A stretch of DNA of 64,000 bases from Siphonodentalium dalli (Eukaryota > Mollusca > Scaphopoda > Gadilida > Siphonodentaliidae). A program made the translations under genes and the position numbers. The stretch covers positions 179,586,556 to 179,650,555 of the forward strand of contig CP136067.1 in assembly GCA_032622095.1 (NCBI GenBank), in the 5' to 3' direction. Positions 1 through 64,000 of this stretch are shown here, one piece after another. Position 1 is the first letter of the stretch. The number at the start of each line of letters is the position of its first letter. The notes below the pieces were generated by a model, which saw only the letters and a list, made by a program, of their open reading frames with translations, was not told the DNA's origin and did not search any database.

Positions 1-660
1 CGGTCTTGCATTTATATATCTTTATTGCCTCCTCGTGGGAGAGAGTGTACATGTATAACATTACAGTGTGTTTGATATTTACATGTGCAAATTATATCCA
101 ATATAATAGGTACATATACAGTTATTTGTATGGTCGTGACGGCAATTCGACATAAATATTGTGCGTGGGATAAGCACATGCGTTCAGCGGAATTCGTGAT
201 CTAGGTGAGGTATGGTCAGGAATAGTCCAACTTCGATGAACGTTTCTTCCACTTGTGTGGAGTAACAGTCAGGAATAGTCCGAGCCAATGGGTTGAGATG
301 AGATCCTGTGTAATAGCGACGTTAATTGTGAGATATGACACGTCGAAAATGACATATTTATAAGCTATACTATCCAGATCGGTGACCAGAACATGTTAAT
401 ATTCGAGATTAAAGTACGAATTCACTTGTGTCACATAGTGAGTTAATATGCATGAGATTTGCGTCAGGGTTACCCAAAATAAGCTTGTTAAGCAATGTGC
501 AATTCGACGAATTGGTCTGACTCAGACCGTTCTCAATGGTTACATTTAAGAACATAACCATGATATGCGTTATGTATTTCGGTGGTCACGTCATTGCGAA
601 ATACTCATTCAGTTATCGATTAACAGGTGTGGTGGTCTTAGTGTACGAATAGATCAGGCT
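1..660. other. non-coding sequence, dispersed-repeat fragment
   Basis: I see no gene here. The first ~80 bases (a TATCTTTATTGCCTCC-like stretch followed by GGAGAGAG and an ACATGTATAACATTACAG-like run) resemble 47,855-47,925 in the same orientation, so they belong to a dispersed repeat. A phrase 'GTCAGGAATAGTCC' occurs twice, near 220 and 268. The only open frame in the area overlaps the tandem repeat that follows and shows no family features. Confidence 0.5.
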
Positions 661-664
661 CATG

Positions 665-2300
665 GCAGTGGCGTACATCTGATGTTAATTAGTGCTAAAC
701 ATATTTGTATCAGCTTTGGTGCCCCTCTACTCACCATTCATGACTCAAAAGGCGCCACTTTTGACATACTTAAACCATGTCAATTAGACTACTGATATCA
801 TGGAGATGATTATCTTATTAAATTTAGTGCCCCGTCTCTCACCCAAACGGCCTCTTTAAATCACATGATCATAGTCCATGTATGGTGGGGAAGAATATGT
901 ATCAATTTGGTGGAAATCGTCGCAATAAATATATTTGTTTTTAAATCAACCCCCCCCCCCTCCGTGCATCCCTGACTCGATCGGTTCATATCATGGAGAT
1001 GATTACGTATAAGTTTGGACATTGACGACAAAACATATTTAATCGTTTTTGCTGCCCCTCCCCTTGTATGCTCCTACCAACAGCGTCACTTTAGAACATT
1101 TTAACCCGAACCATTATCTTCCTCGTAAAAAGGTACGCCTGTTTGACCCATTTGTCTTCTGGATGGTCCACCGTGAAATTATATAGAACACAGACAATAT
1201 AGGCACCAAATGTGGCGACTTTAACTCACACGATTTTATTCCTCGTATCATTGGAGACGAATATGTATGGATTTGGTGGAAATTGGCGCTAAACATATTT
1301 TTATCAGTTTTGGTGACCCTCCCCTCCCTATCCTTGACTCCAGCGGTACACAATTAGAATCATTATCAAGTTGACTATATATAACATTAGTGGAAATCGG
1401 CGACTAAACACATTCGTATCAAATTTAGTGCCCCCATCTCTCACCTATTTGACATCAATTTGACATATTTAAACCACACATTGAGATTCATCGAATCACG
1501 GAGAAGAATATTTATCAATGAGGTCGAAATCGGCACTAAAAATACTTTTTATAAATTTCTTGTCCTCCGTGCACCATTGACTTGAACTACTGAAATCTTT
1601 AAACCACACAATTAGACTCCTGATATAATGGATATGATTGTGTATAAGTTTGGTGGTAATCTGCGAATAAACAATTTAAAAAAAAATTAAATTTAGTGCT
1701 TTAGCGCCGTAAAATCACATGATTAGATTCGTCATATCATGAACAAGAACGTATATCAAATTCGTGGAAATCGGCGCTAAAAATATTGTTATCAAAATGG
1801 CGGTGCCCCTCTCCCATTAAGTGCACTCCTGACTCGAATGACGCCACTTTTGACATACCTAAACACCATTAAATTCATCATATCATGAAGATTATGATGC
1901 AGAAGTTTGATGGTATTCGGCGACTGAACCAATTCTTATAAACTATAGTGCCCCATCTCCAATGCTCGTCCAAACGGCAACAGTTTGGCGTCGTTAATTT
2001 TCACGGTTAGATTCCTTGTATCATAGAGAACATTGTTCTTTAATTTGGTGGAAATATGCACAATTTCGGTACCCCTCTCCCCTATCGTGCACCCCTGACT
2101 CTAACGGCGCCACTTTTGACATATATAAACTACACCATTTGATTCCTCATATCATGAACACGATTATGTACAAGTTTGGTGGAAATCGGCGACAAAAAAA
2201 TCCCCCTCCCCCTTTTCTGCCCTTGACAACAACAGCGTCACTTTAGAAAATTATAACCCGCACCATTATATTTCCCGTAAAAAGTTATCCCAGTTATACC
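665..2300 (+). repeat. degenerate ~130-bp tandem repeat, about 11-12 copies
   Basis: The phrase GGTGGAAATCGGCG and variants recurs at about 910, 1274, 1391, 1523, 1649, 1764, 1908, 2046 and 2179, spaced 115-144 bp. A partial match to the following part of the unit lies at ~700. Each unit continues with a TAAACATATTT-like run, TTTTGGTGCCCCTCTCC, then 'gactc-aacggcgccacttttgacat' and 'cacaattagattcatcatatcatg'. Copies are well diverged and contain short poly-C tracts (e.g. ~949-960). Small open frames inside are by-products of the repeat. Confidence 0.8.
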
Positions 2301-2421
2301 CCTTTGTGACATCTAGATGCCCCCCCCCCCGTGAATTTCTGCAGAACACAGACAGACAGACATTCACAAATATAGATATAAATGGCCGGTGACACTTAAC
2401 CAACACCGATTACCCAGTTAA

Positions 2422-3264
2422 TGTACCAAGACAACCCCAGGGACATAACTTTCAACCCAAGAAAGCAGACAAGCTTTAGTTCATAGGGGCCGCTCGATTC
2501 ACCATATATATCGGCGCGCCCCTGTTAACTATACGAAGGCACGATGTTTGACACGCAAACAACAGTTTGGACCACCTGAAGTAGAAAGCTAATGCAACAT
2601 GAAGATTCAGAAGTACACAGCACAATTTGCGGATAAGCTATCCTAGGTATATCCAGAAGAAGACTATTGAAACCCAATGCAGCGCGATGGACGAAATGAG
2701 CAGTCTAAAGGACGCATAGGAAAATGACGATCGCCCGATTACCCTAGGTACGCCTAGAATTGATGCGCCGTGAATATGCACTGGGCTGTCATTAATACCC
2801 TCTGTGTATTTAGTAAGAAGAAAACCGACACCCATTACTCAGTTCTAACCAACTTCCCAGCAGCTACCAATAACTCTCGGACACGCAGGAGGAGGCTGGG
2901 AGCCTTGACGAGCAGCCTTGGATAGGAATGCAAGGTAAACATTACAATCTTGTATTTCTAACAACACCTCACTGATGCGCCGACGGAGAAGAAGAGCAGA
3001 TGACAGGACGAGGAACACCACCCGATAGCAACCACGCAGACGACAGGCCGACGAACTCAACCGGAACTCAACCACGCAGATGACAAGCAGATACGCCCAA
3101 CTTATGAGGACGCAAGAAGACCCCAACCCGAAGCAGACCGCAGGAAGACGAACACAACTAGGAAGAAGCTATATGCCGACGATTGAATGCTATTGACTTT
3201 GTTGTAATTAAATAATCAAACCGTTTTGATTGTCTTAAGAGTTATATGTACCCGTATTGGCACA
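2422..3264 (+). mobile_element. 5' LTR-like block
   Basis: 843 bp, TG...CA ends. It shares long stretches with 15875-16600: the first ~110 bases, 'agaagactattgaaacccaatgcagcgcg', 'ggtaaacattacaatcttgtatttctaacaac', and the final 'aatcaaaccgttttgattgtcttaagagttatatgtaccc'. The middle differs by indels and substitutions. The flanking TTAA at 2418-2421 matches the base run after the right block. Open frames on the minus strand here have no recognisable content. Confidence 0.65.
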
Positions 3265-3276
3265 TATAATCTTAAT

Positions 3277-3297
3277 TGGTGCCTTCGAGCCAGGATC
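3277..3297 (+). other. candidate primer-binding site
   Basis: TGGTGCCTTCGAGCCAGGA lies 12 bases after the end of the left LTR. It starts TGG, the complement of the tRNA CCA end. Its reverse complement resembles the 3' end of animal tRNA-Tyr (GGCTCGAAGG-ACCA) with one extra base, from memory of that tRNA. The 12-base gap after the LTR is longer than usual. Confidence 0.45.
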
Positions 3298-3401
3298 TGA
3301 ACGCTAATCACAGACACAACGTGAAACCAGAATAGGAACAGTGTGAACAGAAACAGTGTTGGAAAATTCGCAAAACGTGAGTCTAATTGTTTGTTATCAT
3401 A

Positions 3402-4165
3402 ATGGCTACCCAATCTGCTGCTGGTGCTCTCGCCCCATTAACAGAGTCTATCAATTCTCAAATTTCTGCAATGGCCATGGCTACGGTGACACAGGTAGTG
3501 ACGTCATTTGACGGAGACCCCACGAAATACCACGGGTGGGTCAAGTCAATAGAAAAATGCGCAATATTAACCGAGGCTAACGACACGAATAAACCTTATA
3601 TGGCCTTTCCGAGTAGCACGGGCCCCGTTTAGGATTTTCTGCAAAGATATTTGGCCACGAATCCTAACGCCACGTGGCAAGAAACGAAAACTGAATTATC
3701 TAGTCGATTTGCCGAGATAAATGGTAATCAATTCGCCTTTTCGATGCTATGAAAAATTGAGCAAAAACACAACGAGAATTTACATGTGCTCGCCGAACGA
3801 ATCTTGGGAACGGCAACGGTCGCTTACAGAGATCAACCCGGTGGGATCAACGCAGTTGAAGGCCAACTCGTAAGGTTTTATATTGACGCTTTAAGAAGCG
3901 ACAGCTTGAAAATGAAGTTGATTAGAGATGCCCCGAAGACGCTAAAATTGGCAGCCGAAATCGCCATGCGGGAAATGGGGACCCGACGTGTATTCAACCT
4001 ACGAACGGGCCGCGAAAATTACGAAACTGAACCGGAAGCGATGGAAATCGATCATTTCAGAAACAAACGAATGAGAACGACCGGCGAAATATTCGCGCGC
4101 GATAACCACACGACCCGAGAACATCGATCACGCCCGCGACTTCCGGTAGCGCGAAAAGATGGCAG
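3402..4165 (+). pseudogene. gag: gag-like capsid protein of the LTR element, broken
   Basis: The ATG at 3402 has a strong context (A at -3, G at +4). The frame reads an alanine/methionine-rich leader, then 'FDGDPTKYHGWVKSIEK', then 'TWQETKTELSSRF' and 'KIEQKHNENLHVLAERI'. This has the tryptophan-centred helix pattern and Q-rich 'L..R' helix of the retrotransposon gag family. Two in-frame stops interrupt it, TAG at 3630-3632 and TGA at 3750-3752. Both are explained by single C-to-T changes. After about residue 230 the protein turns basic, then enters unrelated sequence near 4165, where the 5' region of the non-LTR element seems to begin. No CCHC zinc knuckle or protease follows. The general family is fairly sure; the clade (Ty3/gypsy or other) is not. 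Confidence 0.65.
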
Positions 4166-4306
4166 CCCGCAAATTTTCTTTGGTTTGCTATTTTTCGATA
4201 AATTGACTAATGGAGTGATGTAGACTGTAAATGTGTCTCGCATAGCGTGAACATTGGTTGTATTATTGTCGTGTTGCAAGTATAGGACATAGAAGTTGTG
4301 ATTAAA

Positions 4307-5764
4307 ATGAGTAATTCCAAGGATTTAACTGTTAGTTTTGATCGGGACAATTTCAATCGACTGAGTGGCAAGGATGTACTCAGTAAAATCAAAGAAGTAG
4401 TGGATATAAAGGACATCGCTGCCATTCAGGTAACACAGAATAGTTGCTTTGTTAAATTATCCAACATAGAAGCCAAACATTCCCTGGTTGACAATGGTTT
4501 TCGCCTGTTTGGAAATTTTGTCCGTCCACAAGATGTCGGAAAGGAGTCCATAAATGTAACTATTTGTGACGCCCCGCTGTGGCTAGATGATTCGGTTATC
4601 TTAGAAAGTTTATCGACATTCGGTACTGTTATAGGGAGCTCTTTGAAACGGGGGAAATATACCGGTACGGATGTGGAAAACGGCGTCATTCATGTGTGCA
4701 TTGAAGAATGCAATGTTGACATTCCAAATCTGCTCAAAATAGGCGAAGACACGGTCAGATTATTTTCACCAAAAACAATGATCTCTTGTAAACATTGTAA
4801 CACAGCGCACTATGCAAATATAGTGTGCGATGAGTTAAGACAGTTCAGACGGTCGTGCGCGCGTTGTTTTATGAGCCACCCTACTTGGAAATGCGTGAAT
4901 GAAATTCACTGCCGATTTTGTCGATTGCCAGGTCATAAAATTGCACACTGTGTCAAACGCATGAAACTAAATGACACAGACGGTGGCCCAGACGGAGATA
5001 ATCCTGAGATAATTATTCGTCCGTCGAAGGCTAGCGAACCTGCTGTCAACAATGACACAGGTAAAGTGTACACTCAGGAACTCGATGATTCTAACGATGA
5101 ACTTGGTGATTCCGATGAAACTGGGCAGGTAAATGGTAAGGCTAATGAATCTAGTGGACAGTATGATGGGCCTATTGACACTATTATTATTGGCGCAAGC
5201 AATCTCCGTAATGTCGAAGTTAACTTGCCGAGTGTTCCAAAAATCAGGTCATCAAACGGTTGATATCGATGAGGTGTTTGCGTCTATCGCGAACGACACA
5301 TCAATTGACTGTGAGCAAATAAAGTGCGTCGGTATTCATCTCGGAACAAATGACGTGTCTCGTTGTAACAGTGGGGATGTGGTTAAAGTTAGATTTGTTC
5401 AGCTTTTCCCAAAACTGTCATCTTTCTTTCCAAATGCGAAAATAAATGTATGCAGTATCCCACCCGCAAAGGTCTGTCCAGGAAAATACAGTCGCACAAC
5501 GAGGTGACTGCTGCAGTGAATAAGTTCGTGAGTGAGCTAACCAAAACGATGCCCAATTTCAGCTTTGTTGACAATGACGAGATATTCACACAAAGGGGAA
5601 CTGTAAAGAAATCACCTTTCTCTAAAGATGATTCATCCGGTATCCATCTTAGTCCAAAAGGGAAGGAGGCACTTGCCAATCGCTTCCGTGACATAACTGT
5701 CAAAAAGCGTAGACTAAGTGAGCGTTCTCATAGCCCTGAGAACAAGGCCCCAAAGCATGACTGA
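4307..5764 (+). pseudogene. ORF1 of the non-LTR element: zinc-knuckle protein with SGNH-hydrolase-like domain
   Basis: Starts at ATG 4307. Residues 1-150 look like an RNA-binding ORF1 N-terminus ('VKLSNIEAKHSLVDNGFRL', later 'LSTFGTVIGSS'). Three zinc knuckles follow: CKHC-x3-H-x5-C, CARC-x3-H-x4-C and CRFC-x4-H-x4-C (about residues 160-215), a nucleic-acid-binding feature of LINE ORF1s. After an acidic linker comes an SGNH-like esterase segment: 'DTIIIGASN' (block I with Ser), 'GIHLGTNDVS' (block III with Asn-Asp) and 'DDSSGIHLSPKGKEALANRF' (block V, Asp-x-x-His type). The reading frame shifts near 5225-5245 and returns to the original frame near 5450-5480, so the SGNH part is split into three pieces. 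It ends with a basic tail and TGA at 5762. Esterase domains are known in ORF1 of some CR1/L2-type elements; activity here is lost. Confidence 0.75.
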
Positions 5765-6489
5765 TATATGCCTATCGATGACGAAAGAGCGAGAACCTCC
5801 AATGTAAAGCGTTCGCCGCATTGTAATAGTAACTATCGCTGTCTGTATAATAGTGATGAGTCGACTAGCTCACACACGTCAAGTAAACAAGTAGTTAATT
5901 CAATTACAACCTTTAACTCAAATCTTGTCGTTAGTTCCGTTGAGAAAACTAATTACTCAAGTCCCCATCTTATATATGAACCACACACAAAGGAATCAAA
6001 ACTATTAAATAATCAAATTGAGATGTTTTCTGACCATTCTCAGACCACTGACCGTTACTCGAGTCAATCGCATCTCTCAAAATGTAGTGTCACTGACGAT
6101 TCGTCTACTTGTACATGTATGGTAAATATAGCTGATCATGTATTGAACCAGACCAATCATGATGTTACTGCGGAATACTATAATGATGGAACAGCTATAT
6201 CTGCGACGAATCTTGATCGCGGTTTTATTGCATGCGACAGGGAAAGTACCCAGTATACTGAAACGTGGTGCGATGAATTGCCCTTTTGTGTACCTTTAAA
6301 GTCACATTCTGTTGCATGCACAAAACAACTTCCAGAGTGTAACACTGATAAATATCGTATGAGCAGCGTCGACCAGTCACTCATGAGTACAGACCGCGAG
6401 CAAAATGTTGCTCTAAATGATAGTCTAGACTTCATAGTTACCGATATTGTTGATGATGATGTGATATTATCTCTGAAAGACCTATTTTC

Positions 6490-7030
6490 AGGATATGATC
6501 CATACCTTACAGGCGATGTCGGAAGGGATGCTTTTGCGTTTGCATGTACCAAACATAATAAGGAAATTACGATGAAGGAGTTATTTTCAGGGGTTGAGAC
6601 GGGCCTTGCTAGTGAAACCGGAAATAATCTCTCGCCATATCATATTTCGCCCCAAAAATATGCCATTATTGATGTGCCCTATTGTATTGATGATCGTACC
6701 CATGGTGTTGATTCTAAGTTCATGTCAGCTGCCTCTACACAGAGGGGCACGGTGAGTTTAAAGCCTCATATAACGACATATTCTTATTAAATGATCCATA
6801 TCCTAGTACCGGCGATGTTGGAAGGGATGCTTCTGCGTTTAAATGTACCCATCATAATAGGGAAATTACGCTGAATGAGTTATTTTACGGGGCTGAGACG
6901 GTCCTCGCCGGTGAAACCGGGAGGGATTTCTCGCCACATTCTGCCGCGATTGATGTGCCATATTGTTATGATGATCGTACACATGTTGTTGACTCTCAGT
7001 TCATTCCAGCTGTCTCAACACAGAGAGGCG
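6490..7030 (+). repeat. in-ORF tandem duplication of a ~290-bp module
   Basis: Two neighbouring stretches in the ORF2 extension are alike at protein level: 'GDVGRDAFAF...EITMKELFSGVETGLA...VPYCIDDRTHGVDSKF...STQRG' (about 6490-6750) and 'GDVGRDASAF...EITLNELFYGAETVLA...VPYCYDDRTHVVDSQF...STQRG' (about 6785-7030). DNA similarity is also clear. The copies are in different frames because of an indel near 6745-6790. A charged repeat module ahead of the endonuclease is unusual. Confidence 0.8.
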
Positions 7031-7141
7031 TAGGTAAGGTCGGAGAATTGATTCACACGAGTAGAAGTATATTATTCGAGTCTCACAACTATATGTATAA
7101 TACTGATTACGCGACTGGCGGTACAAATACATACATATACG

Positions 7142-7356
7142 ACGATGTTGATGATGACGATGATGGTGGTGAATCTGACGCTAGTGATTGCGACGACGAT
7201 GATGTTGCTTTTGAGTTTTATGACGACTACGATAACGGTGGTGATGATGATGGTGATGATGATGAAGACGGTAGGGATGATACATGTAATGCTGCTGATG
7301 ATGGTGATGATGATGATAATGATGATGATGATAATGATGATGATAATGATGGGATG
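7142..7356 (+). repeat. GAT/GAC-rich microsatellite coding an aspartate tract
   Basis: An impure (GAT)n run, densest at 7,236-7,353. In the ORF2 frame it encodes runs of Asp with Gly, Asn and Glu, about 70 residues, ending 4-5 residues before the endonuclease begins. Being a trinucleotide repeat it leaves the frame intact. An open frame in another phase (Met-rich) is a shadow of it. Confidence 0.85.
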
Positions 7357-9460
7357 TTGAAAATCCTAGCTATGAATGTGGGAGGCTTACGGAAGCGCCT
7401 GCATTACCCCGAGTTTCTGTCACTCTTAAATGGGTATGACATAGTATGCCTGTCGGAAACGAAACTTTTTGCCGAGGAAACAGTTGATATTCCAAACTTT
7501 GAAATTATATCAAATGTATGTAAGCCAACTGTAAGCCATAGTCACGCTGGTGGTATATTAATAGCTGCGAAAAAGTCCTCCAGTTTGTGTGCTAACACTA
7601 TCAGCAGCGAGCTTCATAACATTTTGTGGGCTACAGTTTCGCTGACTAAGCTAAATAGTGATATATGTCTGGTTATAGGGGCAGTGTATATACCCCCTGA
7701 AAATACAAAATATGCTAATAATAATTGGCATTCCTATCTGCAATTAGAGATCATTCGATTGCGCGAAATTAGTCCAGTCATTCTCCTTATGGGCGATTTT
7801 AACGCGCGAACCGCTTTATTAAACGACCATGTTGACAATAACAAAATCGCTCATGGCAGAGGGGTAAGTACCGTATTAGATGAGTATATGTTTGATGACG
7901 ATTTCGAATCCGACATCTCCATACCGATGCGATTAAGCGAGGATACGGGAAAGCCCAACACATATGAATATAGATTAATCGATACATGTATATTGTAAAT
8001 GGTCGAGTTGGCAAAGATAAGGGAATTGGAAAACGCACATGTAGAGATTCCAGCTTAGTTGACTATGCAATAGCTTTTAAAGTTGCATTTGTACGTGTGT
8101 ATGAATTTGAAATATTATAATTTTCTTGTCTTTACTCAGATGTACACTGCGGTGTCAGCTTGAAATTTAAAGTACCATTAAAGACGATAACTCCCCAAAT
8201 GAATTACACGAAGACGAAGTATGTGGCCAGGTAATGAAACAAAAAATTAAGCCTTGGGATGACACAAAAGCGCGTGAGTACATCAGCCGAGTTGAAACGC
8301 GTTCATCGGAGCTGGAATCCAAACTTGAAGTGGTTGAGAAAGCTCCGACTCAGATTGGTGTTGATAACTTTTCAGAATATCTTGGTAGAATACTTACAGA
8401 CGAGGCCACTAACACTTTTGGCTCTTACAGCAATAACCATAAACCGCGACATATGAAAACATTGAAATGTAACAAGAAGTGGTTTGACTCAGAGTGTCGT
8501 CGTAAGCGCAAGGCATTCAATAGAGCCCGAAAGAAGTACTATGTAAGCAAATCTTCATACTATAGAAATAAATTGAGAAAATCCAGTAAGGCATATAAAC
8601 GAACTATGGATACAAAACGAGCTACGATGCTAGAAAAGTGCAACCAAGAATTGAGGGAAATTCCGAAAAAGTCACCTGATTGTTTCTGGAAAACGTTTAA
8701 AAAATTCACTACTGGTAACAACAGTGTGCGAGCAACACACGATCCAATTGACCTTGAAAAGTTATTCTGCCATTTTAAAACACTGAATGAACATACAAGC
8801 AGTGACTCTAATGTATCAGCCTTAATAGAAAGTATGTAGGACCTCAACAGTTACGAAATTGACCTAAATTCGCCGATTTCAGTACACGAGATTCTAGATG
8901 TTGCTAAATCTCTGAAAATTAATAAAGCTGCTGGTGTTGATCAGGTATGTAACCGTTATATTAAGTCCACAATAGATATTCTTCTACCTTTTTATTCTCG
9001 ATTTTTCAATTTAGTACTAGATTCAGGTCTATTTTCAAATGTTTGGGGAACGGGTATGATAATGCCTATGTAGAAACGACCCAAATTCTTACAGAGGCAT
9101 CACTTTGCTGAGTTGTATTGGCAAACTATTCACCTGTGTTTTGAATCGACGCCTTGGAATTTATGTTGAGAGGAATAAATTGCTTAATGACAACCAGGCG
9201 GGGTTCAGAAAGGGTCGTTCAACAATAGCCAACATTTTCGTTTTGTACAGCTTGACTGAGATTTATTTACGTGGAGGGAGGAAATTATATTGTACTTTTG
9301 TTGATTTCAAGAAAGCATTTGATACAGTTTGGCGAGAGGGTTTGTGGGTCAAGCTTCTGAGAACGGGAATCAACGGAAAGATATTCAATATAATCCGAAG
9401 CATGTATCGTGTTACTAAATCATGCGTTCTTAGTAATGCTCGTACAGATCGCACGTCCCC

Positions 9461-9946
9461 AGGGAACCCGGCACTTGCGCGTATCAATCTAATAAATAAA
9501 CCTTTAAACTTTACAATTGCGCACCGAGAGATAACGAGCACCGCGCCAACGTGCATATCACCACCCTTAGGGTTGCTACGTTTAAGCGCTTCCCGTACAA
9601 ATTAAATGCGATCAAAAATATTCGCACGGCGACTTATTGGATGAAAAAGTATTACCCCGATGAATGGTAGAGAAGGCCATTGTGGTATTTTGCCCTAGTA
9701 ACAACTACAGTAGTAGTTTTCATTATCTTGACCCACCGATTTTGGTGGAAATTTGTTAAACGACAATTACCAAGGTTAGCCATTATGTATAATAAGCAGT
9801 TAGACCAGCGACCTGAGGATGCCCCGAATGCCGTGTCCAAAGGGCCCATCGACGAAGCAGTGGAGACGGATGGACCAAAGCAGTCTGCGCCATTCTGGGA
9901 CAACACTCATGAACGCCTTTTTCCAATTATAGCCACCAGAGGCTAA
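9461..9946 (+). pseudogene. C-terminus of a single-pass membrane protein, possibly env-like, of the LTR element
   Basis: The frame running to TAA 9944 reads a Cys-containing ectodomain-like segment ('TFKLYNC', 'TATYWMKKYYPDEW'). A hydrophobic helix of about 20 residues follows (about 9692-9748, Val/Ile/Leu-rich and bounded by W and HRFWWK), then a basic stop-transfer patch and a ~60-residue acidic/proline tail. Two in-frame stops interrupt it, TAA at 9497 and TAG at 9668. A single late transmembrane helix with cytoplasmic tail, between gag and the 3' LTR, is what an envelope-like third ORF of an LTR element would look like. Only the last ~160 codons survive and no fusion peptide or cleavage site can be seen, so it could equally be a captured membrane protein. 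It meets the truncated RT at 9440-9460. Confidence 0.4.
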
Positions 9947-10111
9947 CCACATCTGTGGCGGATTTGGATTAGTATTAATTATGTATCATATATTAATGTA
10001 TTCCGCATTTCCTTCGTATTGATTGTTGCACTGATATTAGGATCACTTGCATGTATATAGACATTTATGCGTTTCATATATTTCGAATATTAATTGTTGC
10101 ATAACGATAAT
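9947..10111 (+). other. remnant of LTR element between membrane-protein tail and inverted-repeat element
   Basis: Non-coding AT-rich stretch. Its last five bases, ATAAT (10107-10111), are the left copy of the target duplication of the next element. Confidence 0.5.
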
Positions 10112-10627
10112 CACTGTCGGATACCCGTTTAGGTTCGGACATTCCAAGATGGCGGCGCCCACTTAATCAGATAAACGGTAAGTGTATATATTGTCTCCAA
10201 GCAGCAATCAACGACATCTTTCGGTGATACACCTTGAAACAGTTATGTAGGAATTTGTATGCCCAACACATACGTAACACGCCTTTCGCATGACAGGCAT
10301 GTGAATTGTTGTATTGGGCGTGTCAAGTCGTTATAATTTTTAGAAATTTTATCGAGGCGGCGAAATGTTCGCTTTTTCGTATTTTTCTGGCCCTGGGCTC
10401 ATGCATCCGCAAATTTATATATTGTTGTGGGTAGATTAGGTCACCACACATCTTCGGAATGCAAAACCGGCGATATTTTTATTGTCTAACTCCGAAAAAC
10501 GACCTTTGAAAATTTCAAAATGTTCAGGTTCGGATTCGCAACATTCGCGATGAGTTTGTTCAGGTTCAGACACAATTTACGTTCAGGTTCGGACAAATTT
10601 GGTTCAGGTTCGGACGCATCAAAAACT
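10112..10627 (+). repeat. left terminal inverted repeat
   Basis: About 516 bases complementary to 12628-13151. Shared landmarks include GACATTCCAAGATGGCGGCG near the tip, 'acgcctttcgcatgacaggcatgtgaattgttgta', and 'gcaaaaccggcgatatttttattgtctaactccg'. AAGATGGCGGC resembles a YY1-type site. Confidence 0.85.
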
Positions 10628-12627
10628 TCGCATAAAAATGACACGTCGAGGTACAGTCGCGTTCTTATTGCGTGTTTGTGCATTTGAAGATCTATTCGTA
10701 AAAGAAACGATAAATGGGGAACACGAGGCATGGTTTTAGCCCACTCGTGAATAATTTGGCAGACTTTCTTATTTTATGCGTGTGAGGTGTATGCGATCAC
10801 GTGATTCTCCTCCACATCCACATACAATGCCACGAAGGTCGCCGCACTTATAGATGAGCAGATAACTGTCCATAATATAAGTTACACGGCTTTTTGATGG
10901 GGGATACTGTGTGGTATGCCCCGGTAGAGGCTCGTATCCCCCGAGGCGACCCCCCCCCCTCAACAAGCCATGTAATAATGTATTTACCCCCGGTCTCTAT
11001 TAACACTATTCCCAGACATAAAGCACAGAAACGAGCCACGAACAGTAACTCTATTTTTGTTAGACTGCTCATACGATGAATGTGATTATATAGCTGTTCC
11101 CACAATTTGCCCATAAATACTTGCTGATAGATAGACAATATATACCATGTTTTGTATCAATAATTGGATGATATATTTGGGTATTCACACGAAACATATT
11201 CTTTTCAATATAAGCCTTATGTGTTTTGCCTCATTTCTAAATGTTGAATCCAGTTACAAGTTAACCATTTGTCACACGACTATTATGCAGGACTATTAAT
11301 TAGAGCCCGAACATGTTGCGTTCTATTCAGCACTATGCGAACATAGAGAATACCTATGGTTTGCCGAATAATACCTGCAATATGCGCATCTTCACGAGCG
11401 GCGATATTTCAGGACTATATTATTCGAGAAACCATATGTGTTCTCTTTATGTTATGCTTATGGTAAGCAATTCTGCAAAACTACAAGTATTTGTTCATCG
11501 AAACAAGAATTTAGACGCCGCAGTAGCGAAACTTATGCAAACAATATCAGCAGTTCCGTTGGCAAATTAAGCATCTCTAAATTTTGGTGGAAAATTTCCT
11601 TCATGCGCTTAAGAGAATAGTGCCTACCCAATGGTTGAATATTACAGACAGAAACCCAATTAACAAATAACTGAATACGTAATAAAACGGGATCATTTGT
11701 TTTTCTTTATAACTTATCGCAGTAATAAACTATTTTCAGTCTTCCGCGGAATTTCGCGTAGTTCCATTGATAATAATACACGCGTCAATAATTGTGTACC
11801 TTTTTTAAACAGAAGTATCTACAGTGAGATAACGTTTGAAAATTATTATCCATGCCAAGGTCCTGACGAAAGAGAGCGCATCGTATGTCATTTAAAATTA
11901 CAGCTATTTCATAGGGAAACATATAACAAACAACGCTTGTCCCCACAACCGTTTGTAACTAACAATATGATTGACAACAACGTCACGTTTAAATCATGCA
12001 CCATGTCCCCGTAACGCTTGGCAGTGGGGGTATAAAAGCACGTGAAACATCGTGGTTATGAATTACCCTTGAACTAGCAGTTTCACCAATCGTGACATTG
12101 TTCTAGCGCTGAGCTTAATTGACGTCACCTAAAACAGGATCGATAGGTCTGCTACTGATTTATTCTTATTGGTGCTGATTGGTGTGAATTTATCTGATAA
12201 CCTATAAAAAGCACACCACATTGTAGCTATTGATGTGGGACAAAATCGTTAGCTCCGTCAACATCGTGGGATACAAGGAGATTTAATACCCGGATGTCTC
12301 TTTTTTAACCCCTTGGTTCCGCCTCGGGGTTCAAAATCGAGAACCAGGTATTAAATATCCATGTATCCCCGATATTTCAGAAGATAAGTAATAATACCAC
12401 TGTTGCTCATATGTAAATTGTAATAATTCCCACTAGCTGGTTTATAGTAGATATTGCTCGAGAATATTCAACTGTGGCTTTTATCCCATTAATTCGGAGA
12501 ATTTACCACATATATTTGGAAATTTCAGCTGACATATTTAGATATAACAAATTAACAATGCATGTTCGTTAATAACACGCACAATAAGATCGCGACTGCA
12601 CCTCGGCATGTCACTTATAGGTAAGGT
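10628..12627. other. interior of the inverted-repeat element, no gene recognised
   Basis: Open frames up to ~105 codons (e.g. 11697-12014) have no motif, signal or composition that supports coding. A poly-C run sits at ~10951-10959. A 100-bp imperfect hairpin is at 12269-12368. Confidence 0.6.
12269..12368. repeat. imperfect hairpin
   Basis: GGATACAAGGAGATTTAATA on the left pairs with TATTAAATATCCATGTATCC on the right with a few mismatches. An inner stem AACCCC/GGGGTT follows. Confidence 0.7.
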
Positions 12628-13151
12628 TTTGATGCGTCCGAACCTGAACTAAAATTGTCCGAACCTGAACCAAATTTGTCCGAACCTGAACGTAAATTGT
12701 GTCTGAACCTGAACAAAATCATCACGAATGTTGCGAATCCGAACCTGAACATTTTGAAATTTTCAAAGGTCGTTTTTCGGAGTTAGACAATAAAAATATC
12801 GCCGGTTTTGCATTCCGAAGATGTGTGGTGACCTAATCTACCCACAACAATAAATAAATTTGCGGATGCATGAGCTCAGGGCCAAAAAAATACCAAAAAG
12901 CGAACATTTCGCCGCCTCGATAAAAATTATGACGACTTGACACGCCAAATACAACAATTCACATGCCTGTCATGCGAAAGGCGTGTTACGTATGTGTTGG
13001 GCATACAAATTCCTATATAACTGTTTCAAGGTGTATCACCGAAAGATGTCGTTGATTGCTGCTTGGAGACAATATATACACTTACCGTCTATTTGCTTAA
13101 GTGGACGCCGCCATCATGGAATGTCCGAACCTAAACGGGTATCCGACAGTG
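12628..13151 (-). repeat. right terminal inverted repeat
   Basis: Reverse complement of 10112-10627. It carries one more copy of the 'ccgaacctgaac' subterminal motif than the left arm. The target-duplication copy ATAAT follows at 13152-13156. Confidence 0.85.
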
Positions 13152-13169
13152 ATAATGTCCATTGTATTA

Positions 13170-13594
13170 TCTCATATATATTTTGAAGACCTCTGTCTGT
13201 TTGTCTGTATGTCTGTCTGTATGTTTGTCATTAATACAAATCTACGATTCTCGACCGATCGGGACGAAACTTGGTACGTGTGTGTAGTTTGACCAGGCGG
13301 TGAACGTTGTCGTATTGGCATGTCCGTGCGGCGCCCGCTTCGCGCATGCGCAGACGAGATCTCGGAAACGGGTGGAGCTATCGACTTGAAATTTGGTATG
13401 TGAATGTATCTTGCCCCGGATACGAATTTTATCGGGTCGCCGAGCCCGTGCGACGCGAGCTTCGCGCATGCGCAGACCAGATATCGGAAACGGGTAGAGC
13501 TATCGACTTGAAATTTGGTTTTTGAAACGGGTGGAGCTATCGACTTGAAATTTGGTTTTTGAATAGCCCGGACAACGTCGGGCTCATCGGCTAG
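13170..13594 (+). mobile_element. Helitron-like non-autonomous element 1
   Basis: Starts A|TCTCATATATATTTTG and ends with the hairpin AGCCCG-GACAACGT-CGGGCT, six bases, then CTAG|T. This is the TC...CTRR plus 3' hairpin structure of Helitrons, inserted between A and T. It holds two ~122-bp core units (GAGATCTCGGAAACGGGT-like, 13356 and ~13478) plus a short third fragment. The start is 14 bases after the target duplication of the preceding element. Confidence 0.75.
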
Positions 13595-13779
13595 TCTCTT
13601 CTATATATTTTGAGAACTCCTTGTATTCGAGAGATAGCCCACACCCTCCGGACCTTAATGATATGATCGTGAATGAGTATTGATATACCCCACTAAACTT
13701 TGACAAACACCAGTAATGGTGTGTAGATCATTTACATATCTCTCCTATATATTTTGATACAATCTATCTAATTTACATA
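13595..13779 (+). other. spacer with Helitron-start-like fragments
   Basis: Contains TCTCTTCTATATATTTTGAG at 13595 and TCTCCTATATATTTTGATAC at 13741, both resembling the 5' tip of the neighbouring Helitron-like elements. They are probably truncated starts. Confidence 0.5.
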
Positions 13780-14403
13780 TCTCTCTTATATATTTATGTT
13801 TGAGTGTGTGTTGTACTTCATACAAATCTACGATTCTCGACCGATCGGGACGAAACTTGGTACGTGTGTGTAGTTTGACCAGGCGGTGGTCGTTGTCGTA
13901 TTAGCGAGCCCGCGCGACGCCCGTGCAGCGCATGCGCAGACGAGATCTCGGAAACGGGTGGAGCTCTCGACTTGAAATTTGCTATGTGAATGTATCTTGC
14001 GCCGGGTACAAATTTTATCGGGTCGCCGAGCCCGTGCGACGCCCGTGCAGCGCATGCGCAGACGAGATCTCGGAAACGGGTGGAGCTCTCGACTTGAAAT
14101 TTGCTATGTGAATGTATCTTGCGCCGGGTACAAATTTTATCGGGTCGCCGAGCCCGTGCGACGCCCATGCAGCGCATGCGTAGACGAGATCTCGGAAACG
14201 GGTGGAGCTATCGACTTGAAATTTGGCATGTGAATGTATCTTGCGCCGGGTACAAATTTTTATGCGCAGACCAGATCTCGGAAACTGGTGGAGCTACCGG
14301 GTACAAATTTTTCTTATTGAAACGCGTGGAGCTAAAAATTTAAAAAATATATATAAAAATGTCATGTTTCGGACAAGCCGCCGGTGGCGGGCTAACCTGC
14401 TAG
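13780..14403 (+). mobile_element. Helitron-like non-autonomous element 2
   Basis: Starts A|TCTCTCTTATATATTTATG and shares CAAATCTACGATTCTCGACC with element 1. It ends with a GC-rich hairpin (AGCCGCC...GGCGGGCT), then CTAG|T. The core is a 122-bp tandem repeat with full units at 13942, 14064 and 14186 and a shortened one at 14272. The open frames on both strands in this stretch are the repeat read in different phases, not genes. Confidence 0.75.
13942..14330 (+). repeat. 122-bp tandem repeat inside Helitron-like element 2
   Basis: Each unit runs GAGATCTCGGAAACGGGTGG, then 'gactt-gaaatttg', 'tgaatgtatcttgcgccgggtacaaattttatcgggtcgccgagcccgtgcgacgcc', then GCGCATGCGCAGAC. Spacings are 122, 122 and 86 bp. 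Confidence 0.9.
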
Positions 14404-15177
14404 TCTATTATATATTTTGGAAGATCTGTGTGTGTGTTCGCGATGGACTCGAACACGGCTGGACCGATTTCGACCAAACTTGGTACGGACACGTAATTCG
14501 ACTCGGGAACGAACATGGGCCTATTGATTTTCAGATCCGAGGTAAACTTTTCACGTGCCGATGTCAAATATGTTTTTACGCTGTGTTACGGGACTTTCAT
14601 TTGAGTTCGGTGCTTACAAATCGATTCGAAACAGCGCGAATAATAAAATGCCAGTCATAATAATGACACTGTGAGAATCTTTCGTGTTTCCTCTTTCCAA
14701 CGATAGATAATGCGTATGTATCCGTTTTAGTTATCTGCCTCAATTATCAAGAAGAAGTGGTACTATCTTCCATCAGGATAAAAACAATGCGTAACTTCTA
14801 TGACGTCGTTAGAGGTCATAACGTTAGATCACGTTAACGCTTAACCGGCCGATGCATTTAACTGTTTCAGACGTCTTGGCGATATCTCGGGCACCGATGT
14901 AAATTTATCTTTACGTTGAAACTTGATAATTAATGAGCGTGTGTATATGAGGCGCGTTTATATACTTGAGTGGAAATCAAATCGGGTTAAACTGGCGGAT
15001 TTTTACGGACGAAATTTGATGCACAGGGTATCTCGGTATCCGCTGGGCCGATTTCCCGGTATCCGCTGGGCCGATTTCCACCATTTTTGGGGTGTTGGTG
15101 TTTGACCCCACCTGACCTTGACCTTCAAAATGGTCAATTCAAGGTCAAAGCCCGGACGAAGTCGGGTCACCTTCTAG
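14404..15177 (+). mobile_element. Helitron-like non-autonomous element 3
   Basis: Starts TCTATTATATATTTTGGAAG directly after the CTAG of element 2 (head-to-tail). It ends CCCGGACGAAGTCGGG (hairpin), then 'tcaccttCTAG|T'. Shares 'ACTTGGTACG' and neighbouring bases with elements 1 and 2 but has a different core, with the short duplication TATCCGCTGGGCCGATTTCC near 15038 and 15059. Confidence 0.7.
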
Positions 15178-15469
15178 TAGTTATATAATTATCGGAATTG
15201 TTATAGCGAGCGTTGAATAGGGATTAGAAATCCTGACATGCAGTCATAAGTTTTGATGATGGAAATCAGTCACCCCGATTTATCTTGTGTTTAACTGTTC
15301 GTCAACCAATCAATCTGTAGAATTAAGTTGTGAATTTCATTTTCGCATTCGGCCGATCTGACGGCCCTCAAGCGATACTGATAAATCGGAAAAGTAACCA
15401 TTGTGTACTGTCTGCGTCATTTATTCTCGAACCTCACACAAATATTCGTTTGAGTCTTACAGGCTGACC
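15178..15469 (+). other. LTR-element remnant upstream of the PPxY reading frame
   Basis: Non-coding; nothing else seen. Confidence 0.4.
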
Positions 15470-15866
15470 ATGGCGGTGGAACAAGGGTCGACCAGTTGTC
15501 AGAACCTACCCCCATACTCGGACAGTGAGTACGAAAATACCTCGACATCCGATGATGACAATATGACACCCAATTCAGATGCACGACCATCCACCAGCAG
15601 GCGGCCGCGTGAAAGCTACCTCGACATGATGCCGCACATGCAGTCACCCACACCCAACAACCAGCCATGGGTACAGCCTTACAACGCGTAGACGATATTA
15701 CACAATGCAGTCACCTCCCCCGCCTTACAGCCCGCCCAGAGAAACTGAAGATGCACTAATCGACATCGATGCCGCTGTTGCGAACTACTTCGGCAAATCA
15801 TCAACCTGCTACGCAGCGACGGATTGGACTTGCGATTTCAAGAACAACTTTAAATCGGAAAAGTGA
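15470..15866 (+). pseudogene. small Pro/Ser-rich protein with PPxY motifs, abutting the 3' LTR
   Basis: The ATG at 15470 sits in an ideal context (ACCATGG). The first frame encodes an acidic, Ser/Thr/Pro-rich protein of 73 codons with LPPY near residue 12 and stops at 15689. The next frame (from about 15692) continues in the same style with 'MQSPPPPYSPPRE', then 'LIDIDAAVANYFG' and a short basic end, TGA at 15864. A frameshift near 15685 therefore probably split one ~130-residue protein. PPxY is the WW-domain-binding motif used as a late domain by many gag proteins. The frame ends nine bases before the 3' LTR, next to a purine-rich run that could be the polypurine tract. It may be an accessory ORF or a transposed gag tail. 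I recognise no family. Confidence 0.5.
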
Positions 15867-15874
15867 AGGAGTAA

Positions 15875-16600
15875 TGTACCAAGACAACCCCAGGGACATA
15901 ACCCTCAACCCGAGAAAACAGACAATCTTTAGTTCATGGGGGCTGCTCGATTTACCCTACATATCAGCACCCCTGTTGACTGAATCAAGATTGCGAAATA
16001 CTGGACACCAAAAGCAGATTAGTGGACACGAAGTACATACCTAACGTGATACATATAGAGAAGAAGAACTGGGGAGTAAACAGAGCAATTTCGGGATTAG
16101 CGAGACCAGATACCTTGCTCGAGAAGACTATTGAAACCCAATGCAGCGCGCTGGACGAGAGGAGCAGTCTAAAGGACCCATAGGAAAACGACGCTTGCTC
16201 GATTAACCCAGGAACGCCCATATTGATGCACCGTGAAATGCGCATCGAACCAGCATAATCCTCCCGCTGTATTTAGACACAGGCAAACCGAGACACGACA
16301 CACAGTTCTCAACGAGCTACAAGATGTGACCAACGACTCTCGTGGCGCTAAGAAGACAGCTAGGATCTCCAGCCGGGAACATGGATAGGAATACGAGGTA
16401 AACATTACAATCTTGTATTTCTAACAACGCTACCCCAATGTGCCGACGAAGAAGCGAAGCAGACGACAGAAAGACGAACTCAACCGGAACTCAACCGAGC
16501 AGACGACAAGCAGACGCGCCCAACTTATGAGGATGCAAGAAGACCCTATAATCAAACCGTTTTGATTGTCTTAAGAGTTATATGTACCCGTACTGGCACA
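15875..16600 (+). mobile_element. 3' LTR-like block
   Basis: 726 bp, TGTACC...GGCACA, matching 2422-3264. Preceded by AAAAGTGAAGGAGTAA (candidate polypurine tract, 15859-15874) and followed by TTAA at 16601-16604. Confidence 0.65.
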
Positions 16601-16783
16601 TTAACCCACCAACATTCGATGCTCTTGAATGTAAAATTTGAAATCGTGATTTTTGAAAATGATAAATTTTCCAATAAAGCTGCATAAAGAAGGTTGGAAA
16701 ACCATAGAAATAATTAACACCCACAATATTCTCAATTCGTTTAAAATGTCAATATGATCGGAATAAAAGTTATACAAGGTACT

Positions 16784-17300
16784 AAAGGCACGAGCGGCGT
16801 TCATTGCAGAAATATTCATATTTGTTCAAATCAACAGAAGGAATATTAAAATATATATAGTTTTGTTCATATGCCAAACATAATCAGCGCGTAAATAGTA
16901 TATTGTCGCCAAGGCGTACGGTGGTGTACGTAACCAAGAGCCTGCTCGTATCACAGAGGTTTGGCTTCTGTTTACATAACACAGCGCAATTCTATTGGTT
17001 AATCACACACAAATGATATAAACGCTCTTTATTATTTCCACATGCATAAGGAAAACAGTAACAAATAACGCTCTTTAAGTTTACCATATCCGGATCTAAA
17101 CAAAAGCGAGGTTCTGTAACGTTTTTTGCTTTTGTTTACAAAGGGAAAACATTTGACAATAACATACTGTTTATGCCATATTTCTGATTGGTATAAGAAC
17201 AAAGTCTGTCTATATTTGACTATTATTTCTGTTTATGGCGGTTTTTGACGGAGGTGAATATTTTAACAGTATACCCATCACCAACGCCGCCCGTATCTTT
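16784..17300 (+). mobile_element. ~517-bp MITE, family 'GCGGCGTT', copy 1
   Basis: Ends are inverted: left AAAGGCACGAGCGGCGTT, right the complement of AAAGATACGGGCGGCGTT. The whole sequence reappears in opposite orientation at 58010-58532, sharing 'CATAATCAGCGCGTAAATAG', 'AACGCTCTTTA', and 'GATTGGTATAAGAACAAAGTC'-type phrases. A palindromised relative is at 59385-59741. No protein. Confidence 0.75.
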
Positions 17301-18480
17301 AAATGAGGGGGGAGGGACTTACTTTTTGTTAGGTGTTTATTACGAAAATCCAACTGAGAAGCAGCGGGCTGCATGTGCTCACACATAGCATGAAGTGATG
17401 TGCAATTCCGATTATCATGTGTGAACTCTAATATTAACCATGAGGCGAGTAAGCCCTCTAACCTATTATAAACCGGATACAAATAAGAGACGTTGTGACC
17501 TAACTCGACCACGATTCAGTATCCTCTAATCCAAGGGGCGAACGTCGTGCACCAGCAACTGTTCGTGTGGCATAAAGGCTAAACGATCAATTCAATTTCG
17601 ACCTTATTTTTCCGAACATTCCGATTCTATAATTCCAATGAAGACAAAGATAATTGATTGTGTTCGACGTCTTTCAGGGACATATAGTGATCGTAAAGTG
17701 TAGCTCGGGTAATTATCGACATATTTCGATACCGGGAACAATTAAAAGGCGAATGCTATCAGGTGTCGTATGGAGCGTAAACCGTCACGTGGTTTTAATT
17801 CACGTTAAACGGGCATGGCTCATTCGAGTCTCCATTTTTTTTCTACGTAAATTGGAGCGACGGATACGACATGTCGATAAATAAACGAACTATTGATAAA
17901 CCGGCTTCATGTGCTCTGAAAAATCACTTGCCAAAGTCACAGCCATTTTTCAGCCGTTTTCAAATTCGCCAGAAGTCAGACAAACGCTCTTTATTGCTAC
18001 CATACCAGGAATAGACTACCACGAAACCGTTCCATGTCGTACACATGGCTGTTTTGTGTTGGTACCCAAACAATGTATTCACAGTTGTATTTTTTCAATG
18101 CCTAATTTTGAGTTACATAATGCTCGTAGAAAGGTAATTCAGATATTTATTGACCTATTTCGATACTGAGAACAATTAAAAAGCGAATAATATTATGTCT
18201 ATTTGGAGCGCAAACTGCCATGTGGCTTTAACATTCAAATCATAGAGTAATTGACATATATTGGCAGTAAAATTCCCATGAAACAGACCAACAGCGCCGT
18301 TTCCCTCATTGACATTCGAACCAGGCAATATAATCACGCACCACTTACTTCTGAACAAATAGAAGTGTAGCATAAATATAAACTTAAGGATCACAAATTG
18401 TATACGAACAATTGAGATGAAGGTTGTGACAATGACAGAACTATTATATTTATTACTCAGAGTGGCCATAGACCTCTTCG
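17301..18480. other. non-coding, with one duplicated ~115-bp segment
   Basis: 17690-17815 and 18130-18240 are diverged direct repeats (ATATTTCGATACCGGGAACA in the first; CTATTTCGATACTGAGAACA in the second, followed by 'ttaaaa-gcgaat' and 'ggagcg-aaac'). No gene supported. Confidence 0.6.
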
Positions 18481-18779
18481 GTCGAGAATGATATGGCTCG
18501 CTGAAATCAGGGAGCGACTCTCACGGCCAAAACGCTTGCATATTGAAAATGCGCTGAATCATGATGCCTGTATTTGAAAAGGTTGTACCCATAAAAGGAA
18601 TGAATGGTTAAAGCCGACCCAGCTCAGATACCAGGCATATGTCTGATTTTAGGCCACAATGAGTATAGTAGGTGTATAAATGTATATAAGTGCACCAGCC
18701 AGTGAAGATCCGTAACCGAAACATATATACAACATAAATTATTTCATAGTACCATTTGAAAGAATGCACAATTCACAAC

Positions 18780-18960
18780 AAAGAGATAGAGTTATTCCTC
18801 TTCCATTTAGAATAATAGACTGACAGTACAGATAAGATATAAATTAAGCACAGAACACACGTCGGTACATTTAAAAAAAAGAAAACATTTTAACAGTTTA
18901 TTCGACCGGATAAGATTTGGAGCTGCCTATTTCAAATGGTATATAATATGGAATATGTTG
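18780..18960 (+). repeat. dispersed repeat, copy 1 (second copy 23330-23520)
   Basis: Both copies carry 'gttattcc-cttccatt-agaataatagact', 'cacagaaca', 'acagtttatt-gacc-gataag' and 'ggagct-cc-tttcaaa-ggtatataatatg' in the same order. Confidence 0.75.
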
Positions 18961-19850
18961 AATATGTTTCCAACTTGATCTTGGCCTGTGTCTTCTCACG
19001 TGTGAACCGCACTATAAATAACATGACATTATTTTGAAGATTGCACAAGTTATCACACGGACGGCACAAACAGTTCTTATTCGATCTGCCAAACATCACC
19101 GGGAGTGTGTCAATAATCGAACTTGACCTGTGTTTTCTCCATACCAAATTTCATTGATTTATGATAGATACTTCTGAGAATATATTCCGGACAAACCAAA
19201 TACAGTGCATTGAAAATCGACAAAGGGGTATAACGCCATCTAAAATTATATTCTCAAATCTGAACCACATACATGTGTACCAATTTCAAATATAATAAAA
19301 TTCTATTGAATATTGCTCAAATGGCAAACCGGATAGTCCGAAATTGTTAGCTCTGTATATTTCGAAAACGGCGCATAATTAAGACAACAATTACTGGACG
19401 GCGATCATTTTCGAGTTGACCTGCGTCATCGCAAAGCCGAACTACATACCAAGCATGAAAGTGTGTTGATTATTATTGGGAGAACCCAAAAGTTGTTTGG
19501 TTACTTCTAAGTCTAGATGAGGGCATATATACATGTATCTCCATTAACAATTGACGGACAAAGACCATTTTCTAACTTGATCTGCGTACTCACAAAGTTT
19601 TCTTTGCAAATGTGAACCAGATACTATATATCAAGAAATGATGTTAAATGTTGCTCACGATATCATCCGGATAACCCAAACATTGTGAATTTTAAGTCGA
19701 CAAATTGACAGAACTCCGTGAAAATCATGGTACCGAGACCAAATTCTAACATGATTGGTGGGTTCTCAAATGTTACCAATGGATTTCAGATTGCAATAAT
19801 GTTGAAGTTATTTTCCGGACATACACGGATAAGTTGATGATTTAATAGTA
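18940..19850 (+). repeat. degenerate ~180-bp tandem repeat
   Basis: Successive blocks contain 'aacttgacctg-gt--tctca', 'gaacc-cata--', 'atc-tccggacaaaccaaa' and 'gacaa--g-tatagctc'. At least four diverged units can be followed. No coding potential. Confidence 0.6.
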
Positions 19851-20246
19851 GACGCCTTTCGCATAATGAACGGCAACATACAATTATAACGAATAGGATA
19901 CTACGTCACTAGAATGTGTGTTCTTTCTATTCGTTGTCGGTTTTCCTTATCCGTTTTACGATTACGGTTTTGGATTTTCAACAAAACTCACAAATAAATC
20001 CTATAGTAATAAGTTCGAGATCGTTTCTCGGCTCCTCGATGTGGGAGATGACTCTGATATTATGTCATTAAATTGTGATCCCATGTGACCTTCATTTGTA
20101 TCTATTAGTGGCAACCAATAACATTCGTCGCCGTGAAACACGAGAATCTTGCGAAACACAAAGCGCTAAGCTATAACCTGATAACAGCACAATTAAGTAC
20201 ATAGATAGAACCGCATGAGTGTCTGGATTTTGACGAATTATCACAC
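19851..20246. other. non-coding, nothing recognised
   Basis: No gene or clear repeat seen. Confidence 0.4.
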
Positions 20247-20248
20247 GA

Positions 20249-20323
20249 GATTTGTTGGCGGAGCGATACCTCGAGTGCGGGACGCAGTCCCACACGAGAG
20301 GTATCGCGTTACGCCAACAAATC
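20249..20323. repeat. hairpin with GATTTGTTGGCG stem
   Basis: GATTTGTTGGCG pairs with CGCCAACAAATC. An inner stem CGATACCTC/GAGGTATCG and a central GGGAC/GTCCC lie inside. Confidence 0.85.
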
Positions 20324-21606
20324 TTCGTATCATAATAAGTTGACTCACAATCGTACATCTCCGGTAGAGAAAATGTGAATTTAATTGAGTTTTAACGGCA
20401 TTTTAGGGTTAACGCAACAATCAGACAGGGATTTTTAATGATACGCTTGAAATTAAATTCTGTGCCTCGACAAACATATTCTTGAAATGAAACTACTTGA
20501 ATGAATCATCTCATCGATTAATCGCTTATTGTTTCTTTATTGTGGTGATTGAAAAAGTGAAAATAGTAACGGCGAGAACCAGTCTAACAACACTGAATGA
20601 AATAGTTCCGTCGACAGATTGCACTAGTGCGATTCTGAGAATTATCGCACGCCTGGAAACTCGTGCGATCATGCGAATTACGTTGATAGATATGTAATAA
20701 AAAATAATCGCAGCACGCAGAACCATAAAATCCGCTTACTGCGGTAAGCAAGTCTTTGCAAGGCATACATTATACTTATATAAGTATTTCACGTTTCCTG
20801 TATGCAGATCCTTGGGACCTGACAAATAAATAAAATTAAATAAATTAGAAAAAATTAAATCTATTTACATTTCAATTATCTTTTGGTGACTTCGCATTGA
20901 CAGTTCCAGTACAGGCACCATGCATTACAGAGGACAAACGAACGGATATTACCAGGAGGAGGTACGGAATTCCCGAAAAAATACAATACCTTCGAAGTTT
21001 GGATGGCGACTTTTTCTTTTTATGATGTATTCCATTTTCTACTGGTTCCGTCTTTTCCATATTTCTACAATGTATTCACGGAATATAAAACCCTATTTCC
21101 TCTTTTATTAATAAAATGCACACAGTTTTTCGCTCGTCTTTAGAGTTCTGCGTTACGTGGCAATAGAACGTCCGTTGTGTATAGATGTATACCACGAATT
21201 TGACTGGACCGTTCGACTTTAGACACACTACATAGGTTCGGAGTTGTATTCGTGTCTGCTATCACTCTTTCGATAATAAATTCTCCGTAAAATGGCACAT
21301 AAGAAAATCGGAATGGTCCTTGACGGTTATAAAACTTGTATATCACTTGAACTAATAGTTTAAATGATCACAGTAAAGCGTTCGCACTTATTCACATCTA
21401 TATACGCCAGAAGGATTTCTGTATTTAGGGGTATGGCAGCCTCAAGTAGCTAGAAGTTCCGTGAAGGGCTCGATGCCAGGTTAAACCAAATATGTTATTT
21501 ACCAACTGGGTTTCTGCTGTATCATTCACACCACACCTGCGATATTTCCACAACGCTTTGCGCAGAACGATAATTTCTTGCTGAAGGAATACGGTTAAAG
21601 GCCCAC
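20324..21606. other. non-coding, nothing recognised
   Basis: Short open frames on both strands overlap each other and show no family features. Confidence 0.4.
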
Positions 21607-21610
21607 TTAA

Positions 21611-22079
21611 AGGTACTCAACCCGTAAAGAGGGTCCCCATCTCAACAGATTCCAACAACAACAATCCGATCAGAGGGTCCTATATTACTATTTCTTTGGC
21701 TTTGGGGGTAAAAAATATTTGATTAGAGTCGAGGAACCCATCAAACAAAGCTCAGAGTTATTAGATATTGATTTTTCAAATTTGTTATGTTCTCGAGATC
21801 AGTACTAATAACTGCCGTAATCTGCTCTGGATGTGTACTCCAAATCTATTCAAACAGACAAGGATGAATAACTCTAAAATCAAGTGGTAATTTTAACGCA
21901 ATTTAGACTGAGTTCTGGGCCAGATAGTATTCCCGATAATGAAACATAATAGATTTCTAAAATCGATATCTAACAAATCTGAGCTTTGATGGGTGACTTC
22001 CTCGACTCGAATCAAATATTTTTGACCCCCGAAGCCATTGAAATAGTAATTGAGAGGAGTTTTATCGGGTTGAGTACCT
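21611..22079. mobile_element. TTAA-flanked foldback element
   Basis: Left end AGGTACTCAACCCGTAAA, right end the complement of AGGTACTCAACCCGATAAA. TTAA lies at 21607-21610 and 22080-22083. The arms (~190 bp each) stay complementary through 'tactattt-cttggcttgggggt-aaaaatatttgatt' and 'gtcgaggaa'. A fragment of its right end is also at 53425-53443. A TTAA target and inverted ends fit piggyBac- or Kolobok-type MITEs. Confidence 0.75.
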
Positions 22080-22098
22080 TTAATTTTCGAATGCCCAG

Positions 22099-22814
22099 AT
22101 AATGGCTGCGGACACACGTACCACAGTAGCGATGGCATAGTCGGTGTGACAATTATATATGGTGGAGTTTGGTGACAATTAGTTGTCATAATTAATATGC
22201 CATAGCTAGCCATGTCGCCCGCTGCACATTCGTACAATAAGTCCTCCAAAGTTCGTTATAATCATCATTTTTCTTGTTTTTGGTCCTTGTATAGTTCGCT
22301 TTGTTTATTCCAGATACTTTCTCGCAGCTGCATTTCTTCCAACAGTTCCGACATAGCTTCATTGGCAAACATGATAATATTAGCGGAATTATGCGGAGAA
22401 CTAAACGTCTCAAAATAAAAACCGCAATTGGGGAACTGTCTTAATACGCATGAAATTATTAAAGTGGATAAACATGAATTGAGATCATATCAACAAAACG
22501 TACTGCATGCATGATATGTGAGTGAATGAGGGATTGCCACGGTCAAACACAATTCTGACGATCGATCGTGCAATTATATATATCGTAGAGAATACAATGT
22601 AGCAAAGCGTAATGAGTAGAGATCAACCTTGCATGGTGAAACGCGATGGGTTAATTGGTCGAGTCGACTCATTGTGCGGAAATTCAGCGCGCAAGCTATG
22701 GCACGCTATGGCACAGAAATGTGACGACCAGTTGTCACCAAATTGCACCATAATAAATTGTCACACCTACATTGCCATCGCTACTGTGGTACGTGTGTCC
22801 GCAGCCAATATTAT
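22099..22814. mobile_element. 716-bp element with ~115-bp inverted ends
   Basis: Left arm GGCTGCGGACACACGTACCA (from 22103) pairs with the right arm ending at 22806. Both also share 'cagtagcgatggca' and 'gtgtgacaatt-at-atggtg-a-tttggtgacaa'. No clear target duplication and no protein. Confidence 0.75.
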
Positions 22815-22896
22815 ACACAACATATTCTAAAATATATACCATTTTGAGGGCTATGGCCTAGGAGTGTCTACCAAGAGACAGTGATTCTCAGATGCA

Positions 22897-23295
22897 TTAA
22901 CCCTTTACCCAACAGAACGGCCCTGTGCCAATGCATTCTCTTATATATGCGAGTCGACCATAGGTCGCCTCGCATATATAAGAGAATGCATTGGCTTAAC
23001 ACATTAAAAATTAAAAAATTGTTAAAGAATGTAAGAAAAAATGGTAAAAAGTGTTAAAAAAAGATTTTTTTAGGCCAATGCATTCTCTTATATATGCGAG
23101 GCGACCTATGGTCGACTCGCATATATAAGAGAATGCATTGGCACAGGGCATAACTGTAACTATCACAATGTGGTCAAGGAGCCGGTTCCAATGATATCCA
23201 TATTTGTATGGTTCTATTGAGACAGACCGAAGATATTTTAGGCTGTTGAAGCTTTATTTGGCCGGTTTTGTCCGGTTTGTTGGGTAAAGGGTTAA
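22897..23295 (+). mobile_element. piggyBac-like MITE with double palindrome, copy 1
   Basis: TTAA|CCCTTTACCCAACAGAACGG at the left; the right end is the complement of CCCTTTACCCAACAAACCGG followed by TTAA. Palindrome A is 22928-22994 and palindrome B 23075-23141, separated by an AT-rich spacer. Each has 26-bp perfect arms and a 15-base centre that itself pairs CGACC/GGTCG. B is the reverse complement of A. TTAA duplication and CCC ends are piggyBac hallmarks. Confidence 0.9.
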
Positions 23296-24282
23296 AAGAC
23301 TTCCCCTGTTGTCAACCCAGAGTGCATCGGAATTCAAACTAAGCGTTATTCCCCTTCCATTGAGAATAATAGACTTTACAGTAAAGGTCGGATCAAACTT
23401 AAACACAGAACACTTCAGTACCTCAACAAAACCACCTGTTCACAGTTTATTTGACCAGATAAGTTGATAATACAATGTTTTGGAGCTTCCTCTTTCAAAC
23501 GGTATATAATATGTCATATATTTTAGATATTGTGATCTGGGGGTTCGAAAATTAAGTGGACCTTTAACACCTCCGTTAAAATGGTGTATCGCTGACTCAA
23601 ATCTGATTTACTCTGATTATAAAACTCAAATTATGAGTTAGGAAAAATCAGTCAGCATCATCTTCTGCTGCTTGAAAATATGTTTTCCGAAATTCGACAT
23701 CAACTTGAAAGCATTACACCCCGTAATGTCCAGAAATAGACATGCACGGACGCCCTTACGAGAGGTCACAAAGGGTCACAACTCCCTGTCCGATCAGTGG
23801 CGATCGCAAATTAATTTCGGAATATAAGACGATTAAAAGTATCGTCATCAATACGGTATGTTGTGAGAGCTGACGTACGGATACATACGTATACTTATTT
23901 ACGAATTGGTAGACATGTTTTATTCATGCAAATATGTTATATGCGGCCATGCTAGTGGAAATACTATGTGTTTACATTTGTAATAACACGTGTTGGTGAA
24001 ATCCAGTTTGAACTAGGAATCACCATATATGGAATTTTGTTAAAATCGCTCATCCTCCAAACCGCCAAGAAAAACCGTTACTATAGGACTTTTTCGGCAA
24101 TTCGCGATTGGCATTGTTGTGAGTATTTATTGGTAATAAACTAATTTGGATAACTAAATCGGCTTATTATGAAATTTCGTATTTGTTGTAGCTGGATGAT
24201 ATGGGGGGGGGGGGGGGGGGGGGGCGCTTCGAATCTGATTATGTATCTTTAAAAATGTTCTATCTCGTCCTAAATATGTTTC
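23296..24282. other. dispersed-repeat copy and non-coding sequence
   Basis: 23330-23520 is the second copy of the 18780-18960 repeat. The rest shows no gene. A run of 22 G occupies 24203-24224. Confidence 0.55.
24203..24224 (+). repeat. poly-G tract (22 G)
   Basis: Uninterrupted G run, just before an inverted-repeat element that itself contains another G-rich stretch at 24555-24580. Confidence 0.95.
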
Positions 24283-24622
24283 ATATAGTTTCCGGCGTAT
24301 AAAATAATAAGTATGAATCGAAGACACCTGTCCGGAAACACTTCCAGCAATTAATATTGATTTTATATCGATATAATCTTATATGTGGTAATCAAGTGGG
24401 ACATTTATTTGGTACAATTTTTTATCAGATATAGTTATCCCGATTGCTACGCTCCGAACGAACGTGAGCCGAAAAATGTCCCAAATTGATTGTATATTAT
24501 ACCAGAACATTCTAAATAAAATCAATACAAATTGATAAAAGCGTTTCCAGACAGGGGGGCGGGGGGTGTGGGGGGGTGGGTCTAAGATTCATTTTTATTA
24601 TTTTATATCCAGGAAACTATAT
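24283..24622. mobile_element. foldback MITE, ATATAGTTTCC ends
   Basis: ATATAGTTTCCGGCGTATAA at 24283 pairs with the complement at 24600-24622. Inner 'gtcc-gaaac-ctt--a-caatt--tattgattttat' also pairs with the right arm. The right arm carries an extra G-rich insertion (~24553-24583). Confidence 0.7.
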
Positions 24623-24659
24623 AAAACTTGTTATAAGAAGACATAGACCATCCTTGTTT

Positions 24660-25050
24660 TTAACCCTTTACCCAACAAACCGGCCAAAATCGGGCAAATA
24701 AAGCTTCAACAGCCTAAAATATCTTCGGTCTGTCTCAATAGAACCATACAAATATGGATATCATTGGAACCGGCTCCTTGACCACATTGTGATAGTTACA
24801 GTTATGCCCTGTGCCAATGCATTCTCTTATATATGCGAGTCGACCATAGGTCGCCTCGCATATATAATAGAATGCATTGGCCTAAAAAAAAATGTTTTTA
24901 ACACTTTTTACCATTTTTTCTTACATTCTTTAACAATTTTTAATGTGTTAAGCCAATGCATTCTCTTATATATGCGAGGCGACCTATGGTCGACTCGCAT
25001 ATATAAGAGAATGCATTGGCACAGGGCCGTTCTGTTGGGTAAAGGGTTAA
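24660..25050 (-). mobile_element. piggyBac-like MITE with double palindrome, copy 2
   Basis: TTAA at 24660-24663 and 25047-25050, orientation opposite to copy 1 (begins CCCTTTACCCAACAAACCGG). Both palindromes are present; one arm has a single change (ATAATAG for ATAAGAG). Confidence 0.9.
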
Positions 25051-25700
25051 AGGGAAATGTGTAGGAAGGATATTTCTCCTGTGTGTTTTGGGAATAAAAA
25101 TGCAAACTGGTCTTCAAAAAGAGTTCAGGCAGAAATATATAACATCTTTAAAGTATACTTTGCAGTTTTGAGAGTCATCTATTGGTTCCATGGTATTGGC
25201 CGAGATTTCCCAAACCCGTCAAAACTTGGCGCTCATATTCTCATCTAAGTTTGTATGATATAGTTGTTCAGATTCATCGATACATTGTTCTTTTCCGATT
25301 TATTCATTTCACAATGTTTAAATGAACAATTATAAACAACGTTTTCCATATATCTAAAGTATATTCAGGGCTCCTCGTCGACATATGCTAGATGTATCTT
25401 TATTATTTCGGGATTCATGGTAGCCTCAAGTATGTATCCAAAAGTTCCGTGATGTTCGGTTTCATGTTGAACCAAATCGCATTTATTACCCATCATTAAC
25501 ACCATGCACATCTGTGATATTTTCATTAACATTTGCGCTCAACGATCCTATCATAAATGGGTATACTTAACAGCTATTAGCACATTCGTTTAAAGATTCA
25601 CTGTACAAGTTCACGCCCAATTAGTCAAACTTTACTATGGTAATTTGTCGTACGTTCACAATTTCCTCTGGCACACCCTACAGACCGCATGACATCAACA
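25051..25700. other. non-coding, nothing recognised
   Basis: No gene or repeat I can support. Confidence 0.4.
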
Positions 25701-27250
25701 CACTGCATGTGGATATTCGGGGTGACCTCTAGATGGGAGCCATCGATTTTCTCCGAAATTCGTTGAAAGACATGGTCGCCAGCGTTTGGATTTCAAATTA
25801 GAATCCATCGGCACACCATGCATCCTATATGTATTGGATAAATGTTTTGAACATTTGCAGGCATGTTGGAGCTGTCAAATTTGAACGATTTTCGACGAAA
25901 AACATGGCCGCCGGCACCATCTTGAATTTTACTCTGGGCACGACTAAATCCTTTTGCATACCCCACATACCTCATCCGATCCCCACCAAACTGTATATGG
26001 ACATTCAGTGTGAACTCTAGATCTAGGAGCCAATCGATTTCCCTCGCAATTAGTAAAGAAACATGGCCGCCAGCAGCATCTTTGATTTCAAGTTTGAATC
26101 AATTGGCACACCCTGCAGCCGGCATTTATCGACAAAAATGGTGTTGAACATTACATGCGTGTTTATGCTCAACCCTGGATGGAAGCTATCGAATTTTTTC
26201 GAATTTCGTTGAAAAACAAGTCCGCCGGCAACCATTTTGGATTTTACTCTATACATGACTAAAATCCTTTGGCGCACCAAACTTCATATGAATATTCGGG
26301 GTAAACTCTAGATTGGAACCGTCGATTATTTCCGAAATTCGTTGAAAATCATGGCTCCAGTGGCCATCTTGGATTTTACTCTTTGCATAGCTAATATCGT
26401 CGGCACACCCAATAGACCACATTCCTCACCAAATTGCAAATGAATCTTCGGGGTGACCTCTCTAAATGGGAGCCATGGATTAGTTAAAAGTTCGTTAAGA
26501 ACATGGCCGCCAGCAGCCATGTTGGATTTCAAATTTGAAACCATGGGCACACGCTGCAGTCCGCAAAGAAATGCTTTGAAAATTTGCAAGCATGTTTAGG
26601 ATTATCTCTAGATAGGAGCTGTCAAATTTGAACGATTTTCAATGAAAAACATTGCCGCCGGCAGCTATCTTGTATTCTACTAATTTGCATGAATAAATCC
26701 TTTTGCACGCACTATAGTCCACATACTTTAACCGATCATCACCAAACAGCATGTTGATCTTTAGGGTGACCTCTAGATGAGAGCCATCGATTTCCCCTGA
26801 CATTCGTGAAACAACATGGCCACCAACAGCCATCTTGGATTAAAAATTTGAATTCATTGGCACACCGTGCAGCCGCAATTATCATAACAATATTGTTAAA
26901 CATTACAGGGTTGTTTAAGATCACTTCTTGATGAGAGCAATCGAATTTTTCCGAATTTCGTTAAAACATGTCCGCCGGCAACCATTTTGGACTAAATCCT
27001 TTGGCAAACTAGACATACCACATCATCCATAATATCGGCACAAAACTTCACATGGATCATCTGGGTGACCACTAGATGGTAGACATCAAAGGTTTTCCGT
27101 TGAAAAACTTGGCCGCTTGCGACCATCTTGGATTTTACTCTTCTCGTGACGAAATCCTTCGGCACACTCTTCATGCATCATCACTCATCCGATCGTCCCC
27201 AAACTTCATATGATTCTTCATTGTGACATCGAGATGGCAGCTATCCATCC
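25700..27250. repeat. diverged ~150-bp tandem repeat, about ten units, partly dimeric
   Basis: A core like AACATGGCCGCCAGCAGCCA followed by 'tcttgga-tt' recurs at about 25768, 25902, 26061, 26216, 26350, 26501, 26647, 26813, 26967 and 27108. Two unit types often alternate: one continues 'tcaaatttgaatccat-ggcacacc-tgcag', the other 'tactctttgcatgactaaatccttttgcacacc'. Both then give 'ggggtgacctctagatgggagcc-tcgattt-ttccgaaattcgttg'. Short open frames are shadows. Confidence 0.85.
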
Positions 27251-27856
27251 ATGCTTTCATTTAGAAAGCATATGATTTTATTCTTGAACGCATTTGTAGA
27301 GACAAAATCCTCTGGGGTATAGCACAATTCATATTTAAAACGTATTCAAATTTGTCAAAAACCCTTTTGAAAGTCGACCATCAGTCTGACCATCAAACCC
27401 ACCTACTAATTGGCTCATTGGTAAGATTTAATTATTTTCTGGTATGGATAACGTGCCAATGGTATGGTAATATTTTTTTGTGTCTTTTCGAAAACCCATT
27501 TTTTTTATTACAGGCGATAGTTTGATTTTCTAGACGCGGAACAAAAGTCAAAACATGGACAAATTTATTTTTAAATGGCGATATCTGAACATCAATCCCC
27601 CCGTGCACGAAAGGAGTCACGTGATCGCTCCCATTATTATAACGTTTTACATTATTTTCGGCATAGAAAACATACAAATATTTGTATGGTAATAATTAGG
27701 ATGAGGCATCTTGAAACGAAAGCGAAAAAGAACGCGAGTAAAACCATACAATGAAACATACACTTGCACATTGACATAAATATTCGCCGCGGGACATATG
27801 CACCGCTGATCAAGCGGATGCTTGTGGGCCATGCTTAATTCCTATGATCTTGTAAT
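27251..27856. other. non-coding, nothing recognised
   Basis: No gene seen. Confidence 0.4.
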
Positions 27857-28189
27857 GGCAAACTGATGCTGTTAAGAAAAACTACCGTTATTTTTTCTAA
27901 AGAGTGTTCGCGGTGTTCGAGTAATCTGAACATATGCAGGAAAAGCCATTATGTGTGTCAAACATTCAAAAACATATATTGAGAAATATTTGAATACTGG
28001 TTGTATTAGTTGTTGCAAATCGTTTTGGAAGCATCAGCGCAGGCATTGTTGAAATATTGTAAAGTATATCGGTTCTTGAATGTTTCATACCGCTGGCATT
28101 TCTATGATTCGTCCAGATTAGCCAAACATCACGAAAATGACAATTTTATAACAAATAACGGTACTTATTTTTAACAGCATCAGTTTGCC
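27857..28189. mobile_element. 333-bp element with ~40-bp inverted ends
   Basis: GGCAAACTGATGCTGTTAA at 27857 pairs with the complement ending at 28189; the pairing continues through 'accgttattt'. No target duplication is obvious. Confidence 0.65.
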
Positions 28190-28532
28190 CTACCAACATC
28201 ATAGTAATTCAGCAGGAACCCAACATCATAGCAGACTAACGTGACCACTTGCTCAGGAGTGATATGGATTATCCAGTAACATTGGTCAAGCCCCACTGTG
28301 AGTGCATATGGTATACGAAAAACGTGTAAATAAAGTGAGCGAGATGTGAGCGGCGAATTGGAATTATATCATTCGATCTATAATAGCACGCATCTCTGTT
28401 TGTATTTACGTTCATTCATCGATGTTTGATTATTCCAATAAAAAACTTAAAAAAATAAATAAAAACTTGGTCAATCCCGGCTATCCCGTTGATATACCAG
28501 ACACTCTCATAAGCTCTGCACGTCTTGAGCGC
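28190..28532. other. non-coding
   Basis: Nothing recognised before the segmental repeat begins. Confidence 0.4.
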
Positions 28533-29301
28533 CTGGTTTTCTGCAATGGGTCATGAAAGCCGATCTGATGTTTCCTTTCTCCGATACCTCGGACTTCCTA
28601 TGTAACGTTGCGCGGTGTGGTGTAATTTATACAGCATATCCTTGCTCACGCAGGCGATATTGGAATCGAATTGCTATAACGTCTCTCACCATTCTACCAG
28701 ACCGGTCAATGCATGTCTTCTGTGCAGCTGAATAACTACTGATACCGATTTAACCAATTGACGATTCTGTAATATCATCCAAGCGATTCGCACACTGTTA
28801 TCTCACAGTCTATATGCGTTTCTCGCGTGACATCGTCCTGCGTTTGTGTTTTCCTGACCGTGGATCGTTCTCTGTGGCTTCTATATACGGATATAAAGTT
28901 GTGACATAAACGTTCGCATTGATATTACGACAATGTTTGATTCAGGTGTTGTGTTTATCACTTGAAGGAATATGAACGCGGAAAGAGTGTTATAGTATAA
29001 TGTAACAATGGTCTTCCTGAAATTAGTTTTCGAAAACACATAGGAAATATGTTTGGAGATCTGGGGGATGCCTCCAAAAGAAAAGCAGTTCCATCGGGGT
29101 CAGTATTTTAATTGGTTAACTTTATTTTCAGTGAGTCAAAGTCCATATTTTAAATCAGAACGAGATAACTTATTCCCTATTTACAGTAGAAGCGATTACA
29201 GCCTTCATAAACTGAAATTACTATTGAGCACATCCCGACCGTCCACTATGAGGAAAACCTGTAAGTTTATCAAAATTATAACGTCAACCGTCTGTTCTCC
29301 T

Positions 29302-29354
29302 GGGCAGTAAACGAAGATACACATTAACGTCGTGTATCTTCATCGTTTACGCCC
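29302..29354. repeat. hairpin
   Basis: GGGCAGTAAACGAAGATACAC pairs with its near-complement ending GGCC-type GTTTACGCCC, 9-base loop. Present also in copy 3 (~35027-35080). Confidence 0.85.
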
Positions 29355-29445
29355 AAAAGAAACCAATTCGTTCTGATATTAAGTATAATATTTATGTTTT
29401 CAACATCCACCATACTTGTGTTTTTAAAAATATTTGTCAAACTAT

Positions 29446-29548
29446 ATACCGTGTGCCGATGCTGTTAAGTTAAGTTAGCTATATAAAGAATAAGTGCATT
29501 GAAAAAACACGAATACTCAGTTGCTTAACAGCCTTCGCTCACGGTATA
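29446..29548. repeat. short foldback, TATACCGTG ends
   Basis: TATACCGTGTGCCGATGCTG pairs imperfectly with the segment ending CACGGTATA. Also in copy 3 (~35168-35272). Confidence 0.75.
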
Positions 29549-30131
29549 ATGGTCGGAATTTGTTTTATGTATACATGTATTCATTACATCTTCTCTTTAT
29601 ACCACCTGATTTGGTGGCTAAACGAATGAATAAACTATATATGAAACACTAGGTTGGGGTGTTAACTGAATCATGCCATGAATCTCTTTTCCAGCTACGT
29701 TCGTATAATTCATACTCCGCCATCAGTTCAAAACTTGTGAACTTTTTGATGTTGTGACTCAGAAGTTTATAACATTGAAACAACAGTGCGGGTAATATAT
29801 GTTTTTGTTAATACCTGTTCCGTAATAATGTATTTCATTGCGGGTGAAGGTCCCAACTCGATATTTCATGATTTAAGTGACTGTGGGCGATTTTGCTTTT
29901 CGTCGAATACAATCATTTAATTTCTCCAGGGCAATGAATGAAATGTTTATTGGGATACCGGCTCACCACAGTCACAAAATGCATGCATTTCCTGCACCAT
30001 CCATACTCTGAAGTAGATTATTACGAGGAACACGTAATAATAAAGAAATATATTCCTGCCTTGTTTGTTCAATGTTATAAAGTTCCCTGTCAACAGTAGT
30101 CAGAACATGAAAATCTTCCCAGTCCTTTGAT

Positions 30132-30176
30132 AAATTTGATTCACAACTCGTCTACGACTCGTTGTGAATCAAATTT
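30132..30176. repeat. hairpin
   Basis: AAATTTGATTCACAAC / GTTGTGAATCAAATTT with a 13-base centre. Repeated in copy 2 (~32517-32562, one mismatch) and copy 3 (~35866-35910). Confidence 0.85.
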
Positions 30177-31647
30177 ATTTATCAAGCTCGTTTCATGAAA
30201 TCTTATATACCAACATAACTCGTTGGAGATCCTCTATATCCATATATGTATAATATAAACAAAAGGGTTGGACCTCGGGTGCTGGCATACCCGCACAGTC
30301 CCAAATTGAAGCATGGTAAGAACGGATTTAAAATAAACAGGAGAATAGCCCAGAAAATGCAACAACGTGATTTTGGAACTCATTTGAAAGCACTCTCAAT
30401 GGTGAGCCTGCATACCAAATTTAATTGAGCTCCTATGAGCTATCGTTAATATGTCTGTAAGGACGAACAAAACAACCAAGATTTTCAGATAAACAAAGAA
30501 GGATAACTCTAGAGTGGAAAACGAGATAGAAGTTATTTGCACCTATTTTGAAAGTATTCATGACAGTTAACCTTCATACCGAATTCATTCAGATCAGATA
30601 ACCCATAGCTGAGATATATTCCCTGACGGACGGGCAATATTTCAAACGGGCAAGGTATATCCTGCAGTATACGGGTATAATTATCCTATATCATATTGGT
30701 TATGGTACGTTATGCATTTGCGTGCGTACACACGAACCTTCCAGGGAAACGTGGCATGTATATCTCACATATCCCTTTGAAGAATATTAAATGAAGCCAA
30801 TCGGCCACAAAGTAGGTGTATTCCTTCCAGAACTCTCTTTCACGAATCACGATTTTCCGTGAATATTCGATTGGAGTACATTGTATATGCTTTAAGCCTT
30901 TAACCCTTCCATGACTGGAGCTTCCTGAAATTTTGCGAAAACCCTGTGCTAATACAATATTCTCTTATATAAGAATGTTTCATACAACCATTGGCTTTTC
31001 TTTCATTAGTCCTGGTTTTCTGCAATGGGTCATGAGAGCCGATCTAACGTTTCCTTTCTCCGATACCTCGGACCTCCTATATGTAGCGTTGCGCGGTGTG
31101 GTGTAATTTATATAGCATATCCTTGCTCACGCAGGCGATATTGGAATCGAATTGCTATAACGTCTCTCACCATTCTACCAAACCGGTCAATGCATGTCTT
31201 CTGTGAAGCTGAATAACTACTGATACCGATTTAACCAATTGACGATTCTGTAATATCATCCAAGCGATTCGCACACTGTTATCTCACAGTCTATATGCGT
31301 TTCACGCGTGACATCGTCCTGCGTTTGTGTTTTCCTGACCGTGGATCGTTCTCTGTGGCTTCTATATACGGATATAAAGTTGTGACATAAACGTTCGCAT
31401 TGATATTACGACAATGTTTGATTCAGGTGTTGTGTTTATCACTTGAAGGAATATGAACGCGGAAAGAGTGTTATAGTATAATGTAACAATGGTCTTCCTG
31501 AAATTAGTTTTCGAAAACACATAGGAAATATGTTTGGAGATCTGGGGGATGCCTCCAAAAGAAAAGCAGTTCCATCGGGGTCAGTATTTTTATTGGTTAA
31601 CTTTATTTTCAGTGAGTCAAAGTGAAGTGAAACACTCGGTTGGGGTG

Positions 31648-32046
31648 TTAACCCTTTACCCAACAAACCGGCCAAAACCGGCCAAATAAAGCTGCAACAG
31701 CCTAAATTATCTTCGGTCTGTCGCAATAGAACCATACAAATATGGATATCATTGGAACCGGCTCCTTGACCACATTGTGATAGTTACAGTTATGCCCTGT
31801 GCCAATGCATTCTCTTATATATGCGAGTCGACCATAGGTCGCCTCGCATATATAAGAGAATGCATGGCCTAAACAAAATCTTTTTTTAACACTTTTTACC
31901 ATTTTTTCTTACATTCTTTAACAATTTTATAATTTTTAATGTGTTAAGCCAATGCATTCTCTTATATATGCGAGGCGACCTATGGTCGACTCGCATATAT
32001 AAGAGAATGCATTGGCACAGGGCCATTCTGTTGGGTAAAGGGTTAA
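31648..32046 (-). mobile_element. piggyBac-like MITE with double palindrome, copy 3, with readable empty site
   Basis: TTAA at both ends. The flanks read 'ggttggggtg-TTAA ... TTAA-ctgg-tcatgcc'. Copies 1 (near 29660) and 3 (near 35385) of the segment read 'ggggtgTTAActg-atcatgcc' without the insert. One palindrome arm lacks a base pair at 'gcatggcc'. Confidence 0.95.
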
Positions 32047-32636
32047 CTGGATCATGCCATGAATCTCTTTTCCCGCTACGTTCGTAGAGATCATACTCCG
32101 CCATCAGTTCAAAACTTGTGAACTTTTTGATGTTGTGACTGGGAAGTTTATAACATTGAAACAACAGTGCAGGTAATATATGTTTTTGTTAATACCTGTT
32201 CCGTAATAATGTATTTCATTGCAGGTGAAGGTCCCAAATCGATATTGCATGATTAAGTGACTTTGTGGGTGATTTTAGTTTGCGTCGATTACAATCATTT
32301 AACTTTTCCAGGGCAATGAATGCAATGTTTATTGGGGTATGGGCTAACCAAAGTAACAAAAATGCATGCATCTCGAGTTGGCACCATCCTTACTCTGAAG
32401 TAGATTACAGAGGAACAAGTATTAATAAAGAAATATATTCCCTGCCTTGTTTGTTCAATGTTATAAAGTTCCCTGTCAACAGTAGTCAGAACATGAAAAT
32501 CTTCCCAGTCCTTTGATAAATTTGTTTCACAACTCGTCTACGACTCGTTGTGAATCAAATTTATTTATCAAGCTCGTTTCATAAAATTTTATATACCAAC
32601 ATAACTCGTTGGAGATCCTCTATATCCATATATGTA

Positions 32637-33655
32637 TACAGGGATGTGGCTAGAGGGTCTCCGCTGGGGGGCTGTCCACCTTGGGAATTTCCAACTGCAG
32701 CCCCCCCCCAACAACTGTTTGTTTGCATAATTCCATTTGCACCCCCCCCCCCTTGTACCTCATGCTCAGGCCTAATTCCTATATATTCATAAGCCATGCT
32801 TCTATTTTCCCAGTATGAAAACATTAAGATATTTTAACCTTAAAATTGCCTCAAAAAAACAACTAGTGATCTAATTCCAGACAAATGCACACAGCTACCG
32901 ACAACAGAACAGGAAACACCTGGCCGACCATGGTTGTTTGGCTCGGTGTGAGAAAATTTTGAAAACTATATACAAGAAAATCGCAAATCCTAGCATCTAG
33001 ACTGGCATCAACTGAAGCTTTCCTAGTGTAGGAAATTTCAAACCTCATGCTCCCCTCAGATTGGAAAATTCTTCAACTGATGACCATTTATGTCTACAAG
33101 TTTGACCAAATGTAGTAAAATATTGTTTTGCTAAACTAATTAGCAGTTTTGTATTGGCCATGTGGATGGGGCAATGACACACCATGGTTCGGCCAGGTGT
33201 GCGAAAATTTTGAAATCTGAACAAGAAAATCGCAAAATCCTAACATCTAGACTAGCCTTAAGCCTTCCTACTGTTGGAAATTTCAAACCCTACACCCCCA
33301 CTTAGTTTGGAAAATTTCCAACTGATGACAATTCCAATGACAATGTTGACCAATTGTATGACAATATTGTTTTCTTAAATTAACTAGAAGTTTTTGACTG
33401 GCCACGGGGGAGGGACCAGGACACAAGCTTTCCAAGTGTTGGAAATTTCCAACCTGTCACCCCCCTAAGGTTGGAAAATTTCCAACTGATGTCCATTTCT
33501 GTCAAAAATTTTGAAAAAAAATAGGAACATATGCAAATATTGGTCGAAAAACAATAAATTCCCCCAATAAATTGTTTTATAATCAAACTACAAGAACATT
33601 TTCAACCTATTGTTGGTGTGAAATTTCGTTGTGGCAGGTATGAAATTTCCAAATT
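32637..33655 (+). repeat. ~1-kb insert with ~220-bp tandem units
   Basis: Unique to copy 2. Inside, 'gttggaaatttc-aacc', 'cccc', 'ttggaaaatttccaactgatg', 'gacaat-ttgaccaa-tgta--acaatattgtttt' and 'ggcca-g-gg' repeat about three times between 33000 and 33510. It begins with poly-C-rich sequence (32700-32755). Confidence 0.75.
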
Positions 33656-34251
33656 TAATTGAGCTCCTATGAGCTATCGTTAATATGTCTGTATGGATGA
33701 ACAAAACAACCAAGATTTTCAGATAAACAAAGAAGGATAACTCTAGAGTGGAAAACGAGATAGACGTTATTTGCACCTAGTTTGAGAGCATTAATGACGG
33801 TTAACATCCATACCGAATTCATTCTGATCAGATAACCCATAGCTGAGATAGCTGATATATATTCCCTGACGGACGGACACTTTTTCAAACGGACAAGGTA
33901 TATCCTGCAGCATACGGGTATAATTATCCTATATCATATTGGTTATGGTACGTTATGTATTTGCGTGCGTACACACGAACCTTCCAGGGAAACGTGGCAT
34001 GTATATCTCACATATCCCTTTGAAGAATATTAAATGAAGCCAATCGGCCACAAAGTAGGTGTATTCCTTCCAGAACTCTCTTTCATGAATCACGATTTTC
34101 CGTGAATATTCGATTGGAGTACATTGTATATGCTTTAAGCCTTTAACCCTTCCATGACTGGAGCTTCCTGAAATTTTGCGAAAACCCTGTGCTAATACAA
34201 TATTCTCTTATATAAGAATGTTTCATACAACCATTGGCTTTTCTTTCATTA

Positions 34252-37083
34252 GTCCTGGTTTTCTGCAATGGGTCATGAGAGCCGATCTAACGTTTCCTTT
34301 CTCCGATACCTCGGACCTCCTATATGTAGCGTTGCGCGGTGTGGTGTAATTTATATAGCATATCCTTGCTCACGCAGGCGATATTGGAATCGAATTGCTA
34401 TAACGTCTCTCACCATTCTACCAGACCGGTCAATGCATGTCTTCTGTGCAGCTGAATAACTACTGATACCGATTTAACCAATTGACGATTCTGTAATATC
34501 ATCCAAGCGATTCGCACACTGTTATCTCACAGTCTATATGCGTTTCTCGCGTGACATCGTCCTACGTTTGTGTTTTCCTGGCCGTGGATCGTTCTCTGTG
34601 GCTTCTATATACGGATATAAAGTTGTGACATAAACGTTCGCATTGATATTACGACAATGTTTGATTCAGGTGTTGTGTTTATCACTTGAAGGAATGTGAA
34701 CGCGGAAAGAGTGTTATAGTATAATGTAACAATGGTCTTCCTGAAATTAGTTTTCGAAAACACATAGGAAATATGTTTGGAGATCTGGGGGATGCCTCCA
34801 AAAGAAAAGCAGTTCCATCGGGGTCAGTATTTTAATTGGTTAACTTTATTTTCAGTGAGTCAAAGTCCATATTTTAAATCAGAACGAGATAACTTATTCC
34901 CTATTTACAGTAGAAGCGATTACAGCCTTCATAAACTGAAATTACTATTGAGCACATCCCGACCGTCCACTATGAGGAAAACCTGTAAGTTTATCAAAAT
35001 TATAACGTCAACCGTCTGTTCTCCTGGGCAGTAAACGAAGATACACATTAACGTCGTGTATCTTCATCGTTTACGCCCAAAAAAACCCAATTCGTTCTGA
35101 TATTAAGTATAATATTTATGTTTTCAACATCCACCATACTTGTGTTTTTAAAAATATTTGTCAAACTATATACCGTGTGCCGATGCTGTTAAGTTAAGTT
35201 AGCTATATAAAGAATAAGTGCATTGCAAAAACACGAATACTCAGTTGCTTAACAGCCTTCGCTCACGGTATAATGGTCGGAATTTGTTTTATGTATACAT
35301 GTATTCATTACATCTTCTCTTTATACCACCTGATTTGGTGGCTAAACGAATGAATAAACTATATATGAAACACTAGTTTGGGGTGTTAACTGGATCATGC
35401 CATGAATCTCTTTCCCCGCTACGTTCGTAGAGATCATACTCCGCCATCAGTTCAAAACTTGTAAACTTTTTGATGTTGTGACTGGGAAGTTTATAATATT
35501 GAAACAACAGTGCAGGTAATATATGTTTTTGGTAATACCTGTTCCGTAATAATGTATTTCATTGCAGGTAAAGGTCCCAACTCGATATTTCATGATTAAG
35601 TGACTTTGTGGGTGATTTTGCTTTGCGTCGATTACAATCATTTAACTTTCCCAGGCCAATGGATGCAATGTTTATTGGGGTATGGGCTAACCAAAGTAAC
35701 AAAAATGCATGCATCTCGAGTTGGCACCATCCATACTATGAAGTAGATTACAGAGGAACAAGTATTAATAAAGAAATATATTCCCTGCCTTGTTTGTTCA
35801 ATGTTATAAAGTTCCCTGTTAAAAGTGGTCTGAACATGAAATTCTTCCCACTCGTTTGATAAATTTGATTCACAACTCGTCTACGAATCGTTGTGAATCA
35901 AATTTATTAACAAAATCGTTTCATAAAATCTTATATCCCAACATAGCTCGTTGGAGATCCTCTATATCCATATGTGTATAATATAAACAAAAGGGTTGGA
36001 CCTCGGGTGCTGGCATACCCACACGGTGCCAAATTGAAACATGGGCAGAACGGATTTAAAATAAACAGAGGAGAATAGCCCAGAAAATGCAACAACGTCA
36101 TTTTGGAACTCATTTGAAAGCATTCTCAATGGCGAGCCGGCATACCAAATTTAATTGAGCTCCTATCAGCTATCGTTAATATGTCTGTTGGGATGAACAA
36201 AACAACCAAGATTTTCAGATAAACAAAGAAGGATAACTCTAGAGTGGAAAACGAGATAGATGCTATTTGCACCTATTTTGAGAGTATTCATGACGATGAA
36301 CCTCCATACCGAATTCATTCAGATCAGATAACCCATAGCTGAGATATATTCCCTGACGGACGGAGAATATTTCAAACGGACAATGTATATGTGACCCGCC
36401 ATATCAAAATCCAGTCGTAAGTCGGGATTTTTTTTACCCTGTGCCAATGCATTCTCTTATATATGCGAGTCGACCATAGGTCGCCTCGCATATATAAGAG
36501 AATGCATTGGCCTAACAATTTTTTATCATTTTTTTAAAATAAATGTTTCTTACAATTTTTAGGACATAAAATAAAAAAACATCCATTACCCTGCAGGGAG
36601 CCCCACACATATATAGAAGCATATAGAAGAGTGTCGTCTGCTCATGTTTGTCTGGGGCTCTGTATGGGTGAAATTATAAAATTGTTAAAGAATACAAGAA
36701 AAAATTATTAAAATTGTAAAAATTGTTAGGCCAATGCATTCTCTTATATATGCGAGGCGACCTATGGTCGACTCGCATATATAAGAGAATGCATTGGCAC
36801 AGGGTAATAAAATCCCGACTTGCGACTGGATTTGATATGGCGGGTCACATATCCTGCAGTATACGGGTATAATTATCCTATATCATATTGGTTATGGTGC
36901 GTTATGCATTTGCGTGCGTACACTCGAACCTTCCGGGGAAACGTGGCATGTATATCTCACATATCCCTTTGAAGAATATTAAATGAAGCCAATCGGCCAT
37001 AAAGTTGGTGTATTCCTTCTAGAACTCTCTTTCACGAATCACGATATTCCTTGAATATTCTATTTGAGTACATTATATATGCT
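34252..37083 (+). repeat. segmental tandem repeat, copy 3 (~2.8 kb including a MITE)
   Basis: Collinear with copy 1, plus the ATAT-flanked MITE at 36391-36848. It leaves collinearity where a different part of the TTAACCCTTCCATGAC-type element begins (37084). Confidence 0.9.
36391..36848. mobile_element. ATAT-flanked MITE carrying the same double palindrome
   Basis: Ends GTGACCCGCCATATCAAAAT and its complement (about 40 bp, through 'ccagtcg-aagtcgggatt'). ATAT is duplicated at 36387-36390 and 36849-36852. Copies 1 and 2 of the segment show the empty site 'ggtATATcctgcag' (near 30652 and 33898). Inside are palindrome A (36444-36510) and palindrome B (36731-36797), identical in plan to the TTAA family, with a longer spacer containing a GGAGCCCC...GGGGCTC stem. 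Confidence 0.9.
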
Positions 37084-37246
37084 TTAACACTTAAGGCGCC
37101 TCGCATATATATGGAAATGCATTGGCCTTAAAATATTTACTTTGACCTTGTCAGCCGGAGCAATCTCTTATACATGGGAGACTCGCATATATAAGAGAAT
37201 TAATTGGTACAGGTCTTTAATGCTGCACCCGTCATGAAAGGGTTGA
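37084..37246. mobile_element. decayed palindrome MITE of the third (TTAACCCTT) family
   Basis: Starts TTAACACTT; contains CGCCTCGCATATATATGG, 'aatgcattggcc' and 'gactcgcatatataagagaat'. Ends 'tctttaatgctgcacccGTCATGAAAGGGTTGAA', the inverted partner of TTAACCCTTCCATGAC seen at 30900, 34143 and 54082. Confidence 0.65.
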
Positions 37247-38719
37247 ACCCTTGTCATCCTTTTCACATGCGTGTTATTTCTAAAGTGACATGGTATTGTA
37301 GCCTCATACTAAATTCCCCAGCGTTTTAAAGCTCGCTCCTGTTACATCTCGGCACGTTTCTGATGATCAAATTAGGTCGACATATACACTACTGACATAC
37401 TTAGTCAAGTACAAATAGAGAATGTTTATCTCAATTATGAGACCAAAATTCAAACAGCTGGACAATTGCTATGACTTTGACAAGTTTGCAGAGTACATAA
37501 AGCCCGTTGGTCCAGGGGGGGGGGGGGGGGGGTGTCGGATTTTTTTTTCAGGCACGTATGCTGATTTTTAACTTTCGACCCTTGTTGGGACCCACTCACC
37601 CCCGCGTCCAAATTTTTTTCCGTTTTCGGCAGTTTTTTCCGACCATTTTTGGACACCCACCCCCCTTTTAACACTAAAACAGAGATTTGCGGGGAGAAAT
37701 TCACTGTAAATAGCTGTATTTTAATTTATGTGCATACTATTTGTCATGGAAGTTAACGTTGACATGTAAATAGGAACGAGTCATTTTGGGGTAATTCGGC
37801 CAAAAAAAAAAACATGGCTGCCAGCGGCCATCTTGGATTTTAAAATTTGCAACAAAATACAAGACGATAACTGCCTGCAGTCAGTTTAGCAGTTAGAATT
37901 ACATTATTTATCTTATTCTAAGGTATTTTAAGCCAAAGTCATTGCAAAAACAGTCAAAAGACTTGCAGGAAAAAACATTTTGAGTTGCGGAAAAAATTGT
38001 TTTTTGGCCCCATGGACCACCCAGGCGGAATTTTTTTTTGCTCCCCCCCTGGTTGGTCGGTATTTCATGTAGTCGTTGATCTAGCGCGATGATCCCTGGT
38101 TCTATATTAAGAAGACATTTTTGGCAGTTAAAGTAAGCCATGTTCGTTTAAAATGACATACGGCACTCGCGGTTGATAATTGTGAAACATCAAAAATGGT
38201 TGTAAAACCATCACCAGTAAGGAGAACACTGAGAAATAGATAGACTTTGTACTTATTTTTGTTATCACTGATAAATCTTTATAGTGTCGAAATTTTACAT
38301 GTTGAAACCATTTATGTAAACATTACTGATACAGTGAAAGTCATTTTATAAACAAACATCGCCAAATGCATGCAATTACAAATCAAATGTATTAGTTGAA
38401 AATCTGCGATTTCCAGAGTATTTTTCATTGATGTAACATTTTGTAATGTAGACTTTCATGATTTGATCAGAATTAGCTAAACTGTGTGTTGATAAAATGT
38501 CTCGAGCTGTAATAGCAATGTTTACATAATAAAGGGTTTAACCAGGTTTAACCTGCTATATCTCGTCATTGAATACATATCAATAGGAAGAATATGAAAA
38601 AGTTATCTCCATTTTCCCATGTTCTTCTCAGTGACAATGTTGTCCAAACGTTTATGATCTTTTACGTTGTTTACCCACTGTGAATGAATTATGTTCCTTT
38701 AAGCCATGGAATGCTTTCA
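37247..38719. other. non-coding with poly-G tract
   Basis: No gene. G run 37515-37532. One 'catggctgccagcggccatcttggatttt' match to the 26-kb tandem family at ~37814. Confidence 0.5.
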
Positions 38720-39464
38720 GTTAAAGACATATTATGGAATTGTTCGGGTCTGTGAAATGTATGTTAGTACTCAGGCGCTATGCCAACCTATAGAATGTAG
38801 CATTCTACTAACATCGCCGAAAATTTCAAAGAAATCCACCATATACCACTCCATATAATAACATGGTCTGAACTACGTCCAATTGTAAATATTTACATAT
38901 CGATTCGGGACGCAACTATCGGCGATAATCTAATACAAAATGATTTCGCCATCGAGAGTCATTGCATTTTATTAAAGTGATGTGAAACACTCCGGTAGGG
39001 TGATCCAATAGAAATGGAGAATAATCTTGCTCAAAGTTGTTCTTTTTACGAATATTAATCCAAATTGCCCACACACACTGTAATTCTGATATAATAATTA
39101 AATGTACTGACTCTGGATGGCGAAATCATTTGTGTTTATATGTCGCCAATTGTTGCGTCCCGAATCCAGATGTAAATATTTACAACTGAGCGTAGTTTTG
39201 ACGATGTTTTCTATTGAGTGGTATGGCCGATTCCTTTGAAATTTTCGACGATGTTAGTATAGAATCCTACATCCTCCAGGTTGGCATAATGCCTGAATAC
39301 TAACTAATCAGTTTCACGAACTCGAAGTCATTAATATGTCTTTAGTATATATAAATGACCGTGTGTATGATCAATTTGGAATAATATTCGTAACATATAA
39401 CTACTTTCAGCAAGATTATGCTTAGTTTCTATTTGATCACCCTACCGGAGTTTTTCACATCACT
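38720..39464. mobile_element. interleaved inverted repeats (B-A-B'-A')
   Basis: Segment A (38974-39075, starting TTAAAGTGATGTGAAACACT) is inverted at ~39370-39468. Segment B (~38720-38966, including 'ttgtaaatatttaca', 'gattcgggacgcaac', 'gatttcgccatc') is inverted at ~39112-39360. The order suggests an element A-B...B'-A' that inserted in, or recombined with, another copy. Confidence 0.75.
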
Positions 39465-39859
39465 TTAACCCTTTACCCAACAGAACGGCCCTGTGCCAAT
39501 GCATTCTCTTATATATGCGAGTCGACCATAGGTCGCCTCGCATATATAAGAGAATGCATTGGCTTAACACATATTAAAAATGATAAAATTGTCAAAGAAT
39601 GTAGAAAAATATTATAAAAATTGTTATTTTATGTTTTTAGGCCAATGCATTCTCTTATATATGCGAGGCGACCTATGGTCGACTCGCATATATAAGAGAA
39701 TGCATTGGCACAGGGCATAACTGTAACCATCACAATGTGGTCAATGAGCCGGTACCAATGATATCCATATTTGTATGGTTTTATTGAGACAGACCCAAGA
39801 TCATTTAGGCTGTTGCAGCTTTATTTGGCCGTTTTGGGGTTTGTTGGGTAAAGGGTTAA
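39465..39859 (+). mobile_element. piggyBac-like MITE with double palindrome, copy 4
   Basis: TTAA at 39465-39468 and 39856-39859. It sits exactly in the TTAA that ends the preceding inverted repeat (CACATCACTTTAA). Both palindromes intact. Confidence 0.9.
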
Positions 39860-40974
39860 TATTGAACAATAATATGCATTCCTTGTTATTCTACTCCGTA
39901 TAGTACATTACCTAGATAAGTCTTTCCTGGCATATACATGTAAGTGTAATTTATGTAACGTACGGCTATTTTATCGGCCAATGTTGATCCCCATAACCGA
40001 CTTGTAGTGTAACTCAAGCGAGCATTATACCAGGTGTAATTTGAGGCTTCAAATCACCACGGACCTTAGAAGTGAATAAAGCTCTTTATTATACACCCAA
40101 CAGTGAATTATAGAAAAAAACGCGTTTAGATAAATATCGATATCACCCAGAAGAGAATATAGAAGAATATACTTTCACACTAGCTTGCGCGTGCGACCGA
40201 TTCACTTGCGATTACGAATACTGTTTCCGGTTTGTACTATTGAAGAAGGTCAAAGTGAAAGAACCCATTGTAATATTCTAAATTATATTATATTCACTGA
40301 TAGTTATAATTAAAATTTATTTTATGTTGAAATTCGACATTTATGGCGGAAATAAAGGGAAGAATACGGGAACTATCTTTTTATATTCTGCGGATGGTGA
40401 AATAGCATTGCGATCGATCAGCTGATGGCTTCAAAAATTATGCATCGATTGAAGACGATTGTGATATCATTAAACGTCGTAAGTGGTGAATTTCTTTGGA
40501 AATGCGTATAATAAAAAGAATATCTAGAGTTTTTTTTTAGTGGATACCGAAAAATACGTGAAAATAAACATTTGTCTCGCTCACTCATGACATATTTTTC
40601 GGTATCCACTCAAAAACACTAGATATCCTCTATTTATTTTAATTCTTTAATTTTACAATCACATTAACAAAAAAACGTGACCAATTTTTGTTTCACGTCA
40701 ACTAAGTCTTTCTGTGGAATTGTTCATAATAATTTGCGTAAGTGTAAAGCGTTTTTGTGCGGAAACGAATGCTTTAGTCAAAGACTGCACTCTTAACAAC
40801 TTGCCGTGAAGACTGAAAGCCCTATGCGGCTATAACATGTAGGCCTACATCATGTGATTTAGTTTGCAGATCTTTGACAGTTTAGACCACACGAAACCAG
40901 TACGAACATGGCTTCACTGTGGATGCACGGATGTAATTATTTCTACTCGTTTCCGCAGTACTGTCATTCGATGT
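39860..40974. other. non-coding, contains a hairpin
   Basis: No gene supported; hairpin at 40520-40626 listed separately. Confidence 0.45.
40520..40626. repeat. foldback of the 'GCGYATAATAAAAAGAA' family, copy 1
   Basis: Preceded by GCGTATAATAAAAAGAA. ATATCTAGAG...AGTGGATACCGAAAAATA pairs with TATTTTTCGGTATCCACT...CTAGATAT. See 50164 and 51181 for relatives with different stems. Confidence 0.8.
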
Positions 40975-43900
40975 GGTGTTATTATAATATCGGTACAGTG
41001 GGTGACAAAACAAACAGCCGGTCGTGTTATTATAATATCGGCACAGTGGGTGACAAACAGCCGGTCGTGTTATTATAATATCGGTACAGTGGGTGACAAA
41101 ACAAACAGCCGGTCGTGTTATTATAATATCGGTACAGTGGGTGACAAACAGCCGGTCGTGTTATTATAATATCGGTACAGTGGGTGACAAACAGCCGGTC
41201 GTGTTATTATAATATCGGTACAGTGGGTGACAAACAGCCGGTCGTGTTATTATAATATCGGTATAGTGGGTGACAAACAGCCGGTCGTGTTATTATAATA
41301 TCGGTACAGTGGGTGACAAACACCCGGTCGTGTTATTATAATATCGGTACAGTGGGTGACAAACAGCCGGTCGTGTTATTATAATATCGGTACAGTGGGT
41401 GACAAAACAAACAGCCGGTCGTGTTATTATAATATCGGTACAGTGGGTGACAAACAGCCGGTCGTGTTATTATAATATCGGTACAGTGGGTGACAAACAG
41501 CCGGTCGTGTTATTATAATATCGGTACAGTGGGTGACAAAACAAACAGCCGGTCGTGTTATTATAATATCGGTACAGTGGGTGACAAACAGCCGGTCGTG
41601 TTATTATAATATCGGTACAGTGGGTGACAAACAGCCGTCGTGTTATTATAATATCGGTACAGTGGGTGACAAACAGCCGGTCGTGTTATTATAATATCGG
41701 TACAGTGGGTGACAAACAGCCGGTCGTGTTATTATAATATCGGTACAGTGTGTGACAAACAGCCGGTCGTGTTATTATAATATCGGCACAGTGGGTGACA
41801 AACAGCCGGTCGTGTTATTATAATATCGGTACAGTGGGTGACAAAACAAACAGCCGGTCGTGTTATTATAATATCGGTACCGTGGGTGACAAACAGCCGG
41901 TCGTGTTATTATAATATCGGTACAGTGGGTGACAAACAGCCGGTCGTGTTATTATAATATCGGCACAGTGGGTGACAAACAGCCGGTCGTGTTATTATAA
42001 TATCGGTACAGTGGGTGACAAACAGCCGGTCGTGTTATTATAATATCGGTACAGTGGGTGACAAGCAGCCGGTCGTGTTATTATAATATCGGTACAGTGG
42101 GTGACAAACAGCCGGTCGTGTTATTATAATATCGGTACAGTGGGTGACAAACAGCCGGTCGTGTTATTATAATATCGGTACAGTGGGTGACAAACAGCCG
42201 GTCGTGTTATTATAATATCGGTACAGTGGGTGACAAACAGCCGGTCGTGTTATTATAATATCGGTACAGTGGGTGACAAACAGCCGGTCGTGTTATTATA
42301 ATATCGGTACAGTGGGTGACAAACAGCCGGTCGTGTTATTATAATATCGGTACAGTGGGTGACAAACAGCCGGTCGTGTTATTATAATATCGGTACAGTG
42401 GGTGACAAACAGCCGGTCGTGTTATTATAATATCGGTACAGTGGGTGACAAACAGCCGGTCGTGTAATTATAATATCGGTACAGTGGGTGACAAACAGCC
42501 GGTCGTGTTATTATAATATCGGTACAGTGGGTGACAAACAGTCGGTCGTGTTATTATAATATCGGTACAGTGGGTGACAAACAGCCGGTCGTGTTATTAT
42601 AATATCGGTACAGTGGGTGACAAACAGCCGGTCGTGTTATTATAATATCGGTACAGTGGGTGACAAACAGCCGGTCGTGTTATTATAATATCGGTACAGT
42701 GGGTGACAAACAGCCGGTCGTGTTATTATAATATCGGTACAGTGGGTGACAAATAGCCGGTCGTATTATTATAATATCGGTACAGTGGGTGACAAACAGC
42801 CGGTCGTGTTATTATAATATCGGTACAGTGGGTGACAAACAGCCGGTCGTGTTATTATAATATCGGTACAGTGAGTGACAAACAGCCGGTCGTGTTATTA
42901 TAATATCGGTACAGTGGGTGACAAACAGCCGGTCGTGTTATTATAATATCGGTACAGTGGGTGACAAACAGCCGGTCGTGTTATTATAATATCGGTACAG
43001 TGGGTGACAAACAGCCGGTCGTGTTATTATAATATCGGTACAGTGGGTGACAAAACAAACAGCCGGTCGTGTTATTATAATATCGGTACAGTGGGTGACA
43101 AACAGCCGGTCGTGTTATTATAATATCGGTACAGTGGGTGACAAACAGCCGGTCGTGTTATTATAATATCGGTACAGTGGGTGACAAACAGCCGGTCGTG
43201 TTATTATAATATCGGTACAGTGGGTGACAAACAGCCGGTCGTGTTATTATAATATCGGTACAGTGGGTGACAAACAGCCGGTCGTGTTATTATAATATCG
43301 GTACAGTGGGTGACAAACAGCCGGTCGTGTTATTATAATATCGGTACAGTGGGTGACAAACAGCCGGTCGTGTTATTATAATATCGGTACAGTGGGTGAC
43401 AAACAGCCGGTCGTGTTATTATAATATCGGTACAGTGGGTGACAAACAGCCGGTCGTGTAATTATAATATCGGTACAGTGGGTGACAAACAGCCGGTCGT
43501 GTTATTATAATATCGGTACAGTGGGTGACAAACAGTCGGTCGTGTTATTATAATATCGGTACAGTGGGTGACAAACAGCCGGTCGTGTTATTATAATATC
43601 GGTACAGTGGGTGACAAACAGCCGGTCGTGTTATTATAATATCGGTACAGTGGGTGACAAACAGCCGGTCGTGTTATTATAATATCGGTACAGTGGGTGA
43701 CAAACAGCCGGTCGTGTTATTATAATATCGGTACAGTGGGTGACAAATAGCCGGTCGTGTTATTATAATATCGGTACAGTGGGTGACAAACAGCCGGTCG
43801 TGTTATTATAATATCGGTACAGTGGGTGACAAACAGCCGGTCGTGTTATTATAATATCGGTACAGTGAGTGACAAACAGCCGGTCGTGTTATTATAATAT

Positions 43901-46135
43901 CGGTACAGTGGGTGACAAACAGCCGGTCGTGTTATTATAATATCGGTACAGTGGGTGACAAACAGCCGGTCGTGTTATTATAATATCGGTACAGTGGGTG
44001 ACAAACAGCCGGTCGTGTTATTATAATATCGGTACAGTGGGTGACAAAACAAACAGCCGGTCGTGTTATTATAATATCGGTACAGTGGGTGACAAACAGC
44101 CGGTCGTGTTATTATAATATCGGTACAGTGGGTGACAAACAGCCGGTCGTGTTATTATAATATCGGTACAGTGGGTGACAAACAGCCGTCGTGTTATTAT
44201 AATATCGGTACAGTGGGTGACAAACAGCCGGTCGTGTTATTATAATATCGGTACAGTGGGTGACAAACAGCCGGTCGTGTTATTATAATATCGGTACAGT
44301 GTGTGACAAACAGCCGGTCGTGTTATTATAATATCGGCACAGTGGGTGACAAACAGCCGGTCGTGTTATTATAATATCGGTACAGTGGGTGACAAAACAA
44401 ACAGCCGGTCGTGTTATTATAATATCGGTACCGTGGGTGACAAACAGCCGGTCGTGTTATTATAATATCGGTACAGTGGGTGACAAACAGCCGGTCGTGT
44501 TATTATAATATCGGCACAGTGGGTGACAAACAGCCGGTCGTGTTATTATAATATCGGTACAGTGGGTGACAAACAGCCGGTCGTGTTATTATAATATCGG
44601 TACAGTGGGTGACAAACAGCCGGTCGTGTTATTATAATATCGGTACAGTGGGTGACAAACCGCCGGTCGTGTTATTATAATATCGGTACAGTGGGTGACA
44701 AACAGCCGGTCGTGTTATTATAATATCGGTACAGTGGGTGACAAACAGCCGGTCGTGTTATTATAATATCGGTACAGTGGGTGACAAACAGCCGGTCGTG
44801 TTATTATAATATCGGTACAGTGGGTGACAAACAGCCGGTCGTGTTATTATAATATCGGTACAGTGGGTGACAAACAGCCGGTCGTGTTATTATAATATCG
44901 GTACAGTGGGTGACAAACAGCCGGTCGTGTTATTATAATATCGGTACAGTGGGTGACAAACAGCCGGTCGTGTTATTATAATATCGGTACAGTGGGTGAC
45001 AAACAGCCGGTCGTGTAATTATAATATCGGTACAGTGGGTGACAAACAGCCGGTCGTGTTATTATAATATCGGTACAGTGGGTGACAAACAGTCGGTCGT
45101 GTTATTATAATATCGGTACAGTGGGTGACAAAGAGCCGGTCGTGTTATTATAATATCGGTACAGTGGGTGACAAACAGCCGGTCGTGTTATTATAATATC
45201 GGTACAGTGGGTGACAAATAGCCGGTCGTGTTATTATAATATCGGTACAGTGGGTGACAAACAGCCGGTCGTGTTATTATAATATCGGTACAGTGGGTGA
45301 CAAACAGCCGGTCGTGTTATTATAATATCGGTACAGTGGGTGACAAACAGCCGGTCGTGTTATTATAATATCGGTACAGTGGGTGACAAACAGCCGGTCG
45401 TGTTATTATAATATCGGTACAGTGGGTGACAAAACAAACAGCCGGTCGTGTTATTATAATATCGGTACAGTGGGTGACAAACAGCCGGTCGTGTTATTAT
45501 AATATCGGTACAGTGGGTGACAAACAGCCGGTCGTGTTATTATAATATCGGTACAGTGGGTGACAAATAGCCGGTCGTGTTATTATAATATCGGTACAGT
45601 GGGTGACAAACAGCCGGTCGTGTTATTATAATATCGGTACAGTGGGTGACAAACAGCCGGTCGTGTTATTATAATATCGGTACAGTGAGTGACAAACAGC
45701 CGGTCGTGTTATTATAATATCGGTACAGTGGGTGACAAACAGCCGGTCGTGTTATTATAATATCGGTACAGTGGGTGACAAACAGCCGGTCGTGTTATTA
45801 TAATATCGGTACAGTGGGTGACAAACAGCCGGTCGTGTTATTATAATATCGGTACAGTGGGTGACAAATAGCCGGTCGTGTTATTATAATATCGGTACAG
45901 TGGGTGACAAACAGCCGGTCGTGTTATTATAATATCGGTACAGTGGGTGACAAACAGCCGGTCGTGTTATTATAATATCGGTACAGTGGGTGACAAACAG
46001 CCGTCGTGTTATTATAATATCGGTACAGTGGGTGACAAACAGCCGGTCGTGTTATTATAATATCGGTACTGTGGGTGACAAACAGCCGGTCGTGTTATTA
46101 TAATATCGGTACAGTGGGTGACAAACAGCCGGTCG
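40975..46135 (+). repeat. 43-bp satellite array, about 119 monomers, with higher-order repeat
   Basis: Monomer: GTGTTATTATAATATCGGTA followed by CAGTGGGTGACAAACAGCCG and GTC (43 bp). A 48-bp variant has an extra ACAAA (GACAAAACAAACAGCC). Variant monomers recur at fixed distance: CAGCCGTCG at 41631 and 44182, CAGTGTGTG at 41746 and 44297, GTGTAATTA at 42461 and 45012, CAGTCGG at 42540 and 45091, all 2,551 bp apart. This equals 59x43 plus three 5-base insertions minus one base. A 994-bp period is nested inside. The repeating open frame at the left edge is incidental. Confidence 0.97.
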
Positions 46136-46136
46136 C

Positions 46137-46560
46137 CAGAAAACGTAGATCATGCCATGAATCTCTACTCTGGCTAACGCCCGTAGAAATCATATTCCAC
46201 CAGTACAAAATCTGGGAACTTTTTGAAGTTTTGACAGGGAACCTTATGAAGTTGAAAAAATATATTTCTTAGTTATTATCTGTTCGTTGATAATGTACTT
46301 CACATTGGGTGAAGGATCTAACTCGAAATTGCACGGTTAAAGTGACTTTGTGATCGATTTTGCTTTGCTTTTCGTCGCTTACAATTATGGAATTCCTCCT
46401 TGGTAATATATTTAATGTTTATTGCGATATCGGCTCAGAAAAGTCACAGAAAAACATGCAATTTCGAGTTCGGACCTTGACCTTCAGTGGAGTACATTAT
46501 TAAGGAACAGATAATAACTAAGAAATATATTCTTTATTATTTCTTTTTGGAAGCTTATTC
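46137..46560. mobile_element. 'CATGCCATGAATCTCT' inverted-repeat family, copy at satellite edge
   Basis: Starts two bases after the satellite with GATCATGCCATGAATCTCTA. GAAATATATTTCTTAGTTAT and 'tctgttc', 'taatgtact-ca', 'aactcgaaattgca' are followed by their inverted partners ending at ~46545. Related copies: ~29670-30070, ~32050-32450, ~35395-35800, 55528-55860; small hairpin derivatives at 49060 and 56780. Confidence 0.75.
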
Positions 46561-47559
46561 CATGATTCTGTCATAAAGGGTATGACAGATTAAAAAAAAA
46601 TGTTCTGTGTGACAGAAGTAACAATAGACGTTTTCAGGATACTATTTGTATCCGTTCGTCCACAATATGTCTACCCGCATGTTTATAGGCTACAATACAC
46701 CAAATGATTTGGATAGGCCTCAGTGTTAGCAAACAATATCCCGCTGGCCTGTATTCACAGGAAAGAGTTGACCCTGTATGAGTATCAACAATTAAAGAAC
46801 GTCCGTTTACACACACGAAAATGTTCCCAAAAGTACTTGCCAACGTATTGTGTCACACTGCAATTTTGACAAACGTCACACTACCATTAAATGGAGGGAA
46901 AAATGATATCGAAAAAAACCCCACCCATAAATTATTCCACAATTTGACAGCCGTTCACAATGTGGCAATAATTGATGTTTCTCGTTTCTCGTCGAGAAAT
47001 ACTTCTTGCATTTTTTTCGTGCAATATTCATCCATGTACCATTGACCATTCAGCTGCCATGATTTGTTTTAATGCTGATCCTAGCTTGGGGTGCCAGGGG
47101 AAATAACTATACTAATTTGTATTTGGTGTATGATAACATTAAGTTACAATATGACAACCCGCATATTATATGGCAGCATCTAGCCACGTCTGGCTACATG
47201 CATAATATGTTCTACGTCATATAATTTAGGTTCCAAGATCACTGCCATTTTAGACCACACACAACAGCGGGGAAATGCTCACGTTACAGCCTGTCAACCC
47301 CCATGTTATATGCAAATATTTACACGTAAGCAGACCAGATAATCCCTGATATATCTCACGTGACGTCAGTGTGATGTAATCACGGTTACTAACTGAATGA
47401 AAGAAACATTTCTGCGGGATTATACCAACATCGATCCTCAATTGATCCTCGCATTATATCTGACAGCTATACGAATTGCAAGTGGAGTTGTTTTGTCGGC
47501 TCCCGGTGAACTGGAATAGCTTAATAGCAACAATTATGGACAAATTATACATAATTGGA
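46561..47559. other. non-coding, nothing recognised
   Basis: Open frames at 46634-47045 overlap on both strands without family features. Confidence 0.4.
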
Positions 47560-47760
47560 AACTGATTTGGTTCCGAGGCCCTGGACTGCGAGCAGTCTGG
47601 ATGTCTTCCCGGCTGACGGGCGACGAATTATTTCTGATACCCACAGACATAATTGTTAGTCCTATTCCCTGTAACAAACGTTTTTCTTTAGTGTGCAGAA
47701 CGACCGTACTTGACTGACAATTGTCCTAACAAAGAGGGATATAATGGCCGACTTCCTTCC
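47560..47760 (+). repeat. dispersed repeat 'GGATGTCTTCCCGGCTGACG'
   Basis: Copies at 47560-47760, 49150-49400, ~51040-51150 (diverged), ~51945-52060 and 52860-53070. Shared order: 'tgatttggttc', 'ggccctggactgcga-cag', 'ggatgtcttcccggctgacgg', 'gacgaattatttctgatacccacag', 'cataattgttagtc-tgttctctgtaa'. Confidence 0.75.
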
Positions 47761-47799
47761 GTCCTTCTTGGTATTAATTTGAATACGTCACACTCAAGG

Positions 47800-48330
47800 C
47801 CTGGGATGTAGGTCATCATTAAAGTCACGCAAAGTAGGTCACCGTTTAAAGAGAGATATCTTTATTACCTCCAAGTATAGGAGAGATCCATATACTTGAC
47901 ATATAATTACAGTTGGATTAAAGTGGGCTCCCCTGGTCAGTGTGGTGGGCCATTATGTACAAGTATGGAGAGGTGTTGGAAACCACGAGAGTGAAGCATA
48001 TATCCACTTGAATGTTCAATACAGCTTTTGTTGCAGGAAAATCCGATTTGTCCAATAGATATGAAAGTTAGTCGTTACAACATGCGTGGGTGTTGAGAAG
48101 ATAATTGAATTCACGTAAAGTAAGCCATCGTTTAACGCCTGCAATGTAGGTAATCATTGAAGTCACGTAAAGTAGGCCACCGTTTAAAGTCGGGAATATT
48201 GGTCATCAATAAGTCACGTAAAGTAAGCCATCGTTTAAATCCTGGAATATATGTCACAATTGAAGTCACGTAATGTAATGTAGGCCATCATTTTAAGCAT
48301 GGAATATAGGCCAACGTTCGAGGCCTGTAA
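47800..48330 (+). repeat. ~52-bp tandem repeat
   Basis: AAGTCACGTAAAGTAGGCCA / 'ccgtttaaag-c-ggaatataggtcatcatt' recurs about five times, once at ~47800 and then densely at 48110-48330. Confidence 0.8.
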
Positions 48331-48439
48331 CCACGGGGATCACCCATCATCCAGGCCGGCAAATTTAATAACTTTGCGTAACCTATTTTCGTTCGCCTAG
48401 TTTGTGCCTATTTCAGACTAATTGCTAAACCATTTAAGA

Positions 48440-48560
48440 AATGGATGTTGATTTGCTTGCGTTCCATAGAGTATGGATGCAAGTTGGTCTGACATTTTGT
48501 GTGGAGTGTCAGACCAACTTGCATCCATACTCTATGGAACGCAACAAAATCAACATTCAT
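48440..48560. repeat. ~55-bp hairpin, nearly perfect
   Basis: AATGGATGTTGATTT...GCGTTCCATAGAGTATGG...GTTGGTCTGACA pairs with TGTCAGACCAAC...GGAACGC...AATCAACATTCATT; 12-base loop. The phrase ATGGATGCAAGTTGG from the stem appears again at 48667. Confidence 0.9.
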
Positions 48561-49055
48561 TACTTATATTTACACTCAACCGAGTCAACTGGCAGATTAA
48601 AAGAGTTATAAGCGTCCATTTCCAACGTTATTATCGTAGCTCGGAGCAAGTTGCGTCTACAGAAAAATGGATGCAAGTTGGGGTCAGCGCGCGACGTCAT
48701 GTGACGTAATTTCGACCAACCAACGTCCTGCATTCATGTTCCACAATAGGAATGCACTCGTGAGTGTAAATATAGGTTAATAGAAGCGTTTCACAAACTG
48801 TTATATATCACTAATACTGGTATTATTACACAGCAATGTGTAACTGATTGAAGTTATAATTCGAAATGTCCATTTTGGGACCTGATTGAGCAATAATTAA
48901 GGCGGGAATTGGTGATTGCGAGACCCACAGAAAACTGTTACACGACCTGTTTGTCCGTCGCGTCATTCTCCTTTAAAGTAACCAAGCAAACTGAACGGTC
49001 GTTTACCTCAAATTTGCAGGCTTGCATCACCCAAGGTCTATAATACACTAAATCA
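48561..49055. other. non-coding
   Basis: Nothing beyond a stem-derived phrase at 48667. Confidence 0.4.
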
Positions 49056-49121
49056 TGCCATGCATATCTACTCTGGCTAACGCCCATATGGTTACTCAGA
49101 GTAGAGACTCATAGCATGATC
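49056..49121. repeat. hairpin derivative of the 'CATGCCATG' family
   Basis: ATCATGC...CTACTCTG...CAGAGTAG...GCATGAT; a short foldback built from the first bases of the 46137 family. Confidence 0.75.
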
Positions 49122-49431
49122 TAATAATACACGTACCACACAGTCGGAACATATATGGTTCAGTTGCTTTGGACCGCGATCGGCCTGGTTGTCTTCCCAG
49201 CTGACGGGAGAGGAATTATTTCAGATACCCACAGGCGTTATGCCTGGTCTTGTTCTCTGTAGCATTATGTCCTCAGTGCGCATATTGGACGATTGTCCCA
49301 GCGCCGACCGAAATAATAACCGAGTTCCTTCCGGCGTCATCTCAATTTGAATAATTCGCAGTCAATGTCTGTAATGGACACCTTTCGCTCAATGAACTGC
49401 TATACAGATAAGAATTACGAAATGGGTACTA

Positions 49432-50553
49432 CAGTACCAGTCAGAAGAAGTGGTATATTGAGGCGCGCCTTTATTGCGATATTGAACGCGCTTAATTTCT
49501 AAAAAGGCGCGATTATAGCGCAGTACCACAAATATGTCGCGCTTATTATTGCGATATATACCGTGCGCAAAATTGCGATAACTATTGTGCACAAATTGTA
49601 CATAGAGTGTACATAAAGCATATACAACTATAATTATATACAAATATAAACCATTTTATTATATGCTTCCCTATTAAATAGTGGGAAATTGCCGTGGCGT
49701 AGAGCGTTATATCCATCGCCTGGACCGACTCGATGGATAGCACTGACCGACTCGATGGATAACACAATAGTATTACTTTTTCGGAGATTACTTCCGGTTT
49801 ATAGCGGCGAATCACATTAAGTTTCAAAGCGTATCAATAACAGCCGGACTATAGTTTTAATTATTTATTTTCACGGTTCATAAACTGTTATTTAATTGTT
49901 ATCATGTTAACTCATTTGTTTTAATATATTCTTATCACTAATTTATGTAGACATTAATTTTCTCGCATCATTTCAGAATAAAACAATGGGGCTATTTCTT
50001 ATGGCGGCTATGCTCGATATTTGTCATTCAGTGGTGAGCAAATCAATTGATGGAATGTAAACAAAATGCAAATGTCGAAGCTTTCTAACAATTTGAAGTG
50101 AACTGTAGGACAAAATTAGCAGTTTTGGTGCGGTTTATAGCGCATATAATAAAAAGAACACCTACGGGTTTTGGTTGAATACCCGGATTATCTCATTCGT
50201 GGGTACAAGGAAATACAGAATTTCCACTCGCGGCTTGCAGCCGCTCGTGGAAATTTTGTATTTCCTTGTACCCACGAATGAGATAATCCGCGTATTCAAC
50301 CAAAACCCGTATGTATTCTCTATGTCTCTATTTATGCAATAAACAATATAGCAGAAGAAATAATTGGTTCAAATGTCGCAATTTTAAGCGCCCGATATCG
50401 TAATATTAAGCGCGAAATATTGCGATATTAAGCGCAAAATATTGCAATAATATCGCAAGCGGCGCGCTTATAAGCGTTTCCACTTGCAATATTATTGCGA
50501 TATTGGGCGCGAAAATAGCGCGCTTAATATATCGCTTCTTTTGACTGGTACTG
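49432..50553. mobile_element. Tc1/mariner-like MITE, TA-flanked
   Basis: TA|CAGTACCAGTCAGAAGAAG at the left, complement of CAGTACCAGTCAAAAGAAG at the right, |TA. CAGT ends and a TA duplication are typical of Tc1/mariner. Subterminal DNA is packed with GCGATATT/AAGCGC motifs on both sides. No transposase. It contains the hairpin 50164-50310. Confidence 0.85.
50164..50310. repeat. foldback of the 'GCGYATAATAAAAAGAA' family, copy 2
   Basis: Preceded by GCGCATATAATAAAAAGAAC. Arms of ~70 bp: ACGGGTTTTGGTTGAATAC...GGTACAAGGAAATAC...CCACTCGCGGC and complement, nearly perfect. Confidence 0.9.
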
Positions 50554-50555
50554 TA

Positions 50556-51180
50556 TATGTTCTTAAATGTTGTCGTTTTACGATTACGGTTTCTAGAACC
50601 AAACATGGCACGCGAGCTTTGTGCGCAATCATCGAGTCAAACACTGACTGATAACAACATAATTAAGTACACAAATATCCATGGAAACCAGAACGATATC
50701 ACCTTATTGGGAGTGGCAAGGAGTTTGGGTTGCAAAATTTTTTCTCACAAACGGACTCGCAAGTGTCAATTCTACGAAACGGTTTTTGGACCGTCCGAAC
50801 AATTTTGACTAGAATTACATATAGCTATTCTTTATTCTTATGAGCAGTCGCTCATTGTGCAAAAGGTGTCAAATGTAATGTAAGTCGTAAATATGGCGGT
50901 TTTTCGTTTTCTGCAATTGTTATATATACTATGTAAATAATATTGTAAAGTGACATACATATATAACATCAAAACATGCGGCTAAAAAAAAACAGTTTTT
51001 GCCCACTTTTGTCACGTTCGGGGATAAACATGCAGGTAGGTCAATAACTATACATGAACTGATTTGGTTCAGCGGCCCTGGACTGCGACCAGCCGGGATG
51101 TCTTCTCGTCTGACGAATTGGTTCAGCCGGTCTGAAATGCGACCACCCAAGGCCATATACTATGCAGAGCATACTACAGT
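50556..51180. other. non-coding; includes a diverged copy of the 47560 repeat
   Basis: Open frame 50557-50808 crosses the end of the MITE and shows no family features. ~51040-51150 belongs to the 'GGATGTCTTC' family. Confidence 0.5.
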
Positions 51181-51345
51181 TTGTGTTTGAATGCCGAAAT
51201 ATCTCTTGGGTGTCTGGACAGAAATATCGAAATTTCACGAGCGTCTGCAAGTCTCGAGTGAAAATTCGACATTTCTTTCCAGATACTCATGAGATGTTTC
51301 AGGTATCAAACAAAACCTCAAGGTGTTCTTTTTATTATATGCGCC
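51181..51345 (-). repeat. foldback of the 'GCGYATAATAAAAAGAA' family, copy 3
   Basis: Reverse orientation: ends AAGAACACC-type flank (GGTGTTCTTTTTATTATATG at ~51321). Arms 'ttgtgtttgaatgcc', 'tgtctggacagaaatatcgaaatttcacgagcgtctgc' pair with the right side. Homologous to copy 2 but with different stem bases. Confidence 0.85.
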
Positions 51346-52460
51346 TTATTAATGCTTCAAGTTGCAAATTATTCAGCATTCTCACTTTTAATAGCACAAC
51401 AAATTAAACAATACACGGAAAGCAACACCTGTTTGACCCAAATTTCTTAAACCGATCAGCTGATAGGTAGCAAACCGCTATCAAATGATGACGTCATTCG
51501 GCAAGCATCTGTGAAATAACAAAAAGCTACAATAAAATAACAAAATCGTATTTCACTGTAAGATAAAACAAATCTTGTAATATGAGGGTTCCTTTGCACA
51601 AATTCAGTTTTCTTTTATAGTGATTGACCAGTGTATTTCCTTCATTATTGATTGGGATTTAGCATAATGTTGATAAGCCTTAATTTACAACATGCATCGA
51701 TGAGAAATTATTTATATCATCTTCTCGGCGAGCCATCTATTAACATTGTTTCACTTGATTAGGACACTATTTGCATTTGTCGGAGAATGGTTGTCCTGAA
51801 TGTTTCTTCTTTTGAAGTCGATAATACTCGATATTCCTAGTCTGGGTGATTTACAAGAAGTCGCCTGTTCTTTATTAAATTATCGATGTTTATAGCACTC
51901 GACACCTTCTACGGGGCCCAGTTCACCATATTTATAATGGTATAATATAGGACTCTGGATGTCTTACCGGCTGAATGGAGACGAATTATGTCTGATAACC
52001 CCGGCCATAATTATCATTCTGGTTCTCTGTAAGTCCAACCTGCAAATAGTGTATCTGTTATTTGCAGAATGCGCTCCCCGGAGGGTGAATTTAGTGACGC
52101 TATCCCGCATACCTGGCTATCATCACCAAATTCACCTTCTGGGAACCTCATTCTACTTATGCCTCAACTGCTGTGGGAGAACTAGGAACAGATTCCCCAG
52201 TTTAAGTTGGTGTCAGATGCTCACATGTTATTCACCTCGATCATGCATTTTATATTCTGCAAATTAGGAAGGGAAAAAGTAACTAAAACAAAGTGAAATA
52301 TTGAGATTATAGATACTTCCCAGAAAATGAGGCCTAAGCAGAAAGAGGTACCCAGAGGATAAATTCACACTCTGGGGACCTCATTCCGCAAATGACAGAC
52401 ACACGATGTGCAGATTTGCTGTAAGGCATTTCTCCTTAGTGCGAAGAACGTACAATTGTC
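51346..52460. other. non-coding; one dispersed-repeat copy
   Basis: 51945-52060 is a copy of the 47560 family. Nothing else recognised. Confidence 0.5.
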
Positions 52461-52859
52461 TTAACCCTTTACCCAACAGAACGGCCCTGTGCCAATGCAT
52501 TATCTTATATATGCGAGTCGACCATAGGTCGCCTCGCATATATAAGAGAATGCATTGGCTTAACACATTAAAAATTATAAAATTGTTAAAGAATGTAAGA
52601 AAAAATGGTAAAAAGTGTTAAAACAAGATTTTTTTAGGCCAATGCATTCTCTTATATATGCGAGGCGACCTATGGTCGACTCGCATATATAAGAGAATGC
52701 ATTGGCACAGGGCATAACTGTAACTATCAAAATGTGGTCAAGGAGCCGGTTCCAATGCTATCCATATTTGTATGGTGTTAGTGAGACAGACCGAACATAT
52801 TTTAGGCTGTTGAAGCTTTATTTGGCCGGTTTTGGCCGGTTTGTTGGGTAAAGGGTTAT
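52461..52859 (+). mobile_element. piggyBac-like MITE with double palindrome, copy 5
   Basis: TTAA at the left (52461-52464); the right end reads TTAT, one base changed. Palindromes present with one arm change (TTATCTTA for TTCTCTTA). Inserted within a 47560-family repeat. Confidence 0.9.
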
Positions 52860-53179
52860 TAATGGATGTCTTCCAGGCTGACGGTAGACGATTTATATGT
52901 CTGATACTCAGAGACGTAATTGTTAGTCTTGTTCTCTGTAACACACTTTGATTTCTTAGTATGCATAACAACCACAATGGACGGACAGATGTCCTAACCG
53001 AGACATGTATCATTTCATTTCCTTGCAGATACATGTAATTGAGATAAACGCCATTAATTGCCATACAGGGATCGGGATGCTTCTTATTGTTTATGCTGAA
53101 GAAAAAAGTGGTCACTTTTTCTATCTGATAAGATAAAATATACGATTTGAATAACTCTGGTTTACATTAACCCTTTATA

Positions 53180-53229
53180 TACTAAATACTCACTGACGAG
53201 TAGTTACTAAATACTCACTGACGAGTAGT
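53180..53229 (+). repeat. 25-bp direct repeat, two copies
   Basis: TACTAAATACTCACTGACGA-GTAGT twice without a gap; each contains ACTC...GAGT. Confidence 0.85.
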
Positions 53230-53549
53230 TCCCTTACGAATATTTACGATTGTTCAGATAATAAGTTCAACCTCAACAGTGGTTTCTTTCTTGATAAATA
53301 ACATGTTTCGGGCAATTTTATACTATAGTTGACAGTGGTTAGCATTACTTTGGGCAATTAATCGATTCTGATAACTGAAGCGGCATTTCTAGAAATGTTG
53401 GAATCTGATTATATGGGGACCATCGAATCGGATTGAGTACCTTTACATGGTGGGGTAGATGGGATGCAAATTTTCCGGTTCTTGGCATTTATGTCAACAA
53501 CAGCGTCAGAGAAAGACATTTTGACATTTCGGCCTGGTCCATCTCGACC

Positions 53550-53745
53550 CAGATACGGCATCGCCACGCTCGAGTCCGTGATCCAGATACGGCACTGCCA
53601 CGCTCGAATCCGCGACCCAGATAAGGCACCGCCACGCTCGAGTCCGTGATCCAGATACGGCACCGCCACGCCCGAGTCCGCGACCCAGATATGGCACCGC
53701 CACGCTCCGTGGCACATAATCTCATCTATCCGACACGCGCCCGGG
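53550..53745 (+). repeat. 34-bp GC-rich minisatellite
   Basis: About five units of GCCACGCTCGAGTCCGTGAT / CCAGATACGGCACC. Shares the GGCACCGCCACGCTCGAGTC core with the adjacent 63-bp array. Confidence 0.9.
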
Positions 53746-54030
53746 TGCTGGACCCCATGGTACCAACCGCCACGCTCGAGTCCGTGGCAGCGAATCTCAT
53801 TTATCCGAACAGGCGCATCGGGAGCGGCACCGCCACGCTCGAGTCCGTGGCACCGAATCTCATCTACCCGAACAGGCGTCTCGGGAGCGGCACCGCCACG
53901 CTCGAGTCTGTGGCACCGAATATCATCTATCCGAACACCCGCCTCAGGGGTGGCACCGCCACGCTCGAGTCCGTCGCACCGAATTTCATCTATCCGAACA
54001 CGCGCCTCGGGAGTGGAACCAATATCTCGT
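53746..54030 (+). repeat. 63-bp GC-rich minisatellite, about five units, frame-keeping
   Basis: Unit: core CACCGCCACGCTCGAGTCCG, then 'tggcaccgaatctcatctatccgaacaggcgcctcgggagcgg'. As 63 is divisible by 3, an open frame (53646-54110) keeps a 21-residue repeat (TATLESVAPNLIYPNRRLGSG). With no start context or flanking gene I treat it as a minisatellite, though a coding repeat cannot be excluded. Confidence 0.85.
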
Positions 54031-54081
54031 ATATTAAATGTTATTCAAATGCAGTTGCAATAATTACGGATAGCAGTTCAT

Positions 54082-54310
54082 TTAACCCTTCCATGACTGG
54101 AGCTTCCTGAAATTTTTGCATTCTCTTATATATGCGAGTTTCCGAAAGGGAGCCTCGCATATATAAGAGAATGAGTTGTGCCTTCATTGGCCTAACAATA
54201 TTTACATTTACCATGTACGCCAGTGCATTCTCCTATATATGTGAGGCTCGCTATATGGGGGCTCACATACATAAGTGAATGCAGTTGCACATGATCTTTA
54301 ATGCTGCACC
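54082..54310. mobile_element. palindrome-bearing MITE of the third family, most complete copy
   Basis: TTAACCCTTCCATGACTGGA, then a palindrome GCATTCTCTTATATATGCGA / TCGCATATATAAGAGAATG with a different centre (TTTCCGAAAGGGA). A second diverged palindrome (TGCATTCTCCTATATATGTG...) follows, then 'tctttaatgctgcacc'. Confidence 0.75.
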
Positions 54311-55527
54311 AGCGTTGCCTTCATTATCTTCACCTATTTTGTTAAACTCCAATGGTATCTTGGCGGTTCTTGGATATTGGTATTATTGTGTATAATTATA
54401 GATCGACACAGATTATTGCGTATGCGCCAGCTCGTGAGATGGCGAAGATAGCACTGCGTAACACACCTGAGGAAATCACAATAATCCACAATATGTCAAT
54501 CCGGTGCAAAATTAGTGTAGGTCGTGGGGGTGGCAGAGACTAGGAATTTTGTACTGATAAGATTCATTATTTGCGTCGTGCCATGTGGAGATATCGATGA
54601 GAGCTATTTTCGTGAGGTCTTCAAGTATAATTCCCTACAAAGCTGATTCTCATAGTATGGATTCAAGGTCGGGTTCGTTTGGATCAAATAGATGTACACT
54701 CCTCGCAAATTCTCAACAACATACCCTATATTACATAAGCCCATTCAGTGCATGATTAGATTGGCAAATCTTTCTGAACTCGGTTGGCTGTCGGCTTCAC
54801 TGCCAAATGTACTTGCCATAACATAGATATAGGTTCCCTACCTATGAGGTACATGTATACGAACAGAACGTCCCACTTAAAGCGACTCGTGTTATTCAGA
54901 ATTTAAGTATATGTAAACATATAGTAATTATTTGCCCGGCAGTTCAAATGCATGTAGGTTGATATACGACGTACAAAATATACGGACTGTAGATATGAAA
55001 TAAACTTATTCAAGCAATACAGAGTAGGCTCAAACTTCGAAAAATAAAACTCCAAAGAATACCTGTTTTGATGTAACAATAAAGAGCGTTTGTTTTTGTA
55101 TGTATAAATGATAATAAACTGTACTTGTGCGGAAAGAAGCAAATGGATTTCTGTCATTTCGGCACGTATTTTAAGATTATATAATCGAGTACGTGAGTAT
55201 ATAATCGCGGACATAATATGTTAATCATTAGAACGGGAGTGAAGAGAGAAATTGCTAATTGAAGATGTGCTCCATTTGGGTGTTCTGCATGGGGCATAAC
55301 CTTCCTCAATTAATATGTTACCCATATGATTGCTATATTTATATCGATATACAACGCCATCTGCATAACGTTTACAGATGTAGAGATTCTCGTTGGCAGA
55401 TTCGTTTTCCTTTATTAATTTATATATGGGCGAGTATCTTAATTCTATGAAATGCAATTAATTTTTTTGTTCGTGCGCACGGACGAAGTGGTTCGTTCAC
55501 ACGAAGTAGTTGATAGTTCGCTTCTAG
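54311..55527. other. non-coding, nothing recognised
   Basis: Open frames on the minus strand (54903-55457) are AT-rich and featureless. Confidence 0.4.
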
Positions 55528-55860
55528 GTCATGCCATGAATCTCTAACGCCCGTAGAGATCATATTCCACAGTATAAAACCTTGTAACTTTTTGAAGTTT
55601 TGACAGGGAACCTTTTAAAGTCGAAAAAATAACACGGGCGATATATTTCTTAATGAATATCTGTTCCTTAATAGTGTACTTCACTATATGTGAAGATCCC
55701 AACTCGAAATAGGATGCTTTTTTGTGACTTTTGAGAACCGATATCGCAATAAGCATTCAATTAATTACCCAGGAAAAAAATCCATAATTGTAAGAAACGC
55801 AAAGGAAATCGCCCACAAAGTCTCTTAAATCGAGAAATTTCGAGTTGGGACCTTCACCTG
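55528..55860. mobile_element. 'CATGCCATGAATCTCT' family copy
   Basis: GGTCATGCCATGAATCTCTA, then GTAGAGATCATATTCCAC, 'tttttgaagttttgacagggaacctt', 'ttcactatatgtgaag-tcccaactcgaaat'; the closing arm 'aaatttcgagttgggaccttcacct' is at ~55835. Confidence 0.7.
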
Positions 55861-56049
55861 ATGGGTAGGGAGCTAGCCCAACTTCTTTATCAAAATGGCT
55901 GACTCGCAATAGTATCACTTTCTGTTTTAGTTGGAGCGACTCGTGATCGCATTATATTATCTTCGGTATATATTAGTTGGCGCTACTTGCAATAGCATTT
56001 CTTTCTGTATTAGTCGGGGCGACTTTCTTCAATTTTCGAGTATACAGAC

Positions 56050-56470
56050 ACACCATATGAGGGAAGCAAGCCCTCGGTGACACCACATTCACACTATATG
56101 ATCATGGAAATACTATAGATTTGTGCAAGAGATGCTGATTTAATATTAATAAAAACAATCTAGAGCTCTAGGACTAAGACACCAAATCTCCAGAAATGAG
56201 TCACCAATTTTTTTTTGGACAGGGATGCTGATATTAAATATGAAAATAGCCCCCCCCCTGATTTAAGTCAATAAGTAAACCATATGAGGTAAGCAAGCCC
56301 TCATTCAGTGACACCACATGCATGCTATAGTATATGACCATAGTAAGGGCCCAAATCTGTGCAAACATACATTAAAAAAGATCATGCACAAAAATACTAG
56401 AGTTCCGGAAAGGAGACATCAATTCTTTGGATATAGGGATGCTAATAATATGTAATTAGGGATTATCATT
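56050..56470 (+). repeat. ~227-bp direct repeat, two diverged copies
   Basis: CCATATGAGGGAAGCAAGCC at 56053 and the matching phrase at 56279; both continue 'tgacaccacat--a--ctata' and end 'gggatgct-ata'. Confidence 0.8.
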
Positions 56471-56599
56471 GTTGAACAGATACTCACAGTTGAATGTTGA
56501 GTAGTCAGGCTAATTAAAATAGGTTAAAATTAGCCCAATGCTCCTCTTGATACCAGGTCATGCCTATAGTTTATGGGTAGGTTAGATAGTAGTCACAAT

Positions 56600-56752
56600 T
56601 ACGCTTAAGCGCAATTGATTGCGCTTAAGCGCAATTGGTTGCGCTTACGTGAAATTAATTGCGCTTAAGCGAAATTAATTTCGCTTAAGCGTAAATGCCC
56701 TATTTGTGCTTAAGCACAATATGTGTTATTTGCGCTTAAGTGCAATTCATTA
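56600..56752. repeat. cluster of seven TTGCGCTTAAGCGCAA palindromes
   Basis: GCTTAAGC-type cores at 56602, 56622, 56642 (changed to GCTTACGT), 56662, 56682, ~56708 and ~56733. The first five are spaced exactly 20 bp. Palindromes are GCGCTTAAGCGC, TCGCTTAAGCG and GTGCTTAAGCAC, i.e. the flanks vary but stay complementary. Confidence 0.9.
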
Positions 56753-56778
56753 TTAAATGTGAATTTGGCCTCCCATAA

Positions 56779-56817
56779 GATCATGCCATGAAGTAGAGAT
56801 TCATTGCATGATCTAAT
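56779..56817. repeat. mini-hairpin of the 'CATGCCATG' family
   Basis: AGATCATGCCATGAA-GTAGAG-ATTCATTGCATGATCT. Confidence 0.75.
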
Positions 56818-56974
56818 GAAGTCCGTATACAAGGATATCAAGTATTTATCGACCAATTTGATCCCCACAACCGGGGACCATATTATCAGGCTTCATATAG
56901 CTACGAGAGTTAGGACAATGTCGATTTGACAAAACCGAGCTACCATTTGTTTTTTGTCTTTTCACCGTTTATTG

Positions 56975-57925
56975 TCCCCCGAAAAAATTATTTTCGGGGG
57001 ACTATATTGTAATTAGCTCCGTCCGTGCGTATGTCCGTGCGTCCGTGCGTGTGTCCGTCCGGAGTTATAACTCCAGTAATGCTCATCCGATTTGATTGAA
57101 ACTTGGTATGTATGTGTCTCAACCAAGAACACAGGTGCTCTACAATACTGGGTGTGATCCGATGTTCTTTTATGGAGTTATTTCCCTTTTTCAACTTTGT
57201 TTTTACTTAGAAAATTTCTAACTTTTTCGGTTTCCGGATGATATCTCAAGTTTGGATCCTTTAAGTTTGTATGTGGATCAGTCATATCAAGATACAGGTT
57301 GAGTTCGAATTAGAGTTTGATCCGATGATTTTTCCTAGAGTTATGGACTTTATTCTACTTAGAAAATTCAATTTTCTTCTTTTTTCTTTGGTTTCCGGAT
57401 GGTAATTCAAGTTTGGACTGTTCAATTGAAAATTCCGTTTTTTTGGTCAAGTTCGAATTTGAGTTTGATCCGATGATTTTTCTTAGAGTTATGGGCTTTT
57501 CGACTTAGAAAATTCAATTTTTCTTGTTTTTTCTTTGGTTTCCGGATGATAACTCAAGTTTGGATAGTTTAATTGGAAATCGTTCATATCAAAATACAGG
57601 TCAAGTTCGAATTTGAGTTTGATCCAATGATTTTTCCCAGAGTTATGGGCCTTTCGATTTTGAATTTTTTTTTTTTTATAATTTTCTGTATGAGGGTACC
57701 TTCATGGTGTAATCAACTCCTCCTACAGTTTTGATCGTAGATATTTGATACTTCAGAGTATTATTACCCACATATTGGAGATGTGCAAAATGTATATAGA
57801 TGACGGAAAAAATATTTTTTACGGAATTATTAACCCTTTCGACTTAGAACATTTGAACATTTTTTTAAATTTCTTTAACAAAGCGGCGTCGACTTGCCAC
57901 GTTGTCGGGGGACACTGTGGTCGGC
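56975..57925 (+). repeat. mobile-element-like unit opened by a GTCCCCCGAAAA palindrome, with ~160-bp core repeats
   Basis: Begins with the palindrome GTCCCCCGAAAAAATTATTT/TCGGGGGAC, then 'cgtccgtgcg' runs, 'ccgatttgattgaaacttggtatg' (compare ACTTGGTACG in the Helitron-like elements). Three core units follow ('tttccggatgataactcaagtttgga', 'aagttcgaatttgagtttgatccgatgatttttc', 'agttatgggc-tttcgacttagaaaattcaattttt'). Ends near GTCGGGGGAC. The core recurs at 60835-61140. Possibly a Helitron-type element; ends not proven. Confidence 0.7.
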
Positions 57926-58009
57926 CGACATTTTATTATCATTTTCCATCGGCTTGGTGAGCGGAAAGTACCTTTATGATAACATGCTGATTACACTGTA
58001 TTTCTGTTC

Positions 58010-58532
58010 AAGATACGGGCGGCGTTGGCGGTGGGTTTGCTGTTAAAATATTCAGCTCCGTCAAAAACCGCCATAAACAGAAAGAATAGTAAAATATAGA
58101 TAGACTTTGTTCTTATACCAATCAGAAATATGGCATAAACAGTATGCTATTGTCAAATGTTTTTCCTTTGTTATATAAACAAAAGCATAAAACGTTACAG
58201 AACCTGGCTTTTGTTTAGATCCGGATATGGTAAACATAAAGAGCGTTATTTGTTACTGTTTTCCTGATATGGAAATAATAAAGAGCGTTTATATAATTTG
58301 TGTGTGATTAACCAATAGAATTGCGCTGTGTTATGTAAACAGAATCAAAACTTCTGTAAAACGAGCAGGTTCTTGTTTACGTACACCATCGTACGTATTG
58401 ACGACAATATACTATTTACGCGCTGATTATGTTTGGAATATGAACAAAACTATATATTTTTTAATATTCCTTCTGTTGATGGCGATTTGAACAAATATGA
58501 ATATTTCTGCAACGAATGCCGCCCGTGCCTTT
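58010..58532 (-). mobile_element. 'GCGGCGTT' MITE, copy 2 (opposite orientation)
   Basis: Collinear reverse complement of 16784-17300, about the same length, with few indels. Confidence 0.8.
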
Positions 58533-58939
58533 CAATTTAGCCACAACTCGGGAGTAGGGCATTTGCATTGCATCGAATGTAATCTTCTCAAGTATCGTAA
58601 TTCGTAATTGAAACAGGGAGTTATCTCTAATCCCGCATTATGTTTCTCCTCCGAGTTGCTAGGAACTCCACTGAATTCCTTGTCAATTCGTATGATAAAA
58701 GACTTGGCATCATGTTCCTCATCGCAGGTGTGTGATCAAATTTCACACGCGTGACACGAAATGACAATCTCGCACCACACCCATTCTCTCTCCGTCACGT
58801 TGCCATGGAGTATATATTATGCACCTGCGACACAGGCAAATGAGAAGCTCCCCAAACGTAGAGGAAGCAGAATTTGTATGTGCACGGTACATGTCTTTTT
58901 GTGCAGTATTAAGCTGCATATGTGTTCAGTAGGGGAGTG
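58533..58939. other. non-coding
   Basis: Nothing recognised. Confidence 0.4.
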
Positions 58940-59290
58940 ATGTTCTGTGGCTAAATCCATCTCAATCAGTTGTCAGTACAAGTACTTATCATGCTTCTTT
59001 CACTTCTGCATAAACAGTAAGTATCCGTTGACACAATTAATATTGAAGGAGTAAAATAATTGATGCGAGCTTGGTAATTGGCAGTATGTGTCGTCCCTGG
59101 AATAGTGCGTATACCCAGATGGCACTTCTGTACTTCTGTATACCCAGAATGTGTTCCGTGGCTTAATCGATCTTAATCAGTTGTCAATACAAGTAAACAT
59201 TGTGCTTCTTTCACTTCTGCATAAACAGTTAAGTATCCGTTGACACAATTAATATTGAAGTATGGCAGTATGTATCGTCCCTGGCTCAGT
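58940..59290 (+). repeat. ~211-bp spaced direct repeat
   Basis: 'gttc-gtggct-aatc-atct-aatcagttgtca' and TTCACTTCTGCATAAACAGT followed by 'aagtatccgttgacacaattaatattgaag' occur from 58940 and again from 59152. Confidence 0.85.
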
Positions 59291-59384
59291 GCGACCTGGC
59301 ATGCCCAGACGTATTCGCAGAAACACTTTTTGTTATTATTAGCTGTCACTTTTGTGCAATTCTTATTTTATTTTACAGTGAGGT

Positions 59385-59741
59385 CACTGATGGTCCTTGC
59401 GGTGTGTATGCAGTTAAAATAGTCACACCCGTTAAAGTTGCCACAAACAGAAATAATATTAAAATATAGACATATTTTGTTCTTATATCAATCATAAATA
59501 TAAAGTACAGAGCATGTTACTGTCAAGTTTGTACGCTGTGTTATGTAAACGTTTTTGGCTTTTGTTTACATAACAAGGCGTACATACTTAACTATAACAT
59601 AATATTTACGTAATATGTATGATTGGTATAAGAACAAAATCTGTCTATATTTGAATATTATTTCTGTTTATGGCGGTTTTGTCGGATGTGACTATTACAG
59701 TGTAACAGAAATGCCCAACCGCGAAGGCCATTCGTGCCTTT
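59385..59741. mobile_element. palindromic derivative of the 'GCGGCGTT' MITE
   Basis: One arm (59411-59550) carries GTTAAAATAGTCACACCCGT, 'aaacagaaataatattaaaatatagac', 'ttgttcttatatcaatcataaata'; the other arm is its inverse (59575-59710). Both arms derive from the same end of the 16784/58010 family. Confidence 0.8.
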
Positions 59742-60131
59742 AACCCTTTACCCAACAAACCGGCCAAAACCGGCCAAATAAAGCTTCAACAGCCTAAAAT
59801 ATCTTCGGTCTGTCTCAATAGAACCATACAAATATGGATATCATTGGAACCGGCTCCTTGACCACATTGTGATAGTTACAGTTATGCCCTGTGCCAATGC
59901 ATTCTCTTATATATGCGAGTCGACCATAGGTCGCCTCGCATATATAAGAGAATGCATTGGCCTAAACAAAATCTTTTTTTAACACTTTTTACCATTTTTT
60001 CTTACATTCTTTAACAATTTTATAATTTGTAATGTATTAAGCCATTGCATTCTCTTATATATGCGAGGCGACCTATGGTCGACTCGCATATATAAGAGAA
60101 TGCATTGGCACAGCGCCCTTCTGTTGGGTAA
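59740..60131 (-). mobile_element. piggyBac-like MITE with double palindrome, copy 6 (right end lost)
   Basis: TTAA at 59740-59743. Palindromes present (one arm CCATTGCATT instead of CCAATGCATT). Ends abruptly at GTTGGGTA, without AAGGGTTAA. Confidence 0.85.
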
Positions 60132-60231
60132 TACAAAGGCAATAATACATACATCTATATACAAAAATGAGATCAATGGAAATTAGGGATTCAACAACAA
60201 TCCAGAAGACTTATACAGGTATTAATATATA

Positions 60232-60631
60232 TTAACCCTTTACCCAACAAACCGGCCAAAACCGGCCAAATAAAGCTTCAACAGCCTAAAATATCTTCGG
60301 TCTGTCTCAATAGAACCATACAAATATGGATATCATTGGAAACGGCTCCTTGACCACATTGTGATAGTTACAGTTATGCCCTGTGCCAATGCATTCTCTT
60401 ATATATGCGAGTCGACCATAGGTCGCCTCGCATATATAAGAGAATGCATTGGCCTAAAAAAAATCTTTTTTTAACACTTTTTACCATTTTTTCTTACATT
60501 CTTTAACACTTTTATAATTTTTAATGTGTTAAGCCAATGCATTCTCTTATATATGCGAGGCGACCTATGGTCGACTCGCATATATAAGAGAATGCATTGG
60601 CACAGGGCCGTTATGTTGGGTAAAGGGTTAA
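60232..60631 (-). mobile_element. piggyBac-like MITE with double palindrome, copy 7
   Basis: TTAA at 60232-60235 and 60628-60631; both palindromes intact; 100 bp from copy 6 in the same orientation. Confidence 0.9.
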
Positions 60632-61396
60632 AGCCACATGGCTTGTTGTTTGTTCTATATTTGCCTAAATTAAATTACATCTTCTGCAAATGATACCTGA
60701 TGTATTGGTCATATTACTTATCTTGGAAAATATCCCCAGGAATAGGATATTACTATTCCAATATATGTTCGGCCCGATGATGTTTGCCTGAGTTATTCAA
60801 CTTTGTGAACTTGCAAAATTCAATTTTTACGTCAACATTTAGGTTTCCGGATGATAACTTGAGTATATGTGGCTCAGCCATACTAAAATACAGGCCAAGT
60901 TCGATTATGGGTTCGGTACGAATTTTTTCTTCTGATTTATGGCTCTTTTCGACTTTGAATTTTCAAATTTGAGGTTTCCGGATGATAACTTTAGTTTGGT
61001 TTATTTTATCGGAACCAAATTTGGTATGTGAGTTTTCCAGACCTAATTACAGGTCAAGTTCGATTATGGGTTCGGTCCGAATATATTTTACTGACTTATG
61101 GCTCTTTTAGAATTATAATATTCAATATTTGAGGTTACTACAATTTAGTGTCACTGCCATTGTGTGTTTGTGTACAGTTTATAAAAGTACACGGGGTTTA
61201 TTTTGCCACGCCCAGGTAGCTCTTGTTTTCAGTTATCACCGTCGCTAGTTCTGTATAATTTATGTGTTTCGACTGATTCTCGGAGCCCCACGTATGCAAT
61301 TCATCATAAATTTCAAATGAAATTGTTTGCTTTGATTCGGTGCATAATTGGTTATAATAATCGTATCAACTGTTGACAATAATTTGTACAATGTAC
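60632..61396. repeat. fragment of the 56975 core repeat, then non-coding
   Basis: 60835-61140 has three units of 'gaggtttccggatgataactt-agt', 'aagttcgattatgggttcggt-cgaat', 'gacttatggctctttt'. The rest is featureless. Confidence 0.7.
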
Positions 61397-63601
61397 ATTA
61401 GTCTGGTCGATAAAAGGTTTGACCTAGAACAAATTTGGACTAAGTTGGTTTTTATTCCATTTTGAAGAGGAATATTTCCTCTACAACATATCCAAAATCC
61501 GCTAAAATCCGCTTTGAGAAAACTTTTTTACAGATATTTTAAAAAATGCTCATTTTTCGACCTTGCGAAGTACGTTTTTCTACAATATCCCTCATCGGTG
61601 ACACCAGAACGCGTTAATCCTCCATCCGATATATACCAGTTTGTGTAAAAGGGTATAGGGGGGCGAATAGAGTGACAAGGACAGAAAACAATGCAATCGC
61701 GGCGATGAAATGGCTGTCAAAATGGCCGCAACTACAATCCATGCTACGATGAAAGCAACATATTGGATAACCCCCTATAAGCGAAAATACACATTTGTAA
61801 TTTACAAGAATGTTGTTATATATCTTTAAAGGTACACATATAATTAAAACAGATCTATCTGAATGATTTATCGATTACTGCTACGCACGTTAACCCAATG
61901 ATTTACGTTCGGGTTTTCTTATTAGAATACATCCAACAGTCGGACCAAAAACCGTTATTTTGGGCATGCAACACACGAAGTAATATTTCGTCACACAGTG
62001 CGTGGTAGTTTCCTTTTGGAATGATGATTAATTATTGAATGTAAAGCAGAAACTGAAGTGCCCACCCTATCTGTGTAAATACTAGTTATATTTCCAGAAT
62101 TTTCAACACTCTCCGTGACAATAAACCATACACGTATGTCGTAATACTGATTATACTGTCAAGAAACACTTATCTCTTCAACAGAATAGTACCCTATCTC
62201 ACTAGATCGAAGAGACTGTACGTCGTACATTTTATTTAGTACTAATTTTCATGGTGCTCCCAAACCGGCTTCTTAGTAGACAATTATGTTCAAATTACTT
62301 CAATCGAAACTTTACAACATGAATATGTACCACGCAATACACACTATTAGTTGTCAGTATCTTGTTGTTTGAAATTATGTTACCATTGCCACCCACATAC
62401 TTGCGCTTAATATCAGGTCATCAGCGTTTACAGTTATTAGTTCTGCTTTATCATTCACTCAATGTTGCTATTTATGGTTTTGTATGCAGCAGATATGTGT
62501 AACATTAGGGAGAATGGGTAAACGCGGCGATGCGGTTGCAGAAAAGGTCGTACGTTTCGTTTCGCGTATATGTGGGCTTAGTGCATTTAAGTGCACATAA
62601 TTTCCATGTATAAAGACAGTCTCTGTCATAGAGTATGTAGGCAAATTGGGTTATGTTGAGAATTTATTGAAGATAGTCTATTGTAATCCTTTGTATTTTG
62701 ATAAATTGCGTTCATGGTATACCACCATGTATTTGTGTGATAAAAATGAAATATTCGTGTTTAATCACTTGACCGGAGGAAACTATGACTACTATTTTAA
62801 GACACGGACAATAGGATCTACACATTTTACCTAGTACCATATGAATAGCTCTCATACTGTTCTATAGTAGTGAATTTTGACAGACTGTGTGTTGCAGATT
62901 CAAAAATAAATGATTATCGGTCACATTCGTGAGACTGTTTTCATTACATATATTTCTGCTTCTAGAAAAGGTCACACAATGAGTACACCCCTATTAGATC
63001 ACATTTAACTGTTTTAATACACATATATTACACGATTCAAGATAAACAGTACAGATAAAACTGCGTTATTCTTCTATTTCTTGGCGCCCAAAAAGTCCAC
63101 ATTCAATCGTTGTATGAGACCTGGCTTTCGGTTGCTCTTCGCGAGATACATTAGATATAATTCTTACATACTATTATTAGTAGCTCCCCTTATACTCTGA
63201 AATCATTCTTCCTCGTATAATTCGACGGCCTGTTCGTTCTTGTATAACCAGCTATTAAATTTTCCGCAAATTGTAAATTTCATTCGATTTTGTCCATTTT
63301 GGCGGCCATTTTGGACAGACATTCTACCGATATGGTTTACGACTAAGGATTGTTTGTGTGGATTTTATTGTATTACTAATTTGGTATTTGTTGGCGCACC
63401 TACCACCGAAATTCAGGATTTTTATATACCAACTGCCATCATGGACGCCATCTTGTATTACAGAAAATGCTCAAAGCGGATTTTAGCGGATTTTGGTTAT
63501 GTTATAGAGGATATATTCCTCTTCAAAATGGAATAGAAACCAACTTAGTCCAAATTTTTTCTAGGTTGATCCTAAAATTTTAGTTTATCGACCAGACTAA
63601 T
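61397..63601. mobile_element. 2.2-kb element with ~120-bp terminal inverted repeats
   Basis: ATTAGTCTGGTCGATAAA at 61397 and its complement ending at 63601. Pairing continues through TTTGGACTAAGTTGGTTT, 'attccattttgaagaggaata-atcctcta', and 'aaatccgctaaaatccgctttgag'. No convincing target duplication (flanks TAC and AGT). No transposase recognised; the open frame 63240-63536 partly overlaps the right repeat and is not convincing. Confidence 0.75.
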
Positions 63602-64000
63602 AGTAGATCGAGTAAGTGCGTTTGGGCCAGGATTGAGAAGAACGTTGCCAGCTTTCACTAATAAACCTTTTCACTATTTCATAAATTTCACGACATTATT
63701 CTGATAAAGGTACAGGTGTTGATCAAGATCAATTTATCGCGACATTGATGGAATTTTGCTAAAGTTAACATGAGCACTGAAATTCATGCTATAAAAAATA
63801 TATTTGGGGAATGTGCAGTCGCTCTTCGACAATAATACTTCGCAACAATGAGGAGGCCTATGCAATCATTTGGTGTATTGTAACCTATAGTGAAAGTAAT
63901 TGTCGTTTTTAAGATTTCTGCTTTGGAACAAGTCCCGTGCTCATGATCCCCATAAAACAAATTGGAAACATAAAGCACGCGATACGGCAGAGTATTTGGC
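63602..64000. other. non-coding, nothing recognised
   Basis: No gene or repeat seen. Confidence 0.4.

Follow-up and report, generated by a model that had tools for sequence, protein, structure and literature searches.

MITEs can be present in huge numbers of copies, and what lies between their ends is usually regarded as filler. The locus studied here raises the question of how one and the same interior, a pair of hairpins around a spacer (the cassette), came to lie in MITEs that have different ends and different target duplications. In a stretch of 64,000 nt from the genome of Siphonodentalium dalli (the window), the cassette is carried both by TTAA MITEs (family F1) and by an element flanked by ATAT (family F2), and remnants of a further family (F3) are also present (Table 1).

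Table 1. Cassette carriers of the window, their parts and their paralogous empty sites
Feature	Position	Strand	Remarks
F2 MITE (ATAT element) with cassette	36391..36848	.	inverted ends, empty paralogous sites, genome family
Target duplication ATAT, left copy	36387..36390	.	
Target duplication ATAT, right copy	36849..36852	.	
F2 left arm	36391..36436	+	GTGACCCGCC...GGGATTTTTTTTA
Left cassette junction	36437..36445	+	CCCTGTGCC, common to F1, F3 (left side) and F4
Hairpin A	36443..36511	+	69 nt, folds alone: 27+5 pairs around the 3-nt loop ATA, T.C mismatch
F2 spacer	36512..36729	.	218 nt, contains an inner GAGCCCCA...TGGGGCTC pair
Part of F2 spacer homologous to the TTAA-element spacer	36671..36722	+	52 nt
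Hairpin B	36730..36798	-	69 nt, folds alone as A does; exact reverse complement of A, single T.C mismatch included
Right cassette junction	36796..36804	+	GGCACAGGG
F2 right arm	36805..36848	-	
Paralogous empty site 1 for the F2 insertion	30657..30660	.	self-BLAST and alignment
Paralogous empty site 2 for the F2 insertion	33900..33903	.	self-BLAST and alignment
F1 TTAA MITE with cassette	22897..23295	+	
F1 TTAA MITE with cassette	24660..25050	-	
F1 TTAA MITE with cassette	31648..32046	-	empty paralogous TTAA at 29662-29665 and 35386-35389
F1 TTAA MITE with cassette	39465..39859	+	
F1 TTAA MITE with cassette	52461..52859	+	right flank TTAT
F1 TTAA MITE with cassette	59740..60135	-	one damaged end
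F1 TTAA MITE with cassette	60232..60631	-	
F3 MITE remnant (TTAACCCTTCCATGAC)	30900..31010	+	CCCTGTGC and collapsed hairpin; same at 34143
F3 MITE	54082..54330	+	two degenerate hairpins
F3 MITE remnant	37087..37246	+	decayed hairpins

The ATAT element and its hairpins

The ATAT element is a real insertion, because two paralogous copies of its locus in the window lack it: the empty sites read GTATATCC, and the filled site reads GTATAT[GTGACC...GGTCAC]ATATCC. It was inserted as a whole F2 unit, and the coordinates and ends that the preliminary description had given for it were correct, since 36387-36408 and 36831-36852 form a perfect 22-nt inverted match whose outer 4 nt are ATAT. Nor is it a single oddity: in the genome searched (2.23 Gb, 9 contigs), the best 40 of 1614 first-look candidates, once scored, all gave (nearly) full-length matches at 97-100%, in 40 places that include the window copy. 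The duplication had been described as ATAT and not TTAA, and this is borne out by the two empty sites and by the flanks of the family, in which identical 4-mers, mostly ATAT, were found in 28 of the 41 copies with readable flanks. Identical 2-mers (27/41) are expected from ATAT, identical 3-mers and 5-mers occur in one copy of 41 each, and the per-position agreement was 35-38 of 41, versus 12-21 in a shifted control. As the non-palindromic duplications AAAT and ATTT are also present, these 4-mer counts indicate that the F2 duplication is 4 bp; at one locus it could be read as TA, a reading ruled out by the non-palindromic duplications. F2 thus has the terminal inverted repeats, fixed-length target duplication, short length (458 bp in the window copy) and high copy number of a MITE; it is transposase-less, with no stop-to-stop frame of at least 110 aa listed at 36391-36848, and folds end to end (z -32.7). 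The TTAA duplication of piggyBac-type MITEs was not found in it, ATAT, AAAT and ATTT being present instead.

When compared to the consensus of the TTAA elements, hairpins A and B of the F2 element show 0 differences in 138 nt, and the 16 hairpins of the eight clean cassettes of the window hold five differences in all, none of them within the ATAT element. A 27-nt hairpin-arm pattern, with at most 3 mismatches allowed, matched the window 35 times and none of 100 shuffles, which rules out a chance origin of the hairpin matches. The spacer is another matter, with 218 nt in the F2 element versus 70-79 nt in the seven window copies of F1, although the 52 nt beside hairpin B are ∼85% alike to the F1 spacer. 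Alignment of the right half of the F2 spacer with the F1 spacers gave scores of 57-69, always above the maxima of 300 shuffles each (37-50 overall, 43-49 for the best score of 69); the score of the left half was not above shuffles. The statement that both element types hold the same cassette therefore stands for the hairpins and only in part for the spacer. A longer F2, L085 1005-2267 (1,263 bp), exceeds the common form by ∼800 bp and agrees with it in ends, hairpins and half-spacers, so that the common F2 spacer may, to judge from sequence, be an internal-deletion product of a longer form; alternatively, the extra sequence may have been inserted in L085. The longest stop-to-stop frame touching this long element has 136 aa. 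In the window, no Rfam RNA family matched at the gathering score.

The neighborhood of these elements is itself repetitive. The segment 28532-37087 consists of diverged tandem copies of one region (90-98% between pieces) and is the source of both sets of MITE empty sites. A satellite array of 119 copies of a 43-bp unit (97% matches) lies at 40976-46135, and a LINE-like remnant at 4286-9605, in which a reverse-transcriptase frame, whose protein-search matches are reverse-transcriptase-domain proteins (PF00078), is accompanied by frames that look cysteine-rich and endonuclease-like by eye. Long inverted repeats without cassette (48432-48569, 50149-50325, 24255-24651, 27832-28214, and 38722-39344) are perhaps further foldback or MITE families.

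Carrier families, their junction and their variation

We have examined a sample of 264 kb made up of the window and twenty 10-kb stretches at round coordinates, chosen without regard to content, and found four families with the cassette: F1 (TTAA-CCCTTTACCCAACA), F2 (GTGACCCGCC), F3 (TTAA-CCCTTYCATGAC), and F4 (TTAA-CCCTTTSAGTGYCAGG). The first bases of F1, F3, and F4 are TTAACCCTTT or TTAACCCTTC. F1 is a piggyBac-type (TTAA) MITE in its duplication and its CC[C/T]T ends; TTAA plus CCCTTTACCC is present on both sides in five of the seven window copies, one of the other two having TTAT on one side and the other a damaged end. In its copy at 31648-32046, ∼500 bp immediately to the left are missing from the filled locus and present in both empty copies. 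The two F4 copies read contain a single hairpin and an incomplete spacer. The most diverged family is F3, with a mean pairwise difference of 16.8% (4 copies) versus 3.7% in F1 (22 copies) and 3.1% in F2 (45 copies), and it differs from the other families by paired substitutions in the hairpin centre (columns 30/40 and 31/39) and in the stem (5/65); the derived centre TCGACCATAGGTCGC is common to F1, F2, and F4. A tandem array of six hairpins with ∼104-nt spacing adjoins an F3 arm at L051 (C1:6540617-6541516).

The edge of the cassette is nearly the same in every family and lies just outside the hairpin base, at CCCTGTG. As the preliminary description had it, F1 and F2 both meet the cassette at CCCTGTGCC/GGCACAGGG. 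In a table of one typed consensus each for F1L, F1R, F2, F3L, and F4 (F3R left out), all 10 pairs agree at 13 positions up to CCCTGTG, and only 1-4 of the 10 agree at the next 11 positions. Whether the breakpoint is constant, which had been proposed as a check, was answered in the sample: of 44 outer junctions carrying no more than 3 mismatches (a count that leaves out more decayed junctions, mostly F3), 42 fall to F1-F4 arms, 41 by pattern and one (L032:5465, F3) by eye. F3R is an exception and mostly starts one base later, at CCTGTG. The two junctions with no recognised arm are both ends of L032 6946-7305. Genome-wide (2.23 Gb), the exact junction plus one hairpin arm occurs 123,984 times, versus 0 for the reversed control. 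It is preceded by C or T in 1,043 of these matches, and the 20 loci read from this list were 12 F1, 3 F3, and 5 F2-type. A recognisable F1, F2, or F3 arm adjoins that junction in 18 of the 20, the F2-type loci L052 and L056 being armless there and L054 armless at its other junction. Apart from this, cassette junctions repeat mostly at ∼7.86 kb in G000:C1:94237018-94292256 (8 copies) and at ∼11.2 kb in C1:820017-920855 (10 copies), which are probably large tandem arrays containing the cassette.

We also searched for relatives without cassette. A 160-bp relative of F4 devoid of hairpins (L039 6227-6386) shares the F4 arm at 93-95% over 43-44 nt, and the point at which cassette-bearing F4 diverges from it lies one base ahead of CCCTGTG in L032 and two bases ahead of it in L030. 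For F2, no contiguous match to the joined arms was present among the best 40 of 1105 candidates; of the 16 F2-arm matches read, 15 had three or all four hairpin arms, and L082, a single end, had none. For F1, the best 40 of 47 candidates included one full-length match to the joined arms, which retains CACAGGG and is therefore a later deletion of the cassette, and this rules it out as a cassette-less founder. In one F1 the cassette is gone from between two GGC triplets. For the transposases of piggyBac (PF13843), the genome has 128 matches, at ∼116 places and with many open frames >500 aa; the four such loci read had no TTAACCCTT ends, and no transposase was tied to F1 or F2. Exact short cassette patterns gave 0 matches in viral_contigs and genome_contigs, a set possibly without this or very near genomes, and blastn gave no relatives in phages. 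The sole match to the string TATATATGCGAG in the literature text available was a maize association study.

The hairpins are the least variable part of the two carriers tested, F1 and F2. Variants shared by at least two copies affect 0/138 hairpin sites, 16/183 arm sites, and 14/79 spacer sites in F1 (n = 22), a depletion with p = 1e-4 versus arms and 3e-7 versus spacer, and 5/138, 14/102, and 27/218 sites, respectively, in F2 (n = 45; p = 0.007 versus arms and 0.004 versus spacer), the sites in this test not being independent. With variants present in at least three copies, the counts for hairpins, arms, and spacer were 0, 11, and 5 in F1 and 1, 6, and 11 in F2 (p 0.003-0.04). The copies were non-random: those of F2, all aligning over at least 93% of the element, were found by whole-element similarity (26 loci), as arm matches (12), in the arbitrary stretches (4), in the C/T list (2), and in the window (1), and those of F1 in the C/T list (12), the window (7), and the arbitrary stretches (3); L001 (the window locus itself), L005 (a duplicate), and L082 (the cassette-less end) were omitted. 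Singletons are also lowest in the hairpins of F1 (13/3026, versus 44/3987 in arms, p 0.002, and 28/1652 in spacer) and are fewer in those of F2 than in its arms (38/6179 versus 48/4510, p 0.01; spacer 86/9705). This deficit is weaker than that of shared variants, and because of it the conservation may be due in part to a lower mutation rate or to gene conversion between copies. In structure shuffles, the proportion of paired cells (88.2%) was reached in 0/500 and the 14 double-change cells in 1/500, but pairs with double changes (4; 356/500) and further pair types (18; 254/500) were not above the shuffles, so two of the five measures did not exceed chance, and the decay of many copies is unpaired. 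All this fits, without proving it, hairpins that are kept in spreading lineages and lost in dead copies.

Origin of the shared hairpins

Four things have been observed here: hairpins shared between four families, their common junction, empty sites for an insertion of F1 and for one of F2, and a deficit of shared variants in the hairpins. We favor, with moderate confidence, the view that other MITEs captured a double-hairpin module from an old TTAA MITE, that their transposases carry it, and that it was conserved while it spread. The much higher divergence of F3, together with the derived centre shared by the others, indicates that the module probably predates F1 and F2, an origin in F3 being the simplest. 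F3, an old piggyBac-like TTAA MITE, would thus have been its first carrier and perhaps the ultimate source, and the version with the new hairpin centre would then have been taken up by F1 and F4 (TTAA) and by F2 (4-bp AWWT duplication). Transfer may have occurred when, on rare occasions, gap repair after excision led to recombination or template switching at the hairpin base, a plausible route because breakage near that base is observed; the module itself would not transpose. Each family would be moved by the transposase that fits its own ends, with the module riding along, and the module would be kept because carriers with intact hairpins spread better. In favor of capture, the hairpins of the ATAT element and of the F1 consensus are identical at 138 of 138 positions while the linked 52 nt of spacer are ∼85% alike. 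The earlier proposal that the cassette had moved between families is strengthened by its presence in four families and not two, with different ends and duplications and a common breakpoint, although the capture step is something that we infer, and among the copies read there was no intermediate caught in the act of transfer. A bolder version, which we regard as doubtful, is that the double hairpin is a portable amplification helper, i.e., a selfish module of second order, thanks to which any host MITE reaches more copies whatever its transposase, and which crosses superfamilies and is under purifying selection of its own.

It could also be the ends that moved, with a hairpin lineage that repeatedly gained new terminal repeats or TTAA families that diverged under hairpin constraint. 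The common first bases of F1, F3, and F4 agree with this, as does the same pattern of conserved interior and variable TIRs in coral CMITEs as published (see below). However, an F4-type element without cassette exists, the F2 arms are unrelated and their duplication is different, and identity falls to chance at one fixed base with no fading, so we consider this unlikely. Nor are we inclined to believe in a cassette that is a transposon of its own, with CCCTGTGCC...GGCACAGGG as termini, and that was inserted into several MITEs, the composites being amplified afterwards. It has constant ends on both sides, TA stands on its flank in F2, in the L032 locus, and in the F4 of L032, and arms are lost in five F2-type loci: both arms at L032 6946-7305 and at L056, which has half a cassette, and one arm at L006, L052, and L054, with breaks in or beside the T-run adjoining CCCTGTG. 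But one-sided arm loss resembles deletion, and nearly all sample junctions (42/44) are inside MITE arms. The bases flanking the cassette differ (GG/CA in F1, TA/TA in F2, and TA in L032 or TT in L030 on the one side of F4), and among the loci read, including the two armless on both sides, no cassette had the consistent target duplication of its own that self-movement would leave. The parasite of MITEs that the preliminary description offered as one possibility is thus hypothetical. Against this transposon speaks also the outcome of the search for joined arms, with no contiguous F2 match among the best 40 of 1105 and, among the best 40 of 47 for F1, one match that goes back to a later deletion.

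Two other explanations were considered. Convergence of the hairpins, as protein-binding or promoter sites that each element needs, would suit the TATATAAG and GCCAAT motifs of the arms (whose meaning is taken from general knowledge) and the fewer shared variants in hairpins than in arms, and yet it is highly improbable, as 138 identical nt of 138 plus a homologous spacer imply descent; convergence is refuted as the origin, and a site function could still be the reason why hairpins are retained. That the ATAT element is a nested, complete TTAA element that lost its ends at 36391-36848 is barely credible. The shared hairpins and part of the spacer would be expected from it, but the 45 F2 copies align over at least 93% of the element, no residue of an F1 arm lies beside the cassette, and the empty sites indicate insertion of the F2 unit as a whole. 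The preliminary description had named such a nested intermediate as the finding that would overturn it, and no trace of it appeared; a nested insertion may have happened in the founder of F2.

Relation to known systems

One interior module, with a nearly fixed edge, is present in four families or more, whose target duplications are of at least two kinds. Should the hairpins promote spread, MITE bursts would have a cause that can be tested; otherwise, parts are still exchanged between transposon families at a reproducible point. Among known kinds, long inverted-repeat (foldback-like) MITEs are similar to F2, which folds end to end, and unlike F1, whose arms are asymmetric outside the cassette. 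Internal sequences are also the subject of a study on the mobility of mPing (PMC9921582).

The preliminary description knew of no system of this kind, and here it has to be amended, as a close precedent exists in the CMITEs of Acropora corals (Wang et al. 2010, PMC2872659). According to the portions of that paper considered here, they are MITE families with different TIRs and a shared interior more conserved than the TIRs, for which the authors suspect a role in transposition. Like F1, F3, and F4, they have TTAA duplications and CC[C/T]T ends, and they also form tandem arrays. However, the six tabulated families all have piggyBac-type ends and an interior of ∼75 bp, and the words hairpin and palindrom- are absent from the main text, whereas here two 69-nt hairpins surround a spacer, are present also in the non-TTAA F2, and adjoin 123,984 exact junctions. 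Different TIRs and a shared, more conserved interior were found in F1-F4 (variants were measured in F1 and F2), and the TTAA duplication was found in F1 and not in F2. Because F2 does not use TTAA, we describe the cassette families as CMITE-like in kind and not as CMITE members, a likeness drawn from the published description and not from interior sequence. Other systems share single traits, as far as their available text goes: in MER6 a conserved module of one mobile element, the SINE V domain, was spread inside a MITE (PMC6887750), but it comes from a SINE and a Mariner element in one variant lineage, and its abstract has no hairpins; Foldback4 of Drosophila (PMC2955051) has inverted-repeat elements built of inserted, deleted, or substituted modules, but these vary inside one family that mostly keeps its ends. 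Beyond the CMITEs, the present work has a family that does not use TTAA, hairpins that form an explicit pair, four families whose junction is nearly fixed, and the variant-sharing test.
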